From: Phormidium tenue FACHB-1052
GTDB taxonomy: Bacteria; Cyanobacteriota; Cyanobacteriia; Phormidesmidales; Phormidesmidaceae
Assembly (NCBI RefSeq): GCF_014696675.1
Contig: NZ_JACJQN010000007.1
Coordinates: 185,277-249,276 of the forward strand
Direction of reading: 5' to 3'
Length of the DNA: 64,000 bases
Shown here in pieces: positions 1 through 64,000 of this stretch. The notes below the pieces were generated by a model. It saw only the letters and a program-made list of their open reading frames with translations. It was not told where the DNA came from and made no database searches. The translations under genes and the position numbers were made by a program. Numbering within the stretch: the first letter of the stretch is position 1; each line of letters starts with the position of its first letter.

Positions 1-2025
1 GGAGCGGTGGCAGCAGGGGTAACCGCCCCAGGCACTCCCGCTGCCGAAGACATTCCAGCGGCGGCTCCTGCCCCTGGTGAGACAGACCCCGCTGCCGAAG
101 CCCCCGCCGAAGCCCCCGCCGAAGCGGCCCCGGTAGCCGACAGCAACGCTGGATTTCCCTGGTGGTGGCTGCTGCTGCCCTTAGCGGCTCTGGGTGGCTT
201 AGCCTGGGCGCTCGGTCGCAGCAGACGCGGTTTGGCCCCAGGCCCTGACACCTCTGTGGTTGCTCCTCCCTCCGCCGAGCCCCCTCTCCCAACGCCAGTT
301 GCGCCTTCTGCAATGGAGCCTCCTGTTGCTCCTGCCCCGGTTGAGCCGATTGTGGTGCCGCCCGTAGTAGATGAGCCCGTAGCCGCTGCTGTGCCAGAAG
401 CGTCCGCGCCGGTTGTCGATCTTCTCGAACCTGCTCCGGTCGTGCCGCCTGAAGCTGAGGTCACTGTGGATGAAGTGCCCGCTGCCCCCGAACCGACAGT
501 AGCCCCCGCGGAGCCAGAACCATCCGTGCCCGCTGCTGTCCCCGTGACGCTCGGGATCGCAGGCTTGGCTGCTGGGGCCGCTGTGTCAGAAGCAACCGCG
601 CCGGTTGACGATTTTCCTGAATCTGCTGCGATCGCGCCACCCGAACCTGAAATTGTCACTGTAGATGAAGTACCCCTGGCCCCCGAACCCGTAATAGTTC
701 CTCAAGAGCCTGAACCGGTTGCTGTAGATGAAGTGCCCGCTGCCCCTGAGCCGACAGTAGCCCCCGCGGAGCCAGAACCATCCGTGCCCGCTGCTGTCCC
801 CGTGACGCTCGGGATCGTAGGCTTGGCCGCTGGGGCCGCAGCATCTTTGGCCAGCACCGAAGATCAGTCTGCCGTTGAGGCCAGTAAATTTAACGTGATT
901 GGTCGCCCCACCGAAGGCGAGCTAGATCTATCTACTATTGATGACGGGTTGCCGCCCCTGCCCGACGGCTATGGCGAAAGCCGCATTGTGCTGATGCCCC
1001 GCGACCCCCAGTGGGCCTACGCCTACTGGGATACGCCCCACACCCACAAAGAAGAGTTGCGTCGCCAGGGCGGTGAACACTTAGCCCTGCGCCTCTACGA
1101 TGTCACCGGCATTAACCTAGATGACCAGGCCCCCCACAGCCTGCAACAGGTTAGCTGCGACGAGATGGCACGGGAATGGTATATGCAGATTCCGGTGAGC
1201 GATCGCGACTACCAGGTCGAGATTGGCTACCTGACAGGCGATGGTCGCTGGCTGGTGCTGGCCCGCTCCAACACCATTCGTATTCCCCCTGTCTATCCCT
1301 CCGACTGGACAGAAGAACATTTCCTCACCGTCACCTGGGACGAAAACCTGCGCGGCAAGACCATCATGACCCTGGTTGACCCTCGCGTTAGGGGAGCCGA
1401 TGCCGGTGGCCAACTGCACGAGCAGCTCTATGCCTTGGCCCAAGGGGGCGAAGCCCTGCGCGTTGATGGTTCGCTATTTGGCTCAATGCAGCATGTAGCG
1501 GGGTCAATGGCACCGCCAATTAGCTCCTTTATCTTTCCCTCGGGGGCTGGGCTGGGTGCGGCAGCGATGGTGCCGGGTCTGCCGACCATGTCCGGCATTT
1601 CAGGGATGACGATGTCTGGCATCTCAGGCCTAACCCAGTCGGGAGCGGGCCTAGCGGGGCTGACAACTTCCGGAATTGGGGCGTTTACGATGTCAGGATT
1701 CTCTGGGCTGACCATGTCTGGGGTTGGTTTCGGTGCTCTAGCGCCTCGCAATTTTTGGCTAGTGGCCGATGCCGAGCTGATTGTGTATGGGGCCACCGAG
1801 CCCGATGCCACGGTGACCGTAGCTGGCGTCCCCATTGAGCTTTCTGAAGATGGCACTTTCCGGTTCCACCAGTCATTCCAGGATGGCGTCGTTGACTACC
1901 CGATCATGGCCGTAGCGGCAGACGGTGAGCAGAGCCGCAACGTGCATCTAACCTTTGAGCGGCGCACCCCCGATCGCAACACCAACACCAAAGACGAAGC
2001 CCAAGATGAATGGCCGAATTCTTAG
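1..2025 (+). CDS. DUF4912 domain protein, 5'-truncated by window edge
   Basis: The reading frame is open to the first base and the GTG at 7 is probably internal, so the N terminus lies outside the window. Counting from that GTG, there is an Ala/Pro/Glu-rich start, a hydrophobic membrane segment at about residues 50-71, then a long Pro/Ala/Val/Glu linker, a DUF4912 core at about 318-465 (LPDGYGESRIVLMPRDPQWA region), a Met/Ser/Gly-rich repeat stretch at about 520-580, and a short beta-rich C-terminal segment. The linker contains a near-identical duplication (466-580 and 724-838, 86 codons apart). DUF4912 has no defined biochemical role that I know of. The layout suggests a membrane-anchored protein with a flexible spacer. 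Confidence 0.85.
   Translation, partial: GAVAAGVTAPGTPAAEDIPAAAPAPGETDPAAEAPAEAPAEAAPVADSNAGFPWWWLLLPLAALGGLAWALGRSRRGLAPGPDTSVVAPPSAEPPLPTPVAPSAMEPPVAPAPVEPIVVPPVVDEPVAAAVPEASAPVVDLLEPAPVVPPEAEVTVDEVPAAPEPTVAPAEPEPSVPAAVPVTLGIAGLAAGAAVSEATAPVDDFPESAAIAPPEPEIVTVDEVPLAPEPVIVPQEPEPVAVDEVPAAPEPTVAPAEPEPSVPAAVPVTLGIVGLAAGAAASLASTEDQSAVEASKFNVIGRPTEGELDLSTIDDGLPPLPDGYGESRIVLMPRDPQWAYAYWDTPHTHKEELRRQGGEHLALRLYDVTGINLDDQAPHSLQQVSCDEMAREWYMQIPVSDRDYQVEIGYLTGDGRWLVLARSNTIRIPPVYPSDWTEEHFLTVTWDENLRGKTIMTLVDPRVRGADAGGQLHEQLYALAQGGEALRVDGSLFGSMQHVAGSMAPPISSFIFPSGAGLGAAAMVPGLPTMSGISGMTMSGISGLTQSGAGLAGLTTSGIGAFTMSGFSGLTMSGVGFGALAPRNFWLVADAELIVYGATEPDATVTVAGVPIELSEDGTFRFHQSFQDGVVDYPIMAVAADGEQSRNVHLTFERRTPDRNTNTKDEAQDEWPNS
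466..838 (+). repeat. Two-copy direct repeat inside the DUF4912 gene
   Basis: The blocks at 466-580 and 724-838 are almost identical at DNA level and offset by 258 bp (86 codons), so the frame is kept. They encode the VDEVPAAPEPTVAPAEPEP-type linker followed by a Gly/Ala-rich hydrophobic patch. The near-identity suggests recent duplication. Confidence 0.85.
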
Positions 2026-2103
2026 TTTTGGGTTGGATCTAGGCCTGGCTGATGGGCAAGGATGTAAGGCTTAGAGCCTAGGGTTTGTGTTTGCTCCCAA
2101 AAC
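2025..2103. terminator. Inverted repeat between convergent genes, possible terminator
   Basis: GTTTTGGG at 2025-2032 pairs with CCCAAAAC at 2096-2103. An inner CTAGGC (2039-2044) pairs with GCCTAG (2076-2081). It lies exactly between the convergent DUF4912 and dihydropyrimidinase genes. There is no strong T run, so the assignment is tentative. Confidence 0.35.
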
Positions 2104-2114
2104 CTTGCACCCTA

Positions 2115-3530
2115 TTAAAGCACTCGCCCAGAGGCGCTGCGGGGAAGGTATTCACCCATGCCCGATCGCCCCAGCCACTCATCCCCATCGACAATACACT
2201 GGCCCCGCAAAAAGACCTTTTTGACCTTGCCCGTCACCTCGCGCCCCTCAAACAGCGAGTAATCCACCAGAGAGTGGTGGGTGCTGGCGCTGAGGGTGTG
2301 GGTTTCATTGGGGTCAAACAGCACCAGGTCGGCGTCGCTGCCGACGGCGATCGTGCCCTTGCGGGGAAACAGGCCAAACATTTTGGCCGGGGCGGTGGCG
2401 GTGAGCTGCACAAAGCGGTTGAGGTTGATGCGCCCCGCCCTCACGCCGCCGTCGTAGAGTAGGGTGAGCCGCAGTTCTACCCCAGGGGCACCGTTGGGGA
2501 TGCGGTTAAAGTTATCCCGACCGAATTGCTTTGACTTAAGAATCCCTAGCGGGTTTTCATTCATGCAGAAGGGGCAGTGGTCGGTGGCCACTAGCTGCAA
2601 GTCATCGAATTGCAGGCCTCGCCACAGGGCGTGCTGGCAGTCATGGTTCCTCAAGGGCGGCGTCATCACGTACTTAGCGGCTTCAAAGCCGGGGGCGTCG
2701 TACTCCGACTCATCGAGAAATAGGTAGTGGGGGCAGGTTTCGGCAAAGGCGTGGATGCCGCGATCGCGCGCCTCCACCACTGCCTCCAAAGCCTCCTTTG
2801 CCGACAGGTGAACGATGTACACCGGCACCTCCGCCAGCTCCGCAATGCGAATTACTCGGTGGGCGGCTTCCCCTTCCATCAGGCTGGGGCGAGTGAGCTG
2901 GTGGTATTTAGGCGAAGTGTTGCCCTGCTCCAGCGCTTCTTCGATCAGCGCTTGAATCACCACCCCATTCTCAGCATGGAGGTTGACCATGCCGCCGTGG
3001 TCACCCGTGCGGCGCATCGTTCTAAAAATGTCGGCGTCGTCAACCATCAACACGCCGGGGTAGGCCATGTAGAGCTTAAAGCTAGACACCCCATCCTGGT
3101 TGATCAGGTCGGGTAGCTCGGCCAAAGAGCTGGGGTTGATGTCGGTGAGAATAACGTGAAAGGCGTAGTCAACGCAGCACTGGGGCTCAGCCGCCGCCAA
3201 GCGTCTATCCAACGCGGCCTTAGGGCTGTCGTTGTGGAACTGCTGGGCAAAGTCGATAATCGTGGTGGTGCCGCCGAAGGCTGCTGACTTGGTGCCCGTT
3301 TCAAAGGTGTCGCAGGTGTAGACATCGTTGCCCATTGGGGTTTCCATGTGTACGTGCGCGTCAATGCCGCCCGGCAGCACGAGCAACCCAGCGGCATCGT
3401 GGCATTCAGCGTTCTCTACCGAGAGCTGGCGACCAATGGCCTCAATGCGGCCATCTTGAATGAGAATGTCACCCTGATAGTCGTCTACCGCCGTGACAAT
3501 GCGCCCACCTTGAATCAATACCGATGTCAT
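2115..3530 (-). CDS. hydA: Dihydropyrimidinase / D-hydantoinase
   Basis: A 471-aa cyclic-amidohydrolase that hydrolyses 5,6-dihydropyrimidines or hydantoins to N-carbamoyl amino acids. Visible family motifs are the metal-binding HVH in GGIDAHVHMETP, the FKLYMAYPG segment carrying the lysine that is carbamylated in this family, HAENG, HLSAKEAL and the ATDHCPF aspartate motif. Length is normal for the family. I chose the ATG at 3530 (MTSVLIQGG), because the 16 extra upstream codons are unlike the family N terminus. It stands alone, with a terminator-like hairpin separating it from the small gene upstream. Confidence 0.93.
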   Translation of the reverse strand: MTSVLIQGGRIVTAVDDYQGDILIQDGRIEAIGRQLSVENAECHDAAGLLVLPGGIDAHVHMETPMGNDVYTCDTFETGTKSAAFGGTTTIIDFAQQFHNDSPKAALDRRLAAAEPQCCVDYAFHVILTDINPSSLAELPDLINQDGVSSFKLYMAYPGVLMVDDADIFRTMRRTGDHGGMVNLHAENGVVIQALIEEALEQGNTSPKYHQLTRPSLMEGEAAHRVIRIAELAEVPVYIVHLSAKEALEAVVEARDRGIHAFAETCPHYLFLDESEYDAPGFEAAKYVMTPPLRNHDCQHALWRGLQFDDLQLVATDHCPFCMNENPLGILKSKQFGRDNFNRIPNGAPGVELRLTLLYDGGVRAGRINLNRFVQLTATAPAKMFGLFPRKGTIAVGSDADLVLFDPNETHTLSASTHHSLVDYSLFEGREVTGKVKKVFLRGQCIVDGDEWLGRSGMGEYLPRSASGRVL

Positions 3531-3661
3531 AGCAAGCCTTTGCAGCGAAACGGCTGGCCAAATTGGCCGACTGCCCACCCCGCCGAGGGGAGCGCAGCGT
3601 TGCTATGACTATAGTGAGTGACCTAAAATTCGCCCATTAAATAAATGTGCAGTTGTCGGGG

Positions 3662-3708
3662 TGGGAAAAAGTTCAGGGTTCAGATGCAAAGAGCCGCTGT
3701 GAACCCTG
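3662..3708 (-). terminator. Rho-independent terminator of the small gene at 3728-3973
   Basis: CAGGGTTCA (3674-3682) and TGAACCCTG (3700-3708) form a perfect 9-bp stem. On the minus strand the stem is followed by AACTTTTTCCC. Confidence 0.7.
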
Positions 3709-3727
3709 TGCCTTAACCCCCAGTGCC

Positions 3728-3973
3728 CTAGTTGCGGTAGTGTAGCTCTTCGAGCCAGGTGCGTAGCTCGTCGGCAGAGGCGTGATCGATCGCCATCTGA
3801 GTCATGGGGTCGTAGGCATTCCACAGGGTTTGGCCAGAGGTATCACTAGCTTTCCACACACGGGGTTCACTGGTGGCTTCGAGGTGGGCCAGCAGGTTTT
3901 GCCAGAGGGCACCGAGCTGGGCAACCAGGCCAGTAGGGTTGCCATGGTTAATCGGCCAATAGCTGCTATTCAT
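3728..3973 (-). CDS. Small conserved hypothetical protein (81 aa)
   Basis: A compact 81-aa protein (MNSSYWPINHGNPTGLVAQL start) rich in Trp, Leu and acidic residues, with no signal peptide or membrane segment. The ATG at 3973 has a strong Shine-Dalgarno (AAAGGAG) about 9 bases upstream, and a hairpin plus T run follows the stop, so it looks like a self-contained expressed unit. I do not recognise the family by name. It resembles short cyanobacterial proteins of unknown function. Both ends are well supported by signals, so being a real gene is more certain than any role. Confidence 0.7.
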   Translation of the reverse strand: MNSSYWPINHGNPTGLVAQLGALWQNLLAHLEATSEPRVWKASDTSGQTLWNAYDPMTQMAIDHASADELRTWLEELHYRN

Positions 3974-4087
3974 AGGTAGATCTCCTTTAGTAATGCGACA
4001 GGGTTTTCACCCACAACCTAAGAATAGATTTCTGTATCTAAAATTACAAAAGCTTTCTGTCATGGTAGGCATGAATAACTTTCATGG

Positions 4088-4143
4088 GCGATTCGCGGAG
4101 CGTTCTGGAACCGACTCGAAACGAGTATCTGTTCCAGAATCGC
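4088..4143 (+). repeat. Dispersed palindromic repeat, copy 1 (56 bp)
   Basis: A 56-bp element starting GCGATTCG and ending GAATCGC. It folds as a long hairpin (TTCTGGAAC with GTTCCAGAA, and GACTCG with CGAGT). Related copies lie at 14168-14243 (with about 20 extra bases) and, inverted, at 25538-25593 inside a gene. By eye about 46 of 56 positions match the 25.5-kb copy without gaps. Confidence 0.8.
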
Positions 4144-4206
4144 TGGCCAGAGCCGCGCATATGCTCTCTATGTAGAATTGTCAAAAGCTGATATTTCCAA
4201 AAAACA

Positions 4207-4220
4207 GTAGCGTATTATAC
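4207..4220 (+). promoter_or_regulatory. NtcA-type site overlapping a -10-like box
   Basis: GTA-N8-TAC, the NtcA consensus, occurs at 4207-4220 and encloses TATTAT (4213-4218), a plausible -10 box. It lies 16 bases before the glutamine riboswitch. A site overlapping the promoter core would fit repression rather than activation by NtcA, as known for the gif genes. That is inference, since the start site is not known here. Confidence 0.55.
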
Positions 4221-4236
4221 AAATATCAAGATAAAT

Positions 4237-4328
4237 CGTTCATCTCCTCTGATATTGACCGGGTGCATTCCCCCTCAGGCACCCCAGTTAGGAGACGGAA
4301 GTAGGGACACTCCCGAAGGAACGCGCCT
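4237..4328 (+). ncRNA. Glutamine riboswitch (glnA / Downstream-peptide RNA class)
   Basis: The leader carries the conserved parts in order: CGTTCATC at 4237-4244, a variable hairpin, GACGGAAGTAGG at about 4294-4305, and CCGAAGGAACGCGCC at about 4313-4327. The closing stem pairs CGTTC (4237-4241) with GAACG (4319-4323). This matches the cyanobacterial glutamine aptamer consensus as I know it. It sits immediately upstream of a DUF4278 gene, as in known Downstream-peptide loci, and probably couples expression to glutamine level. Confidence 0.88.
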
Positions 4329-4358
4329 CACTACGCATCGCTTCTAGGAGGCGGCATT

Positions 4359-4844
4359 ATGAAACTCACCTATCGCGGCAACAGCTACGACGCTCTATCT
4401 CAGCCTGCGCCCAAAATGGGCGAAACCATTGACACCGGCAACTATCGAGGTGCGCCAATTACCTTTGAGGCGTTGGCCGAACTGCCCGCTCAGCCTGCTG
4501 CCGATTTGACCTGGCGCGGTGTGCCCCATCGCACGGGTATTGCTGCTCCGGTGGCGGCAATCGCCCCGGTGGTCATCGCCGCAGAGTTGCCCGCTGTGGC
4601 CGCAAGCCTCGTTGCCCCTGCGGTCGAATCTGAACCTGCGCCCGTCAACCTTTCTGACTTGGCGCGCAATCTGTTTATTCGCCGTCACCAGCGTAGCCGT
4701 CGCCGAGAACAGGGCATGATGGTTCGCCTAGCGGCTGAAGTCGGTATCTCTGTAGAAGACGCGGCCCACTACGAAAGCCACATTCAAGGCAAAATGCCCC
4801 ACGATTTCTCTGGCTACGATCGCGGCTCAGCCGCCATGAGCTAG
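4359..4844 (+). CDS. DUF4278 protein under glutamine riboswitch control
   Basis: A 161-aa protein. Residues 1-40 (MKLTYRGNSYDAL...TGNYRGAPI) match the DUF4278 motif of short cyanobacterial proteins such as the PII-interacting regulator PirA. A second copy-like segment, TWRGVPHRTG, lies at about 50-60. An Ala/Pro/Val linker follows, then a basic helical region (RNLFIRRHQRSRRREQGMM) and a C-terminal helix. It is longer than the usual small DUF4278 proteins. The start has the SD AGGAGG (4346-4351). A glutamine riboswitch and an NtcA-type site lie upstream, so a role in nitrogen-status signalling is likely but inferred. Confidence 0.85.
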   Translation: MKLTYRGNSYDALSQPAPKMGETIDTGNYRGAPITFEALAELPAQPAADLTWRGVPHRTGIAAPVAAIAPVVIAAELPAVAASLVAPAVESEPAPVNLSDLARNLFIRRHQRSRRREQGMMVRLAAEVGISVEDAAHYESHIQGKMPHDFSGYDRGSAAMS

Positions 4845-5635
4845 CTCTGAGACGATACGGCAGATGGCCCGGTGCTCTGGCACTCCGGGCCATTTTTTTT
4901 GGCCAGGGCGGCGATCGCTACCCATTCGCGCTCGGCTAGGGGTTGGGCAATGAGCTGGCAATCAAAACAGTTCTCTGCTGCCTGGGTTAGCGATTCAATT
5001 ATTTTGGAGATGGTCAACCCCTGTCGTACGGCCAACTGAGCTTGATTCGCTGGTGGTGCTGGCGTTTGAAACACCTGCTGCCACAGCTCATCATCGGTCA
5101 TCAGCCCCATCGATCCGTGCTGAAGCAGGCAAGAACCGCGCCGCAGTTGGGCGCTGCCGATCGCCTTATATCCTTGGGCATCGACTAAATCGGCACTGGT
5201 AGCTAGGGCAAAGCAGTTGTGCGAACGTCCGTAGTCTCGGCTAGGCTGTCCAAACGCGAGGGCCACACCCAGCTTTGCCCAGCCCGTAATTAAAAATTGG
5301 CACAAAAATCGATAGGCCTGGTCGCGGCTGCCATCAATATTTGAAGTCACTAAGCCATAGGTCAAATCGCCCTGGTGCAGCACCCCGCGCCCGCCGGTTG
5401 GTCGCTGCACCAGCTCCACCGGCTGCCCCTGCCAAACCAGATCTTGCCAGTGGTCGGGCATCTGCCGCCGCTGGCTTGCCCCCAGGGAAATTGCCGCCGG
5501 ATTCCACGCATAGAACCGCAGGGTGGGCGGATGGCCATGGTGCAGATGCTGATCGAGCAGCCAGGTATCGATCGCCATCTGCACCGCACCAGGGGCCTCC
5601 AGCCGTGGAATTAGCCGCCAGATTGCCTGACTCAA
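4841..5635 (-). CDS. Lipoate/octanoate transferase, LipM/LplA-like
   Basis: A 264-aa member of the BPL/LplA/LipB fold family, which transfers octanoate or lipoate to apo-domains of 2-oxoacid dehydrogenases or GcvH. It shows [13 protein letters not shown] (ligand-binding Arg-Gly motif), the catalytic lysine in [12 protein letters not shown], and a Cys in [13 protein letters not shown] that resembles the LipM active-site cysteine region. The start overlaps the end of lipA by about 4 bp, so the pair is translationally coupled and should install and then convert the octanoyl group. It could instead be a lipoate-scavenging LplA; the Cys and the lipA linkage favour LipM. The 3' end overlaps the convergent DUF4278 gene. 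Confidence 0.85.
4865..4900 (+). terminator. Rho-independent terminator of the DUF4278 gene
   Basis: TGGCCCGG (4865-4872) pairs with CCGGGCCA (4885-4892), followed by eight T residues (4893-4900). It lies within the last codons of the convergent lipoate-transferase gene, so those codons double as a terminator. Confidence 0.85.
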
Positions 5636-6540
5636 GGCGCTTCCCCAGCGTGGTAAGAACTGCGTACTAATGGCCCAGAGCGCACGTGCTCGAAGCCAAG
5701 TTCATGGGCGATGTCTCCTAACCGGGTGAACTCTTCAGGAGTCCAGTAGCGATCGACCGGACGGTGATCGAGCGAAGGGCGCATGTATTGGCCGATGGTG
5801 AGGCGATCGCACCCCACCCCGCGCAAATCCTGCATCGCCTCAATCAGTTCTGCCTCAGTTTCGCCATGGCCCACCATCAGCCCCGATTTCGTCAGCATGG
5901 TGGGGTCAAATTCCTTCACCAGTGATAGAACGCGGAGGGAGCGATCGTACTTAGCCCCACGCCGCACCGGGTCTTGCAGCCGCTGCACGGTTTCAAGGTT
6001 GTGGTTATAGCAGGCGGGCTTTGCCGCTACTACGGTTTGAACGCGATCGGCCTGCCCCGCATCCCGCGCGGTGCCCCCCCAAAAGTCTGGAGTCAACACT
6101 TCAATTGCCGTCCCCGGATTCTCGTGACGAATCGCCTTCATCACAGTGACGAACCAGCTCGCCCCGTGGTCGGGCAAATCATCCCGCGCCACTGAGGTTA
6201 GCACCACGTAGCGTAGGCCCAGCAGACGCACGGATTCTGCGACTTTGTCGGGTTCGTGGGGGTCGAGGGTCATGGGTGCATGGCCCTTTTCTACCTGGCA
6301 AAATGAGCAGGCGCGGGTGCACACCGACCCCATCAGCAAAAAGGTGGCGGTGCGGTTGGCGTAGCATTCGCCCCGGTTGGGGCAGCGGCCCTCTTCGCAA
6401 ATGGTGTGGATCTGCCGCTCTTTGACAATGCGCTGCACCGCCGAAATCTCGCTGGCGTTGCCGATGGGGCGACGCAGCCAGTCGGGCATGCGCTCCAGCT
6501 CAGCCCTGATCTGCTGCCGAGAATTAGAAGAAGAAGTCAT
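5632..6540 (-). CDS. lipA: Lipoyl synthase
   Basis: A 302-aa radical-SAM enzyme that inserts two sulfurs into protein-bound octanoyl groups. Both cluster motifs are visible: the auxiliary-cluster cysteines in [12 protein letters not shown] and the radical-[11 protein letters not shown]. It also has the family segments [22 protein letters not shown] and the C-terminal [11 protein letters not shown] set the start at the ATG 6540 ([10 protein letters not shown]); the upstream extension translates an intergenic repeat. It is the first gene of a two-gene lipoate unit. Confidence 0.96.
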
Positions 6541-6551
6541 GATCCACCCTA

Positions 6552-6568
6552 GGTGGGCAGTGCCCACC
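6552..6568. repeat. Dispersed GTGGGCAGTGCCCAC palindrome, copy 1
   Basis: GGTGGGCAGTGCCCACC is a near-perfect palindrome between lipA and folB. Similar 15-20-bp copies lie at 10502-10521 (inside priA) and 16144-16163 (over the bioB stop codon). Confidence 0.65.
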
Positions 6569-6628
6569 AAATACTTTGTTGTCAGCAGGATGAACCACCC
6601 TACAGCCCAGGAAAACAACCGTTCGTCC

Positions 6629-6994
6629 CTACTGGATTCTATCGCGGGTAATTTCTACCGCCACCTGGCCGGTGTAGTCGGGGATGGGCGGTGTGAGCTT
6701 GGTGACTTTGACCGTCACCCGTTGCAGACGTGGATCGGACTCTAGGGCAGAGGCGGCGATCGCCCCCGCCAGCCGCTCAATCAGCGCAAACTTGGCTTCA
6801 CGAATGATTTGCTGGGTGCCCGCAATTACGGTGCGGTAGTCGTGGGTGTCGGCGAGGCGATCGCTCTGGGTAGCCTCAGCCAAATCCAAATACAGGGTGA
6901 GGTCGGCCTGAAACCACTGGCCCAGCACGTTTTCTTCGGGCAGCGCCCCCGTGTAGCCATAGGCGCGAATATTGCTTAAGTGAATAGCATCCAT
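6629..6994 (-). CDS. folB: Dihydroneopterin aldolase
   Basis: A 121-aa protein of the usual FolB length that cleaves 7,8-dihydroneopterin to 6-hydroxymethyldihydropterin and glycolaldehyde in folate synthesis. Visible are the N-terminal [18 protein letters not shown], with the Tyr-Gly and Glu pocket residues, the central HDYRTVIAG and [12 protein letters not shown] with the conserved ERLA, and the C-terminal [11 protein letters not shown] with the conserved lysine and K-P pattern. It lies 88 bp upstream of lipA on the same strand, separated by a small palindromic repeat, so co-transcription is possible. Confidence 0.93.
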
Positions 6995-7077
6995 AAAGTA
7001 CGAGATTTTTGATTGAGAAATGAACGTCGCTACAGATCTGCTCCCCTAGATATTTCGTGCAGACATATCAACTAAAA

Positions 7078-7112
7078 CCCCCCTTATTTAAGAAGGGCAG
7101 GGGGGATCTCTG
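7078..7112 (-). terminator. C/G-rich hairpin downstream of the sigma factor gene
   Basis: CCCCCCTT (7078-7085) faces AAGGG and GGGGGG (7094-7105). Read on the minus strand the hairpin is followed by TTTTAGTT, so it may end the sigma factor transcript. This type of C-run/G-run hairpin is also a common dispersed cyanobacterial intergenic repeat. Confidence 0.45.
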
Positions 7113-7189
7113 GAGAGACCTTTAACCGCTGCCATCCTAAACGCGGGGGGCGGGAGATTTGGAGATGTGTCCTACCGAACGGTGTTGAG

Positions 7190-8365
7190 CTACTTGAGCC
7201 AACCTTTGAGACGAGCGGCCACCTGGGGCCGCCGCAGCTTTCGCATCGCTTTGGTTTGAATCTGGCGCACCCGCTCTCGCGAGAGGTTAAAAATGCCGCC
7301 CACCTCTTCTAGGGTGTGAGTTTCGCCAGTAGCCAGCCCGTAGCGCAGCGTAATGATATCTTTTTCGCGTTCGGTCAGCACCTCGCCCAGCACGCTGGTG
7401 ATTTCCTGGCGCATCATGTTTTCGCTAATTTTAGACTCCGGCGTCTGGGTGCTGCTGTCTTCGAGCAGTTCCATCAGTTCGGTGTCTTCGCCTTTGCCAA
7501 CGCGGTGGTTTAAGGAAAGCGATCGCCGCCGCACCTGCTGCAAACTTCTCAGTTGCTCAACCGTTACGTCTAACGCGTCGGCCAGTTCTTGCTCGCTGGG
7601 ATTGCGCTGCAAATCGCGCCGCAAATCACGGTGCGCTTTCTTAAGCTTGTTTAACTTTTCCACGATGTGGATCGGCAGGCGAATCGTGCGGGCATCGTTG
7701 GCGATGGTGCGGGTAATGCCCTGGCGAATCCACCAGTAGGCGTAGGTTGAAAATTTGTAGCCCTTATCGGGATCAAATTTTTCAGTGGCGCGGTTTAATC
7801 CCAGCGCTCCTTCCTGAATTAAATCGAGAAAAGGCACTCCTCGATTCAAATAGCGCTTGGCGATCGACACCACCAGTCGTAGATTAGAGCGAATCATTCT
7901 CCGCTTGGCGGTTCTGCCTTCGTGGAGCTTTTGGGTAAACTCTGTTTCGCTGATCTTTAGTTTCTCAACTAGTTCTTGTCGGTTGGGTTTACGACCCAGC
8001 TCTTTTTGCAGTTTTTCACTAGCGGCTTCGACCTTAGATAAGAAACGTACCTGTCGAGCAAGCTCAATTTCTTCGCTCGGCTTCAGCAGTGGGTAGCGCG
8101 CCATCTCCTTAAAGAAAGCCCCAACGGCATCGTCGGTGAGAGTCTTGCTGTAGCCCGACATCCCCATCTCTGACATGGCTTCTGACTGAGAAAACTTTGC
8201 CAGAACCTCCCGATCTTCGTCCCAGGCGGTGAGGTCTGGGGTGAGTTGGCTATCGGCAGCAGATACCTTTTCTGCCACTCGATTTAAGTCGGTGTCAAAC
8301 CCATCCATGGGTTCGTCGGCCCACGCAATAGAACTGTCTCTGTCGGAGTTATATGTAGTAGCCAT
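7190..8365 (-). CDS. sigC: Group 2 sigma-70 factor, SigC-like
   Basis: A 391-aa RpoD-family sigma factor lacking the long region 1.1 of SigA. The acidic N terminus (about 1-80) is followed by region 1.2 (DDAVGAFFKEMARYPLLKPSEEIELARQV), region 2 (LRLVVSIAKRYLNRGVPFLDLIQEGALGL; DPDKGYKFSTYAYWWIRQGITRTI), region 3 (LPIHIVEKLNKLKKAHRDL) and region 4 with the helix-turn-helix (LEEVGGIFNLSRERVRQIQTKAMRKLR). The GAFFKEMARYPLL segment is what I associate with SigC rather than SigB, SigD or SigE. The family level is certain; the letter is less so. It is followed by a hairpin terminator and preceded by the gene-free region containing the DnaA-box cluster. Confidence 0.9.
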   Translation of the reverse strand: MATTYNSDRDSSIAWADEPMDGFDTDLNRVAEKVSAADSQLTPDLTAWDEDREVLAKFSQSEAMSEMGMSGYSKTLTDDAVGAFFKEMARYPLLKPSEEIELARQVRFLSKVEAASEKLQKELGRKPNRQELVEKLKISETEFTQKLHEGRTAKRRMIRSNLRLVVSIAKRYLNRGVPFLDLIQEGALGLNRATEKFDPDKGYKFSTYAYWWIRQGITRTIANDARTIRLPIHIVEKLNKLKKAHRDLRRDLQRNPSEQELADALDVTVEQLRSLQQVRRRSLSLNHRVGKGEDTELMELLEDSSTQTPESKISENMMRQEITSVLGEVLTEREKDIITLRYGLATGETHTLEEVGGIFNLSRERVRQIQTKAMRKLRRPQVAARLKGWLK

Positions 8366-8726
8366 GGGGTAAATAAAACTGTATACCTACGGGTCGAAGC
8401 ATGCAGATTGAAGGCATGTATATTCGGAGTGCCCTGCCGGTGGCAATCCCTGACAAAACGCTTGATCCCGGGACTGGATCTTTAGGCTTATTTTGTGAGT
8501 CCACAATACGGATTTTTATGTGAATTCCCAGGCAATGTAACATTTCTTTGGCAACTTGCGTAGTGTAACAGCCAATCCAAAAAATGAACCGAAAATTTAA
8601 GGGTAACCTCAAGTATTTTTTGCTATCCTCAGACACTTTGCCTTGATATTGATTGCCGTCTAGGGATGGAGACGGGTATCTAGGGTCGAGGTCGGTTGCT
8701 GTTGCCCTGGGGTTAGAGATCTGGAT

Positions 8727-8850
8727 TTTTTTCTCTTATATAGTTTGTCTCTGTTCTCCACAGAAGTTGCCTCTCTTTTCCACAGAATTTGGCCTTGTTT
8801 TCCACAGGAAGGGGAGAGTTTTCCACAGAATTATGTTTTGTGGAAAACCA
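8727..8850 (+). other. Candidate replication origin: DnaA-box cluster
   Basis: Five nonamers match the cyanobacterial DnaA box TTTTCCACA: 8754-8762 (TTCTCCACA), 8776-8784, 8798-8806, 8819-8827, and inverted at 8839-8847. The first four are spaced 22, 22 and 21 bp, about two helical turns. The left flank 8727-8750 is AT-rich (CTTATATAG) and could be the unwinding element. The gene-free stretch 8366-9139 holds no other recognisable gene. Neither dnaA nor dnaN is in the window, so origin status rests on the box array alone; priA just downstream is a suggestive but unproven neighbour. Confidence 0.65.
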
Positions 8851-9139
8851 AAGGGCTGAGGATGCAAACTCAGCCCAACCCAAGTCTGGCGGAGGAGAGT
8901 GATCGATTGGGACGGGGGAGCATCCCGATCGGGTTGGGGATAGACGGCGTTGGGGCGGCTAACGCTGTTAATAATTCTCAAATGGTGGATGGTGTCTGCC
9001 AGTGCTGTTGGCTAGAGTCGCGCAATCATGCTCTAAAGCGAGATGCCCGGGGCGGGTGGAATGATGTCGTATCAGTCTTCAGTCAGCCGGTCAGACAACC
9101 TCTTACACTGGCAGAGGTAACGTAGGTGGTGTAAAACAC

Positions 9140-11743
9140 GTGGGTGGCGAGAGTAAACCCCAGCCTCAGTGGGTCAACGTTTTGGTGGACTATGGCGGCC
9201 AGCCCGCAGAATATACCTATACAGTGCCTGCTTCGTTAGAGGTGCAGGTGGGTGACATCTTAACGGTGCCCTTTCGTCACCAGAGTATTGGCGCGATCGC
9301 CCTTTCCCTTTCTCTAACTCCTCCAGCCAACTTGGTGGCTCACCAAATCCGCGCGGTCGAGGGCGTGGTTGAACAGCGGTTTTTTGCCCCGCCCTATTGG
9401 GTGCTGTTGCAGCGGGTGGCTCACTACTACCAGGTGCCGCTGATGCAGGTACTGAAGACGGCGCTGCCGCCGGGGTTGCTGGCTAAATCCCAGCGACGGC
9501 TGCGGCTGCGGCGCGATCGCCTGCCCCAGATCTCCCTAGCACCAGGGCTGAAGGAGCTAGTAGAGGATCTTCAGCGATCGCCCACGGGAGACTACACCTG
9601 GCCCTATCTACAAAAACGCGGCCACAGCTATCGCACTCTGCAACAGCTCATCCAGTTAGGCTGGGCCGAGTCTTACCTATCGCCGCCCCAGCCACCCCAG
9701 GCCAAGCGCCGTCAGGCAGTTACCCTGGTCTGCGGCAACATTGTACCCCCTGAATTGACGGCCCGTCAGCAAGACATTATGGCTACCTTGCGCCGTCAGG
9801 GCGGCGATCTGTGGCTGAGCGACGCTCTGCAACTGTGCCAAACCACCAGTCCTACCCTAAAGCGATTGGCGCAGTTGGGCTGCTTGGTGATCGAGCCGCG
9901 CGAGCAGCTGCGGACCGAAACTGGGCCAGCGCTGCTGCCCGACCGGCCCAAGCCCCTCACCCACTTCCAGGCTCAGGTGCTTGCTCCTATTAATAAGAGT
10001 CAGCAGGGGAGTCAATTTTTGCTGCACGGGGTTACGGGGTCAGGGAAGACTGAGGTGTATTTGCAGGCGATCGCCCCTCGCCTGGCCGCTGGACAGTCGG
10101 CCCTAGTGCTGGTGCCCGAGATTGGCCTCACCCCCCAGCTCACCGATCGCTTTCGCCGTCGCTTTGGCGATCAGGTGTGGGTCTACCACAGCAATCTGGC
10201 CGATGGCGAACGCTACGACACCTGGCGACAGAGTCTCAAACCGTCTAAACCCCTGGTAATTGTGGGCACTCGTTCGGCCATCTTTATGCCCCTGCCCAAC
10301 CTAGGCCTGATCATTCTCGACGAAGAACACGACAGCAGCTATAAGCAAGACGTGCCCCCCTGCTACCACGCCCGCACCGTCGCCCGCTGGCGAGCAGAGT
10401 TGGAAAATTGCCCCCTGGTGCTCGGTTCCGCTACGCCCTCCCTCGATACCTGGGTGCAGTGTCAGGGCCTTGGAGATGCCTCCCTTCCAAACGATGGAGA
10501 CGTAGGGTGGGCACTGCCCACTATCCACTTAGACCGTGCTGCCCAATCCCTTGCCAAGCTCCTGCCAAGCTCTCCAAATTCCCCAATGCTAGAGGTTTTA
10601 GAACTTCCCTCATCCCCCCATCACCCCACCCCCTCACCCCCCACTCTCCTACCCTGGACTTATCTTTCGCTGCCAGAGCGAGTGCAGGCCCAGCCGCTGC
10701 CCACCGTGAACGTTGTGGATATGCGCGACGAGCTGCAAGACGGCAACCGCAGCATTCTCAGCCGATCGCTGCAAACCGCTTTGGCTACCATGAAAGCCGA
10801 GGGCAACCAGGGATTGTTATTCATCCATCGGCGGGGGCACAGCAGTTTTGTGTCGTGCCGCAGCTGTGGCCATGTGATGATGTGCCCCCACTGCGATGTG
10901 TCGCTGTCGTACCACCAGCCGGGGGCAAATAGCGCTATGACCCTGCGCTGCCACTACTGCAACTATAGTCAGAGCCACCCCAAACACTGCCCGGCTTGCA
11001 GCTCACCCTACCTCAAGCACTTTGGCAGCGGCACCCAGCGGGTAGTTAGTGCCTTGGCCGAAACCTTTCCAGAGCTGAGCTGCATTCGCTTCGACAGCGA
11101 CACCACCCGCACCAAAGGCGCTCACCGCGCCCTGCTCACCCGCTTTGCTGAAGGTGAAGCCGACCTGCTAGTGGGCACCCAAATGCTGACCAAGGGCATC
11201 GATCTGCCCCAGGTCACCCTGGTGGGCATCATTGCCGCCGACGGACTTCTATATATGAATGATTATTGGGCCAGCGAGCGAGCGCTGCAAATGCTGATTC
11301 AGGTGGCGGGGCGGGCGGGGCGCGGCACCCAGCCAGGGCAGGTCTTTTTGCAGACCTATACCCCCGACCATCCGGTGGTGGAAGCAGTCACTCACCATGC
11401 CTACGAGGGGTTTATCGCCGCTGAGTGGGCGCAGCGACAGCTGTTGCAGTACCCCCCCGCCGGGCAGATGGTGCTGCTGCGGCTCAGCAGTACCGATCCT
11501 AACGCAGTGCAGCAAACGGCTGAAATCTTCGCTCAGCATGTGACTCAGCTGTTAGCAGGATCGTCTTATCAACTGCTGGGGCCAGCGCCAGCGCCAATTC
11601 CGCGTGTGGCCCGCCGCTACCGTTGGCACCTGGTCGTTAAAGGCCCCCTAGATGAGCCTTTGCCTAACCTGCAAGATCTGAGACAGCACTGCCCGGCTCA
11701 GGTGAGCCTCACTATTGATGTCGATCCGCTAAATTTGGCTTGA
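9140..11743 (+). CDS. priA: Primosomal protein N' (replication restart helicase PriA)
   Basis: An 867-aa superfamily-2 helicase that reloads the replisome at stalled forks. It has the N-terminal 3'-DNA-binding domain (VNVLVDYGGQPAEYTYTVP), Walker A LLHGVTGSGKTEVYLQAI, DEEHDSSYKQ (DEAH box), a cysteine-rich zinc module (CRSCGHVMMCPHCDVSLSYH; CHYCNYSQSHPKHCPAC), and helicase motifs V-VI (GTQMLTKGIDLPQVTLV; QVAGRAGRG). The start is a GTG at 9140. It is longer than E. coli PriA, partly through a low-complexity insertion at about residues 445-515 that includes a dispersed DNA repeat and a pyrimidine tract. It faces the putative origin upstream. Confidence 0.96.
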   Translation: MGGESKPQPQWVNVLVDYGGQPAEYTYTVPASLEVQVGDILTVPFRHQSIGAIALSLSLTPPANLVAHQIRAVEGVVEQRFFAPPYWVLLQRVAHYYQVPLMQVLKTALPPGLLAKSQRRLRLRRDRLPQISLAPGLKELVEDLQRSPTGDYTWPYLQKRGHSYRTLQQLIQLGWAESYLSPPQPPQAKRRQAVTLVCGNIVPPELTARQQDIMATLRRQGGDLWLSDALQLCQTTSPTLKRLAQLGCLVIEPREQLRTETGPALLPDRPKPLTHFQAQVLAPINKSQQGSQFLLHGVTGSGKTEVYLQAIAPRLAAGQSALVLVPEIGLTPQLTDRFRRRFGDQVWVYHSNLADGERYDTWRQSLKPSKPLVIVGTRSAIFMPLPNLGLIILDEEHDSSYKQDVPPCYHARTVARWRAELENCPLVLGSATPSLDTWVQCQGLGDASLPNDGDVGWALPTIHLDRAAQSLAKLLPSSPNSPMLEVLELPSSPHHPTPSPPTLLPWTYLSLPERVQAQPLPTVNVVDMRDELQDGNRSILSRSLQTALATMKAEGNQGLLFIHRRGHSSFVSCRSCGHVMMCPHCDVSLSYHQPGANSAMTLRCHYCNYSQSHPKHCPACSSPYLKHFGSGTQRVVSALAETFPELSCIRFDSDTTRTKGAHRALLTRFAEGEADLLVGTQMLTKGIDLPQVTLVGIIAADGLLYMNDYWASERALQMLIQVAGRAGRGTQPGQVFLQTYTPDHPVVEAVTHHAYEGFIAAEWAQRQLLQYPPAGQMVLLRLSSTDPNAVQQTAEIFAQHVTQLLAGSSYQLLGPAPAPIPRVARRYRWHLVVKGPLDEPLPNLQDLRQHCPAQVSLTIDVDPLNLA
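10502..10521 (+). repeat. Dispersed GTGGGCACTGCCCAC repeat, copy 2, inside priA
   Basis: GTAGGGTGGGCACTGCCCAC is embedded in frame in priA and is translated as VGWALPT. It differs by one base from the copy ending bioB (16144-16163). A pyrimidine-rich tract follows at 10603-10652. Confidence 0.65.
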
Positions 11744-12181
11744 ATTCAATCTTTTAAGGATCCAAAGAACTATTTTTTGCTAGAGATATTGTTAGTATTG
11801 CTAACCCCTGTAACGACCAGTAACGATCTATCAAACGCCTTTGCAGACCCCTTGGGCTGTGATAGTTTAGATATATCGAAAACAACTGAATACCCCGCAA
11901 GCCTAACTCGGTTAACAGTCTTTACGAGCTGGTGCTTTAGTTAGTAACAAACTAAAATTCGCTTCAAAACAATCCTTTTAGAGGTGGTCATTCTTGACCT
12001 TAACCTACCCTAACTGCCGGTCAGGCAATGGATTGTGAAAAGCAACTGTAGTTTAGCGAGATTGCCCATTCTGTTGATTTTTTTTCCGTTCTTGAGGTGT
12101 TTAACTCAGTTAAGCAGCTTATTCCAGCCACGGCAGCCCCTAAGCATGTCTGGCCAACATAACGTAAAAGACTTAACGGAG
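11744..12181. other. Gene-free stretch between priA and coaX
   Basis: About 440 bp after the priA stop show no convincing codon-biased reading frame. Because a good terminator (12182-12214) lies far from priA, the right part could encode a small RNA. I see no match to a known RNA family and no clear promoter, so nothing is claimed. Confidence 0.3.
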
Positions 12182-12214
12182 AGTGGCCAAGATGGTCACT
12201 CTTCAGTTTTTTTA
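12182..12214 (+). terminator. Rho-independent terminator, possibly ending an unannotated small RNA
   Basis: GAGTGGCCA and TGGTCACTC form a 9-bp stem with one G-U pair and an AGA loop, followed by CTTCAG and seven T residues. It is more than 430 bp past priA and upstream of coaX. Confidence 0.7.
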
Positions 12215-12326
12215 AAGGGTATTGCTGCGATCGCCCTACTCCTAAAACCTTCCAGCAATCAAAAGAACAGCGTCAGATACAGTTTTTGTCGCAAAATTTT
12301 CCTGTCTCGCCATCATCAATGGGTTT

Positions 12327-13199
12327 ATGGGAACAGGTCACCAGGTTTGGTTAGCTTTAATAATTGGCAATAGCCGCTGGCATTGGGGTGCCTTTGAAAG
12401 CAAGGCTGACCCCCAGGGCGAGGGTCAATCAGCTTCGAGCGATCGCTGGCTGGGTTCGTGGCACACCGTTCACCTGTCAGAATCTCAGGTAGATGAACTG
12501 CATCGAGGCCACTTTGCGCTCTCGGCCTGGCAGCAGTTGGGGATTGAGACCGCCCTTCCCTCCGACGCAAACGACGGGAGCAGAGAGCTGGGAGAGCACC
12601 CCGAAATTTGGCTGGCGTCCGTCGTCGATGCCCCCCTCACCTGGCTGGCAGATTATTCCAACGTTCACTCCATCAAAACTGAACAGGTGCCGCTGCAAAA
12701 CACCTACACCACCCTGGGGGTCGATCGCGCCCTAGCTCTGGTGGGGGCAGGGGATGTCTGGGGCTGGCCAGTCCTGGTGATCGACTGCGGCACTGCCCTG
12801 ACGTTCACCGCTGGCGTCAATCAAGGTCTGATAGGTGGAGCGATTTTGCCGGGGCTGCGATCGCAGTTTCGCGCCCTCCACAGCCACACCGATCGGCTGC
12901 CAGCACTAGAGTTCAACTCAGAGATTTGGCCCCAGCGCTGGGCGACCAATACGGCTGAGGCGATCGCCAGCGGCATTTTGCACACCCAGCTAGCGGGAAT
13001 TCGCGATTTTATTCAGGCTTGGCAGACTGACTGGCCCCAGGGGGCGATCGTGCTGACGGGAGGAGATAGCGCGGCTGTCTATCACGCCATAAAAAAGCAG
13101 ACCCCGCCCCTGACCCAGCAAGTCAGGGTAGACCCAGACCTGGGATTTTGGGGGCTGAGGGTCTGCCGTCAGCAGCTCCAGCATTTGGAGACGCTATAG
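12327..13199 (+). CDS. coaX: Type III pantothenate kinase
   Basis: A 290-aa CoaX/Baf-family kinase catalysing the first step of CoA synthesis. It shows the N-terminal phosphate-binding LALIIGNSRWHWG, LQNTYTTLGVDRALALVGA with the pantothenate-site GVDRA, the DCGTALTFTAGV motif, GGAILPGLRSQ and the C-terminal IVLTGGDSAAV. A segment of charged, low-conservation residues (about 27-45) lengthens it slightly compared with typical 250-260-aa members. The ATG at 12327 gives a sensible N terminus. Its last 6 bases overlap the convergent M48 protease gene. Confidence 0.92.
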   Translation: MGTGHQVWLALIIGNSRWHWGAFESKADPQGEGQSASSDRWLGSWHTVHLSESQVDELHRGHFALSAWQQLGIETALPSDANDGSRELGEHPEIWLASVVDAPLTWLADYSNVHSIKTEQVPLQNTYTTLGVDRALALVGAGDVWGWPVLVIDCGTALTFTAGVNQGLIGGAILPGLRSQFRALHSHTDRLPALEFNSEIWPQRWATNTAEAIASGILHTQLAGIRDFIQAWQTDWPQGAIVLTGGDSAAVYHAIKKQTPPLTQQVRVDPDLGFWGLRVCRQQLQHLETL

Positions 13200-14042
13200 A
13201 CCGCGAATGCGATTGCGGTAGGCGTTGGCATCGGTGCCCACCCCGTTGTTGGGATAGGTGCCAGCGCTGTTCATACTTTGCAGGTTGCTGACTCGGTTAC
13301 CAGGGTTGGGGTGGGAACTCAAAAACTCAGCCGAAGACCCACCCTCTAGCTTCTGCATGAAGGTGATAAAACCCCTAGTGTCGTAGCCCGCCCGGCCCAG
13401 GTTGTTAAACCCACGGCGATCGGCGTCGTACTCAGCCTCGCGGCTGTTGGGCAGTTGTAGGGCAAGCTGTACCCCAATATTGACCAGGGCGTCTTGGCGC
13501 ACCTCTAGGGCACCGGCCACACCACTGGCCAGCGCCTGCTGCCGCATCTGGTTAATAGCGTGGCGACCCGTAATATGGCCAATTTCGTGGGCCATTACCC
13601 CGGCTAACTCGGCTTCGTTAGCCGCTGCCTTGATCAGTCCGGTTTGAATGTAGACAAAGCCGCCTGCTGTGGCAAAGGCGTTGACGCTGTCGTCGTTGAC
13701 CACCTGAAACGTGTAGGGGATGCCAGGGCGATCGCTATTTGTTGCCAGACGCTGGCCAATTTCATTGATATAAGCACTGACGCCTGAGTCGCGGTTATAA
13801 ACTCGCACGCCCTGAGCCTTGAGCTGGCGATCAATCTGAGTGCCTAAGTTGACCTCATCTCGATCGGACAAATTGCCCAGCTGCACATAGCGAATGCCTT
13901 GAAAAATTAGGTCAAAAATGCTGGCCTGGGACGCCGTGGGAGTTGATAGGCCAATGGCGATCGCCATAACGGCGGCGAGTAAGCCATATAGCCCACGGCG
14001 CAAAAAAGAATTTTTGGTCAGTTGCGTGAGAGGAGAAAGCAT
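13194..14042 (-). CDS. M48-family metalloprotease, secreted or lipoprotein-like
   Basis: A 282-aa zinc protease. An N-terminal hydrophobic segment (about 13-40, ending SQA) acts as a signal peptide or anchor, so it probably works in the periplasm. The zinc motif HEIGH is at about 152-156 in AELAGVMAHEIGHITGRHA, and the third ligand is probably in the NSREAEYDADRRG segment. It resembles BepA/LoiP-type quality-control proteases, without the TPR part of BepA. I chose the ATG at 14042 (MLSPLTQ) because the extra 23 upstream codons precede a good signal sequence and look non-coding. Confidence 0.9.
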   Translation of the reverse strand: MLSPLTQLTKNSFLRRGLYGLLAAVMAIAIGLSTPTASQASIFDLIFQGIRYVQLGNLSDRDEVNLGTQIDRQLKAQGVRVYNRDSGVSAYINEIGQRLATNSDRPGIPYTFQVVNDDSVNAFATAGGFVYIQTGLIKAAANEAELAGVMAHEIGHITGRHAINQMRQQALASGVAGALEVRQDALVNIGVQLALQLPNSREAEYDADRRGFNNLGRAGYDTRGFITFMQKLEGGSSAEFLSSHPNPGNRVSNLQSMNSAGTYPNNGVGTDANAYRNRIRGL

Positions 14043-14167
14043 AGGAGTGCCCCAAGTACCGCTAGGTACAGAACTATATCCATCTTGCCCCGCTAGAAGT
14101 TCGATGGCCACAGTCAGTGGTCAGTAATAAATTTGGCCTCGCTATCCTACGGGTACTAGGTGCAGGT

Positions 14168-14243
14168 GCGATTCGCAGAGCGTAAAGCCTATGGCATCCA
14201 GAAACGGGAACCGGCTCGGAGCGAGTATCCGTTCCGGAATCGC
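14168..14243 (+). repeat. Dispersed palindromic repeat, copy 2
   Basis: Begins GCGATTCGCAGAGCG and ends CCGTTCCGGAATCGC, like copy 1 at 4088, with an extra block of about 20 bases after the first 15. About 32 of the last 37 bases match copy 1. It lies between the M48 gene and the DUF4330 gene. Confidence 0.75.
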
Positions 14244-14351
14244 GCGAGGGGCCAGCTCACGACCCAAACGAGCCACCCTGTGGTTCAATGGGATCGACAT
14301 TCTCCTCTATTAAAACCACTCACCTTTTCCCTCTGCGAGGGCACCCCAGCC

Positions 14352-14888
14352 ATGACCCTACTTGACGCTAAAGGCCGCCTGTTCGGCAAAGTCAGCATTT
14401 TAGATGTTGCGGCGGCGCTGATTATATTGATGGTGCTGTTCGGTATTTTTCTGTATCCGGGCACCTCAGGGTCGGTGGCGCAGGTCGGGTCGACCACCAA
14501 GCCAGTGGAAGTAGATGTCATGGTGCGCGGTCTCACCTCCTCCGACCCCAAGCGGCTGTTCGAAGCCATTAAAAATTCTGAGACCACGAACATCATTATT
14601 CGCAACCAACCCTACGGCCAGGTCAAAATTAAGAACGCGGTGCTGCTACCCCGCAGTACCGTTGTGCCTCAGCCCGATGGCACGGTTATAGCACTGCCCG
14701 ACCCTCGCCCCGAGCTGAACTACACCGTTGACATGCTCATCACCCTCGAAGACGAGGCCCAAATTACTGACACCGGGCCGGTGTTTGGCAACAGCAAGGT
14801 CAAGGTGGGTACTCAAATTGAGCTAGACGGCGATCTCTACAATTTCAACACCAGCACCGTAGACGTGCGGGTTTTAGAAGACAGCTAG
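14352..14888 (+). CDS. DUF4330 membrane-anchored protein
   Basis: A 178-aa protein with one N-terminal transmembrane helix (about 16-36, VSILDVAAALIILMVLFGI) preceded by the short cytosolic MTLLDAKGRLFGK that is typical of DUF4330. The rest is a beta-rich extracytoplasmic domain with two related halves (VDVMVRGLTSSDP... and YTVDMLITLEDEA...). The function of the family is not known to me. The start at 14352 is chosen from the family N terminus; the longer frame reads back through a palindromic repeat. A perfect 15-bp inverted repeat follows the stop. Confidence 0.88.
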   Translation: MTLLDAKGRLFGKVSILDVAAALIILMVLFGIFLYPGTSGSVAQVGSTTKPVEVDVMVRGLTSSDPKRLFEAIKNSETTNIIIRNQPYGQVKIKNAVLLPRSTVVPQPDGTVIALPDPRPELNYTVDMLITLEDEAQITDTGPVFGNSKVKVGTQIELDGDLYNFNTSTVDVRVLEDS

Positions 14889-14910
14889 GTAGCCTCTGCT
14901 CTGAATTCTG

Positions 14911-14950
14911 AGCCCCCTCAGTTGCCTAGACAAGAGCAACTGAGGGGGCT
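14911..14950 (+). terminator. Perfect 15-bp hairpin after the DUF4330 gene
   Basis: AGCCCCCTCAGTTGC (14911-14925) and GCAACTGAGGGGGCT (14936-14950) form a perfect 15-bp stem with a 10-base loop. No T run follows, so it may be an intrinsic terminator of the T-less kind or an RNA-stabilising 3' end. Confidence 0.6.
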
Positions 14951-15100
14951 CAGATGAGACGCGTTGCCTGGCACAAGTCTTACTAAGATTCTTCGCCTGC
15001 TGAGTCTTGGAGCAACAGCTGCCCCTGGCCCCAGAAAGCTATAGCGACTTAATCTGAGACAATAGAAGCCTCATTCTCCCAAACCACTCACCTCATCGCT

Positions 15101-16147
15101 ATGACTGCCACTTCTACTGTGACTTCCCGCGTCAATTGGCAAACTCTGGCAGACCAGGCTTTGGCTGGTGAGGTGCTGAGTCGAGAGCAGGCCCTTGCTG
15201 TCCTTACTGCTCCTGACGCGGAGCTGCTCGATCAGCTAGCGGCGGCCTATCGAGTGCGGCGACATTACTGGGGCAACCGGGTGCGGCTGCACTTTTTGCT
15301 CAATGCCCAGAGCGGCCTGTGCCCCGAAGACTGCCACTACTGCTCGCAGTCAAAAATCTCTGCTGCCGAAATTGAAAAGTACCCCTTCATGGCTCAGGAG
15401 AAAATTCTGGCGGCGGCTGAGCGGGCTAATACATTGAAAGCCGGTACGTTTTGTATGGTGATTTCGGGGCGATCGCCCTCCGATCGCGTCTTTGGCGAAG
15501 TGCTCGATGCCGTGCGCCAGGTCAAAGAACGCTACCCGATGAAAATCTGTGCCTGCCTCGGCCTGCTCGATGAAACCCAGACCCAGCAGCTAGCGGCGGC
15601 GGGAGTAGATCGGGTCAACCACAACCTCAACACCAGCGAAGCAAACTACAGCGAGATCTGCACCACCCACACCTTTGACGACCGGGTGAATACCATTCAG
15701 GCGGTGCAGTCGGCGGGCATGACCACCTGCTCTGGGGGCATATTCGGCCTGGGTGAATCGAACGACGACATTATCGACATGGCCCTTGCCCTGCGGCGTC
15801 TGGAGGTGACCAGCGTGCCGCTGAATTTTCTAATCCCCATTGAAGGCACTCCCTTTGAGGGACGCCACGAGCTGAACCCGCGCCAGTGTTTGCGGATTTT
15901 GTGTCTCTACCGACTGCTGCTGCCCTCCCAAGAAATTCGCATTGCCGGTGGCCGCGAAGTTCAGCTACGGCAGCTTCAGCCCTTAGGGCTTTATGCCGCC
16001 AACTCCATTTTTGTGGGTGATTACCTGACGACCCCTGGGCAAGCCGCCCAGACTGACTATGCCATGATTCGCGATGCTGGATTTATGCTGGAAGGCCCTG
16101 ACGGTGAGGCAATCGAGCCGCCAGAAGCAATCTCCAAAGCTCTGTAG
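15101..16147 (+). CDS. bioB: Biotin synthase
   Basis: A 348-aa radical-SAM enzyme that inserts sulfur into dethiobiotin. The cluster motif [13 protein letters not shown] is at about 74-86, with NAQSG before it. Further family landmarks are YNHNLNTS-type ([12 protein letters not shown]), [25 protein letters not shown] and the C-terminal [14 protein letters not shown]. Length is normal. It is not next to other bio genes; bioF is at 52.4 kb. The stop codon lies inside a dispersed palindromic repeat, so the C terminus may have been shaped by that element. Confidence 0.97.
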
Positions 16148-16163
16148 GATGGGCACTGCCCAC
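16144..16163 (+). repeat. Dispersed GTGGGCA-type repeat, copy 3, over the bioB stop
   Basis: GTAGGATGGGCACTGCCCAC matches the copy in priA at 19 of 20 positions. The TAG at 16145-16147 that ends bioB is part of the repeat. Confidence 0.65.
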
Positions 16164-16192
16164 CAAACTTGAGTTGCGTGAACCGACGAATT

Positions 16193-16230
16193 CTACTCAA
16201 TTTAGCCGGGGCTCAACCGGGGTTGAGTAG
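16193..16230. terminator. Inverted repeat between convergent bioB and the TetR gene
   Basis: CTACTCAA (16193-16200) and TTGAGTAG (16223-16230) form a perfect 8-bp stem around a GC-rich loop. Its position suggests a bidirectional terminator, but T runs are weak. Confidence 0.4.
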
Positions 16231-16272
16231 ATCAGCGCGACACCCCATTGGGAACAGTGAGGTTGAGAAATC

Positions 16273-16875
16273 TCAGGCAGCCTGCGATCGCGTCACCAGA
16301 CTCACCAAACTATCCACCAAGCGCTTGGGCTCCATGGGCATGATGTGCTCGCCGTGCATCACGCTCTGGGTCATGATAAAAAATATCGTCGCGCCCAGCA
16401 CCACCCGCGCTGTTGCCTCGGGGTCGGGCAAATCGAGTTCTGGGCAGCTCTTGAGGTAGTCGGTGAGCTGATCGGCGGCGGGTTTGGTGAGGTATTCCAC
16501 AAAGGCCTGGGCCAGCTGTGGAAAACGACCCGACTCACCTGCCACCAGGCGCACAAAATTTTGATAATCGAGGTCGTGGAGCTCGCTCTCAATGGCGTTG
16601 GTAATCAAGCGCCGAATTACCACTTCGGGACGGCCCTCTAGGTTGCCGTCGCCCATCACCTGCGCACACCGGGCCTGGGCCACATACTGAATCAGCGCCC
16701 GAAACAGCCCCTCTTTGTCTTTGAAATAGTTGTAGACCGTTGGTTTAGAAACTCCGGCGGTGGCGGCTACTTTGTCCATGCTGGTGCCAGCGTAGCCATT
16801 TTGCAGAAACTCTTGCATTGCTCCCTGCAAAATTTGCACGGCTTTGTCATTTAGCACTGCCGGACTTTGAACCAC
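16273..16875 (-). CDS. TetR/AcrR-family transcriptional regulator
   Basis: A 200-aa regulator. The N-terminal helix-turn-helix is AMQEFLQNGYAGTSMDKVAATAGVSKPTVYNYFKDKEGLF, followed by an all-helical ligand-binding domain. I prefer the GTG at 16875, which has a GAGAGG Shine-Dalgarno and fits the family length; a longer frame opens at 16989. It is divergent from the SnoaL-like gene at 17110, and the shared intergenic region has an inverted repeat (ACTAAA/TTTAGT), so it may control that gene and itself. The ligand is unknown. Confidence 0.9.
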   Translation of the reverse strand: MVQSPAVLNDKAVQILQGAMQEFLQNGYAGTSMDKVAATAGVSKPTVYNYFKDKEGLFRALIQYVAQARCAQVMGDGNLEGRPEVVIRRLITNAIESELHDLDYQNFVRLVAGESGRFPQLAQAFVEYLTKPAADQLTDYLKSCPELDLPDPEATARVVLGATIFFIMTQSVMHGEHIMPMEPKRLVDSLVSLVTRSQAA

Positions 16876-17046
16876 GCGTTGCCACCTCTCTAACCCAATT
16901 GATTTATGTATAGCACCCGATCGCTGGACGACATAGCAACTCAGCCCCTGCGATCGCATTGAGCTAAGTCGCTGCTTACCCCAGAGCATCCCCTAGGAAG
17001 CAAAGCAATAGAGTATCGCTCTATACACCCATTTTAGCGAGTATTG

Positions 17047-17071
17047 ACTAAATTTTACCAAACCGTTTAGT
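17047..17071. promoter_or_regulatory. Possible TetR-type operator
   Basis: ACTAAA (17047-17052) and TTTAGT (17066-17071) form an inverted repeat in AT-rich DNA between the divergent TetR and SnoaL-like genes, where an autoregulatory operator would be expected. The arms are short, so this is tentative. Confidence 0.35.
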
Positions 17072-17109
17072 TTAATTTTATTCCCCTAGCAGCTTTGCCG
17101 CATCAACCT

Positions 17110-17580
17110 ATGTCAACAACAGAATCTAGCCAGGACTTGGTGCTCCGCTTTTACAAAGCCTTCGATGATCGCGCCATCGATCGTGCCCTGGATTTGCTCG
17201 CTCCTAACTTTGTCGCCCACCAAGCAGGAATGCCTGAGCCCCTTGACGGAGAGGGCTTTAAGCGGTTTGGGCTGTCGTTTTATACGGCCTTTAGCCAGGG
17301 TCAGCACAGGTTTGATGAAATCGTTGCCGCTGGCGATCGCGTCATCACCTGCGGCATGTTTACGGCTACCCACCTTGGCTCCTTTCAGGGTTTGCCGCCC
17401 ACCGGCAGGCAAATCAGCCTTGCGGTTATGCACATTGACCGAGTAGAGAACGGCAAGATTGTTGAACACTGGGGCCAAGGCGATGCCCTAGGGCTGATGC
17501 AGCAGCTTGGCGTTGTCTTTTTGCCCGGGCCTAAGCTGTTGCCCCACCTGCTACGCAGTGCTGTGACTCGATGGTTTTAG
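17110..17580 (+). CDS. SnoaL-like polyketide-cyclase-fold protein
   Basis: A 156-aa NTF2-fold protein of the SnoaL/ester cyclase group. It shows VLRFYKAFDDRAIDRALDLLAPNFVAHQ, HRFDEIVAAGDRVITCGMFTATHLG, and the C-terminal MHIDRVENGKIVEHWGQGD, which is typical of the family. The substrate cannot be inferred; many members are small-molecule cyclases, hydratases or uncharacterised. The ATG at 17110 (MSTTESS) is preferred to an upstream TTG. Its divergent TetR neighbour is the probable regulator. Confidence 0.85.
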   Translation: MSTTESSQDLVLRFYKAFDDRAIDRALDLLAPNFVAHQAGMPEPLDGEGFKRFGLSFYTAFSQGQHRFDEIVAAGDRVITCGMFTATHLGSFQGLPPTGRQISLAVMHIDRVENGKIVEHWGQGDALGLMQQLGVVFLPGPKLLPHLLRSAVTRWF

Positions 17581-17674
17581 TGGGTGCGCCAGTTCTCAGA
17601 TGAACAATAACAGGTTGGCAGCAGGCTCGCCGTGGCTAAGATTCCGTAAACAGGTTCCCCGACAGGGCAGCTGA

Positions 17675-20170
17675 GTGATTAAGCTAGGGTTGCCCTCGCT
17701 GCGCCCCCCCATGACCTCGTCTTCCAAAGCTAAGACTGCTGCCCTCGCCACTGGCTCTCAGATTACGGGCTGGGTGCAGCGACAGATCAAGCGAGATTGG
17801 GTAAAACTTTCGCTGGCTGGGTTGTGGCTGAGTTTCGTTGCGGCCCACGTGGCTACCGACTCGGCACCGGTTCAGCTAGTAGAACGGCGGCTGCAAACGG
17901 TCTTTTTTGAGATTCGTGGCCCTGTAGCGCCTCCCGATGACATTGTCATTTTGGCGATGGATGATGAATCCTTTGGGCAAGCTGAATATTACCGCGCCAA
18001 CCCTGAGCAGTACAGCTATTTCGCTCCGATTTCGGGCAGCCCGTGGCAGCGATCGGCCCATGCGATCGCGATCGAACGCCTGCTAGAGGCCGGAGCCAAG
18101 GCGGTAGCGGTGGATATTTTGATGTTCTCGGATAGCAGCTACGGCCCCGCCGACGACCAGGCCCTAGCCGATGTGCTGGCTCGCTATGGCGATCGCGTCG
18201 TGCTGGCTACCCGCGTCGACGATGCCCAGCTGCGCCAGGGAGCCTTAATTAGCCCTACCCAGCCGCTGCCCAAACTGCTCGATACGCCCGTTCATACCGG
18301 CAACATCAACTTTTTCATCGAGCCCGATGGCCGTATTCACCGCCATGGGCGTGCCTACCTAGATGGACTGATCAAGAGCCAGGCGGATCTTGACCCTGGC
18401 GAGATCGGCAATGAGGCCGAGACTACCCAGTCCTTCGCTGAGGCCACCCTCAATGCCGCTGGGGTTGACCATCCCCGTTATCAGGGCGACTTCCTAGATT
18501 TCTACGGGCCTACTCGCAGTTTTAACCACATACCCTTTTGGCAGGTTCTTGACCCCGACCCTTGGGCTAATTACCTCGATAACGGGCGCTATTTTCAAGA
18601 CAAAATTGTGCTGATTGGGGGCACTGCCAAGTTTCTGCAAGACTTTCACCAAGCCCCCTTCTCAGAAACCTTGCTGCACCCCGAGACCATGGCCGGGGTC
18701 GAAATTTTGGCTACCGATATCGCCAACCTGCGCGATGGTCAAGCCCTGCGCATAGGCATTCCTAACCCCTGGCTGCGGGGGCTGTTGGTGTTGGGTGGCG
18801 GGGCCGGGTTTATGCTGCTGCTGCGGCGGTTTAATCGCCCCATCGCTCGCCTGGGCTGGACGGCGGCCAGCCTAGGTAGCTGGTTTTGGGTGAGCTACGT
18901 CGCCTTTGTGGGGGCAGGCCTGTTGCTACCCACAGGCGCTCCTATTGTGGGGTTGATGGTGCTGGGCAGTACCTACATCGTGGCCGATATTGTGACTGAG
19001 CAACTGCGCAAACAGCGCCTGCGTCAAACCCTAGAGCAGTACGTCACCTCCCCCATCGTGCAGGAAATCATCAGCCAGCAAGACGATCTGCAAGACCTGC
19101 TCAAGCTGCGGGAGGCGGAGGTGATCGGCCTGTTGCTAGCCAACCGCTACCGCATTGTGCGGCTGCTGGGCTCAGGGGGCTTTGGCGAAACCTACGTGGC
19201 TGAAGACACCCAGCGCCCCGGTTCGCCCATCTGCGTCGTGAAGCAGCTGCGGATTATCAGCAATGATCCAAGGGCACACCGCTTGGGCCGACGCTTCTTT
19301 GAGGGCGAGGCCGAAACCCTCGAAAAACTAGGTCACCACCCGCAAATTCCCCGGCTTCTAGCCTATTTTGAAGTCCAAAATTCCTTTTACTTGGTGGAGG
19401 AAATGATCGAGGGTCGTCTGCTCAAGGATGAGTTCGCTTCTCGCCGACCCATGCCCCAGGCCTACGTGCTAGATCTGCTGCTAGGGCTGTTGCCGGTGGT
19501 GGCCTTTGTCCACGACCAGGGGGTGATTCACCGCGACATCAAGCCGTCGAATATCATTCGCCGCGAGGCGGATGGGCAGCTAGTGCTGATCGACTTTGGC
19601 GCTGTCAAGCTCATTTCTAACAAGCTGGCGGATACGGGGGTAAATCTCACTTCCACCTCTACCATTGGGGTAGGCACCCAGGGCTATATGCCCAGTGAGC
19701 AGTCGGCGGGGTTGCCCAAGTTTGGCAGTGACCTCTACGCCCTGGGCATTACTGCCATCGAGGCTCTGACTGGCATTCCGGCCTACGCCCTGCGCCGCGA
19801 CGTGAATGGGGAACTGCTTTGGCGACATGAGGCTCCTAACCTCGATCCTAGATTTGGCGACATCGTCACTCGGCTGGTGCTTTACGACTTCACCGATCGC
19901 TACCAGCGGGCCGAGGAAGTGCTGGCTGACCTCAGCAGTGTTGAAGTGGTGGTGCGATCGCAGCCCCAGCCTGAGGGCCAGCCAGCCACCGGGGAAGACA
20001 CCGCTGCTGGCCTGATTCCCTACGGTGTGCGCATCGACAGCGTGGCCACCGACAACATGGACGACCCCGAGGCCGCTGAGGACGACACCCGCATGCTGCC
20101 CGGCGACTGGTTTGCCACCGCTGAGGACGATGCCTCCAGTGCGGCTGGCAGTACTGAGGCTAGCACCTGA
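17675..20170 (+). CDS. CHASE2-domain serine/threonine protein kinase
   Basis: An 831-aa receptor kinase. A first membrane helix at about 45-62 is followed by an extracytoplasmic CHASE2 sensor domain (about 65-345; VVLATRVDD, NINFFIEPDGRIHRHGR, KIVLIGGTAKFLQDFH). Two or three TM helices at about 365-445 follow, then a Hanks-type kinase (about 488-760) with GSGGFGETY, the VVKQL lysine, VIHRDIKPSN and LIDFGAVK, plus an acidic C-terminal tail. All catalytic residues are present, so it is probably active. The GTG at 17675 or the ATG at 17711 (MTSSSKAK) could be the start. The signal sensed is unknown. Confidence 0.93.
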   Translation: MIKLGLPSLRPPMTSSSKAKTAALATGSQITGWVQRQIKRDWVKLSLAGLWLSFVAAHVATDSAPVQLVERRLQTVFFEIRGPVAPPDDIVILAMDDESFGQAEYYRANPEQYSYFAPISGSPWQRSAHAIAIERLLEAGAKAVAVDILMFSDSSYGPADDQALADVLARYGDRVVLATRVDDAQLRQGALISPTQPLPKLLDTPVHTGNINFFIEPDGRIHRHGRAYLDGLIKSQADLDPGEIGNEAETTQSFAEATLNAAGVDHPRYQGDFLDFYGPTRSFNHIPFWQVLDPDPWANYLDNGRYFQDKIVLIGGTAKFLQDFHQAPFSETLLHPETMAGVEILATDIANLRDGQALRIGIPNPWLRGLLVLGGGAGFMLLLRRFNRPIARLGWTAASLGSWFWVSYVAFVGAGLLLPTGAPIVGLMVLGSTYIVADIVTEQLRKQRLRQTLEQYVTSPIVQEIISQQDDLQDLLKLREAEVIGLLLANRYRIVRLLGSGGFGETYVAEDTQRPGSPICVVKQLRIISNDPRAHRLGRRFFEGEAETLEKLGHHPQIPRLLAYFEVQNSFYLVEEMIEGRLLKDEFASRRPMPQAYVLDLLLGLLPVVAFVHDQGVIHRDIKPSNIIRREADGQLVLIDFGAVKLISNKLADTGVNLTSTSTIGVGTQGYMPSEQSAGLPKFGSDLYALGITAIEALTGIPAYALRRDVNGELLWRHEAPNLDPRFGDIVTRLVLYDFTDRYQRAEEVLADLSSVEVVVRSQPQPEGQPATGEDTAAGLIPYGVRIDSVATDNMDDPEAAEDDTRMLPGDWFATAEDDASSAAGSTEAST

Positions 20171-20180
20171 GCCAGTGCCC

Positions 20181-21680
20181 CTAGGTCTGGGGTGGGGGAA
20201 TGGTGATATCGATCGGAGTAATCACCGTATTTGGGGCCAGGGCGTCGAGACCCGGCTGAATTTCTGCCGGATTGCCCACCACTAAAATCACCAGCTGGTC
20301 TGGGTTGAGCCGGGCCTGGGCCGCCGCTTGCACCTGGGCGATCGTTGCTTCACGCACCTGGTCTTGAAACTGAAACACAAAGTCTTGGGGATAGCCGTAG
20401 TACTCGTAGCGAATTAGCCGAGCCAGGGTTTGACCAGGGCTTTGGAAGTTAAACACGAAGCTGTTGAGCACGGCATCCTTGGCCTGCGCTAGCTCTGCAT
20501 CGGTGATCGACGTGGTGCGGATGCGGTTGATTTCGGCCAGCGTGGACTGAATAAAGGGCACCGTAGCCTCAGAGCGGGTTTGACCCCCGCCAATAAACAG
20601 TCCGGGGTGGTCATAGCGAGGAGCCCAGAAGGCATAGACCGAGTAGGCCAAGCCCTGGCGCGATCGCACCTCGTTAAACAACCTGCCGCTAAAGCCGTTC
20701 ATCACCTCATTCATCACCGCTAGAGCAGCATGGTCAGGGTAGTTAAGCTGCCCACCCAGGTGACCTAGCTCAACGTAGCTCTGGGTTAGCTGGGGTTGCG
20801 ACACCATAAACACGCCAGCCTTGGCCTGCTCTACCGCTGGCAACGTATCCTCTAACGCCTCTCCAACACCCTGCCACTCGCCAAAATAATCAGCAATCCA
20901 CTGCTTCATCTGAGCGCTGTCAAAGTCACCCACAATGCCCAAAATGGTGTGCTCGGGGCGAATAGAAGCCTGATAAAACCGCTCAATATCCTCTTTGCCG
21001 ATCGCTGCCAGCGTTGCGTACTCAATGGTGCGAGCGTAGGGGCTATCGGCCCCATACACCAGCTTGCGAAACTCGCGGCTCGTAATGCCGTCGGGGTCGT
21101 CGTTACGGCGAGCAATGCCGCCACCATACTGGCGCTTGAGCAAATCGATCTTGTCGTCGGCAAAAGCGGGCCGCTGCACCACATCGGCAAACAGCGCAAA
21201 TACCGCTGCGGTGTCTTCACTGAGGGCACTAAAACTAGCGCTGCCTTCACTCAGGTCAATGCCGGTTTCAATCGATGCCGCCCGCTGCTCTAGCTGCTGG
21301 TTGAGCGAGTCAGCATCTAAGCGGGTCGTGCCCCCCAGCCGCATTGCTTCACCCGTCAGATTGGCCAACCCGACCTTGTCCGCCGGCTCAAACCGCGCTC
21401 CGGTGCGAAAGGTAGCGCTGCCGCTCACCAGGGGCAGCTCATGGTCTTCCAGCAGATACACCACCATGCCATTGGGCAACTCGTAGCGCTCATAGGCCGG
21501 AATCTCAATACCCCGCAGGGCTGGAAACTCTAGCTCGTCGTAATGGCGCGGGGCCAGGGCGCTAGCCGAGGGCTGCCAGGCCAGCAGCAACACCCCCAAC
21601 AGTCCGGCCAGGGCCAGCAGCGGCACCATGCCCCGCCGTAGGGTGCGACGGGTACCCATCAACCAGCTATTCGCGTTCAT
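20181..21680 (-). CDS. M16-family protease-like subunit without the zinc motif
   Basis: A 499-aa insulinase-fold protein with an N-terminal membrane or signal segment (about 18-40). At the place of the HxxEH zinc motif it reads LTGEAMRLGGT, so it should be catalytically silent. It keeps the fold and the RQGLAYSVYAF segment typical of M16 partner subunits. It lies about 100 bp downstream of an M16 gene with the intact motif, so the two likely form a heteromeric periplasmic peptidase, as in PqqL-like or mitochondrial processing pairs. The ATG at 21680 (MNANSW) is preferred; 21710 is possible. Confidence 0.9.
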   Translation of the reverse strand: MNANSWLMGTRRTLRRGMVPLLALAGLLGVLLLAWQPSASALAPRHYDELEFPALRGIEIPAYERYELPNGMVVYLLEDHELPLVSGSATFRTGARFEPADKVGLANLTGEAMRLGGTTRLDADSLNQQLEQRAASIETGIDLSEGSASFSALSEDTAAVFALFADVVQRPAFADDKIDLLKRQYGGGIARRNDDPDGITSREFRKLVYGADSPYARTIEYATLAAIGKEDIERFYQASIRPEHTILGIVGDFDSAQMKQWIADYFGEWQGVGEALEDTLPAVEQAKAGVFMVSQPQLTQSYVELGHLGGQLNYPDHAALAVMNEVMNGFSGRLFNEVRSRQGLAYSVYAFWAPRYDHPGLFIGGGQTRSEATVPFIQSTLAEINRIRTTSITDAELAQAKDAVLNSFVFNFQSPGQTLARLIRYEYYGYPQDFVFQFQDQVREATIAQVQAAAQARLNPDQLVILVVGNPAEIQPGLDALAPNTVITPIDITIPPPQT

Positions 21681-21784
21681 CACTGTGCGTCCCAATACCG
21701 TAGGTCTCAACTATGACTGTCTTGAAAGCGGCCCTGGGCCACTCGTCCGTTCTGGCGGCTGACTCAAATCGATCAGCTCCTCAG

Positions 21785-23383
21785 CTACTCGGCGGCTGCG
21801 GCCTGCACCAGCTTTCCTACGGTGCGGCTTTCAGGCCGAAATAGAGTCTGCGCGACTCGCTGAATATCTGCCGCCGACACCGCCTCAATGGCTTTGAGGT
21901 TGTTGAAGATGTTGCGCCAATCGCCGGTTTTAGCCTGGTACTCAGCCAGTAGCGAGGCCATGCCGCCATTGGAGGCCAAACTTTGCAGCAGCCCCGCCCG
22001 AGCCTGGGTTTTGACTCGATCGAGCTCCTCGGGGCTAACGGGTTCCTGCTTCAGCCGCTCTAGTTCCTGGGCAAACAGGGCGCCAATTTCCTCGGGGGTG
22101 TGGCCCGGGGCCGTGAGGCCATAGATTAAAAAGATATTGTCGTAGCGATCGCCCGGAAACCCGTTCAAACTGCCAATATCCAAAGCGATACGGGCCTCGT
22201 CTACCACGGTTTTGTAGATTCTAGACGTCCGCCCACCCACCAGCAGACTCTCAATCATGCCGTAAATCACATGATCCGGGTGGCGCAGGCTAGGCCGATG
22301 GTACCCCTCTAGATACCAGGGCTCCGAGGGCAGTGCCAGCGAAAATTCCTTGGGCGCAGTTTGGGCTGGTTCGTCAATGGCAGGCTCGGGTGGCACCGCC
22401 CGAGGGGTATAGCGGCTAAAGTAAACCTCGGCTAGACGCTTCACCTCCGCCGGGTCAACATCGCCCACCACTACAGCGGTTAGGTTAGCAGGGCCATAAT
22501 AGGTGTCGTAGAACGTTTGCACATCCTCACGGGTGGCTACAAAGAGGTCGTCCTGATAGCCAATCACCGGGCGACGGTAGGGGTGGCTAACAAACACCTC
22601 CTCCAAAAATCGCTCGATCATGGTGCCAATTGGGGAGTTATCCACCCGCATACGCCGCTCTTCGAGAATGACGTCCTTTTCCTCGTAAAATTCGCGAAAC
22701 ACGGGGTCAAGAAACCGCTCCGACTCCAGCGACATCCACAGTTCCAGCTTGTTGGCGGGCAGGCTGTAAAAATAGCGCGTCTCATCGGCAGACGTAGTAG
22801 CGTTGAGGCCGACCCCTCCCGCCTGCTGAATGATTTGGCTGTACTGATTTTGTTCTACGAAGCTAGCTGCCTGCTTCTGCAACGCCACCAACTCCTCCTG
22901 TAGCGCAGCCGCTTTGGCCGTATCACCAGCAGTTTGAGCCGCTAACAGGTCGCTAAATACCGCATCGAGCTGGGCCATCACCTGCTGCTCGGCGGCAAAG
23001 TCTTTGGTGCCAATGCGGCTAGTCCCCTTAAATGCCAGGTGCTCTAAGTAGTGGGCTACACCGGTCTTGCCGTCGGTTTCATCCACCGCGCCGACGTTGG
23101 CGTGAATCATAAACGACACCACTGGAGCCTGGTGCCGCTCTAGCACAATAAACTTCATCCCGTTGGCGAGGGTAAACTCGGTCACGGCATCCGCTACCCG
23201 ATCTAGGTAGGGCTGAATGGCCTGGGCCGCCTGCACGGGCTCCCGCGCCGCTGCTGGAGCAATGGGCCACCACAGCCAGAGGCTAACTAGCGCTACTAAA
23301 CCCACTAAAGCTGGGCGAAGGCGGTGTCTTGACCTGGCCCAAAATTTTGGGGCGATCGCCAGTGTTCCATTCATAAGCAGCAC
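21785..23383 (-). CDS. M16-family zinc metallopeptidase, catalytic subunit
   Basis: A 532-aa periplasmic peptidase. The signal/anchor (about 22-46) ends APAAA. The inverted zinc motif HYLEHLAFKG (His111, Glu114, His115) is intact. An inserted helical segment (about 125-175, rich in Ala/Gln/Glu) follows, then the conserved YFYSLPANKLELWMSLESERF and the KDVILEERRMR region. It is co-oriented with the inactive subunit at 20181-21680. It probably degrades peptides in the periplasm. The ATG at 23383 or the next Met three codons in may be used. Confidence 0.93.
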   Translation of the reverse strand: MLLMNGTLAIAPKFWARSRHRLRPALVGLVALVSLWLWWPIAPAAAREPVQAAQAIQPYLDRVADAVTEFTLANGMKFIVLERHQAPVVSFMIHANVGAVDETDGKTGVAHYLEHLAFKGTSRIGTKDFAAEQQVMAQLDAVFSDLLAAQTAGDTAKAAALQEELVALQKQAASFVEQNQYSQIIQQAGGVGLNATTSADETRYFYSLPANKLELWMSLESERFLDPVFREFYEEKDVILEERRMRVDNSPIGTMIERFLEEVFVSHPYRRPVIGYQDDLFVATREDVQTFYDTYYGPANLTAVVVGDVDPAEVKRLAEVYFSRYTPRAVPPEPAIDEPAQTAPKEFSLALPSEPWYLEGYHRPSLRHPDHVIYGMIESLLVGGRTSRIYKTVVDEARIALDIGSLNGFPGDRYDNIFLIYGLTAPGHTPEEIGALFAQELERLKQEPVSPEELDRVKTQARAGLLQSLASNGGMASLLAEYQAKTGDWRNIFNNLKAIEAVSAADIQRVAQTLFRPESRTVGKLVQAAAAE

Positions 23384-23702
23384 TCAAACGGGATGGGCTC
23401 GACTCCGTTCTTTAGGATAGTGGAGTCTCCTAGGCAATGACCACACTCCGCCCTCTAGGGCGATGGTTTCTTTGGCTAGACCTTCAGGCAGTTGTCAAAG
23501 CCTCAAATCCTCAGTAAAGTTCCCATAGACCCACGGTTGAGTGGGCCTTAAACCCCTCTAGGATGAGTCTTAAGTTAGCTCGCTCTTCAATGGGCGCGAT
23601 AATTAGGCGCGATCGATACAAGCCTCTTTAGGGTCAGCCTTTCCCAGGCTCCCGGTGAACTCAACTTTCCGATCACTTACGTTCCAATAAAGGGGTCAGG
23701 CC
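23384..23702. other. Intergenic region between M16 and mlaE genes
   Basis: About 320 bp between divergent genes. No ORF, RNA or repeat is recognised. It must hold both promoters, but I could not assign boxes with confidence. Confidence 0.3.
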
Positions 23703-24500
23703 TTGACACAGGCGGCAAACAGCTCAAACCTGAAGCAGTGGGCTCAACGGGCTCTAGCAGCGACCTTTTTAGCAGGCCAGGTCGTTATTCACTTGATTTC
23801 TCGTCCGGTGCATCGGCGTAACACCCTAGATCAGATGGCTGCTGTGGGCCCTGAGTCGCTGCTGATTGCTTTAATCACCGCTGCCTTTGTGGGCATGGTG
23901 TTTACTATTCAGGTAACGCGAGAATTTTTAAGCTTTGGGGCTGGAGCAGCCGTGGGTGGCGTGCTGGCCCTCACCCTGGCCCGCGAGCTGGGCCCGGTGC
24001 TGACGGCGGTGATCATCGCGGGTCGGGTCGGGTCAGCTTTTGCAGCTGAAATTGGCACCATGCGTGTCACTGAGCAAATTGACGCCCTGCAAATCCTCAA
24101 AACTGACCCCATCGACTATCTAGTGATTCCTCGGGTGATTGCCTGCGCCCTGATGCTGCCGCTGTTGAATGTGCTGTCGTTCATTACCGGCATGACCGGC
24201 GGGCTGTTGATTGCCACCAGTCAGTACGGCATCACCTATTCAGTCTTTTTAGATTCAGCCAAAAACTTTTTGACAATTTGGGATTTGGTGAGCTCGCTGA
24301 TCAAGGCGTTTTTCTTTGGCATTTTGATTGCCGTCATTGGCACGAGCTGGGGCCTGACCACAACCGGCGGTGCTAAAGGCGTTGGGCAATCGACCACCAC
24401 TGCCGTCGTGACAGCGTTGCTGGCTATTTTTATCAGCAACTTTTTCCTCTCGTGGATCATGTTCCAGGGCACTGGCAGCGCTGTGATGAATAACTTTTAG
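23703..24500 (+). CDS. mlaE: MlaE-family lipid ABC transporter permease
   Basis: A 265-aa integral membrane protein of the MlaE/TGD1 family that moves phospholipids between membranes with an ATPase (MlaF) and an MCE protein (MlaD), neither of which is in this window. It has about five TM helices and the signature ARELGPVLTAVIIAGRVGSAFAAEIGTMRVTEQIDAL at about 95-131. The start is a TTG at 23703 (MTQAANSS) with GGGG about 9 bases upstream. It is followed at short distance by DUF3119 and DUF3086 genes, which suggests accessory parts of the same process. Confidence 0.93.
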   Translation: MTQAANSSNLKQWAQRALAATFLAGQVVIHLISRPVHRRNTLDQMAAVGPESLLIALITAAFVGMVFTIQVTREFLSFGAGAAVGGVLALTLARELGPVLTAVIIAGRVGSAFAAEIGTMRVTEQIDALQILKTDPIDYLVIPRVIACALMLPLLNVLSFITGMTGGLLIATSQYGITYSVFLDSAKNFLTIWDLVSSLIKAFFFGILIAVIGTSWGLTTTGGAKGVGQSTTTAVVTALLAIFISNFFLSWIMFQGTGSAVMNNF

Positions 24501-24571
24501 GGGCGGCTGATTCAGCGATTGCCCCCCAGCCCGAGGAGTAGATGCTCCTATACTTTACATAGCCCTCATCT

Positions 24572-24967
24572 TTGCGAACCGTGACTTCTACCCCTACAGC
24601 GACCCATACCGACCTACCTCCCAGCTACCGCATCCCCCTAACCGTGATCGGTCTTGGAATATTGCTAGCGCTGGGGAAAATTTGGTTAGGAGCATTGGTG
24701 GGTAGCTTTGGCCTGTTCTTGCTGGTGCAGGCCGTGACGCTGACGCTGCGGTTTACCGACAGCGCGCTAGATATTTACCGACGCAATACGCTGATTCGTC
24801 ACTTTCTCTATGAGGAGTGGCAGCATTGGGAGATTTTTTGGAAACCGGTGCCAGTGCTGTTCTACTTTCGTGAGATCAACAGCATTCACTTTTTGCCGAT
24901 CATATTTAGCCCCAACGAACTGCGCACCTGTCTCGAAACCCACTGCGCGGCTGCCCAAGCAGAGTGA
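24572..24967 (+). CDS. DUF3119 membrane protein
   Basis: A 131-aa (or 128-aa) protein with two close TM helices at about 22-55 and a C-terminal soluble part with SALDIYRRNTLIRHFLYEEWQHWEIFWKPVPVLFYFRE, as in DUF3119. The start may be the TTG at 24572 or, as I think more likely, the GTG at 24581. It lies 71 bp after mlaE and 65 bp before DUF3086. The two aromatic and charged stretches resemble a PH-like membrane-associated domain. Role unknown, probably tied to the mlaE neighbour. Confidence 0.85.
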   Translation: MRTVTSTPTATHTDLPPSYRIPLTVIGLGILLALGKIWLGALVGSFGLFLLVQAVTLTLRFTDSALDIYRRNTLIRHFLYEEWQHWEIFWKPVPVLFYFREINSIHFLPIIFSPNELRTCLETHCAAAQAE

Positions 24968-25032
24968 CGGGTTAGCAGGGGGCGAACCAAGCCCTCATCT
25001 GATAGGCTGACAACAGGGCTAGGGGAACCGCT

Positions 25033-26187
25033 ATGACCGCAGAGGAGCTATCACCATCGAGTCTGGGGCCGGATGGCACCAGCGGCTACGGCAGCCCTGA
25101 GGCTAGCTCCGCTTTGGGTGCTGATTCAACCGGTCTCAAGTCAGACTGGAGCAATCGCATTGATGCTCTACGCCATCAAGAGACTGACCTCAAGCGCAGC
25201 ATTGCTGACCTGCAAGCCACCTATAACCGCTTGACCCAAGACCAGTTCCAAAAAATCCAGGCTGACATTGGTCGCATGGTGCAGCAGGGCACGGCAGACC
25301 TAGAGCAGCGCAAGCGCAATCTGCAAAAAGAAATTGAAACGCTGGAGCGTCGCCAGGAGCGGATTCAGGCCGAAATGCGCACTACCTTTGCCGGGGCATC
25401 CCAAGATTTAGCGGTGCGGGTGCAGGGCTTTAAAGACTATCTGGTGGGTAGTCTACAAGATCTGGCGGTGGCGGCAGAGCAGCTTGATATCACTCCGGCA
25501 GCTCGCTCCACCCCAGCGTCGGGGATAGACGCTAGGGGCGATTCTGCAAGGGATGCTCGTTTCGAGTCGGGTGCCGAACGCTCCGCCCCTCGCACGTCTC
25601 CTCGCCGAGCTGCTGCCGAGTCGGCGGCTCAGCCAGCCTTTGCCTCAAATGCCTTTCAAGATCAAACGGAGCGTATTCGCAGCCTGCTTGACCAGTACCG
25701 CATGCGCCCCGATTACTACGGCCCTCTTTGGCAACTGCGCCGTACCTTTGAACCTATTCACGCCGAGCGGGTATCTAACTGGTTCTTTGCCCAGGGCGGT
25801 CGGGGAGCGGTTAAGAGCATGGGCAGCCGCCTGCAAAACGTGCTGGTGGCCTCGTCTGCGCTGTCAATTTTGTATGCCCTTTACGGCAATCGCCTGCGTA
25901 CTCTAGTGCTCTCCAACAGCCCCGAGCGATTGGGAGAATGGCGGCGAGGCTTGCAAGACTGTCTGGGTATTTCCCGCGCCGATTTTGGTACGGGTCAGGG
26001 AGTCATGCTGTTCGATGCCCCAGAGCCGTTGGCTCAACGGGCCGATCGCATCACCGCCGACAACGGTCTACCCTTTATCGTGGTGGACGAAGCCGAGTCG
26101 GTGATCAGTCTGGCGCTGCTGCAATTTCCGCTTTGGCTGGCCTTTGCCCCCGACCCCATGAACCCGGTAGCTGAGTACGACTATTAG
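25033..26187 (+). CDS. DUF3086 protein carrying an in-frame palindromic repeat
   Basis: A 384-aa protein. Residues 1-40 are a low-complexity Ser/Gly/Asp segment, about 42-130 form a long coiled coil (LRHQETDLKRSIADL...LERRQERIQAEMR), about 155-205 are a disordered linker, and about 206-384 are the conserved DUF3086 domain (SLLDQYRMRPDYYGPLWQLRRTFEPIHAERVSNWFF). Residues 169-187 of the linker are encoded by an inverted copy of the 56-bp dispersed repeat. It follows mlaE and DUF3119 on the same strand and may be a soluble partner of that membrane system. Confidence 0.88.
   Translation: MTAEELSPSSLGPDGTSGYGSPEASSALGADSTGLKSDWSNRIDALRHQETDLKRSIADLQATYNRLTQDQFQKIQADIGRMVQQGTADLEQRKRNLQKEIETLERRQERIQAEMRTTFAGASQDLAVRVQGFKDYLVGSLQDLAVAAEQLDITPAARSTPASGIDARGDSARDARFESGAERSAPRTSPRRAAAESAAQPAFASNAFQDQTERIRSLLDQYRMRPDYYGPLWQLRRTFEPIHAERVSNWFFAQGGRGAVKSMGSRLQNVLVASSALSILYALYGNRLRTLVLSNSPERLGEWRRGLQDCLGISRADFGTGQGVMLFDAPEPLAQRADRITADNGLPFIVVDEAESVISLALLQFPLWLAFAPDPMNPVAEYDY
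25538..25593 (-). repeat. Dispersed palindromic repeat, copy 3, inside the DUF3086 gene
   Basis: On the minus strand this 56-bp block aligns without gaps to copy 1 (4088-4143) at about 46 of 56 positions, including the central CGACTCGAAACGAG. It is read through in frame and encodes about 19 Arg/Ser/Ala/Asp-rich residues in the linker of the DUF3086 protein. Confidence 0.75.
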
Positions 26188-26256
26188 CCTCTTTCCTCGC
26201 GCTGGAGAAGTGAGGATCGCAGCTGTTGAGTGTCTTGGGTTTAAAGGTTCTGTAGC

Positions 26257-27606
26257 CTAGGAACTGAATACCTGCGTCAAGGTTTCGACTACCCGATCAA
26301 GGGCGACCGATCGCGAGGCCTTGAGCAAGACGCGATCGCCCGGTTGCAGCATCCCTTGCAAATGCTGGGCTAGAGACTGGTGATCGGCAAAGCTCGCGGT
26401 CTTAACGCCCGCTGCTCCCTCCGCTAATGCTAAGGATTCATCAGGATCGGCCAGGGTTAGTAAGGCGTCCAGTCCCAGATTGTCCACAACCTGCCCGACT
26501 TGGCGGTGCAAATCGAACGATCGCTCCCCTAGCTCCTTCATCGTGCCCAGCACAGCAATCCGGCGTTGACCAGGGGTTTCAGCCAGCAGGTGAAGGGCCG
26601 CCGTCATCGACTCCACCCCAGCGTTGTAGGTTTCATCGAGCAGCACGATGTCATTGGGGAGAGAAATTTGTCGGGCACGACCGCTGGGCAGATCCACTGA
26701 AATGCCCTGGCTGAGCACCCGCCAGTCGAGGTCAAGGGCCTGCATAACGGCGATCGCTGCCAACAGGTTCAAAGCATTGTGGCGACCCGGTAGCGGCAGC
26801 GGTAGACGTACGCCTTGCACGTCCAAGGTTTCAGGATTTACTAGCTGACCCTGGATGTCGCCGCCCTCCAGGCCAAAGGTGATGGTGCGCCCAGCCCACA
26901 CCGTGCGGGCGGTGGCTATCAGCCTAGCGTTGTCATGGTTGAGCACGGCAATAGCCTGGGGCGACTCGGCCAGCAGTTCGCACTTAGCGTTAGCAATGGC
27001 TTGCTCTGACCCTAGACGGCCAATGTGGGCCGTACCCACGTTGGTAATGACCGCCACGTCGGGAACGGCAATGCGGGCCAGCCGGGCAATTTCCCCTGGC
27101 CCCCGCATGCCCATTTCGATCACTCCAAAAGCGTGCTCGGGCTGGAGCTGAAGCAGCGTTTTGGGCACCCCAATGTCGTTGTTGTAGTTGGCCTGGGTTT
27201 TGTGCACCGCCCCCTGGGTGCCCAAGGCCGCCGCAATCAGTTCCTTGGTGGTGGTTTTGCCCACCGACCCAGTAATCGCCACGATGCTGGCCTGCTGCTG
27301 AGTACGCCACCAGTGCCCCAGAGCCTGGTAAGCCACCAGGGTATCGGCCACCGGCAGGCAAGGCAAGTGGGGGATGAGCTTATCCTGTTCAACTACCGCA
27401 GCGAGGGCACCTTGGGCGATCGCCGCTTCAACAAAGCCATGGCCATCAAAGCGATCGCCCGTTAGCGCGATGAAGAGGGCATTTTCCCGGACATCGCGAC
27501 TATCAGTGGTAATATTTGCTACAAAGCTTTCTTGGTGAGTAGGCGGCACATAATCTAGAGGTGCCTGCATAGCTGCGGCCAGGGTAGCTAGTGTTGAAAA
27601 GCCCAT
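26257..27606 (-). CDS. murF: UDP-N-acetylmuramoyl-tripeptide--D-alanyl-D-alanine ligase
   Basis: A 449-aa Mur ligase adding D-Ala-D-Ala to the peptidoglycan precursor. It shows the N-terminal TDSRDVRENALFIALTGDRFDGH uridine-binding domain, ATP loop VAITGSVGKTTTKELIAAAL, the QANYNNDIGVPKTLL motif, EMGMRGPGEIARLARIAVPD and NVGTAHIGRLGS, then a C-terminal domain (LLDETYNAGVESMTAAL). The ATG at 27606 (MGFSTLATL) is chosen; a further 22 codons upstream do not look conserved. It is convergent with the DUF3086 gene. Confidence 0.96.
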   Translation of the reverse strand: MGFSTLATLAAAMQAPLDYVPPTHQESFVANITTDSRDVRENALFIALTGDRFDGHGFVEAAIAQGALAAVVEQDKLIPHLPCLPVADTLVAYQALGHWWRTQQQASIVAITGSVGKTTTKELIAAALGTQGAVHKTQANYNNDIGVPKTLLQLQPEHAFGVIEMGMRGPGEIARLARIAVPDVAVITNVGTAHIGRLGSEQAIANAKCELLAESPQAIAVLNHDNARLIATARTVWAGRTITFGLEGGDIQGQLVNPETLDVQGVRLPLPLPGRHNALNLLAAIAVMQALDLDWRVLSQGISVDLPSGRARQISLPNDIVLLDETYNAGVESMTAALHLLAETPGQRRIAVLGTMKELGERSFDLHRQVGQVVDNLGLDALLTLADPDESLALAEGAAGVKTASFADHQSLAQHLQGMLQPGDRVLLKASRSVALDRVVETLTQVFSS

Positions 27607-28167
27607 AGAGTCGATAATAGTAAGCTGTAGCGATGCCAGGGTGTGCCGGGTTCTGGCCCGCTCCCGTCGCAAAGTGTTCTGATTGTAAAGGAATTCTGTC
27701 CCGGGCCGTCAGGCAGCTTCTTCAGTGCAGGGGCAGACTTTGGCTGTAGACTAGCAAGCTGCCTGCGTTTAAGTGGTTTAGTTTAGGCTCAACGCTTGAA
27801 CCCAATATTTTGCGGTGAATGACACTAGGGGATGGGTATTCTAGTCATAACAGGGTTTACTACTAGCTCATGATTGAGTAAAGAACTTTACCAGAGCTTC
27901 GTTAACGCTCCCGACATAATCCCAGAAACTAGAAAATTCACGCAGTAACCTTAAGGTACGCAAACGACAGCCTAGTGTAAAAACTGACGCGACCGGGTCT
28001 GTCTATCGTCTTTAATGAGCCTAAGGACTGTTGCTGCCATCAAAACCGTGCATCTTTTGAATTCGTACTTTAGTCAGTAAATTTAGCATCGAAAGTTCTT
28101 CTCATCGCAGTCCGTATGGGCTTAGTTTGCTAAGTGCATCTGTTGGTGGGGCAAGGGCGGTAAAGCC
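27607..28167. other. 560-bp intergenic region with one long-loop inverted repeat
   Basis: No coding region or RNA family is recognised. CAGGCAGCTT (27710-27719) and AAGCTGCCTG (27756-27765) form a perfect 10-bp inverted repeat with a 36-base loop, upstream of murF. Both flanking genes read outward, so the promoters must be here. Confidence 0.35.
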
Positions 28168-29463
28168 GTGAAGACAAAAGCGACCCATAACAATCGAATT
28201 ACCACCGCTGACGAGCAGCGTCTCTATAGTCATCTGCTGGCCTGCGTGAGCGTTGAGTCTCCCGATGCCATGATCGATCGATTTCAGGCGCTCTTCCTTG
28301 ACGGATTTGGCTACCCCGATCGCGATGTCGTGGCGGCCCTCGATCGCTTGCTCGCCTGCCAGGAGATCGAAGAATATTTTCGGTTCATTCTCAACCGTTG
28401 CTGCCACATTCTCATCAACCGCTGGCAAACTAATACTCAGCTGCAGCCGGCTATTCCTGTCTTGATTGAGCTGCTGGAGTCTGTGCCTGCCGATCGGGTG
28501 CCGGAGTTGTCGCGATCGCGGCCCATTCGTCGCTTGCGTCAAGTCACTCACGACTTTCGAGACACGGAGCAATATTTTGCCCTCAAGCGGCTGGCGCGGG
28601 TTATTGAAGCTCGCCATTCTGCTTTACCCCGCAATCGACAGGCCGAAGCGGTTCCGCTTGGGTCGCTGATCAACCGCTATCCCTATCTTTACGAGCACTG
28701 CCTGGTGACTGAAGACAGTGACCTCCAGCATCAGCAGTATGTGCGCCACATGCAGGTCGAGGCCCAGCATAAATTTGAGGTTGACCTCAGCCACTACGTC
28801 ACCTACCGCGTGCGGCGGGGGCGACTGCATCGTCAGGGGCAGACAGACTTTGCCGATCGGCTACGGATGGTGCCCAATCCCACGTTGTTAAACGACAAAG
28901 AGCTGGTCTTGTCGCTCAAGCACTTTGCTCGCCGCCGTGATCATGGCCAAAGCTATCGCGACGGAGCCCAGCGGTTTTTGCTTCACCACAACCATGGGGG
29001 CTCGTTTCGCCAGTTCAAAGAAGACCTGCTTGACTACATCGTTGCCGATGTCAATGCTGACTACAGTCAGCGACAGTTCAGAGCCATGCTGCAAGACCAC
29101 CTGCTGTCTACCTTTACCGACAGCGACAGCAACCCAATGGATGACTTTCTCAAGGTGCGCACCTGTAGCAACCTGTTCAACTTTTTGGTGGTTGACCCCA
29201 GCGCTGGTCGGCAACACTACGTCTTTCTTGACTTAATCAACAACCTAGGGCCAGTGCACACCACGGGGCTGCTGCTCAGAATTTTGTTGATTTGTCAAAA
29301 AGTCAGGCCTTTCTTAGAGCGGCGGTTTTCGCTGTTGTTTAACCACTACGAGACCGCCTCCAGTGAAACGGTGGCCTGGTTGATTAATATGTTTGAAAAC
29401 ATCAATATTGCTCTCAGCCTCAACTTCGGCAGCGTTGATCTGTCCCATGCTGGTGCCCGATAA
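28168..29463 (+). CDS. Conserved cyanobacterial protein of unknown function (431 aa)
   Basis: A soluble, mostly alpha-helical protein beginning at a GTG (28168). It has no signal peptide, no membrane helix and no recognised catalytic motif. Notable segments are a helical N-terminal half (FQALFLDGFGYPDRDVVAALDRLL), FFRFILNRCCHI-like hydrophobic helices, and a conserved-looking middle and C-terminal part (PTLLNDKELVLSLKHFARRRDHGQSYRD; FKEDLLDYIV; YHYETASSETVAWLI-like end). The base and codon usage matches the neighbours, so it is native. It is followed 113 bp later by another uncharacterised gene on the same strand. Confidence 0.8.
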   Translation: MKTKATHNNRITTADEQRLYSHLLACVSVESPDAMIDRFQALFLDGFGYPDRDVVAALDRLLACQEIEEYFRFILNRCCHILINRWQTNTQLQPAIPVLIELLESVPADRVPELSRSRPIRRLRQVTHDFRDTEQYFALKRLARVIEARHSALPRNRQAEAVPLGSLINRYPYLYEHCLVTEDSDLQHQQYVRHMQVEAQHKFEVDLSHYVTYRVRRGRLHRQGQTDFADRLRMVPNPTLLNDKELVLSLKHFARRRDHGQSYRDGAQRFLLHHNHGGSFRQFKEDLLDYIVADVNADYSQRQFRAMLQDHLLSTFTDSDSNPMDDFLKVRTCSNLFNFLVVDPSAGRQHYVFLDLINNLGPVHTTGLLLRILLICQKVRPFLERRFSLLFNHYETASSETVAWLINMFENINIALSLNFGSVDLSHAGAR

Positions 29464-29576
29464 GGTGCGGTGGTTGTGTCAGCCGCTGCGATCGCCCTTT
29501 AGCTGACAGCCTACTCGAGTCTAGCCCGAGTGCAAATGCTAGAGTCGTACCACGCGCAGATCTCCATTGCCTACCT

Positions 29577-30674
29577 ATGTACGACCTTGTTTCTGCTGCC
29601 CTTGGGGCTCAGCAGCTGACCCAGGCAGCCCAATTGATTAAGCAGTGGCAGCAAAAAACGCCTCAAGATCCCTGGCTTAAACTGGCCATGGGACAGTACT
29701 GGGAAGCTAAAACCGAACTAGAGAAAGCCCAGATCACCTATACTCGGCTGCTGCAAAGTACCGCCAACACTAAGGTGCTGAGCCAGGCGCGGGAAGGGGT
29801 GCAACGGGTGCGCGACCAAATGGCCCAGCGTCGAGAGCACGATCTGCTTGCGGCCAAGCAGCAGCCAGGCGCGGCGGCGACGGCTATGCTGGTGCTAGAG
29901 CCGGTAACGGGCGATCGCCGAGAACCGGCGGCCCAGGGCCTAGCCCGAGTGATGCGAATTGATGCTTATACGGCTAGAACTCGGCTACCCAGTAAGCACT
30001 GGCGACTGCTGCGGGTTGGGCCAGCAGGAGAAACTCAGTATTTTTGTGAACAGTTGCGGTCTGAGGGCACTCCCGCCCGCTGGGCTACGGTGGATCAGGT
30101 TAAGGGAGTGGATACCTTTCGGGTGCAGTCGATTCGCGCTGTGGAGCCAGAGTTGACGGTGGTTTGCCTCAACAGTGCAGGCCAGCAGGGCACCATTCAG
30201 CTCACCTGGGGGGATATTACCCAATGGGTCGTGGGGCAGCTGCCTATTTATGAATCGGTGGTGGATTTAGACGTGCGTGGCAAGCTCAAGCGCAAAGATG
30301 CCACCCAAGACTACGGTGAAGTAATTGACTGGCACCTGCACGGGCGCGGCTGTGTGCTGCGGCTGTGCGATCGCACCTATAAGTTTCGTGAGGCAGTGCC
30401 GATGCCCCCGGTGGCAGCATGGCCGTCGCCCTTGATTGCTGCCACTGCCTGGAAGGCTATGAAAAGCTACTTTTCGGCCCAGATCGCTTCAGCCCCGCTT
30501 ACCGATTTCAGCGGCTTTGGAGAGAGCGCTCTAGATTTAATCGAACTGCTGCCGTCCTTTGAGCACCAGGTGGAGATGGGGCGATCGCTGCCCTCGCCTT
30601 GGGATGCCGCCTTTCACCTCTATAGCGGTCTCCGGTTTGTGGTAGAGGGAGGAGCGGGAAATTCAAAAAAATAA
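29577..30674 (+). CDS. TPR-containing cyanobacterial protein of unknown function
   Basis: A 365-aa soluble protein. Residues 1-90 hold TPR-like helices (LTQAAQLIKQWQQKTPQDPWLKLAMGQYWEAKTELEKAQITYTRLLQ). A linker and a conserved C-terminal region of mixed strands and helices follow (RIDAYTARTRLPSKHWRLLRVG; SIRAVEPELTVVCLN; GEVIDWHLHGRGCVLRLCDRTYKF). The C-terminal region is not one I can name. The stop is overlapped by a hairpin shared with the convergent gene. It is probably a scaffold or adaptor; the partner is unknown. Confidence 0.75.
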   Translation: MYDLVSAALGAQQLTQAAQLIKQWQQKTPQDPWLKLAMGQYWEAKTELEKAQITYTRLLQSTANTKVLSQAREGVQRVRDQMAQRREHDLLAAKQQPGAAATAMLVLEPVTGDRREPAAQGLARVMRIDAYTARTRLPSKHWRLLRVGPAGETQYFCEQLRSEGTPARWATVDQVKGVDTFRVQSIRAVEPELTVVCLNSAGQQGTIQLTWGDITQWVVGQLPIYESVVDLDVRGKLKRKDATQDYGEVIDWHLHGRGCVLRLCDRTYKFREAVPMPPVAAWPSPLIAATAWKAMKSYFSAQIASAPLTDFSGFGESALDLIELLPSFEHQVEMGRSLPSPWDAAFHLYSGLRFVVEGGAGNSKK

Positions 30675-30717
30675 AGTTCAGGGTTAAGGCTAACAACGAG
30701 CCATCAACCCCGAACTT
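30665..30717 (-). terminator. Terminator hairpin between convergent genes
   Basis: AAGTTCAGGGTT (30674-30685) pairs with AACCCCGAACTT (30706-30717) with one mismatch. On the minus strand it is followed by TATTTTTTT, so it ends the gene at 30753-31184. It may also act on the plus strand. Confidence 0.7.
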
Positions 30718-30752
30718 CCGGATCATCCCTAGTGCACGCGTAGAGCGTTGGT

Positions 30753-31184
30753 CTAGCGGGTCTTGACCTGCTTAGCCATATTTAGAAAAGGAGACAGGCT
30801 AGGGCCGGGACGACGACGACGGGGTAGAGAAGTACCCACGGTGGTGAGGTAGGTAGAGGCAAAGGCGGTAGGTGCTGGCTCAGCAGGTGCCGTTGCTACA
30901 GGAGCAGGAGCCGGGGCAACTTTTGCTGGAGCTTTGGGCGCTGCTTTGGCTGAGGCCTTGGCCGGAGCTTTAGCTGCGGCTGGGGTCACCGCTTTTGCTG
31001 GAGCAGTAGACTTAGCCTCGGCAGGGGCCGTGAGAGCGGCTGCCGGTTGGGCGCTGTTGTCAGACTCATCGAGTTCCATGAAAAACTCAGACTTTTTGCC
31101 CAGACCTACCAGGCCGCTAACGGTTTTGAAGATGCCGCCAAGCAGCCCAAAGATGGCCCCAAAAATAGACTTAATTAAACCCAT
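30753..31184 (-). CDS. Small Ala/Pro-rich protein with an amphipathic N-terminal helix
   Basis: A 143-aa protein. Residues 1-30 (MGLIKSIFGAIFGLLGGIFK start) form a Gly/Phe-rich amphipathic or membrane-inserting helix, residues 31-45 are charged, 46-105 are an Ala/Pro/Lys low-complexity linker, and 106-143 hold a basic segment (LPRRRRPGPSLSPFLNMAKQ). This looks like a membrane-peripheral tether. I do not recognise a named family. Codon use is native and a terminator follows. It stands alone. Confidence 0.72.
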   Translation of the reverse strand: MGLIKSIFGAIFGLLGGIFKTVSGLVGLGKKSEFFMELDESDNSAQPAAALTAPAEAKSTAPAKAVTPAAAKAPAKASAKAAPKAPAKVAPAPAPVATAPAEPAPTAFASTYLTTVGTSLPRRRRPGPSLSPFLNMAKQVKTR

Positions 31185-31596
31185 GGGTGTGTCCTTGATT
31201 TATCTGCGTTTCTAAATTAATTATCAAGTTCCATTACGCCCTCTCACAAGGTGCAGCGACAACTAGATAAAAAAGTTAACACGGCCCCTCAGAATCCCCC
31301 ATAGGTCACAGCTCTATCATGCAGGCTCCGTGCCCCAAGACGAATACCAACTGCCGCAGCACCGCTTAGCTACCAGCCCACGAGGGTTAGAGCGTGCGAT
31401 CGCCCCCAACAAAACTTCCCTGGGGCTCCGAGGCGCTAAATAGCTCGGATTTTGGCGCGACGTTTTGAAATGGTCAAGCAACCGGTTGATTTAATTGCTG
31501 CGCCTGAGCTGGAGCAGCATTTTTTAGTGAAAAAAGCAAATTGGGACAGGCGAACCCTTTACTTCCCTTGAAACTTCGTTACGATAATTAATAACG
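31185..31596. other. Intergenic region upstream of the DoxX gene
   Basis: About 410 bp without a supported gene or RNA. It includes one HIP1 site and an A/T-rich stretch just before 31597. No terminator or repeat is recognised. Confidence 0.3.
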
Positions 31597-32172
31597 ATGT
31601 TAAGTTTTCTAAATCCTATGATTGCTCAGCAACGCGTTCTAGCCTTGGGAAGTCTTGCGCTTCAGCCCAATCAGTCAACCAATACCGCTTTTCAGATTTC
31701 TTGGACAATTCTGAGAATCGTCGCTGGCGTTGTCATGGTTCACAACGGTCTTGACAAGTTAGCCAACATCGAGAGTTTTGCCAATGCCTACGTAGCCTAC
31801 CTAGGGCTGCCCTTCCCCATCACCCTGAGCTACATGGCAGCGTTCACTGAGCTGATCGGTGCTCCTCTTGTGGCTCTAGGCTTGTTCACTCGCCCTGCTG
31901 CTATGGGGCTGGTTTTCACCATGCTGGTGGCGATGTATCACCACATCAAGGTAGCGGGTTTTAGCATTCCTTACCTGGAACTGTCTGCCCTCTACGCTGC
32001 CACTTTTCTGTTTTTTGTCATCAACGGCGGCGGTCAATTTTCGCTGGATGCGCTGCTAGCTAACGTGTTTAACAGGATGCGCACTAACCAAACCGATGGC
32101 AAGCGCGCGTCCTTAGAAGATGTGTTTCAGCGATCGGATGAGGTTAAGCCTGGCACCAAGTCGGCTTTGTAA
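31597..32172 (+). CDS. DoxX-family membrane protein
   Basis: A 191-aa inner-membrane protein with four predicted helices between about residues 30 and 150. Family features are LRIVAGVVMVHNGLDKLANIESF, LGLPFPITLSYMAAFTELIGAPLVALGLFTRPAA and the short loop before the last helix. DoxX/DoxD-like proteins are linked in other bacteria to thiosulfate-quinone oxidoreduction or redox homeostasis, but most are uncharacterised, so no substrate is claimed. The charged C-terminal tail (about 160-191) is cytosolic. A hairpin terminator follows 20 bp after the stop. Confidence 0.87.
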   Translation: MLSFLNPMIAQQRVLALGSLALQPNQSTNTAFQISWTILRIVAGVVMVHNGLDKLANIESFANAYVAYLGLPFPITLSYMAAFTELIGAPLVALGLFTRPAAMGLVFTMLVAMYHHIKVAGFSIPYLELSALYAATFLFFVINGGGQFSLDALLANVFNRMRTNQTDGKRASLEDVFQRSDEVKPGTKSAL

Positions 32173-32193
32173 TCGGTCATGGTAGTTTCTTAA

Positions 32194-32223
32194 AGCCTCC
32201 TGACACTGTGCCAGGGGGCTTTT
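32194..32223 (+). terminator. Rho-independent terminator of the DoxX gene
   Basis: AGCC-t-CCTG (32194-32202) pairs with CAGG-g-GGCT (32212-32220), followed by TTT. It also abuts the end of the short minus-strand ORF at 32223-32375. Confidence 0.7.
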
Positions 32224-32375
32224 CATTGGGCGCTAGGTGTGAGGCTCCCCAAACAGCACGAGGGAACAGGTGGCTTCGTCGTCACCAGCAGCAGCACCGT
32301 GAAGGCCACGATGGGGCTATCGGGCAAAAAGCTGAGCAGCCCTGCTGCGCTATCTCCGGTTGTCAATGCAGCCAT
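32223..32375 (-). pseudogene. Short ORF, possible remnant of a cation:proton antiporter
   Basis: From the ATG at 32375 the frame gives 50 residues, with a good SD (CAGGAG) 7 bases upstream. The first 32 (MAALTTGDSA...; SFLPDSPIVAFTVLLLVT) resemble the first membrane helix of KefB/NhaS-type antiporters. The expected continuation (VPPLFERLRLPG-like) is absent, and the frame drifts into a Pro/Cys/Ser-rich tail before a terminator hairpin. It could also be a genuine single-helix small protein. The antiporter match is from memory and short. Confidence 0.35.
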
Positions 32376-32398
32376 GGGTGCTCCTGAAATGAGAGAGG

Positions 32399-32450
32399 GC
32401 GCATTGACCTGGCCTCTCCTAGGCAGGTGAGGCCAGGTCAACGCGCATTA
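32399..32450. other. 17-bp inverted repeat between purB and the short ORF
   Basis: GCGCATTGACCTGGCCT and its partner AGGCCAGGTCAACGCGC form a 17-bp stem with one G-U type mismatch and a 14-base loop. It lies just downstream of purB on the minus strand and upstream of the ORF at 32375, so it may end the purB message or act as a leader structure. Confidence 0.6.
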
Positions 32451-32519
32451 ATTAGCGCAAACTCTCGCCAAAAAGTCTTAGGTTGTCTGACCCGTCAGTT
32501 ATGGGCCGAGCGTTTTGGC

Positions 32520-33815
32520 TCAGATCCCTAGACGTTGGTAAACCTGGTCGAGGTTGCGCAGGTGGCGATCGGGGCTAAAGCAGAGGTCAATTTCTGCCTG
32601 AGAGAGGTGGGCCGTCACCTGCTCATCGGCCTCAATCAGCCCGCGAAAGTTGCCGTCGTCGGTGTTCCAGGCCTGGTGGGCGCAAGACTGCACGATCGCA
32701 TAGGCCTCTTCCCGCGCTAGCCCCTTATCCACGAGGGCCAGCAGTACGCCCTGGCTAAAGACGACGCCGCCGTAAACATTCATATTGCGGGCCATATTTT
32801 CGGGGTAGACCAGCAGATTTTTGATCAGCTCAGTGGTTTCTACCAGCATGAAGTGGGTGAGAATGCAGCTGTCAGGAAAAGCCACCCGCTCCACTGAGCT
32901 GTGGGAAATATCGCGCTCGTGCCACAGGGCCACATTCTCTAGGGCCGCCATGGCGTTGCCCCGCAGCAGTCTCGCCATCCCCGTCAGCCGCTCTGAGCGA
33001 ATGGGGTTGCGCTTGTGGGGCATGGCCGATGAGCCCTTCTGCTTTTTAGAGAAAAATTCCTCTACTTCCAGTACGTCGGTACGCTGCAAGTTGCGAATTT
33101 CGACTGCAAACCGCTCGATCGATGCCCCTAGTAGAGCTAGAGCGTTCATAAAGTCGGCGTGGATATCGCGGGAGAGCACCTGGGTGGAAGCGGTGTCGGG
33201 GCGCAGGCCCAGGTTTTGGCAAGCTAGGGCCTCAATTTTGGGATCGATGTTGGCGTAGGTGCCCACGGCACCAGAGATTTTGCCAACGGCGATCGCATCC
33301 TGTAAATGAGTCAGCCGCTCCCGGTGGCGCAGCATCTCAGCCAGCCAGCCAGCCAGCTTAAAACCAAAGGTAATCGGCTCCGCGTGGATGCCGTGGGAGC
33401 GACCAATCATCACCGTATCGCGGTGCTCCTGAGCCCGGTAGCGAATCGCCTGAATCAGGCTCTCCACATGGGTCATGATCACCTGTAGGCTATCCACCAG
33501 CTGCAGCGACAGGGCCGTGTCAAGCATGTCGGAGCTGGTCATGCCCAGGTGAATATAGCGGCCCGCGTCACCCACATATTCGTTGACGTTGGTGAGAAAG
33601 GCGATCACATCGTGACGCACCTCTGCCTCAATCTCAAGAATGCGCTTGGGGTCAAACTTGGCCTTAGCCTTGATTTCTTCGACCGCTTCCTCGGGAATGT
33701 AGCCCAGCTCGGCCTGGGCTTCGCACACCGCGATTTCGACCCGCAGCCAGGTTTTAAATTTGTAGTCGTCGGTCCAGAGATCGCCCATTTCGGGCAGGGT
33801 GTAGCGTTCAATCAA
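32520..33815 (-). CDS. purB: Adenylosuccinate lyase
   Basis: A 431-aa fumarase/aspartase-superfamily enzyme that releases fumarate from SAICAR and adenylosuccinate in purine synthesis. The family signature GSSAMPHKRNP, HLGMTSSDMLDTALSLQL, GRSHGIHAEPITFG and the N-terminal MIERYTLPEMGDLW are all present and the length is normal. The ATG at 33815 gives the canonical N terminus. It is a single gene, followed by a strong stem structure. Confidence 0.97.
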   Translation of the reverse strand: MIERYTLPEMGDLWTDDYKFKTWLRVEIAVCEAQAELGYIPEEAVEEIKAKAKFDPKRILEIEAEVRHDVIAFLTNVNEYVGDAGRYIHLGMTSSDMLDTALSLQLVDSLQVIMTHVESLIQAIRYRAQEHRDTVMIGRSHGIHAEPITFGFKLAGWLAEMLRHRERLTHLQDAIAVGKISGAVGTYANIDPKIEALACQNLGLRPDTASTQVLSRDIHADFMNALALLGASIERFAVEIRNLQRTDVLEVEEFFSKKQKGSSAMPHKRNPIRSERLTGMARLLRGNAMAALENVALWHERDISHSSVERVAFPDSCILTHFMLVETTELIKNLLVYPENMARNMNVYGGVVFSQGVLLALVDKGLAREEAYAIVQSCAHQAWNTDDGNFRGLIEADEQVTAHLSQAEIDLCFSPDRHLRNLDQVYQRLGI

Positions 33816-34048
33816 GGCTTTGGTCAGAATACAACCGTCCCATTCTACCCGGCGGCCCCAGCCTGTGGAAAATCAGCAGCACTATACTTCATGACCGAGG
33901 CATCAGATAGCGCTTTCCCAAGGGCATATTGGCTAAAAGTACGGGCTGGTTAACTAGCTGACTGGCAAGCGTCTGCATAACCGCTGTGGTGGCTAGGCAG
34001 TTTGGCCTCTCGCTATAAACTCGGGTTTTCTAGACCAGTTAGGCACTT

Positions 34049-34092
34049 TAGGATTCGCCATGGGTTGCGATCGCAACCCATGGCGAATCCTA
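34049..34092. terminator. 44-bp perfect palindrome, possible terminator
   Basis: A perfect 22+22-bp palindrome with no loop, starting TAGGATTCGCC and centred on the HIP1 octamer GCGATCGC (34067-34074). It begins 20 bp after the stop of the large acidic protein gene. No T run follows on either strand, so it may be a transcript end, a protein-binding site, or a cruciform. Confidence 0.75.
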
Positions 34093-34111
34093 TCAGGCGG
34101 GTTGACTACGA

Positions 34112-37100
34112 CTACTGAGCGTTTTGCCGGGCATAGTTAAGGTTGGGCTGATAGTCAACCGCCTTTTGCTGGGCCGTGGCGTAGTTGGGGTCAGAGGCGG
34201 GCACTCGCTGCATCAGAGCGATCGCTTGGGCCCAAGCGTCGGCTACCTCCTGCCATTGGGCCGGGGTAGTAGCAGTTTGAGCCTGGTTGGCGGCGGTTTG
34301 AGCCGCATTGACCGCTTGCCTAAACAGATCCTCTTCGGGTACAGCCGCTGGGTCAACCGGAGGTGGCGCAGCAGGTTCGGTGATGACGGGATCTCCCCCT
34401 GGGGTAGGCTGCTGCAAGCGACTGCGGATGAACAGCAGGCCAACTAGAGCTAGAGCTAGAACCCCCAGGCCCACCAAAATCAAGCGCATAGGCAAGCCAG
34501 ACCCTCCACCTGACCGGCGGACACTGCCGTCGTCATTAAACTGGTCTGGAGTGAGGGCTACGTGGGTAGAGGGGTCGGAACCAAACTCCTGAATGAAGTC
34601 GTCGGTAGCGTCGGGTTCATCATCTGTTAAGACCACCCCATTGCGGTCTTGGATAAAGCCGTTACTATCTAGGGCACTCTCGCTAAAGGCTTCATCATCA
34701 AAGCCTTCATCATCAAAGCTTGCATTCCCAAAGCCTTCATCAGCAAAACCCTCATCGGCAAAACCCTCGGTGCCGAAATCGGTCTCAAAGCCTGTGTCGC
34801 TTAACCCTGCGGCCTCAAAACTGGGGGACTCAAACTCGTCGTGGCCAAACTCGACGGGCTCAAAGGCTGGATCCCCTACGATGTCATTGCTGCTGAGGCC
34901 AGCAGCCGGCATGGCCTCAGCAGAATAATCCTCGGGCTGCTCTAAAAAGGCTGCGTCAACGTTGCTCAGATCGTCAGACATGGCGAAGTCAGCCATAACG
35001 TCGCCCTCAACAGTTTGGTCTAACTCCATGGTTGAGAAAGGCAGATCGGCATCGGCCCCAAAGCCTGCCTCGTAGGAGTCGGCTGCAAAGGGATTTGGCG
35101 TGGCGTAGGGATCCTCAGCTTGAGAATCGAAGGTTAGGTCAGGATCGAAGGCACTCTCCGGTTCAGCCCCGAAGTCAGCCGGGGAGTCTAGCACTAAGTT
35201 AGGGTCGAAGCTATTGTCTTCCGCTGCCCACGGCAGAGTATTGGCCTGGGAGACGCTCAAGTCGCCCTCTTCGGGGGGGAAAGCATCCATGTCGAAGGGT
35301 TCTAGAACTGGATCTTCGGCCCCGGCTTCTAAATCAAAATCGCTGGAGAAGGGGGTGCCGATCGCTACATCATTCAGATCGCCCTCGGCTAGGTCAGCAG
35401 TGCCCAGATCGTCGTAGGTACCTAGGTCGTTGTAAGTGCCTAGATCGCTGTAGGTGCCCAGGTCAGCGTCAGCATCGACAGTGAGATCAGGCTCCTCTGC
35501 AGTCCAGTCGCTGCCTGCAAAGGCAGCGGGTTCCGTCAGGTCTAGATCAGCAGCTGCGCCTAAATCCTCAAACACCAACTCTTCTGGGGTCAGCAGGTCG
35601 GAGGGTAGAGGCTCTAAACCCGCTTCTAGGCTTGAATCGGCGCTGTCGCTGCCTAGATCGAGGTCAGGAAAGGCATAGGCATCGGGTGTGCTTTCCTCAG
35701 CTATCGGTGCTTCTAAATCAAATCCTGCATCCAGTTCTAAATCTAAGCCAGCATCGAACTCAGTAGCCGCTAGAGGGTCTGGTTCTATCTCAGAAAAATC
35801 TAGATCGCTGGGAATGTCCTCTAAGTTGGTGAGATCGTCGGCGAGAACGGCTTCGCCGCTCAAACTTTCGTCACTCAAGTCGTCGTCAAAGTTGCCTAAG
35901 TCATCCATGCCAGACAAATCGTCGGCCCAAGGGGCGGCGGTACTGTCTGCCGAACCTGCGGCGGAAGCGATGCCCAGATCTGGGCTGGCGTCGCCACTGC
36001 TCCAAAGGTCGTCTAGATCGATGTCGGGGGCAGTGGGGGAAGACGCAGGGGCGTTGAGATCGAAGTCGAGGTCATCGGCTGCGATCGCAGCCTGATCCCC
36101 AACTGTCTCACTCAGGTCTGGGCTGCTCTCAAAGTCGAGATCAAAGTCTGCAATCTCATCAGGGCCACTGTCGGCGGCCCACTGCTGGGCTTCTAAATCC
36201 AAAGCAGCCTGATCGGCAGCGGCAAAATCTAGATCTAGGTCGCTGGCGTCCGTGCTCAAGTCAAAGTCGAACCCATCGCCTGCTCCGGTAGGCACATCAT
36301 TGGGGCCAAGATCTAAATCTAATGCATCAGTAGTGAGGGCGTCTTCGCCGTCTATGTCAAAATCTAGACCGGTGTCAGCCCCGACAGTGGGTGATGGGTC
36401 TGGGCCTAGATTTAGGTCTAAATCATCGTCATTGAGGCCAAGATCCAAATCCAACGCATCAGTAGTGATAGGGGCTTCGTCGTCTAGATCAAAATCTAAA
36501 TCGGTGTCAGCCCCAACAGTGGGTAATGGGTCTGGGCCTAGATTCAGGTCTAAATCATCATCTGAGGCCTCGGCAACTTCGCCACCCATAGCGGGGTCGT
36601 CCATGCCTAAATCGAGGTCAAAATCGCTTGCTGGAGCACTTTCCTCAGGCGCATCCATGAAGTCTAAGTCAAGGCCTAGGTTGTCTGCGGTACCGGCGGG
36701 TGCCTCTTCAAGGTCTAGGTCAAAGTCCAGCTCAGTATCGTTGGGTGCGGCGCTCGCCGAGTCTTCGGTAAGGCTCAGGTCAGTCGCGGGGGCATCGGCC
36801 AGGGCCAGGTCGAGATCAAAATCAGCGGCAGACTCAGTAGCGGTAGGCTCTGAGAACTCTAGGTCAAAGTCTAGATCGGTGGCCTCAGCCTCGCTCGGCT
36901 CTTCACTAAGACCTAGATCAAAATCGAGATCGCTGGCGTCGGCAGTGTCGGTGAACTCTAAGCCAAAATCATCGGTGGCCCCCAAGTCAGTACCGCTTTC
37001 GGAGAGGCTGGTGTCGGTCAGATCGAGGCCAAAGTCGCTGGCGCTATCGTCGGTAAAGCTCAGGTCAAAGTCGGACGGGGCATTGAGGTCGAGATCGCTA

Positions 37101-37591
37101 GGGCTATCGGTAAACCCTAAATCGAGGTCGGCACCGCCAAAGTCATTGCCTAGGGATGCGTCAAAGTCGCCTAGCTGATCGAGGTCAAGGTCAGCACTGC
37201 TAGGGCTGTCGAGGTCAAACCCGAGATCGAGGTCATCGCTGGCGGGGGTGGGCGCTAGACCTAGGTCAAAGTCGAGATCGCCAACCGGGGAGTCTTGCAG
37301 CACCAGGTTTTCACTCCAGGCGCTGGTGTCAGCCCCCAGTTGTTTACCGCTAACGGTCAGTTGTTGAACGGTGGCTAGCTCCAGTCCGGCAACGCCTTTT
37401 TTAACATAGGCGACCAGATCGGCCTGGTTAGGGATTTGGGCAGCCTCTAGGTTTACCTGAAGGGTGCTGTCGTGTTGCACCACGTGGGCAGTGATACCCT
37501 GGGCCTCTAGGTGGCGATTCATCAGAGCCGCGATCGCCTCTGGGTCACCCTGACGGGCCAGTTGCAGAACAGTGGGGGGCGTATTAGACAT
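34112..37591 (-). CDS. Giant Asp/Leu-rich acidic protein with a C-terminal membrane anchor
   Basis: A 1159-aa protein. Residues about 1-90 (VLQLARQGDPEAIAALMNRHLEAQGITAHV...) form a small conserved alpha/beta domain that occurs at the N terminus of other cyanobacterial proteins. About 100-1010 are low-complexity DLDFDLGL-type repeats, extremely acidic. One TM helix is at about 1034-1055 (LILVGLGVLALALVGLLF), and a Pro-rich stretch and helical Ala/Gln-rich end (1085-1159) follow. Within the repeats a 44-residue unit is duplicated. The pattern recalls FimV-like or other acidic spacer proteins, but I claim no function. Antisense Ser/Arg-rich frames are composition artefacts. Confidence 0.85.
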   Translation of the reverse strand: MSNTPPTVLQLARQGDPEAIAALMNRHLEAQGITAHVVQHDSTLQVNLEAAQIPNQADLVAYVKKGVAGLELATVQQLTVSGKQLGADTSAWSENLVLQDSPVGDLDFDLGLAPTPASDDLDLGFDLDSPSSADLDLDQLGDFDASLGNDFGGADLDLGFTDSPSDLDLNAPSDFDLSFTDDSASDFGLDLTDTSLSESGTDLGATDDFGLEFTDTADASDLDFDLGLSEEPSEAEATDLDFDLEFSEPTATESAADFDLDLALADAPATDLSLTEDSASAAPNDTELDFDLDLEEAPAGTADNLGLDLDFMDAPEESAPASDFDLDLGMDDPAMGGEVAEASDDDLDLNLGPDPLPTVGADTDLDFDLDDEAPITTDALDLDLGLNDDDLDLNLGPDPSPTVGADTGLDFDIDGEDALTTDALDLDLGPNDVPTGAGDGFDFDLSTDASDLDLDFAAADQAALDLEAQQWAADSGPDEIADFDLDFESSPDLSETVGDQAAIAADDLDFDLNAPASSPTAPDIDLDDLWSSGDASPDLGIASAAGSADSTAAPWADDLSGMDDLGNFDDDLSDESLSGEAVLADDLTNLEDIPSDLDFSEIEPDPLAATEFDAGLDLELDAGFDLEAPIAEESTPDAYAFPDLDLGSDSADSSLEAGLEPLPSDLLTPEELVFEDLGAAADLDLTEPAAFAGSDWTAEEPDLTVDADADLGTYSDLGTYNDLGTYDDLGTADLAEGDLNDVAIGTPFSSDFDLEAGAEDPVLEPFDMDAFPPEEGDLSVSQANTLPWAAEDNSFDPNLVLDSPADFGAEPESAFDPDLTFDSQAEDPYATPNPFAADSYEAGFGADADLPFSTMELDQTVEGDVMADFAMSDDLSNVDAAFLEQPEDYSAEAMPAAGLSSNDIVGDPAFEPVEFGHDEFESPSFEAAGLSDTGFETDFGTEGFADEGFADEGFGNASFDDEGFDDEAFSESALDSNGFIQDRNGVVLTDDEPDATDDFIQEFGSDPSTHVALTPDQFNDDGSVRRSGGGSGLPMRLILVGLGVLALALVGLLFIRSRLQQPTPGGDPVITEPAAPPPVDPAAVPEEDLFRQAVNAAQTAANQAQTATTPAQWQEVADAWAQAIALMQRVPASDPNYATAQQKAVDYQPNLNYARQNAQ
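36294..36557 (-). repeat. 132-bp tandem duplication in the acidic protein gene
   Basis: Two adjacent 132-bp (44-codon) units encode DLDLNLGPDP-(L/S)-PTVGADT... each time. The marker GGTGTCAGCCCC occurs at 36371 and 36503. Shorter 18-bp DLGTYx repeats lie at about 35400-35460. Confidence 0.8.
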
Positions 37592-37720
37592 AGGGGTCTA
37601 TTGAATTCGATGAATTCAGCGCACAGGCCGGAGAATTCCCTATAGTATGCCCGTGGTGGCTGATATTGACACAATCATTGGCTCACAGGGCGTAAACCTG
37701 AGGTAATGTCGTCCCAAATG

Positions 37721-40537
37721 TTACGGATTTTGTTGATTTAGCTCCTGTAAAGCACGCTCTAGCTGCTGCTGGGCTTCGCCGTAGCGCTGCCAGTCGCCCT
37801 GTTGAAGAGCCTGTTGGCCACTCTGGTACGATTCCAGCGCCGACTGCACCAGATCGGATACTGTGCTAGGCGGTGCCGGTTCGGTACCGGGAACAGCGGG
37901 GGTGGGCGGTGGGGCAACTGCATCACCAAAAATAGCGTCTAGGCTTTGGGTCAAGGTTTCTCGCATGACCACGCGATCGCTGTAGGCCACAATCACCCGT
38001 TGCAGCGCGGGCAGCTCGCCCTGATCGGCCCGCAGGTAAATGGGCTGCACATAGAGCAGTGATTGCTCGACGGGGATCACCAGCAGGGTGCCGCGAATGA
38101 CCCCTGACCCCTGCTGGCTCCAGAGGGTGAGCTGCTCAGAAATTTCGGGAGTTTGGCTGATGCGGGCCTCGATCTGGGTGGGGCCAAACACCAGCTCTTG
38201 CTTCGGAAATTCGTAGAGCAGCAGCTTGCCATAGTTGTCGCCGTCGGAGCCACCTGCCATCCAGGCGATCATGTTGTCGCGGTTGGCGGGGGTAAAGGGG
38301 AGAATTTGCATAAACTCCTCTCCCTCTAGCTGGGGCAGCTTCATAATCACGTAGTAGGGCTCCATAGGCTCTGCTGCGCCCTCTTCCCCATGCTCTGGAA
38401 AGCGCCAGAGGTCTTCACGGTTGTAGAAGACTTCTGGGTTCTCCATGTGGTAGGCGCGGTACATCTGGGCCTGCACGGTGAAAATGTCTAGGGGGTAGCG
38501 CAGGTGCTCGCGGTAGTTGGCGGGCAGCTCTTCGATGGGCTTAAACAGGTTGGGGAAAATTTGGCTGTAGGTGGCCAGCAGCGGGTCGTCGCGATCGCGC
38601 GCATAAAACTCCAGGCTGCCGTCGTAGGCATCGACAAACACCTTAACCGCATCGCGAATGTAGTTGACGCCGTTGCGCATCAGGGGGTTGGTGTTCTCCA
38701 CCAGCGAGACCATGTCGGTGCGGCGGTTGAGGGGCTCGGAGTAGGGGTAGCGATCGCTGCTCGTATAGCCATCCAAAATCCACTTGATACGCCCATCGAT
38801 TACCGCCGGGTAGGGGTCGCTGTCGTAGGTGAGAAAGGGGGCCACCTGTCGCACCCGCTCAGTGATCAGCCGGTGGTAGTGAATGCGGGTTGTGGGGCTG
38901 AAATAGTTGGAGATCAGCACTCGCACGTTGCCCAGATCAAAGGCATAGGCCAGCCGTCGCAGCCACGAGTTGAGCGGCACGCCGCCTGCCCCGGTGTAAC
39001 GGTAAGCCGCGTTGGTGTCGCCTTGGGGATAATCAAACTCGTCGGTATTGGCCCCGGTAAAAATGTAGTTGTCGGTGCTTTCACCATAGTAGAGGCGGGG
39101 CTGGTCGAGGGGCAAATCGACGGTGGAAACCGGGGGCACGTTGCGAATAAAGAAATCGGGCAGCCCGTTGGGGGTGACCTGGTTGACCGGGCTCATCACG
39201 ATGCCAAAGCCGTGGGTAAATTTGAGCTGACGGTTGATCCAGTTTTGGGCCTCAGGGGGCAATTGCTCGACCGGCAGCTCGCGGGCCGAGAGGGTGACCT
39301 GGCGGTAGTCGCCGTTGAGGGTGTAGCGGTCAACATCCACATCCTCAAAGTTGTAGTAGAGGCGAATCTCTTGCAGCTGCTTGTAGGTGCTGAGCAGGGG
39401 GGCGTAGTCCCACAGGCGAATGTTGCCGATGGTAGGCTCATTGGCGTCGATCACCGCGCGATCGAGGCTATTGTTGGCGGGGAATGGCTCTGACACCACG
39501 CTGGTGAGGTTGTAGGCCTCGCGCGTGAAGGCAATGTTGTGCTCGATGTAGGGGCGCTCCATGGTGAGTTCGTTGGGCTCAACCACAAAGTTTTGCTGAA
39601 CCCAGGGGTACATGCCATTGACCAGCACCAGCACGCCCAGGTAGATGACAATGCCAAAGATGGGCAGCGAAAAGCCGCTGCGCCCTAGGGCAATCAAAAA
39701 CAGCGCCGCCACCGCCAGGGTGACAAACCCCATTAACCAAAACGACTGGAGCCGGGCGTGGACATCGGTATAGCCCGCCCCAAAAATGACGCCGCTGTCG
39801 GAGTAGAGCAGCGAAAAGCGATCGAGCCAAAAGCCTACCGCCAGCAGGGCCGCGATCGCCGCCAGCAGCAGACACAGGTGAGCTTTAGCTTCCCCGGTGA
39901 GAAAGTATTTCCAGCCGCGCTCAGGGCGCACCTCACCTTTGAGGGCATACACGGCACTGGCCAGCAGCAGCGACCACACCAGCAGGCCCAGCAAATTGTC
40001 TTGTAACCCCTGCCACAGGGGCAGCTTAAACATGTAAAAGCCGATGTCGCGCTGAAAGATGGGGTCAGGGGTGCCAAACTCAGTGGGGTTGAGAAATTGC
40101 AGCACCGTTTGCCAAGCCGACGATGCCCGCAGCGCCACCCCCAGCGAGAGCAGAAACACCAGCCCTGCCACTCCCAGATGGGTAAAGCGTTCGATCTGCT
40201 GGCGCTGGGCTGGGTCACTGTAGCGACTCAAAAAGCGGTAGACGCGATCGCGGGTGATCTGCCGCGCGATCTGATAGTTGGCCCACAGCACTCCGCCGTA
40301 GACGACAAACGACCCCACCCCCAGGGCGAGCTGCCACTTGATGCGTACCCAAAACACCGACGCGTAGCCCACCGACTCAAACCACCACGACTCGGTGAGC
40401 AGATGCACTAGGCTGCCCGAAAACACTAGCAGCAGCGTGATTGCCACCACCCAGGGCAGCAGCCGACGGGCCTTGAAGGATTTAGCAGGGGAATAGGTCA
40501 CAGGTATGGCGGGTAGGGGCAGAGTGTGGCCAGGCAA
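37721..40537 (-). CDS. UPF0182 family membrane protein
   Basis: A 938-aa protein. The first about 330 residues carry seven or so TM helices, and the remainder is a large extracytoplasmic domain with the UPF0182 landmarks (ERPYIEHNIAFTREAYNL; IRLWDYAPLLSTYKQLQEIRLYYNFEDVDVDRY; LNSWLRRLAYAFDLGN; LPANYREHLRYPLDIF; LPFTPANRDNMIAWMAGGSDGDNYGKLLLYEFPK). A Pro-rich linker and a Gln-rich coiled-coil tail end the protein. The function of this family is unresolved. The start at 40537 is a TTG; the GTG at 40501 is another candidate. Confidence 0.94.
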   Translation of the reverse strand: MPGHTLPLPAIPVTYSPAKSFKARRLLPWVVAITLLLVFSGSLVHLLTESWWFESVGYASVFWVRIKWQLALGVGSFVVYGGVLWANYQIARQITRDRVYRFLSRYSDPAQRQQIERFTHLGVAGLVFLLSLGVALRASSAWQTVLQFLNPTEFGTPDPIFQRDIGFYMFKLPLWQGLQDNLLGLLVWSLLLASAVYALKGEVRPERGWKYFLTGEAKAHLCLLLAAIAALLAVGFWLDRFSLLYSDSGVIFGAGYTDVHARLQSFWLMGFVTLAVAALFLIALGRSGFSLPIFGIVIYLGVLVLVNGMYPWVQQNFVVEPNELTMERPYIEHNIAFTREAYNLTSVVSEPFPANNSLDRAVIDANEPTIGNIRLWDYAPLLSTYKQLQEIRLYYNFEDVDVDRYTLNGDYRQVTLSARELPVEQLPPEAQNWINRQLKFTHGFGIVMSPVNQVTPNGLPDFFIRNVPPVSTVDLPLDQPRLYYGESTDNYIFTGANTDEFDYPQGDTNAAYRYTGAGGVPLNSWLRRLAYAFDLGNVRVLISNYFSPTTRIHYHRLITERVRQVAPFLTYDSDPYPAVIDGRIKWILDGYTSSDRYPYSEPLNRRTDMVSLVENTNPLMRNGVNYIRDAVKVFVDAYDGSLEFYARDRDDPLLATYSQIFPNLFKPIEELPANYREHLRYPLDIFTVQAQMYRAYHMENPEVFYNREDLWRFPEHGEEGAAEPMEPYYVIMKLPQLEGEEFMQILPFTPANRDNMIAWMAGGSDGDNYGKLLLYEFPKQELVFGPTQIEARISQTPEISEQLTLWSQQGSGVIRGTLLVIPVEQSLLYVQPIYLRADQGELPALQRVIVAYSDRVVMRETLTQSLDAIFGDAVAPPPTPAVPGTEPAPPSTVSDLVQSALESYQSGQQALQQGDWQRYGEAQQQLERALQELNQQNP

Positions 40538-40849
40538 AACCTCTAAACATAGCGCCTGAAGTGCCGTTGCTTCTCAAGTCTAGCGATCACACTGCTGAGA
40601 CAAGCCGCCTAGACCCTCAGGCTTAACCTTTTTTTAGGGCGCGATCGCCCCAATGGCCCCCATCCACTAGCCGACCAACCCACCTGCCGATAGATGGTTG
40701 TACCGCTGGGCCTGGGGTACCCTGCGATCGCAACCAGGCCTCCCCAGCTAATCGTCAACTTTTGATAAGCTCTTGCGGAATGCCCGTAATCTTACGGAAG
40801 TTACCTGGGAAACCTAACAGGCAGTAGCCCTCCCTCGGTGCCCCATCTT
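40538..40849. other. Divergent promoter region of UPF0182 and tubulin-like genes
   Basis: About 310 bp with two HIP1 sites. CCGTAA (40784-40789) and TTACGG (40792-40797) form a tight inverted repeat 53 bp before the tubulin-like gene, a possible operator. No RNA gene or terminator is seen. Confidence 0.35.
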
Positions 40850-43800
40850 ATGAGCGAATATACCGGCATGACCCCCACCGTCATCATTGGCGTGGGGGGC
40901 ACTGGCAAAGAGATCCTGATCAAAATTCGCCGCATGATCGTGGAGCAGTACGGCTCCCTTGATGCCCTGCCGATCGTCTCGTTTTTGCACATCGACACCG
41001 AGCAAAACGCCAAGGTCTCCGAAGCTCAAACCGTCCTCAAGCAAGACATCTCCCTGCGCCCCATCGAGCAGGTGTGGGCCAAGGTCGAAGACGCCAAGGC
41101 CATTCTCAACAAGCTGTCAGCCTACCAATATTTAGACGAATGGTTCCCCAGCGAACTCAAGGGTACCGACTCGATCCTCTCTGGGGCAGGTCAAATTCGC
41201 GCCCTGGGCCGGTTTGCCTTCAGCCTCAACTACCCGCTGATTAAGGACTACTTCACCAAGGCCAAGGGGCGCATCGTCGGCCATGAGAAACTCATGCTCG
41301 ATCGCTGGAAGGTGCAGCTCGACAAAGGCATCAACATCTTTGTGGTTTGCTCGCTCTCCGGCGGCACTGGTTCCGGCATGGTGATGGATCTAGCCTACAA
41401 CCTGCGCGACTGGGTGCCGGTGTCAGAACTACCGCAGACCAGCGCCTTTCTCGTGCTGCCGGGGGCGTTCTCAGGATTGGGCGATCGCGTCATTGCCAAC
41501 GCCTACGCTGCCCTGATGGAGCTCAACCACTACAGTCGGGGCGACACCCGCTTTGACGTGCAATACAGCGACAGCCAGAGCGATCGCATCACCGCCCAGA
41601 GCGGCCTCGATGTACCCTTCAACTTCACCTACCTGGTGGGCAACAGCAACGACAAAGTCACCTTTCCCACCCTGGGCGACGTGCTCGAAATGGTGGCGCA
41701 GAACGTGTTTCTCGACTTCAGCTCCGGCTTTAGCCAGTACAAAAAGCTGGTGCGCGACAACGTCCGCAAGCACTGGGCCAGCCCCGACGCCCTGGGCTAC
41801 CCGCAAAATTTCATGAGCTTTGGCCTCTCCAGCATTCAGTTTCCGGTAGAACGGGTGCTAAACGCCTGCTCAGCACGGCTGGCGGCCAAGCTGGTGGACT
41901 GGTGGAGCAACCCCACCCCGGCCCCAGCGGCGATGTCCGACCTGATTCGCACCGAGATTCTCCCCGGTCTGTTCCTCGCCGAATCGGAGCACGACCACCA
42001 GATCGTCGACAGCATCAGCATGGGCGACAACAAAAAGCCCTACGCCAAAGAAGTTGCCGACTGGGTGGCGGGGGTGCGCAAGCGCCGCAACGACCTGAAT
42101 ATTCCCTTTGAAAATCTCCAGCGATTTATCTCCAACGAGCAGGAGAAATACGCCCCCCACTTCAACGACACCGGCACCGACCCCAAGCGCTGGAGCGACT
42201 ACTTCCAAAAGATGTGGGACAACCTCACCTGGCTGATCCCTGAGAAGCGCAAGGAACTGCGGGCGGCGGTTTACCTAATGGTGGAAGACCGCTTCCGGGG
42301 GCCGAAGTTTACCCGGCAGTTCTTGGAAGTGCTAATCGAGGTGTTTGCCAACTTTCGCAGCAAATTTGACGAGGATCGGCAGAAATACTGGCTGCCCCGT
42401 GAGCGATCGGCCCAAAACGCCCTGCAAACCCTGCTAAAGCAGATCGACGATCATGCCAAGCAGATGATGATGCTCAATCGCAAGAAAGTCATCTTCGATG
42501 ACTTTCAGGGCATCATGCAGGCGCTGGAGCAGGTCTATGTCTCCAAAGTTGAAGTCAAGGCCCGCACCCTGGGGGTGATGCTGCTCGATGGTCTGCGCGA
42601 AGAAATTGACCAGCTCTTGGTCGACCTCACCGCCTTTGAGACGGTGCTAGGCAACGTCCAGGTCGAACTGAAGGATAAAGAGCGTGTCTATACCCGGGAG
42701 ACTGGCGGCCTGACGGTGAACGGCATTCTGCTCTACGACGAAAAAGAAATCGACGCCGCCTACCGCAAAACCGTCGCCGATCAGGAAGAAACCCTCTGCC
42801 AAACCCTTTCCCAACAGGTGCTCGAAGAACTGCGGGTGCGCCTATTTGACCTCTACCCCTACGACGCCCTTAAAACCAAAGACCTCTACGAGCGGCTGCT
42901 GGGTCAGGCCATGGATGTCTTCCGCCGCCGCAGCCAGCTCGACATCTCCACCGCCCGCAAATTCCTCGAACAATACCCAACTGTGGAAATGCAGGAGGCC
43001 CAGATTAAAACCACCTTCGAGAAATCGGAAGCCTTTTTGCGCCTCAGCCAGGAGCAAAAGAAGCTGGGCTGGGACGACAAGCTGGAGAAGTACCAAAAAC
43101 TCGTTGGCATCCAGGGCGGCAGCAAACCCACCGACCCGGCAGTCTCGGCGCTGCTGCCGATGATCCGCAAAACCAGCACCGTCACCGACAAGGAAATTCG
43201 CCCCCTCAACGACCCCTACCACATCTACTTTGTGCAGGAAATTGGCGCTTTTCCGCTGCGGCTGATTGAGGGCATGGAGCGGATGCGATCGCTCTACCGC
43301 GCCGTCAGCCAAGCTGACCACAACCCCCTGCACACCCACCAAGACTATCGCCAGTTTGGCGATGTCATGCCCGAAACCAGCAATGAGCGCCAGGCCCGCT
43401 ACAACCTGATGTTGGCCAACGCCCTGGGCCTGGTGCGCCGCGAAGACAACCGGGTGACGGGCTTTGCCGAGGTCAAATTTACCTACCGCGACAAGCTCAC
43501 CGGCTTCGACAAAACCGAAGTCATGGGAGACTCCTGGGAAGAAGCCGAGGATTTCCTCCTCACCGACCAAAACCGCCGCCTAGCTGAAACCCTAGATAAC
43601 AGCATTCGGGCGATCGGTGAACAGGCCGCCACCAAACCCCAAAAGCAGGCCCTCTACACCCAGGTAATGACCTACCTGCAACAGCAGGAGCAAACGATTC
43701 CGGGCGGCTCCGACAGCGACGACTACAAACGCATCCAGGCCGCTATCTCCAACTTCGTCACCACCCACCGCCTCTTCATCCCCTCGGATGCCCCCACCAC

Positions 43801-44224
43801 CCCATCATCCGCTACCCCCATTACTTCCTCATCTTCCTCCCCCTCCCCATCTCCCCTATCCTCTCCCCCTCCCCCCTCCCTCGACTCCGAGAACCTCGTC
43901 AAATACGCCAAGCTAGTAGAAACCTGCTACCGGCGCGGCAATCCCTCGCCCACGGAGCTAGAGCTGCTGGAAAAATTCCGCGTGAAGTACGGGGTTTCGG
44001 TGGCGGATGCGAATGCGATCGCCGCCCAATACCAACCTCAAAATACCGTCGAGCAAGCCGCTGCTGAGTACGGGTTGATGTTCCGCGCCTTCCTCGACAA
44101 CGACGGCGAAGTTGACTTAGAAGAGCAGGCCCAGCTTCTGGAACTTCAGGAAGAACTCGGCCTCACTAACGAGCAAGTTGCCACCATTGAAGAGAACGTC
44201 AGGGCCGAGATGAACAGACCCTAG
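40850..44224 (+). CDS. Tubulin-like (Tubulin_2 type) GTPase-fold protein
   Basis: A 1124-aa protein from the ATG at 40850. The N terminus (TPTVIIGVGGTGKEILIKIRR, about 9-28) is a FtsZ/tubulin-type nucleotide loop, and SLSGGTGSGMVMDLAYNLRD (GGTGSG at about 171-176) is the tubulin signature. The middle (about 330-830) is large, charged and helical. A Ser/Pro linker lies at about 980-1015 and a C-terminal helical module (NDGEVDLEEQAQLLELQEELGLTNEQVATIEE) at about 1075-1110. This is one of the bacterial tubulin-like proteins of unknown cellular role. The next gene, 145 bp on, encodes a membrane receptor, and the two may work together. Confidence 0.85.
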   Translation: MSEYTGMTPTVIIGVGGTGKEILIKIRRMIVEQYGSLDALPIVSFLHIDTEQNAKVSEAQTVLKQDISLRPIEQVWAKVEDAKAILNKLSAYQYLDEWFPSELKGTDSILSGAGQIRALGRFAFSLNYPLIKDYFTKAKGRIVGHEKLMLDRWKVQLDKGINIFVVCSLSGGTGSGMVMDLAYNLRDWVPVSELPQTSAFLVLPGAFSGLGDRVIANAYAALMELNHYSRGDTRFDVQYSDSQSDRITAQSGLDVPFNFTYLVGNSNDKVTFPTLGDVLEMVAQNVFLDFSSGFSQYKKLVRDNVRKHWASPDALGYPQNFMSFGLSSIQFPVERVLNACSARLAAKLVDWWSNPTPAPAAMSDLIRTEILPGLFLAESEHDHQIVDSISMGDNKKPYAKEVADWVAGVRKRRNDLNIPFENLQRFISNEQEKYAPHFNDTGTDPKRWSDYFQKMWDNLTWLIPEKRKELRAAVYLMVEDRFRGPKFTRQFLEVLIEVFANFRSKFDEDRQKYWLPRERSAQNALQTLLKQIDDHAKQMMMLNRKKVIFDDFQGIMQALEQVYVSKVEVKARTLGVMLLDGLREEIDQLLVDLTAFETVLGNVQVELKDKERVYTRETGGLTVNGILLYDEKEIDAAYRKTVADQEETLCQTLSQQVLEELRVRLFDLYPYDALKTKDLYERLLGQAMDVFRRRSQLDISTARKFLEQYPTVEMQEAQIKTTFEKSEAFLRLSQEQKKLGWDDKLEKYQKLVGIQGGSKPTDPAVSALLPMIRKTSTVTDKEIRPLNDPYHIYFVQEIGAFPLRLIEGMERMRSLYRAVSQADHNPLHTHQDYRQFGDVMPETSNERQARYNLMLANALGLVRREDNRVTGFAEVKFTYRDKLTGFDKTEVMGDSWEEAEDFLLTDQNRRLAETLDNSIRAIGEQAATKPQKQALYTQVMTYLQQQEQTIPGGSDSDDYKRIQAAISNFVTTHRLFIPSDAPTTPSSATPITSSSSSPSPSPLSSPPPPSLDSENLVKYAKLVETCYRRGNPSPTELELLEKFRVKYGVSVADANAIAAQYQPQNTVEQAAAEYGLMFRAFLDNDGEVDLEEQAQLLELQEELGLTNEQVATIEENVRAEMNRP
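43785..43892 (+). repeat. Polypyrimidine tract encoding a Ser/Pro linker
   Basis: About 110 bases are almost purely C and T on the plus strand and encode a PTTPSS...SPSPSPLSSPPPPS-type linker. Such a homopyrimidine run can adopt non-B structures; a similar but shorter tract is in priA at 10603-10652. Confidence 0.7.
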
Positions 44225-44369
44225 GCATTTTAGATTTGTGATTTTGGATTTTGGACTGTGCCCTGAAAAGCCGAGAATCGGTAAACTGGCCTGGCTCTTC
44301 CCATCCAAGGTCCAAGATCTAAAACTCACCTAAACCCCCCAACACCCATCCACCCTTTTCCCTAAAACC

Positions 44370-45929
44370 ATGACCGACAGCTTCAACCACGTCACCTGCC
44401 CTAAGTGCGGCTACGAAGAAAACACCACCACGGCCCAGAAATGTGAAATCTGCGGCCAACCGCTGAAAAAGAGCAAGTCTATCGCTCCGCTGATCGCGGG
44501 GGTTGGGGCACTGATCTTTCTCGCTGCGCTGGGCTTCACGGGCTACAACGCCTTTGTGCGTAAGGATGCGCCCCAGACTCCGACGGCGGTGCCGACGACC
44601 CCCACGGATGCCAATGCTGGTACCGGGACAACCCCCACTGCTGTTACGCCGACTACTACGCCAGGCCAGCCTGCTGATGTAGCCGGTGCTCTAAGCTGGG
44701 GCGATCGCGTCCTCTTTACTGATGCTCCCAACCCCGATATGCAAGCTGGGGCTGCCGCCTACGCCTCGGGCGACTATGCCACTGCCGCCGCGCGGTTTGA
44801 GGCGGCCCGCAACGCTGTTCGCAACGACCCAGAAGCGCTGATCTACCTCAACAATGCTCGAATTGGGGCTAATCCTGCTTTGGGCATTGCTGCGGTAGTG
44901 CCCATTGGCGACAGCCCCAACACCGCCCGCGAACTGCTGCGCGGCGTGGCCCAGGCCCAGGATGAGGCAATCAAGGCCGGCACCCCCGTGAAGGTGCTGA
45001 TTGCTAACGATTACAACAATGCCGGTCAGGCTGCCGCGATCGCCAACGCTCTAGTCCAAGCCCCCGATGTCATCGGCGTCATCGGCCACGGCACTAGCAC
45101 CACCACCCTGGCGGCTGCACCTGTTTACCAGCAGGGGCAACTGCCGATGATCTCCCCCACCAGCACCACCACAGAGCTGACCACGCTGCCCAGGGAGGGC
45201 GGCAACTTTGTTTTTCGGGTGATTCCCAGTGACCAGTTTACGGGCACCACCCTGGCCCGTCACATGCTCACCCTGGGCAAGAGCAAACCCATCGTCTACT
45301 ACAACTCCCAAAGCTCCTACAGCAAGTCGCTGCAAGACGCGTTCTCCACCACCCTGGGCCTAGAAGGGGGACAGGTGGCCAAACTGGTCGATTTATCCCA
45401 GGGCAATCCAGCGGCGGAGTTGCAGGGCAGCGGGGCCGATGCTGTGGTGCTGCTGCCCGACTCGGCCACCTTTGATGCGGCGATCGCCGTCGCCCAGCTC
45501 AACAATGGTCAGCTGCCGGTATTGGCTGGCGATGCTTTCTACCGCATTGATGCTCTGGAAAAGGGCGGGGCCAGCCTGACAGGCGCTTTGGTCACCGTTC
45601 CCTGGCATCCACTTAAATCGACCCCGCCCTTCGCCCAGACCTCCTCCGGCCTCTGGGGCGGCGATGTCAACTGGCGCACCGCCCTTAGCTATGACGCATT
45701 TCAGGTGTTGAGCTCAGCCCGCACCGTAGGAAATGTCGCTCCCGGCAGCGGTACTTCAGGACGAGCTGCGATCGGTCAGGCGTTGACCACCCAGGGGTTC
45801 TCCGCCAATGGATCCACAGGGGCGATCAACTTCTTGCCGTCGGGCGATCGCAACACCACCGTGCTGCTGGTCGAGGTGAAACCGGGCACGCGATCGGGCA
45901 CTGGGTATGACTTTGTGCCGCTGCCCTAA
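44370..45929 (+). CDS. Zinc-ribbon, membrane-anchored periplasmic-binding receptor
   Basis: A 519-aa protein. Residues 10-28 form a zinc ribbon (CPKC at 10-13, CEIC at 25-28), one TM helix spans about 39-60, a Thr/Pro linker about 66-110, a TPR-like pair of helices at about 125-160 (GAAAYASGDYATAAARFEAARN), and about 165-519 a branched-chain amino-acid-binding (Leu/Ile/Val, type I PBP) domain with VIGVIGHGTSTTTLAAAPVYQQ and GDAFYRIDAL. The topology puts the ribbon in the cytosol and the binding domain outside. It is not followed by ABC permease genes, so it is probably a sensor rather than a transporter subunit. It follows the tubulin-like gene on the same strand. Confidence 0.88.
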   Translation: MTDSFNHVTCPKCGYEENTTTAQKCEICGQPLKKSKSIAPLIAGVGALIFLAALGFTGYNAFVRKDAPQTPTAVPTTPTDANAGTGTTPTAVTPTTTPGQPADVAGALSWGDRVLFTDAPNPDMQAGAAAYASGDYATAAARFEAARNAVRNDPEALIYLNNARIGANPALGIAAVVPIGDSPNTARELLRGVAQAQDEAIKAGTPVKVLIANDYNNAGQAAAIANALVQAPDVIGVIGHGTSTTTLAAAPVYQQGQLPMISPTSTTTELTTLPREGGNFVFRVIPSDQFTGTTLARHMLTLGKSKPIVYYNSQSSYSKSLQDAFSTTLGLEGGQVAKLVDLSQGNPAAELQGSGADAVVLLPDSATFDAAIAVAQLNNGQLPVLAGDAFYRIDALEKGGASLTGALVTVPWHPLKSTPPFAQTSSGLWGGDVNWRTALSYDAFQVLSSARTVGNVAPGSGTSGRAAIGQALTTQGFSANGSTGAINFLPSGDRNTTVLLVEVKPGTRSGTGYDFVPLP

Positions 45930-46187
45930 TAAGGCGTGTAACGGATCAAAAGTTATAGATGTGTTGGTTAGGTAACCTCGCAGAAAGACATGTTTGGTAG
46001 AAATGATTACTAGAGTTGTTATTGGGCATACTTGGTACCTAGAAGAGATTCTTCTGAGTTTATGAATGATTTCCTTTAAAGGGATGCATTTTGCTTTCGC
46101 CGAATCCGAATCCCTTTAGATTTTAGTATGAATTTTGATTGCGACCAGGCATCGATAAAGGCCTTTAAACTTAGGTGAGGTTCAGAT

Positions 46188-46619
46188 ATGTTTGACTTCT
46201 TCAAAACTGGCAAAAAAAGACAGCCAGGCAATTCTATTAGTCAGTCGCAAACTGTAAATGGTCAGATCTCAGGGTTGTTGGGGCAGTCAGGTCGCGATCT
46301 GAAGCAATCAAACAACCTGTCTGAGAGTCAAGTCAAACAGGAGTTTTTGCCCTTAGAAATAATACCTTTGATTGAAGAGGTAATTTGTATTACTAAAAGC
46401 TCTAATCTTTCAGAGCAAGACCTAGAGAGAATTACTAGATTATTGGAATCTACAAAAAGCGAAGCTAAGGCTAGCAATCCAAACAAAGAAGAAATGGCTA
46501 AAAATCTAAAAGAGGTAACTGAGTTAACTAGATTGAGTTTTGAGTTGTTTGGGTCTGTAAGACCTTTGCTAGAAAAGATTTTTTCGCTTGTGTATGACGG
46601 GTTTTTAGGATTTCTTTAA
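46188..46619 (+). CDS. Small GQSGRD-motif protein, first gene of the NACHT pair
   Basis: A 143-aa protein of unknown function. Residues 1-12 are basic, 15-50 are polar (Ser/Gln/Asn-rich) and contain GQSGRD at 32-37, and 52-143 form two or three amphipathic helices with an apolar C-terminal end (LLEKIFSLVYDGFLGFL). The same G-Q-x-G-R-D motif occurs at residues 26-31 of the NACHT protein encoded 3 bases downstream. The gene is AT-rich and has no HIP1 site, unlike its surroundings, which suggests recent horizontal gain. A companion or regulator of the NACHT protein is likely but unproven. Confidence 0.75.
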   Translation: MFDFFKTGKKRQPGNSISQSQTVNGQISGLLGQSGRDLKQSNNLSESQVKQEFLPLEIIPLIEEVICITKSSNLSEQDLERITRLLESTKSEAKASNPNKEEMAKNLKEVTELTRLSFELFGSVRPLLEKIFSLVYDGFLGFL

Positions 46620-46622
46620 ACT

Positions 46623-48611
46623 ATGAAGGAAGACTCAGATTGGATTAAAAATAAACAAGATCTGAAAGATTCTTGGATATCAGAAGGAGGCAAAGTAGGA
46701 CAGGCAGGGCGCGATACATATCAACTCGATAACTCATCAATCATTTTTCAAACCCGAAATTTTTTTGTTAGTATTTTTCCTGGAATATTTTCAGGTGATG
46801 TTGAAATTCAAGATCGGATGCGCAAGTCATTTGCTATCAGATCAAAAAATTTTGTAAGGCAATATATTGAAGCGTCTTTGGAAAGTAGATCTAGAATTGA
46901 ATTAGGATTGACAGAGCGGCTTGATCTGAATAAACGCCCTTGGGATTTTGAGTATCAATCATCTCTTTACCTCAAGAAAAAATTAACTTCTTCGGAGACA
47001 ATTTCTCAGCTTTTTGAGCTTTATAATGAAGGAGAATCCTTGCTTGTTGTAGGAAAGCCTGGCTCAGGTAAAACTATTAGCCTTCTGGATTTAGCTCTTA
47101 ATTTATTGGATAAGTTTGAATCCCAAGCGAGCCTAAAAATTCCGCTTTTCCTCAACTTATCTTTCTGGCCTAGTAAATCCATTAGCATTGAAAGATGGCT
47201 AATTTTAGAGCTTAATCGACAATATTTTATTCCAGAAAAGATCGCGAAGCGATGGATTATTGAAGAAAATCTTGTTATTATTCTCGACGGCTTGGATGAA
47301 GTCAAGAAAAATCATCAAAATGACTGTGCTTATGCAATTAATGCATTCATTAGATCATATCCATGCACTAGCTTAGTCATTTCATCTAGAATCGATGACT
47401 ATACAGAGCTTGAAGAAAAGCTTTACGTTCAACATTCACTTTCAATTAGACCGATCCCATCTTGGAGAGTTTTTAGGTACCTTGAAGCTTGTGGCGAGCC
47501 GCTAAACGGAGTCTTGGAAGCGGTAAAAGAAGATGCAATTCTTAAAACTATGGCAAAGACGCCTTTGATACTGTCTATAATTATTTTGGCGTACAAGGAC
47601 TTTGGTAAAGATGATCTGCTTTCGATTTCAGAGCTTTCAAAAAGAGAGCATCTTTTTGAAACATATATAGATAGAATGCTGTCTCGATCCAAGAGCGATC
47701 TGGCCAATTATGACAAAAAGTTAGCAACGAAATGGCTGTCTTTCTTGGCTCGCAAGCTACAAGATAAATCTCTGCCGATCTTTTATATAGAGAGTATTAA
47801 TGCCTCTTGGTTAGATAACAAACGACAAAAGCTTAATTATCAAATCTATTTGCTCTTTGCATGCGTAGCTCCAATGATAATTGCAGGAGCTTATTTTGGA
47901 GTAGTGTATTTAAATGTTTATGCATTGTCAGCAGCATATGTTTACGATGAAGCTTCTGAACAACAAGTAATTAATATTTTACCTTATAATGCTGCAAAAC
48001 AAAGTATTCTTACTATGCCCAGGTTGTCTACTCTGATTGGAGGGGCCATCGGACTTGTTTTTTGGAATTATGTTGGATTCACTATAGTTGGGAAAACTCC
48101 TTCATTCTCATCACTGTTTTTGATTTTTTTGTCATCTTTAACTATTGGAAGTGCCATTGTTTTATTTGTTCACACTTTGACTGTTATTTTCTCTAGATTT
48201 ATAGGCTGGCTCTTTATTGCTCCCTCTAAAAAAGATATACCAAATCAGCTTACTTGGCTTGCACTAAAGAATTCTGTTTTTCTCTCAACTTTTGTCAGTT
48301 TTTCTGCTGGATTAGCATATTTCCTCCTCACTTTTCTTTTGACAGATTTGCCTTTCAGATTTCTAAATTTAGCTTTTTTAAGCCTTGGGTATTTGATTGG
48401 TATAGGATTTCTGTCTCCCTTCGGAGCCTTTTGCACAAGACATTGGGTTCTTAGAAAAGTCTTAAGTGAATTTGGCTCTATGCCTAAAAACTATAGTGGA
48501 TTTCTTGACTGGTGCTGCAATCGTCTCTTGTTAGGAAGGGTAAATGGTGGCTATTTCTTTGTGCACAGAATGCTTATGGAACACATTGCTTTAAAATATA
48601 CTACAAAATAA
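46623..48611 (+). CDS. Membrane-anchored NACHT (STAND) NTPase
   Basis: A 662-aa protein. N-terminal 1-50 is polar with GQAGRD (26-31). The NACHT domain runs about 135-330 with Walker A GKPGSGKT (144-151), Walker B LVIILDGLDE (217-226) and LVISSR (251-256). A helical arm leads to about 400. About six TM helices follow (408-432, 468-490, 497-520, 522-534, 551-573, 582-605). The end (FLDWCCNRLLLGRVNGGYFFVHRMLMEHIALKY) is the conserved tail seen in many cyanobacterial NACHT proteins. NACHT STAND proteins include bacterial antiphage bNACHT systems; defence is therefore plausible. Composition is AT-rich and the gene is coupled to 46188-46619. Confidence 0.9.
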   Translation: MKEDSDWIKNKQDLKDSWISEGGKVGQAGRDTYQLDNSSIIFQTRNFFVSIFPGIFSGDVEIQDRMRKSFAIRSKNFVRQYIEASLESRSRIELGLTERLDLNKRPWDFEYQSSLYLKKKLTSSETISQLFELYNEGESLLVVGKPGSGKTISLLDLALNLLDKFESQASLKIPLFLNLSFWPSKSISIERWLILELNRQYFIPEKIAKRWIIEENLVIILDGLDEVKKNHQNDCAYAINAFIRSYPCTSLVISSRIDDYTELEEKLYVQHSLSIRPIPSWRVFRYLEACGEPLNGVLEAVKEDAILKTMAKTPLILSIIILAYKDFGKDDLLSISELSKREHLFETYIDRMLSRSKSDLANYDKKLATKWLSFLARKLQDKSLPIFYIESINASWLDNKRQKLNYQIYLLFACVAPMIIAGAYFGVVYLNVYALSAAYVYDEASEQQVINILPYNAAKQSILTMPRLSTLIGGAIGLVFWNYVGFTIVGKTPSFSSLFLIFLSSLTIGSAIVLFVHTLTVIFSRFIGWLFIAPSKKDIPNQLTWLALKNSVFLSTFVSFSAGLAYFLLTFLLTDLPFRFLNLAFLSLGYLIGIGFLSPFGAFCTRHWVLRKVLSEFGSMPKNYSGFLDWCCNRLLLGRVNGGYFFVHRMLMEHIALKYTTK

Positions 48612-49057
48612 GTGTTTTCAAGAGAGTTTTGACTCAGCTAAGATTTAGTATTTAAGAAATCAAAGCTTTAGACTGCGAAGGGCTACTTGTTGAATTCGCG
48701 GAGTTATTAGAATAAACCTAAAAACCTCGAAACTCTTTCCCAAAAAGTATTTTAGCTATTGACCATACGACCCTTCAACGACTCCCTACATAAGGGATCT
48801 GGCAATTTTAATCACTATTTTTTAATAGGCTCAAAGCTTTAATCAGAAGAGTCTCTTGCTGGCACCTACCTGCTGCACGGTAACAGTTGAAATTGAACTA
48901 TAGTGGGTCTTACTCGAATGAGGTGCAGGTCATTTGCCCAAGTCTATGAGTTCTGAGACTTCTCTTAGCTGAGGTGTACCTCATGTATTCAGGAACCTCT
49001 ATAATTCTGCTCATGCGAAATGTGAGTTGCGTACCATCCCGCACAACATCAGCGCAT
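48612..49057. other. Intergenic region after the NACHT gene
   Basis: About 450 bp. AT-rich composition continues to roughly 48860 and then fades into the native composition. No ORF, RNA, att-like direct repeat or IS end is recognised. The convergent lipase gene ends at 49058. Confidence 0.35.
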
Positions 49058-50989
49058 TTACCCCTCAGGACTGCTGCGCCGCGCCCGCATCCGCTCTTTC
49101 ATGCCCTCGACAAAGTCGCCGCTGATCATGCCCTGCTCAATTTCGAGCTTGGCCTCCTCTTCTTCGCGATCGAGTGCCTTTTGCAGGTTGGCTACGTAGA
49201 ACTCCATCTTGTGGTCATCTACCGCGTCTGGGGTGCCCGAGGTGAAAATGGCGTGAATCATGCCAAACAGCCGGTCGGGGAAGCGCTGGAACATAAAGGA
49301 CTGGCGGCGCAGGCTGCCAGAGTCGTTAAAGTAGCGAAACTGGCCCATGTGGCCGTACACCCGCGTCGGCACCCAGGGAATAATCTGCGGCGGAATCATC
49401 GGTACGATGTCATTGTTGTTGGCGTAGCGGACGATGCGATCGCCCATCCGCGCATTCATGTAGTTGACCAGCTTCCAGTCGGCTACTCGGGGCTGGCCAA
49501 AGGTATAGAGCCCGCTGACCTCGAACCCCTGGGCTTCTAAGGAAATCGTCGCTACTGCCGCCAGTGCGCCGCCGAGGCTGTGGCCGGTGATCCACAGCTT
49601 GGTGTTGGGAGTGCGCCACTTTTTCAGGTAGTAAACCACCTGCTTTTCTACACTTTGCCAGGCATCTAAAAAGCCGCGGTGGACTCGACCCGTCGGCGGT
49701 ACGGCCTCTTGATCGGCCAGCACCGTAAATTCTTTCAGGCGAATCTTGAGGTTCGTTTTCCAGTCGCTGAGCTGCTGGGTGCCCTTAAACACCAAAATTA
49801 GGTTGTTGTCTCGCCGAAATATAAATGCCTGAGTGTCGGTGAGCCGCATGTCGAGGTACATAAAGTTGTCGCGAATATCGCGGATGCTGGCTTTTTCGCC
49901 CTCTTGTAGCCAGGTTTTAAGCACCGCGACCACATACTTGCTGGCGCTGAGCTGCTGCCAGCGGTTGTCGATGTCATCGCTGAGCCACAGCCGCGAAATA
50001 TCGGTGACATAGTCGCGGTCTTCATAGACCAGATGGGCGGCTTTGGCCAGGCAGAGGGCCCGGTAGGTGTCGTACTTGCCCTCCTCTAGCTCAATGCCGC
50101 TAAAGTCGTGGGTGCTGTAAGGGGGCGGCAGAATCTTAAAGCCAAAGCGCTCAAACAGCTTTTGCACCCGTCCGTAGCCCGCCCAGTAGATGTAGTGAAA
50201 CAGCTTGTCGTAGAACCCAGAACCACCCTTGCGCCGGTAGCGGCGATCGCCAATCAAGTTGATCCAATAGATGATGAAGGGCTTGATCTCCTCGGCTGTC
50301 ACTAAGCCCGACTCGATCATGGTTTCGAAATACTCTAGACCGCTGAGAAATGACTCAAACCAGTCGCGCAGGGTGATCTCAATGAAGAACTCTTCGCTGT
50401 CGTACCGCTGCACCAGCTCCAAGGCCTTGGGGGAGAAGGTGTTTTTCTGCCTGGCTCGGTGCTTGAGCTCATCGAGGCCATTGCGCATCTTGACCATCTG
50501 GTCGTGCGATCGCAGCGCCCGCCGCAGGCGATGGTCAGTAGCTTCAAAGCTAATCAGCCTGCCATCTTCGGGGTGTTTGATATAAAACATGCGGTACTCT
50601 TCGTAGTCGAGAATATCCAGCACGTTTTTAACTGGCTCGCGCTCACGAAAGGCCTTCACTTCCTGGCGAGCCAACTCTACCCGCTGCCAGCGGCGCTGCT
50701 GTTGATAGACATGCAGCCAAGCCAGAGCAATAAACGCGCCGCCTGCCAGGCTCAAGCTAGCCAGCAAGAGGGCTGGGGAGATACTCGCCATCATTCTCAA
50801 CGGCGATCGCAGCAAGCGCCTCGGTAGGCTCTGAGCAATGAGAACCTCTTTTTGAATGTCTAACCCTGTAGCCAGCGCTGGTGTTGCCGTCGGTACTGGT
50901 GCGATCGCCCCCAGAGGCTCACCGACTATTGCGCCCGCGCTCAAGCTCAGTGAAACCCCAAAAACCAGAAAAAACCGACGAATCGCCAT
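49058..50989 (-). CDS. Class 3 lipase-family alpha/beta hydrolase
   Basis: A 643-aa protein with an N-terminal signal (1-25) and a second membrane helix at about 70-92. A long helical region of no known domain (about 95-370) precedes a Lipase_3 domain (about 375-600). The nucleophile elbow is GHSLGGA, the acid probably in NNNDIVP, and the catalytic histidine probably in VYGHMGQ. Members hydrolyse lipid esters, but the true substrate is unknown. The C-terminal tail is charged and helical. It is convergent with the NACHT gene, with native codon usage. Confidence 0.88.
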   Translation of the reverse strand: MAIRRFFLVFGVSLSLSAGAIVGEPLGAIAPVPTATPALATGLDIQKEVLIAQSLPRRLLRSPLRMMASISPALLLASLSLAGGAFIALAWLHVYQQQRRWQRVELARQEVKAFREREPVKNVLDILDYEEYRMFYIKHPEDGRLISFEATDHRLRRALRSHDQMVKMRNGLDELKHRARQKNTFSPKALELVQRYDSEEFFIEITLRDWFESFLSGLEYFETMIESGLVTAEEIKPFIIYWINLIGDRRYRRKGGSGFYDKLFHYIYWAGYGRVQKLFERFGFKILPPPYSTHDFSGIELEEGKYDTYRALCLAKAAHLVYEDRDYVTDISRLWLSDDIDNRWQQLSASKYVVAVLKTWLQEGEKASIRDIRDNFMYLDMRLTDTQAFIFRRDNNLILVFKGTQQLSDWKTNLKIRLKEFTVLADQEAVPPTGRVHRGFLDAWQSVEKQVVYYLKKWRTPNTKLWITGHSLGGALAAVATISLEAQGFEVSGLYTFGQPRVADWKLVNYMNARMGDRIVRYANNNDIVPMIPPQIIPWVPTRVYGHMGQFRYFNDSGSLRRQSFMFQRFPDRLFGMIHAIFTSGTPDAVDDHKMEFYVANLQKALDREEEEAKLEIEQGMISGDFVEGMKERMRARRSSPEG

Positions 50990-51075
50990 AGTTACGAGCC
51001 ACCCAGTCCCATTGCTGCCCCGATGCTACCGAAAAATTCTCTGAAAACTCTCTGGGTACCCGCCGTCTCTGACCT

Positions 51076-51228
51076 TCAGCGCCAAATTGGCTGCTCTGTC
51101 CCTAAAACTAGCCAACTGAGCAGGGCTGGGTCTCTCCAATACAGGTAAGCAATCCCTAAGAGCAGGAGTAGCGTTGCTCCCAAAATCCCTAGGGGCCAGC
51201 GGGGCTGAGCGTCGGGGGGTAGGCCCAT
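51076..51228 (-). CDS. Possible 50-aa single-helix membrane protein
   Basis: From ATG 51228 to TGA 51076 the frame encodes 50 residues: a polar start (MGLPPDAQPRW), one TM helix (PLGILGATLLLLLGIAYLYW) and a short tail with several Trp and Leu. The pattern of a charged N terminus, a helix and a WRDPALLSWL-like end looks designed rather than random. No strong SD is visible and there is no recognised family, so support is moderate at best. Confidence 0.4.
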   Translation of the reverse strand: MGLPPDAQPRWPLGILGATLLLLLGIAYLYWRDPALLSWLVLGTEQPIWR

Positions 51229-51394
51229 GACAATCTCGATCGCGTTTTGCTAACTCTACCCTGGTCTAGAGCAGCCCCAAAGAAATTCTCTACACAACGG
51301 CTCGACGACGGCGCGAGCGCAGGTTGTTACAATTTTTAAGGGCTCTTTAAAGCAAATTTTGCCCTAACGCTGACGTTATGAGGCTAAAAAGACA

Positions 51395-51598
51395 ATGGCA
51401 ATTAATTGCGCAGTAGACTGTAAAGACGGCTGTGTGCTGGGGAACGACTGCCCCAACTTGAAGTACACCGACGAAGCGTCAAAATTTATTTCTGACACTC
51501 CCCTTGATAAGATGCTTGAAATGGCCGACGAGGCTGTGCGGCGCAGAATGATGGAGCGTGCCTCACGGCCGCCTAAATGGGTACTGCCGGAGGATTAG
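51395..51598 (+). CDS. Small conserved Cys-containing protein (67 aa)
   Basis: A 67-aa soluble protein with an N-terminal cysteine cluster (MAINCAVDCKDGCVLGNDCP: four Cys at 5, 9, 13 and 19) that could bind a metal or cluster, then a helical part (PLDKMLEMADEAVRRRMMERA) and a C-terminal PPKWVLPED. The form is like short cyanobacterial conserved proteins, but I cannot name it. Metal binding is inferred only from cysteine spacing. Monocistronic, upstream of rbp. Confidence 0.75.
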   Translation: MAINCAVDCKDGCVLGNDCPNLKYTDEASKFISDTPLDKMLEMADEAVRRRMMERASRPPKWVLPED

Positions 51599-51767
51599 AC
51601 GACTCTGGCAGACAGTTTGCGATCGCCCCATACTGGTCACAAGGTGGCCCTGTGCTATCGTGTGACAAGCAAGTTGTTAGTTGCATTACCGGCTTGGCTT
51701 AGTCCTTAGTTGAGTACATCTCCTTGATAACTTTCTACTCCTTCTCTCTTTATTTGGAGATGTATCC

Positions 51768-52064
51768 ATGTCGATTTACGTAGGGAATTTGGCCTTTACC
51801 GCCACCCAAGACCAGATCACCGAGGTCTTTGCTGAATACGGTGCTGTTAGCCGGGTTAGCCTGCCCACCGATCGTGAAACCGGTCGTCCTCGTGGCTTTG
51901 CCTTTGTCGAAATGGAAAGCGAAGCCGACGAAGACAAAGCCATCGAAGCCCTCGACGGTGCTGAGTGGATGGGGCGCGACCTGAAGGTCAACAAAGCTCG
52001 CCCCCGGGAGTCACGCGGTGGCGGTGGCGGTGGCGGCGGCGGCTGGAACAACAGCCGTCGTTAG
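51768..52064 (+). CDS. RRM RNA-binding protein (cyanobacterial Rbp)
   Basis: A 98-aa protein with one RNA recognition motif: RNP2 IYVGNL at 3-8 and RNP1 RGFAFVEM at about 42-49. A short Gly-rich tail (RGGGGGGGGGW) ends the protein. The type is the cold- and stress-responsive Rbp family. The 170-base leader has an SD TTGGAG about 9 bases before the ATG. It is followed by a hairpin and then rpsU, an order known in cyanobacteria. Target RNAs cannot be inferred. Confidence 0.94.
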   Translation: MSIYVGNLAFTATQDQITEVFAEYGAVSRVSLPTDRETGRPRGFAFVEMESEADEDKAIEALDGAEWMGRDLKVNKARPRESRGGGGGGGGGWNNSRR

Positions 52065-52070
52065 ACAACT

Positions 52071-52106
52071 AGGTCTGGCCAAGACCCTTGGTCAGACCTC
52101 AGCCTT
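52071..52106 (+). terminator. Hairpin between rbp and rpsU
   Basis: AGGTCTGGCCAAG (52071-52083) pairs with CTTGGTCAGACCT (52087-52099) over 13 bp with one G-U pair, followed by the mini-hairpin GCCTTCGGGCTTTT. It probably ends most rbp transcripts before rpsU. Confidence 0.7.
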
Positions 52107-52210
52107 CGGGCTTTTGAAATGGGGTATCGCCCTCAGTGGTACCTAGTGGTTTTAGGCTGACGCTACTAGAGCGCTGCTTTACCCGCGTTAGCAATTTTTT
52201 AGGAGAACTA

Positions 52211-52399
52211 ATGGCCCAGGTTGTATTGGGAGAAGACGAAAACATTGAATCGGCCCTACGACGCTTTAAGCGTAAGGTTGCTCGGGCCGGCATTTTTTCG
52301 GATATGCGAAAAAATCGCCACTTTGAAACCCCCATCGAAAAGAAGAAGCGCAAAACCATCGCTCGCCAGAAGCAGCGTCGTTGGGGTTCAAAGCGCTAA
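52211..52399 (+). CDS. rpsU: Ribosomal protein bS21
   Basis: A 62-aa basic protein ([21 protein letters not shown] start; RRWGSKR end), an S21 of normal cyanobacterial length. It binds the 30S subunit platform. The ATG at 52211 has a perfect AGGAG at 52201-52205; a longer frame upstream is non-coding. It lies directly after rbp and its hairpin. Confidence 0.96.
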
Positions 52400-52403
52400 T
52401 CGC

Positions 52404-53597
52404 TTAACCCTGACTCAGAGTCTGTAGTCCAGTGATTAGCTGAAGCAGATGAGCGGGCTTATGGGTAGCCATAACCGTAATGCGCAGACGGCTTGTGGGC
52501 ACCGTGGGCGGGCGTACGGCTGCCACCCACAGCCCAGCTGACTGTAGATATTGGCTGGCTGTCAAGACAGATTCTGCTGAGGCACCCTCTAGGCAAATAA
52601 TGGGCGAAGCCGAAGGCAAGCGCCGCAGCCGCAGAGGAACTGCTGCTGACTCTGTCAAAATTTGATCAATTTGTTGAATCAAGTGATTCACCTGGTGCCA
52701 GAGTCTGTCGCGGCGCCAGGTTTCTTGCTGGATAATCTGCACTGCTGCCAAAGCCGCCGCTGTATCCGCCGGCGATAGACCCGTGGTGTAAATCCAGCCA
52801 GGGGCGCGGTTACGGAGAAAGTCAATGAGTGCGGCAGACCCGGCTACGTAGCCCCCTAGGCTGCCCAGAGCCTTGCTTAGGGTGCCCACGGTGACCAAGA
52901 GGCGTCCGGTACAGCCCAGGTGCTCTACAGCCCCCGACCCGCGATCGCCGAATACTCCCGTGCTGTGGGCCTCATCCACCAGCACCATCGCGTTGTGGGC
53001 CTCTGCCAGGTCAAGAATGGCCGCCAGCGGGCACAGATCACCATCCATGCTGAAGACGCTGTCAGTGGCAATTAGGCAGCGGCGATGGCGATCGCGATGC
53101 AGCTTCAGCAATTCTTCCAGGTGGGCAACATCACCATGGCGATAATCTAGGGCAGTGGCCCCGCTAGCTTTGCCCCCCGCTTTGAGGCTGGAGTGGTTAT
53201 ACTCGTCGCCCAAAATCAGGTCTGGGCTGCCGACTAGGGCCGCGATCGCCCCCATATTGGCCAGATAGCCCGAGCTAAACACCAGGGCATCTTCGGTGCC
53301 CTTGAGGGCGGCGATCGCCCGCTCCAGCTTCCCATGCAGCTCTCGGTGGCCGCTGAGCAATCGAGAGCCAGTGCTGCCGGTGCCGTAGGTTTGAATGGCC
53401 GCGATCGCCGCCTCCGCCAGCCGTGGATCGCTAGCTAGCCCTAGGTAATCATTGCTAGCAAAGTTGATTAGAGTTTGCCCCTGCCGCTGCACCACGGCTC
53501 CGGTCATACCCTCGACAGCCGCTACGGTTCGATAGCGGTGGGCGCGGTGCAGGGCTGCTAAAGATTTATCCAGCCAGGCATAGGGATTAGTGCCCAT
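52404..53597 (-). CDS. bioF: 8-amino-7-oxononanoate synthase
   Basis: A 397-aa PLP enzyme joining pimeloyl thioester and L-alanine, the first ring-forming step of biotin synthesis. It shows NFASNDYLGLA, DEYNHSSLKAG-type SL, VDEAHSTGVFGDRGSG (cofactor aspartate), and TLSKALGSLGGYVAG with the PLP lysine. Length is normal. It is convergent with rpsU and has the VOC gene upstream; the other biotin gene bioB is distant. Confidence 0.95.
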   Translation of the reverse strand: MGTNPYAWLDKSLAALHRAHRYRTVAAVEGMTGAVVQRQGQTLINFASNDYLGLASDPRLAEAAIAAIQTYGTGSTGSRLLSGHRELHGKLERAIAALKGTEDALVFSSGYLANMGAIAALVGSPDLILGDEYNHSSLKAGGKASGATALDYRHGDVAHLEELLKLHRDRHRRCLIATDSVFSMDGDLCPLAAILDLAEAHNAMVLVDEAHSTGVFGDRGSGAVEHLGCTGRLLVTVGTLSKALGSLGGYVAGSAALIDFLRNRAPGWIYTTGLSPADTAAALAAVQIIQQETWRRDRLWHQVNHLIQQIDQILTESAAVPLRLRRLPSASPIICLEGASAESVLTASQYLQSAGLWVAAVRPPTVPTSRLRITVMATHKPAHLLQLITGLQTLSQG

Positions 53598-53645
53598 AGT
53601 TCTGTTGGCGATCGAGTTAATCCTGAGTAGGGGCCTTGGGAGCGC

Positions 53646-54068
53646 TCAATCGGGCACTGTCCACTGCGGGTTCCAGACCACCTCCCAAAGGTGGCCGTCC
53701 GGGTCTTGAAAATAGCCTGTGTAACCACCCCAAAACGTCTCCTGGGGTGGCTTGACGATGGTTGCACCAGCAGTGATTGCCTGCGCCATAACAGCATCGA
53801 CTTCTGCTCTAGAGGCCACGTTGTGCCCTAACGTGAGTTCTGTCGAACTGGACGAGCCCTGCATCAGCCCCGTATCATGGGCAATGCTCTCGCGGGGCCA
53901 GAGGGCAAGCCTTAGACCCGCCTGAAGATCGATGAAGACAACGGCTCCATGCTCAAACTCCTGGCCCACAATCACTGCTATGGAGAGGCCTAGGCCATCT
54001 CGGTAGAAACGCAGCGATCGCTCCAAATCATCTACACCAAGGGTGATGACCGTGACGCGTGGTTGCAT
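53646..54068 (-). CDS. VOC-superfamily (glyoxalase/dioxygenase fold) protein
   Basis: A 140-aa protein with two beta-alpha-beta-beta-beta modules. It shows the start TVITLGVDDLERSLRFYRDGLGL and the C-terminal FQDPDGHLWEVVWN, typical of the glyoxalase/bleomycin-resistance fold. The expected metal ligands are partly present (Glu in EVVWN), but the N-terminal His is not obvious, so catalysis is uncertain. It lies 48 bp upstream of bioF on the same strand and 33 bp downstream of glgB. Confidence 0.85.
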   Translation of the reverse strand: MQPRVTVITLGVDDLERSLRFYRDGLGLSIAVIVGQEFEHGAVVFIDLQAGLRLALWPRESIAHDTGLMQGSSSSTELTLGHNVASRAEVDAVMAQAITAGATIVKPPQETFWGGYTGYFQDPDGHLWEVVWNPQWTVPD

Positions 54069-54100
54069 AAGGGGCTGGGTTAACTAACCCTCGGTTTCGG

Positions 54101-56395
<2,295 letters not shown>

Positions 56396-56516
56396 GTTAT
56401 TAAAGGTCCACAGGGGGATATAGACGGTCTATGTAAATTTACTATCTGCGGAATAGAGTAACAAAACTTAGCGATTCCCACAGGAAAATTTTCGCGGATC
56501 TTGGCTTATTTGACCC

Positions 56517-56831
56517 CTACCGTAAGAAAGGGAGAACGGGCCTAAGGAGACGTCTCAACCGTAAAAGTTGGATTAGGTCAGCGATGTCAGGGTTAACAAC
56601 GGGCTCAGTGTTGGGGTCGCGCAACTGCTCTTGTAAAGCGGCGTAGTCTGCGGCGGAGAGCGGCTCTCCGTTAAGGGGCGATCGCGCCTCCGTAATTACC
56701 TCTGTGCGTAAAATTTCTTCGGGAATGTCATCGGGAGGCGGCAGTGCTAGGGCACAATCCCCTAGGACGGCGATCGTCCCTAGACAAGCTAATACGCGGT
56801 ACAGACGGGGCATAGATAGGCTAAGTAGCAT
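56517..56831 (-). CDS. Small secreted protein of unknown function
   Basis: A 104-aa protein with an N-terminal signal (about 1-29; MPRLYRVLACLGTIAVLGDC then ALALPPPDD) that may be a lipoprotein-type or ordinary signal. The mature part is acidic and helical (IPEEILRTEVITEARSPLNGEPLSAADYAALQEQL) with a Leu/Arg-rich end. Similar short proteins occur in cyanobacteria, but I cannot name one. The start may be Met1 or Met7. It is upstream of glgB on the same strand, but 120 bp away. Confidence 0.7.
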   Translation of the reverse strand: MLLSLSMPRLYRVLACLGTIAVLGDCALALPPPDDIPEEILRTEVITEARSPLNGEPLSAADYAALQEQLRDPNTEPVVNPDIADLIQLLRLRRLLRPVLPFLR

Positions 56832-56948
56832 GGCTCCAGTATTACCATAGCCTGCTGAGTCACTTCTAATGGTTCCGTAGGCTAGGTCGGCCTTGTGTTA
56901 GGCTGCATGGCAGATTTGTGTGTTCGTTGTTTTCCCAAGGGAGGTTGC

Positions 56949-57665
56949 ATGGGTTTTCTACGGTTGTTTCCTGTGGGAGTAGTAGCGCCTGTGGCCTTGG
57001 TAGGGCTGCTGGCTGGTCCGGCAACGCTGGTTGCTCGCGCCGATACCGTGCTAGAAGAGGCGGGCACCATTTATCCAGCAGAGTCTACCTATACCTTTGA
57101 GGGCACAGCCGGACAGGTGATGACGATCACCCTAGCCAGCGAAGACTTTGACCCAGTGTTGTCGTTAACAGGGCCTGACGAGGCGGAAATCGCGTCTAAT
57201 GACGATTTTGGCGGCACTCTAAACTCAACCATCATCGTCGAGCTGCCTGAAGACGGTACTTACACTGTGGTGGCCCGGTCATTCTCAGGTCAGGGTGGCG
57301 ACTATGACCTCGTTGTGCGCACCTCTACTGAATTTGAGGTGACTTATGCTGAGGCTGAGGCCCTGGTTCTGGCGGAAGACTACCCCGGCGCCATTGCTGC
57401 CTACACTGAAGCGATCGCAATTGACCCAGATCAGGCCTCGGCCTACCTAGGGCGGGCCCAGGCCACGCTAGGGCAGGTGTATGTGGATCAAGGCGATTCA
57501 GTAGAAGGGCCAGAAGACATTCCCTTAGAGGCGAGAGAGTCAGTAATTGCCGATTTTGAGCAGGCCGCTACTCTCTTTGAAGCCAACGGATCCGAAGACT
57601 GGGCCACTTCTCTGCGAGAGCAGGCCGAGGTGCTGCGCAATGCCGAAAGCCCACAACCACAATAG
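56949..57665 (+). CDS. Secreted PPC-domain protein with TPR repeats
   Basis: A 238-aa protein. A signal sequence (1-30) ends at ARA. About 45-125 form a PPC (pre-peptidase C-terminal) beta-sandwich (TYTFEGTAGQVMTITLASEDFDPVLSLTGPD; NSTIIVELPEDGTYTVVARSFSGQGGDYDLVV). About 130-230 are TPR helices (AEALVLAEDYPGAIAAYTEAIAIDPDQASAYLGRAQ). The ATG at 56949 has the SD GGGAGG; the longer upstream frame is not needed. It is probably a periplasmic or extracellular binding protein. A terminator follows. Confidence 0.88.
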   Translation: MGFLRLFPVGVVAPVALVGLLAGPATLVARADTVLEEAGTIYPAESTYTFEGTAGQVMTITLASEDFDPVLSLTGPDEAEIASNDDFGGTLNSTIIVELPEDGTYTVVARSFSGQGGDYDLVVRTSTEFEVTYAEAEALVLAEDYPGAIAAYTEAIAIDPDQASAYLGRAQATLGQVYVDQGDSVEGPEDIPLEARESVIADFEQAATLFEANGSEDWATSLREQAEVLRNAESPQPQ

Positions 57666-57741
57666 GTAAAACTCTTCAGCAACTTTTCCGGACGGAGTCT
57701 CGTCTTGGTGAAAAGGTGAATGGTAGATGCACCCTGAAAAG

Positions 57742-57773
57742 TCCCACTGGCAATAGCCAGGGGATTTTTTTTG
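57742..57773 (+). terminator. Rho-independent terminator of the PPC-TPR gene
   Basis: TCCCACTGGC and GCCAGGGGA form a stem with loop AATA, followed by eight T residues. Confidence 0.8.
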
Positions 57774-57904
57774 CCCATGCACCTGCTTTGAAAAGGCTCC
57801 TGACCAACGGACCTATCAATCTGAGAAAAAAAAGGGATGCCAGCCGTAGCTCGCACCCCAATGGTGTTCTAGAAATATAGCCAGAAGGCTATTGCTGAAC
57901 CTAG

Positions 57905-58666
57905 TTACGACGACACTTTGCGGTAGGGCACAGCAGTGGCGATGTTGATGTCGCTGGTGGATACGCGAGCGGGTGCCGCACCACTAGCCCCAATGCTGCG
58001 GGCCATACCTAGGAAACCCTGAGGATTGCCAGCGGTAACCTTCTTCTCTTGGGGAACGTAGCGCTTGACTTGAGACTGCCACACAATCTGAGGGAAGCCC
58101 AGTTGATTGCGGTGGTAGGTGTCGTAGCGGGGGTTCTTGATGTGGATGGGGCGCTCGCCTTCGGGACGACCGGGCAGTACTCGGCGCTTTTGGTAAGGCA
58201 CGGTGTTGTAGCCAAAGCTGGTGAGGTACTCTTCGCTATCGAGTAACTCATCGACTAGGCCTTTGATACCCTTGTTAGCCACGACGATAGACCAGGCAAT
58301 TTTTTCGCGATCGCTGTACACATCGCGGCCCAGAATTTTCTGGACGCAGTGCTCAACGAACTTGTAGTTGCTGTTCTTCTCGTAGAAGCTGCTGTAGAAG
58401 GTCGGCGACAGCGCCAAGCCACGAATAAAGTCGCGCACGGTAATTTGACCGTTGCGCAGCTGCGATTCCAGAAAGGTCTGGCGATCGCACTTAAAGGCGT
58501 GGAAGAACATCTGCCGATAGGCTGCCGTAATCAGCGCATCCATGTCGCTGGTATCGTACAGATCATCGGTGGAGAAAATTCTAGCCTGTTCGTCGCCGCC
58601 AATTTCGTAAGCCGCAACGCGCTGATTTTGACTGGACGGGGAATAGTTTAGTAACGGAAGAGACAC
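57905..58666 (-). CDS. cpcG: Phycobilisome rod-core linker polypeptide
   Basis: A 253-aa linker that attaches phycocyanin rods to the allophycocyanin core on the thylakoid. The PBS_linker_poly domain (about 15-170) shows [58 protein letters not shown] and [22 protein letters not shown] basic linker and a short conserved C-terminal segment follow. The ATG at 58666 gives the standard [16 protein letters not shown] start. It is monocistronic. Confidence 0.97.
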
Positions 58667-58810
58667 GTTTGAATCTCCAGAATCTTAGGAAAATTTACAA
58701 ACTTTAAGGATGATCATACGGGAATGGCTGCCGCGAACCTGAGCATCCTGAGCAAATCAACATAGTCCTTAACATTCCACAGGTGTGGACACTGTAGCGG
58801 TTGCTGTGGC

Positions 58811-60211
58811 TCAAGGATGGGTCATGCGGCGGGGGACAATTAGCTGATCAAACTCCGATTCTGAGACGTAGCCTAGGGCCAGGGCGGCCTGTCTCAGGGT
58901 GAGGTCGTGCTCAAAGGCGTGGTGGGCAATCTGGGAGGCTTTGTCGTAGCCAATGGCTGGGCTCAGGGCGGTAACCAGCATCAGCGACTGCTGCACGTAC
59001 TGGTCGATCTTTTTGAGGTTAGGGGTCATGCCAGCGACCAAAAACTCAGTGAAGTTGTGGCAGCTGTCGGCCATTAACCGCACCGATTGCAGCAGATTAA
59101 AGATCATCATCGGCTTGTAGACGTTCATCTCTAGATAGCCGCTAGCTCCGGCAAAGGCCACCGCTGTGTCGTAGCCCATGACCTGCACTGCTACCATAGC
59201 CAAGGCCTCGCACTGGGTAGGGTTCACCTTGCCCGGCATGATCGATGACCCCGGCTCGTTTTCTGGTAGCTGCAACTCCGCAAACCCAGCTCTCGGACCA
59301 CAGCTCAGCAGACGAATATCGTTGGCGATTTTGTAAAGCGATACCGCCAGGGTTTTGAGCACGCCGCTGGCCATCACCACGGCATCGTGGGCACCCATAA
59401 CGGTGAACTTGTTGGGGGCGCTGACGAAGGGCAGTCCGGTGATAGCAGCAATGTGTTCGGCGGCAGATTCAGCAAAGCCTGGCCCAGCATTGATGCCGGT
59501 GCCGATCGCCGTGCCCCCCAAAGCCAGCTCGTACAGCCCTGGCAAGCATCCCTCTATGCGTTTTAGATTGTCGTTGAGCATGCCCACATAGCCAGAAAAC
59601 TCCTGACCTAGGGTGAGTGGTACGGCATCCTGCATGTGGGTGCGACCAATTTTGACGATGTCGCTCCAGGCCTGGGCTTTTGCATCCAGGGCATCCCTCA
59701 ACCGGGTGACGGCGGGGCTTAGGGTGTGAACGAGGGCCTGGGCGGCGGCGATGTGCATGGCTGTAGGAAACACATCGTTGGATGACTGAGACATATTGAC
59801 GTGGTCGTTGGGGTGAATGGGGGTTTTGCTGCCCATCTCGCCGCCCGCCTGCTCGATCGCTCGATTAGCGATCACCTCATTGACGTTCATATTGCACTGG
59901 GTGCCGCTGCCGGTCATCCACACGTGCAGCGGAAAGTGATCGTCGAGGGTGCCATTGATCACTTCATCGGCGGCCTGCACAATCAAGTCAGCTTTTTCCC
60001 GAGGTAGTTTGCCTAGGTCAGCGTTGGCCAGGGCTGACGCTTTTTTGGCGATCGCGATCGCATGCACCACCTCCAACGGCATTCTGTCTTGGCCAATGGA
60101 AAAATAGCGAATCGATCGCTGGGTTTGAGCTCCCCAATAGCGATCGCTGGGCACGGCGATCGCCCCCATGCTGTCAGTTTCCTGGCGGGTATGTGGTGTT
60201 GGTTTGGCCAT
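58811..60211 (-). CDS. fumC: Class II fumarate hydratase
   Basis: A 466-aa fumarase interconverting fumarate and malate. It has the superfamily signature [53 protein letters not shown], and [17 protein letters not shown]. The ATG at 60211 is the probable start; an upstream ATG adds 12 residues. It is preceded by a terminator hairpin. Cyanobacteria use it in the partial TCA route. Confidence 0.96.
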
Positions 60212-60285
60212 TGACGGTATTTCCCAGCGCGCTATTCTCCGATTCAACCATAGGGTAAAGCCCCTGAACGCCTTTCAACAGAAAA

Positions 60286-60320
60286 GCTCCGACGACATGG
60301 GTAAGTCGCCGGAGCATTGT
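60286..60320 (-). terminator. Rho-independent terminator of the PEP-CTERM gene
   Basis: AGCTCCGACGAC (about 60286-60297) pairs with GTCGCCGGAGCA. On the minus strand it is followed by TTTTC. Confidence 0.7.
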
Positions 60321-60352
60321 GGGCAATTTTTAAGGCATTGAGACTAGCTGAC

Positions 60353-61096
60353 CTAACCCTGCTTTTTGCGGACTAGCCCGGCGGCGCTGAGGCCGACCAG
60401 CACTAGGGCTGCGGTGGAGGCTGGTTCTGGCACAGTGGTGTTGGGTTCTTCGGGGGTGAGGCCTTTAGCGACGAAGAACGAAGCGTGGGACAGGTCTTTT
60501 TGATCAAAGGTGGCCCAGGTGCCGCTGTTGAAGCTAGTGCTGCTATCGAAGTAGTAGGCTGTGTAGGCGTTACCAGCCTTGAGACTAACCACAAAGGGAC
60601 TGGTCACGGTTTCGGCTAGGCTCCAGGTGCCTTTGCCTTTGCCGGTTTGTACCCAGCTAAAGCCATAGTCGTTGGGGCCAGAGGAGTTTCTGCCGCCTTC
60701 GTATTTACCATCGAACACCCAGCCGTCCCCCAGGGTACTGTCAAGGAAGGCGGTGAGGTTAGCCGCGATGCCGCTGCTGACATCGTTGCCGGATGACGTC
60801 ATGCACTGGCTATAGCTGAGAGAAGACCCTCCCGCCAGGGGGTTACTGGTGACTGAACCGCCAGAACAGGCAAAAGCAGAAGTCGGCTGGCTAGTCGTCG
60901 TTGCAGGGGGAGCCGTGGTAGTGGTCGTCGCAGGAGGAGTTGTGGTAGTGGTCGTCGCAGGAGGAGTTGTAGTAGCAGTGTTGCCATTGCCATTACCGTT
61001 TCCATTGCCTTTATCTTTGGCTGACGCTTCGGGAGCCATTGCTCCTAGCAGGCTCACTAGCGCTAGGGCAAGTCCTATGGTTTTAAACGTTCTCAT
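60353..61096 (-). CDS. PEP-CTERM sorted exported protein with Thr/Pro repeats
   Basis: A 247-aa exported protein. A signal peptide (1-28) is followed by a Gly/Asn repeat (KGNGNGNGNGN), three Pro-Pro-Ala-Thr-rich repeats (about 42-72), a beta-rich globular part (about 75-215) with two Cys residues, and a C-terminal PEP-CTERM tail: VPEP, one hydrophobic segment and RKK. PEP-CTERM proteins are processed by an exosortase and go to the cell surface or matrix. The start is ATG 61096. The DNA holds 24-27-bp tandem repeats at about 60895-60975. Confidence 0.9.
   Translation of the reverse strand: MRTFKTIGLALALVSLLGAMAPEASAKDKGNGNGNGNGNTATTTPPATTTTTTPPATTTTTAPPATTTSQPTSAFACSGGSVTSNPLAGGSSLSYSQCMTSSGNDVSSGIAANLTAFLDSTLGDGWVFDGKYEGGRNSSGPNDYGFSWVQTGKGKGTWSLAETVTSPFVVSLKAGNAYTAYYFDSSTSFNSGTWATFDQKDLSHASFFVAKGLTPEEPNTTVPEPASTAALVLVGLSAAGLVRKKQG
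60895..60975 (-). repeat. Tandem repeat coding the Thr/Pro region
   Basis: The unit GCAGGAGGAGTTGTGGTAGT-type recurs three times in the PEP-CTERM gene, encoding PPATTTT-type units. It could vary in copy number between strains. Confidence 0.65.
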
Positions 61097-61287
61097 GCAG
61101 GGCAAATCCTTCTTAAGTAGGCACTGTAGGCAGTAGCCATAGACGAAAGGGGGCGTTTGCGTCTGATGGTCTCTCCGAGACAGATATAGGTTTTGGGTGT
61201 ACTTCTTTACTAAAACATTCTCCGTAATGGAGTGTGTAGGTCAAATTACGGAGCTTATGAGCGGTTCACCAAGACTTTATAGTGAGC

Positions 61288-62475
61288 CTAGCGGCGGCGC
61301 TGTTTGCTGACCATTTTGCGGGAGAGCCGCAGGTTGATAGCTTCGCGGTCGGCCCAATCTTGCAGCACGCGCAGAAAAATATGTTTGTCTTGGCCCTGCA
61401 GTACGGCGGTTTGGTCGGCGGTTTCAATGCTGTAGGGGTAGCCGCCGCCGATAATCACCTCGCCCCTCACCCAGTTGAGGTATTGAGTAATGTGGCCGCT
61501 TTCCCACATCCACCGGGGCATTTCGAGCCGCACGGGGTGACCGTCGCGGGTGGTTTTGAGATAGGTAAAGGCAATTTGATTGCCGTAGTCGTTGTACTGA
61601 TCCAAAACGCCGCCGCGATCGCACTGAAACACGGCACTGCGATCGCCCCACTCCATCAGCCGCGCCAGCAGTTGGGCGTCGTGAATGCCCTCGGTGGCCT
61701 CTAGCCCATAGACGTGATGCAGCATTGTGGTCAGGTCGCGGGCGTAGGAAGTATCCACATAGCCCACCAGAGGGACGCGGCGGCGATCGCTGGCCTCTAA
61801 CAGCGAGAGAATAGACTGCACGTAGGCAGTTTGGCTCTCCTGGTCAAAGGCTTCGGCAAAGGTGACCACCAGAGCCCCGTCGAAAAATACCAGCGTGCGC
61901 TCAGGGTCTTGGCAAGCGTTGATATATTCCACCAGCCGCGCCACTTCCATTTGAAAGCGGCGAATGTTGACGCGGCGCTCTACGGGCTGAGCCGGGTTTG
62001 GCCCCAGCTCAGCAGGGGTCATGAGGTCGACTCGCACATCTTTTTTGTAGGGACGGGTGGCGCTGTGGGGGTTCTCAAACCAGCCAATTTGCAGCAGTGC
62101 AATCGGGATAGAAATATCTTTGCCAGGAGAGATTTGGGAGCCATCCACCGCAAAGGTGGTGATGTCTTCTAGCACGGTCTGCACCCATTGAGCGCTCTGT
62201 TCGCGGTTCGTCCAGCGATCGCTCATCGGGCCAGATTCCGTGAAAAAGAACGGCAAGATGCCCTTTTCAGCGGCGATCGCCTCTAGGGGGCGGGCTCCCA
62301 CTGGCCCGGATAGGCTGTCTAACTGAGCGAGCTGCCTGGTGTGGGGCAGGGCCGTAAACTCAATCCACGCCCGGTTGTAGGCGTGCATCAGCTCAAACTT
62401 AGCCCGACTGAAGGCGCTAAAGGCGTCTCGCTTTTGGTCGAGCAGGGCTTTAATTTGGCTGGAACTCACTGGCAT
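61288..62475 (-). CDS. NurA-domain nuclease-like protein
   Basis: A 395-aa protein. The N-terminal helical region is followed by the NurA motifs: FAVDGSQISPGKD (metal aspartate), LVFFDGALVVTF and VGYVDTSYARDL, and later segments HDAQLLARLMEWGDRS and the C-terminal IGGGYPYSIETADQTAVL. NurA is a 5'-3' nuclease that works with the HerA helicase in DNA end resection. No herA is in this window, which is common in cyanobacteria. Nuclease activity is inferred from motifs only. Confidence 0.88.
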   Translation of the reverse strand: MPVSSSQIKALLDQKRDAFSAFSRAKFELMHAYNRAWIEFTALPHTRQLAQLDSLSGPVGARPLEAIAAEKGILPFFFTESGPMSDRWTNREQSAQWVQTVLEDITTFAVDGSQISPGKDISIPIALLQIGWFENPHSATRPYKKDVRVDLMTPAELGPNPAQPVERRVNIRRFQMEVARLVEYINACQDPERTLVFFDGALVVTFAEAFDQESQTAYVQSILSLLEASDRRRVPLVGYVDTSYARDLTTMLHHVYGLEATEGIHDAQLLARLMEWGDRSAVFQCDRGGVLDQYNDYGNQIAFTYLKTTRDGHPVRLEMPRWMWESGHITQYLNWVRGEVIIGGGYPYSIETADQTAVLQGQDKHIFLRVLQDWADREAINLRLSRKMVSKQRRR

Positions 62476-62746
62476 AACCCATCCATCGCTGAGAACACCT
62501 GTATTAACGGCTGATTCTAGCGGGTTTGCTGTGGCTTTGTCACGAAGGGTTTTTGAGTAGTAGCGACCGCTGACTCCAACTGCCTACCTGCGATTGATGT
62601 TAGATTGCATTGAATCCGTCTGCCGCTTGGGGCGATCGGGCGCAGTGAAGGCAGAAATGCTGGCTTCAAAGTTCAGTATTCTTCGCCATGTCTGGAGTAA
62701 GAGTCCCTGGGCAGTCTAGAGATAGAGCAATCAACCTCAAAACACT

Positions 62747-62968
62747 ATGGTCCTTAAGCTTTATCTGTTGGCATCGCTGATGGTTTTTCTTCTGGCCATT
62801 AGCTCATTCTTAAATGACCCGTCAAACCCCAAGAGCCGCCTGAGCAGCTGGGCGTTTTTAGGGTTGGCCGTGGTGCTTAGCCCGATTACTCTGCCCAACA
62901 TGCTAATGAAGCGGATGGGCAAGTCTCACCCATCCGCCTCTATGCGCGTATCGTCATCTAGAGCCTGA
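62747..62968 (+). CDS. Small two-helix membrane protein (73 aa)
   Basis: A 73-aa protein with a TM helix at about 3-20 (YLLASLMVFLLAISSF) and another at about 36-53. Residues after about 55 (MKRMGKSHPSASMRVSSSRA) are encoded by a perfect 9-bp inverted repeat and its flank, so the C terminus may be altered or may read through a terminator. I know similar cyanobacterial small proteins only as hypothetical. It faces the chelatase gene. Confidence 0.7.
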   Translation: MVLKLYLLASLMVFLLAISSFLNDPSNPKSRLSSWAFLGLAVVLSPITLPNMLMKRMGKSHPSASMRVSSSRA

Positions 62969-62988
62969 AAGGGTGCTTTCGCTTCAGG
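62915..62988 (+). terminator. Hairpins at the 3' end of the small membrane gene
   Basis: GCGGATGGG and CCCATCCGC form a perfect 9-bp stem inside the last codons, and GCCTGAA / TTCAGGC a second stem just after the stop. They are probable transcript-end structures. Confidence 0.5.
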
Positions 62989-63008
62989 CGCCAGAGATAA
63001 ACCCGGTG

Positions 63009-63827
63009 CTAGTGGTGGTGATGACCGTGATCATGGCTGTGACCGTGATCGTGTCCGGGTAGATGGTGGTCGTGGCTGTGACCGTGGTGACTGTGCACCG
63101 CCGCCGCCTGAGATGCCGCCAGGGAAGGATTGATCGCTAGGGCATCTTCTTCCAGTAGATCGGCAATGTGCTTGTCGGCCCAGGTGGCCGCCATAGCTAG
63201 GAAGTCAGGGCGATCGTTGACGCAGGGCATCTGCACGTAGGTCACGTCGGGGCGCTTGCGGCGCAGCCCTTCGATAATGTGCTCGACGTCCAGCAGGGTC
63301 TCATGGTTTTCGGTGGCGAAGCCGATGGGCATAAAGACCAGAGCGGTGGCCCCTAGATCGATCAGGTTGCGGGCTGCCAGGTCAGCGTTGGGCTGAGTCC
63401 ACTTGATTAGCGGGGTGTCGTGGTTGAGCCAGCCTACTGAAATCAAGGGGTACTTGTAGATCAGGCGATCGCGCACTTTGTCGTAGAGCTTTTGGCTCTC
63501 GTCAATGCCGGAGGTAAAGCCCTTGGCCTCGTGGGGGCAGCCGTGGTTCATCAGCACGATGCCAGTTTGAGAGGGCAGGTGGGCCACGGCCAGGTGGTCT
63601 TTGATTTTTTCTTCGACCATGGTCGCCAGCAGGTCGATATAGTCGGGGGCATCGAAGAATGAAGGGATGTAGCGCATGCCCTGCACCCAGTGCTCAGTGC
63701 CGTCGGAGAGCTTGACCAGCGCCTCGTTCACCTGCTCGATCGCAATGCCGCTGGTAAAGATGGAATCGACCACCAGCAGGGGATAGATAAGGAGTTTGTC
63801 GTAACCCAATGGTGACAACTTAAGCAT
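63009..63827 (-). pseudogene. 5'-truncated ferrochelatase-like gene with a His-rich tail
   Basis: The 272-residue frame lacks the first part of the chelatase fold. The visible part has GYDKLLIYPLLVVDSIFTSGIAIEQ, RYIPSFFDAPDYIDLL, LMNHGCPHEAKGFTSG, and VFMPIGFATENHETLLDVEHII, like the ferrochelatase (HemH/CbiX) family. Its last 30 residues are His/Gly/Asp/Ser repeats (HSHDHGHHHH-like), typical for metal storage or Ni/Co handling. The first residues MLKLSPL are encoded at the junction with the transposase end. As I recall family members, about 100 N-terminal residues are missing; that is inference. It may be a broken gene rather than a functional short chelatase. Confidence 0.75.
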
Positions 63828-64000
63828 AGGTTTCAGATGTCAAGGTAGTTGGTGCGGGGTCGAACGTAAGCCTAGGAGGCTTTTTACGCCGGGCTTTGAC
63901 CGTACCGAGGTCAGCATTGGCTGGGTCAGTGAAGTAGGCAATGAGGTCATGGGCTTGACCCTGTGAGTGAGCGACGGAGAAGTGATAGAGGCCACGAAAG
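63820..64000 (-). mobile_element. C-terminal end of an insertion-sequence transposase, cut by the window edge
   Basis: A frame open at the right edge ends with a TAA at 63820-63822. It encodes FRGLYHFSVAHSQGQAHDLI... and a basic end (VKARRKKPPRLTF), with the look of a transposase C terminus; I cannot assign its family. It overlaps the truncated chelatase ORF by 8 bp, so the IS end lies very close to the chelatase junction. No start codon is inside the window. Confidence 0.6.

Follow-up and report, generated by a model that had tools for sequence, protein, structure and literature searches.

Two adjacent genes in the 64-kb window (the whole stretch of DNA analyzed here) encode a small protein and a membrane-type NACHT NTPase. 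Judged by sequence comparison, they represent a pair that recurs in many cyanobacteria, with a GQ(S/A)GRD-type motif present in both proteins and matched within pairs. We are inclined, with some reserve, to view the two genes as a recurring receptor-partner pair in which the motif lets the activated receptor recruit or template its partner, leading to a membrane-directed immune or cell-death response. By analogy, the most likely class for such a pair is an NLR-type signalosome, as in BASS/HET-s amyloid signaling.

An AT-rich island carrying two genes

The pair is located in an AT-rich island (45930..49057, no strand assigned), which was delimited by the GC profile and by the spacing of the flanking genes in genus relatives. 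The low-GC stretch itself spans approximately 45,930 to 49,050. Gene 1 (46188..46619, + strand) encodes the 143-aa small protein and gene 2 (46623..48611, + strand) encodes the 662-aa NACHT NTPase. Both ORFs are open and intact, and only three intergenic bases (46620-46622) separate them. The GC content was found to be 0.370 in gene 1 and 0.358 in gene 2, compared with 0.558 in the whole window, and GC3 was 0.36 and 0.30, respectively, compared with 0.71 and 0.77 in two upstream genes. The 2.4-kb stretch containing both genes has a GC content of 0.361, while the minimum among the 559 other 2.4-kb segments of the window was 0.514 (mean 0.566, sd 0.019). An initial annotation made from the DNA letters had described an AT-rich unit of two genes 3 bases apart, and both the composition and the arrangement bear this out, as does the recurrence of the pairing across cyanobacteria. 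The same annotation had pointed to a lack of HIP1 sites. None of the 83 HIP1 sites in the window lies between 45844 and 49436, which is the longest gap, but the observation carries no weight on its own, since 83 randomly placed sites give a gap of this length with P = 0.53.

The island is flanked by two convergent host genes, one encoding a periplasmic-binding-protein-like protein and the other a lipase. We searched for these flanking genes in 26 genomes of the genus and found a close homolog of the lipase in 16 relatives. Both flanks were on one stretch in nine of them; the other seven were uninformative, with the second flank outside the stretch. The flanks were 39-178 bp apart in 7 out of the 9 informative relatives, and an unrelated gene of approximately 360 aa was located between them in the other two (G031 and G036). 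The NACHT pair was absent at this site in all nine, so the pair would be either a recent gain here or the product of repeated loss elsewhere. Both the composition and the insertion site speak for a foreign or recent origin. Among the three neighboring proteins scanned, there was no clear defense protein.

The gene 1 protein was an orphan at first sight. The route to its family was a DNA-pattern scan covering 63 genomes of the order, together with 80 stretches, in which small proteins with the same motif were found upstream of NACHT genes. We then used an alignment of seven small proteins (A1) as the query in a homolog search, which returned 293 homologs at E <=1e-3 among 5.8 billion proteins. 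In the best 120 of the 293, the organism names were cyanobacterial throughout. The family was present in 68 out of 291 genomes of the class, representing 42 out of 130 genera. Gene 1 is a member of an undescribed cyanobacterial family.

Aligned members of the family share a constant order, consisting of a short tail, a conserved stretch of approximately 28 residues around Q-A-G-R/G-D/N, and a predicted four-helix bundle. In gene 1, the GQSGRD motif (residues 32-37; 46281..46298, + strand) forms the core of the conserved stretch and precedes a four-helix bundle predicted by AlphaFold2 (residues 44-135; 46317..46592, + strand). The mean pLDDT of ten-residue blocks was 77-92 over residues 51-130, and residues 1-44 were mostly below 50. 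The family motif region contains 65% Q/N/S/T/G residues, compared with 31% in the part after the motif. This richness and the unstructured prediction are compatible with templating but are no proof of amyloid, and a plain disordered linker would likewise be expected to have low confidence when the monomer is modeled. The most hydrophobic stretch was found at the C terminus in 116 out of 121 family members, reaching the transmembrane threshold in only 6 of the 121. In the gene 1 protein itself, this stretch is located in the first helix and not at the C terminus.

The PADLOC candidate model PDC-M14B (PDLC04449) matched 97 out of 99 aligned members with E up to 0.01, and the gene 1 protein matched two sister models that bear the same name (E 3e-5 and 0.005). 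The gene 1 match covers model positions 159-244 of 275, which correspond to the C-terminal part of the model. No description of this candidate was found. Pfam HeLo matched 1 out of the 99 family members at E 0.022, which is noise level. We also considered a TRADD-N adaptor and rejected it, since this would need an RRM-like alpha/beta fold and the gene 1 protein is predicted to be all-helical; of the 29 Pfam families matched by the 99 members, the 25 listed included no TRADD family.

Gene 2, for which 619 homologs were found, matches Pfam PF05729 (NACHT) with an E of 5.9e-11 and 42.9 bits against a cut-off of 26.7. The Walker A sequence GKPGSGKT (residues 144-151; 47052..47075, + strand) and the Walker B region VIILDGLDE (residues 217-226; 47271..47300, + strand) are intact and fall in conserved columns. 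In PDB, the AlphaFold model was closest to NLRC4 and NOD2, and NLRP3 was among its ten best matches. The Pfam match, the NLR-type fold, and the intact motifs agree with the earlier call of a NACHT with complete Walker A and B. The GQAGRD motif of gene 2 is located at residues 26-31 (46698..46715, + strand) and scored 8.8 bits with the small-protein motif model. As the initial annotation had noted, both proteins bear the motif near their N termini, at residues 32-37 and 26-31, respectively. In AlphaFold2, the motif region had very low confidence and the NACHT was well predicted.

A transmembrane region is predicted at residues 400-616 of gene 2 (47820..48470, + strand) from hydropathy and from long helices in the model. 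Hydropathy gave five C-terminal membrane segments and one more inside the NACHT region, and in the AlphaFold model residues 400-616 form six to seven long helices. The prediction of C-terminal membrane helices in the initial annotation stands, while its number of six is plausible only. The protein finishes with the conserved C-terminal tail of this NACHT group (48474..48590, + strand; conserved columns), which ends NGGYFFVHRMLMEHIA and is modeled by AlphaFold as two short strands plus a helix.

Pairing and motif matching across cyanobacteria

To characterize the pairing, we examined 60 neighborhood stretches, which comprise, from the 83 listed class matches, all those down to E 1.5e-12 apart from the window's own, plus two weaker ones. 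These stretches contain 50 stand-alone small genes outside the window, including close relatives (e.g., L161/L162 and L192/L195) and a remnant from this genome (L214, at C32). The nearest same-strand NACHT was used to assign pairs, as calling the nearest ORF picked spurious short ORFs in L157, L174, and L183. A same-strand NACHT was found within 450 bp downstream in 31 out of the 50 (gaps of -50 to 404 bp), and another same-strand ORF was found downstream in 14. Two of these ORFs (L160 and L181) were cut short, leaving 12 that are full-length. The remaining five, namely the C32 remnant and four others, had no downstream partner; two of these four (L186 and L200) run into the edge of a contig.

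Of the 12 full-length non-NACHT partners, nine have one predicted membrane helix and three have none. A Pfam scan covering three of them identified PDZ in L191 and SH3_3 in L185 above the cut-off, and SH3_3 in L182 below it. Homologs of the small protein without a NACHT neighbor, which the initial annotation had regarded as contrary evidence, strictly do occur (12 out of 50 with a full-length non-NACHT partner), but 7 out of these 12 partners carry the motif at 8 bits or more.

The motif model was built from the small proteins only, and 8 bits was used as the threshold. At this threshold, the motif was detected in 41 out of the 50 small proteins themselves and in 29 out of 42 immediate downstream partners, but in 0 out of 48 upstream neighbors and only 3 out of 43 second-downstream genes. 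The five non-NACHT partners below the threshold scored 4.8 to 7.5 bits. The scores of the non-NACHT partners suggest that the pairing rule is closer to "motif partner" than to "NACHT partner".

We also looked from the receptor side at 30 NACHT loci, comprising the window and 29 loci from 116 genomes, one per genome. The NACHT was motif-bearing in three of the 30, all three with a small gene, and motif-less in the other 27, only one of which, L256, has a gene with the motif-bundle cassette nearby. The three positives are the window and L260/L261 (the places of L171 and L180), both of the latter known from the forward set, which leaves the 27 motif-less loci as the only new evidence.

The matching of the motif within pairs was analyzed in 44 pairs, with the window pair added and L163 and L206 dropped on account of truncated small proteins. 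The own-pair motif score was 60.3, compared with 42.1 for other pairs. When each of the 21 clusters of related bundles was represented by a single pair, the scores were 68.4 and 42.8. The effect was present both for NACHT partners (10 clusters; 70.5 versus 41.9) and for non-NACHT partners (11 clusters; 66.5 versus 46.2), and none of 20,000 re-pairings reached the observed score in any of these four sets. A control region, residues 111-220 of the partner, showed no matching effect in 20 pairs (21.2 versus 21.3, P 0.55). The window pair itself matches moderately, with a score of 43, tenth of the 44 possible partners and approximately at the foreign-pair mean of 42.1. The earlier suggestion that a common motif links the partners gains from these results, as the motif is a marker of partners across the cyanobacteria and agrees better within pairs than between them. 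The term "sensor motif" fits less well, and a recruitment or templating motif would be the better reading. That the motif mediates the pairing is, in our judgment, very probable.

The cassette in other proteins and competing explanations

The motif-bundle cassette was also found as the C-terminal part of larger proteins. These include CHAT proteases (L049 and L213 by Pfam, L215 by likeness), pentapeptide-repeat proteins (L202 and L207-L209, by Pfam), and one probable P-loop protein (L211, with an AAA_16 match below the cut-off). This genome has two further loci with the family. At C35, a CHAT-cassette gene is followed by an nSTAND1-WD40 gene (1243 aa) and then by a gene of at least 749 aa; the nSTAND1-WD40 assignment by Pfam is for the first large protein, and the second is known by its similar N terminus. 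The motif flavor of the C35 CHAT-cassette protein fits both large C35 proteins (scores of 54 and 66) and not the window NACHT (16). For the small protein of the window, the score is 43 against the NACHT of its own pair, but 26 and 23 against the large C35 proteins. At C32, a second pair of the window type has been reduced to a 157-aa in-frame remnant. Compared with genome G032, approximately 2.2 kb is missing, so that the small gene lacks its end and little of the NACHT gene is left. The remnant is an exception to the matching, as it scores higher with one C35 protein (51) than with the ortholog of its own lost NACHT (38).

One tentative reading of this distribution is that the cassette is a plug-in effector or adaptor, which a short templating motif specific to each locus would wire to membrane NACHTs, STAND-WD40 receptors, and non-NLR membrane proteins. 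If the motif is such an address code, the cassette could act alone or behind a CHAT or pentapeptide domain, with an order inverted relative to the described amyloid signalosomes; we hold this just as tentatively.

The fusions also bear on the alternative that the small protein is a non-lethal, EAD-like adaptor or regulator. Contact between the two proteins would then be of an ordinary kind, either short-motif or folded, with the membrane region of the NACHT or another effector as the executor. We consider this unlikely, although several observations speak for it. In the CHAT fusions the bundle accompanies a possible effector domain and therefore need not be lethal, the full-length NACHT partners have several predicted membrane helices of their own, and the EAD principle, as given in the relevant part of PMC7159879, is one of modules common to core and effector proteins that are encoded side by side. 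However, the EADs described there are small folded domains on both sides, while the piece in common here is a short motif predicted to be unstructured. In addition, the motif flavor varies between loci of this genome, the C32 remnant excepted, which argues against one general adaptor.

A second alternative is that the pairs are cell-envelope or stress-signaling modules without an immune role. The PDZ and SH3_3 domains and the single predicted membrane helix of most non-NACHT partners would suit such a function, as would the position of the window pair between a lipase gene and a binding-protein gene. We nevertheless regard it as improbable, because a pair that is present here, absent at the site in relatives, AT-rich, and deleted in its second copy resembles the turnover of defense genes, and because the cassette keeps company with CHAT and STAND-WD40 proteins and matches a PADLOC candidate model. 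Least probable of all is that the small protein keeps the NACHT inactive in the manner of an antitoxin or chaperone and triggers the response by its loss: the small-then-large gene order and short gaps are like those of toxin-antitoxin operons, and at C32 part of the small gene is missing along with most of the NACHT gene, yet an inhibitor would be less natural as a fusion to CHAT proteases beside motif-bearing STAND genes and would leave the matched motif in both proteins unexplained.

Proposed mechanism and relation to known systems

In the recruitment model that we favor, NTP-driven oligomerization of the NACHT would cluster its N-terminal motifs, which may then fold into an amyloid-type beta-arch. 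This fold would act as the template for the small protein's motif, itself predicted to be unstructured. The bound four-helix bundles, which have a hydrophobic C-terminal stretch in most members, would in turn be concentrated at the membrane. The concentrated bundles could either permeabilize the membrane or gate the NACHT's own membrane helices, and we place about equal odds on the two. Whether the motif mediates the pairing as an amyloid-type template is, to us, an even question. Phage is the best guess for the trigger, and on balance we lean slightly toward phage defense as the purpose.

Bacterial amyloid signaling (BASS) pairs are reportedly the subject of Dyrka et al. 2020. As described in the parts of four reports used here, ten BASS families are found at NLR N termini and at the C termini of adjacently encoded Bell effectors, the partners are less often CHAT or TIR proteins, and the pairs occur mainly in actinobacteria and cyanobacteria (PMC7889193, PMC8086366, PMC12261475, PMC9815663). 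Against this partial description, the pairs found here are similar in that an NLR gene adjoins a partner gene, a short motif is common to both, the motif has many flavors, and the hosts are cyanobacteria. Partners are likewise small helical bundles, with CHAT proteins as the less common form, and the motif is at the NLR N terminus (residues 26-31 of gene 2, with a similar place in relatives). The pairs differ from BASS as outlined there in that the window motif precedes the bundle (residues 32-37 of 143), whereas the BASS motif is at the Bell C terminus, and in that the motif of the CHAT fusions lies between CHAT and the bundle. Moreover, membrane helices are predicted in the receptor here, and some of the partners are not NACHT proteins. 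According to the relevant part of PMC9815663, BASS2 motifs contain the triplet ARD in their C-terminal part, and GQxGRD is possibly akin to BASS2, with ARD near GRD. If the motif is BASS2, the pair would be a new member of BASS. The statement in the initial annotation that this is not a described architecture was too strong, since an NLR beside a motif-sharing partner is the BASS principle, at least as summarized in these sources, and the EAD principle is similar.

The fungal signalosomes formed by HET-S/HET-s and HeLo follow the same two-gene logic with a templating motif, and the HeLo core is a four-helix bundle in the account given in part of PMC9815663. However, the domain order is inverted here, and no sequence kinship to HeLo was seen in the 99 members. 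EADs, in the sections of PMC7159879 and PMC8195603 drawn on, are similar in that a core protein and the protein encoded by a neighboring gene have a small module in common. They differ in being folded on both sides, whereas the piece that is clearly common here is a short motif. The small-family model gave weak whole-profile matches to some partners, with the position in the partner unassigned, and the motif alone is clearly common.

Gene 2 resembles bNACHT proteins in its central NACHT with intact nucleotide-binding motifs. The bNACHT proteins of PMC12169576, as far as the consulted part describes them, instead have an N-terminal nuclease or no discernible effector, and NCH1 or SNaCT C-terminal domains; the word "transmembrane" is absent from the main text of that paper. 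A literature search of limited scope did not find a GQ(S/A)GRD-type motif in print. If our reading is right, the two-gene, shared-motif logic of NLR immunity would come to include bacterial NACHTs of the membrane type as well as partners that are not NLRs, and a role would be assigned to a family of approximately 300 proteins that is unrecognized by Pfam and NCBIfam. The pairs would also provide a large natural set of cognate partners, with at least two motif flavors in one genome, from which a specificity code of prion-like templating could be read.

The motif was found as GQAGRD, GIAGRD, or GNAGRD, starting at residues 22-28, in 11 out of 119 listed relatives of gene 2 (the best of the 619). 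Pfam accessions for kinase, CHAT, or TIR domains were found on many of the best 120 of the 619 homologs, a set that includes gene 2 itself. The motif occupies the N terminus of the NACHT, where many homologous NACHTs bear a fused kinase, CHAT, or TIR domain. Some motif-less NACHT homologs are likewise without a kinase, CHAT, or TIR domain.

Small cassette genes with non-NACHT partners

In five loci (L191, L192, L195, L182, and L185), the small gene encoding the motif and predicted four-helix bundle was found to be partnered with genes for non-NACHT proteins. These partners bear either the motif itself or a weak form of it, together with one predicted membrane helix, and Pfam identified a PDZ domain in L191 and an SH3_3 domain in L185. 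The non-NACHT partners could possibly be receptors outside the NLR type.

CHAT proteins carrying the cassette

The cassette was also found at the C-terminal end of a CHAT protein encoded on contig C35 in the source genome of the window. Within the same stretch (3335-10306), this gene is followed by genes for an nSTAND1-WD40 protein of 1243 aa and for another large protein of at least 749 aa, which is truncated by the end of the stretch and whose N terminus bears a similar motif in another flavour. In the genus relative G037 (contig C273), a CHAT-cassette gene with the motif AQAGGD is followed by genes for a 421-aa protein and three proteins of 265, 836, and 636 aa, identified as NACHT-type by likeness. 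Three of these last four proteins carry GQAGRD, and the 836-aa protein carries GQAMRD.

A deleted copy and the insertion site of the pair

A second, deleted copy of the pair was identified in the source genome (contig C32, 4977-5450). Here, the 5' portion of a small gene with GQAGRD and the 3' portion of a membrane NACHT gene are fused in frame into a 157-aa open reading frame, with about 2.2 kb missing; the pair is intact at the corresponding place in genome G032.

At the site of the window pair, an unrelated gene was found in the genus relatives G031 and G036, where its open frames measure 354 and 364 aa. This suggests that the spot may be favoured for insertion.

Immediately upstream of the AT-rich island lie a gene for a Tubulin_2 protein (PF13809, 1128 aa) and an adjoining periplasmic-binding-protein-like gene (PF13458), together spanning 40838-45929 of the window. 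The homologue P0003 of the window NACHT protein is a single 1157-aa chain that reads as two membrane NACHT units in tandem.
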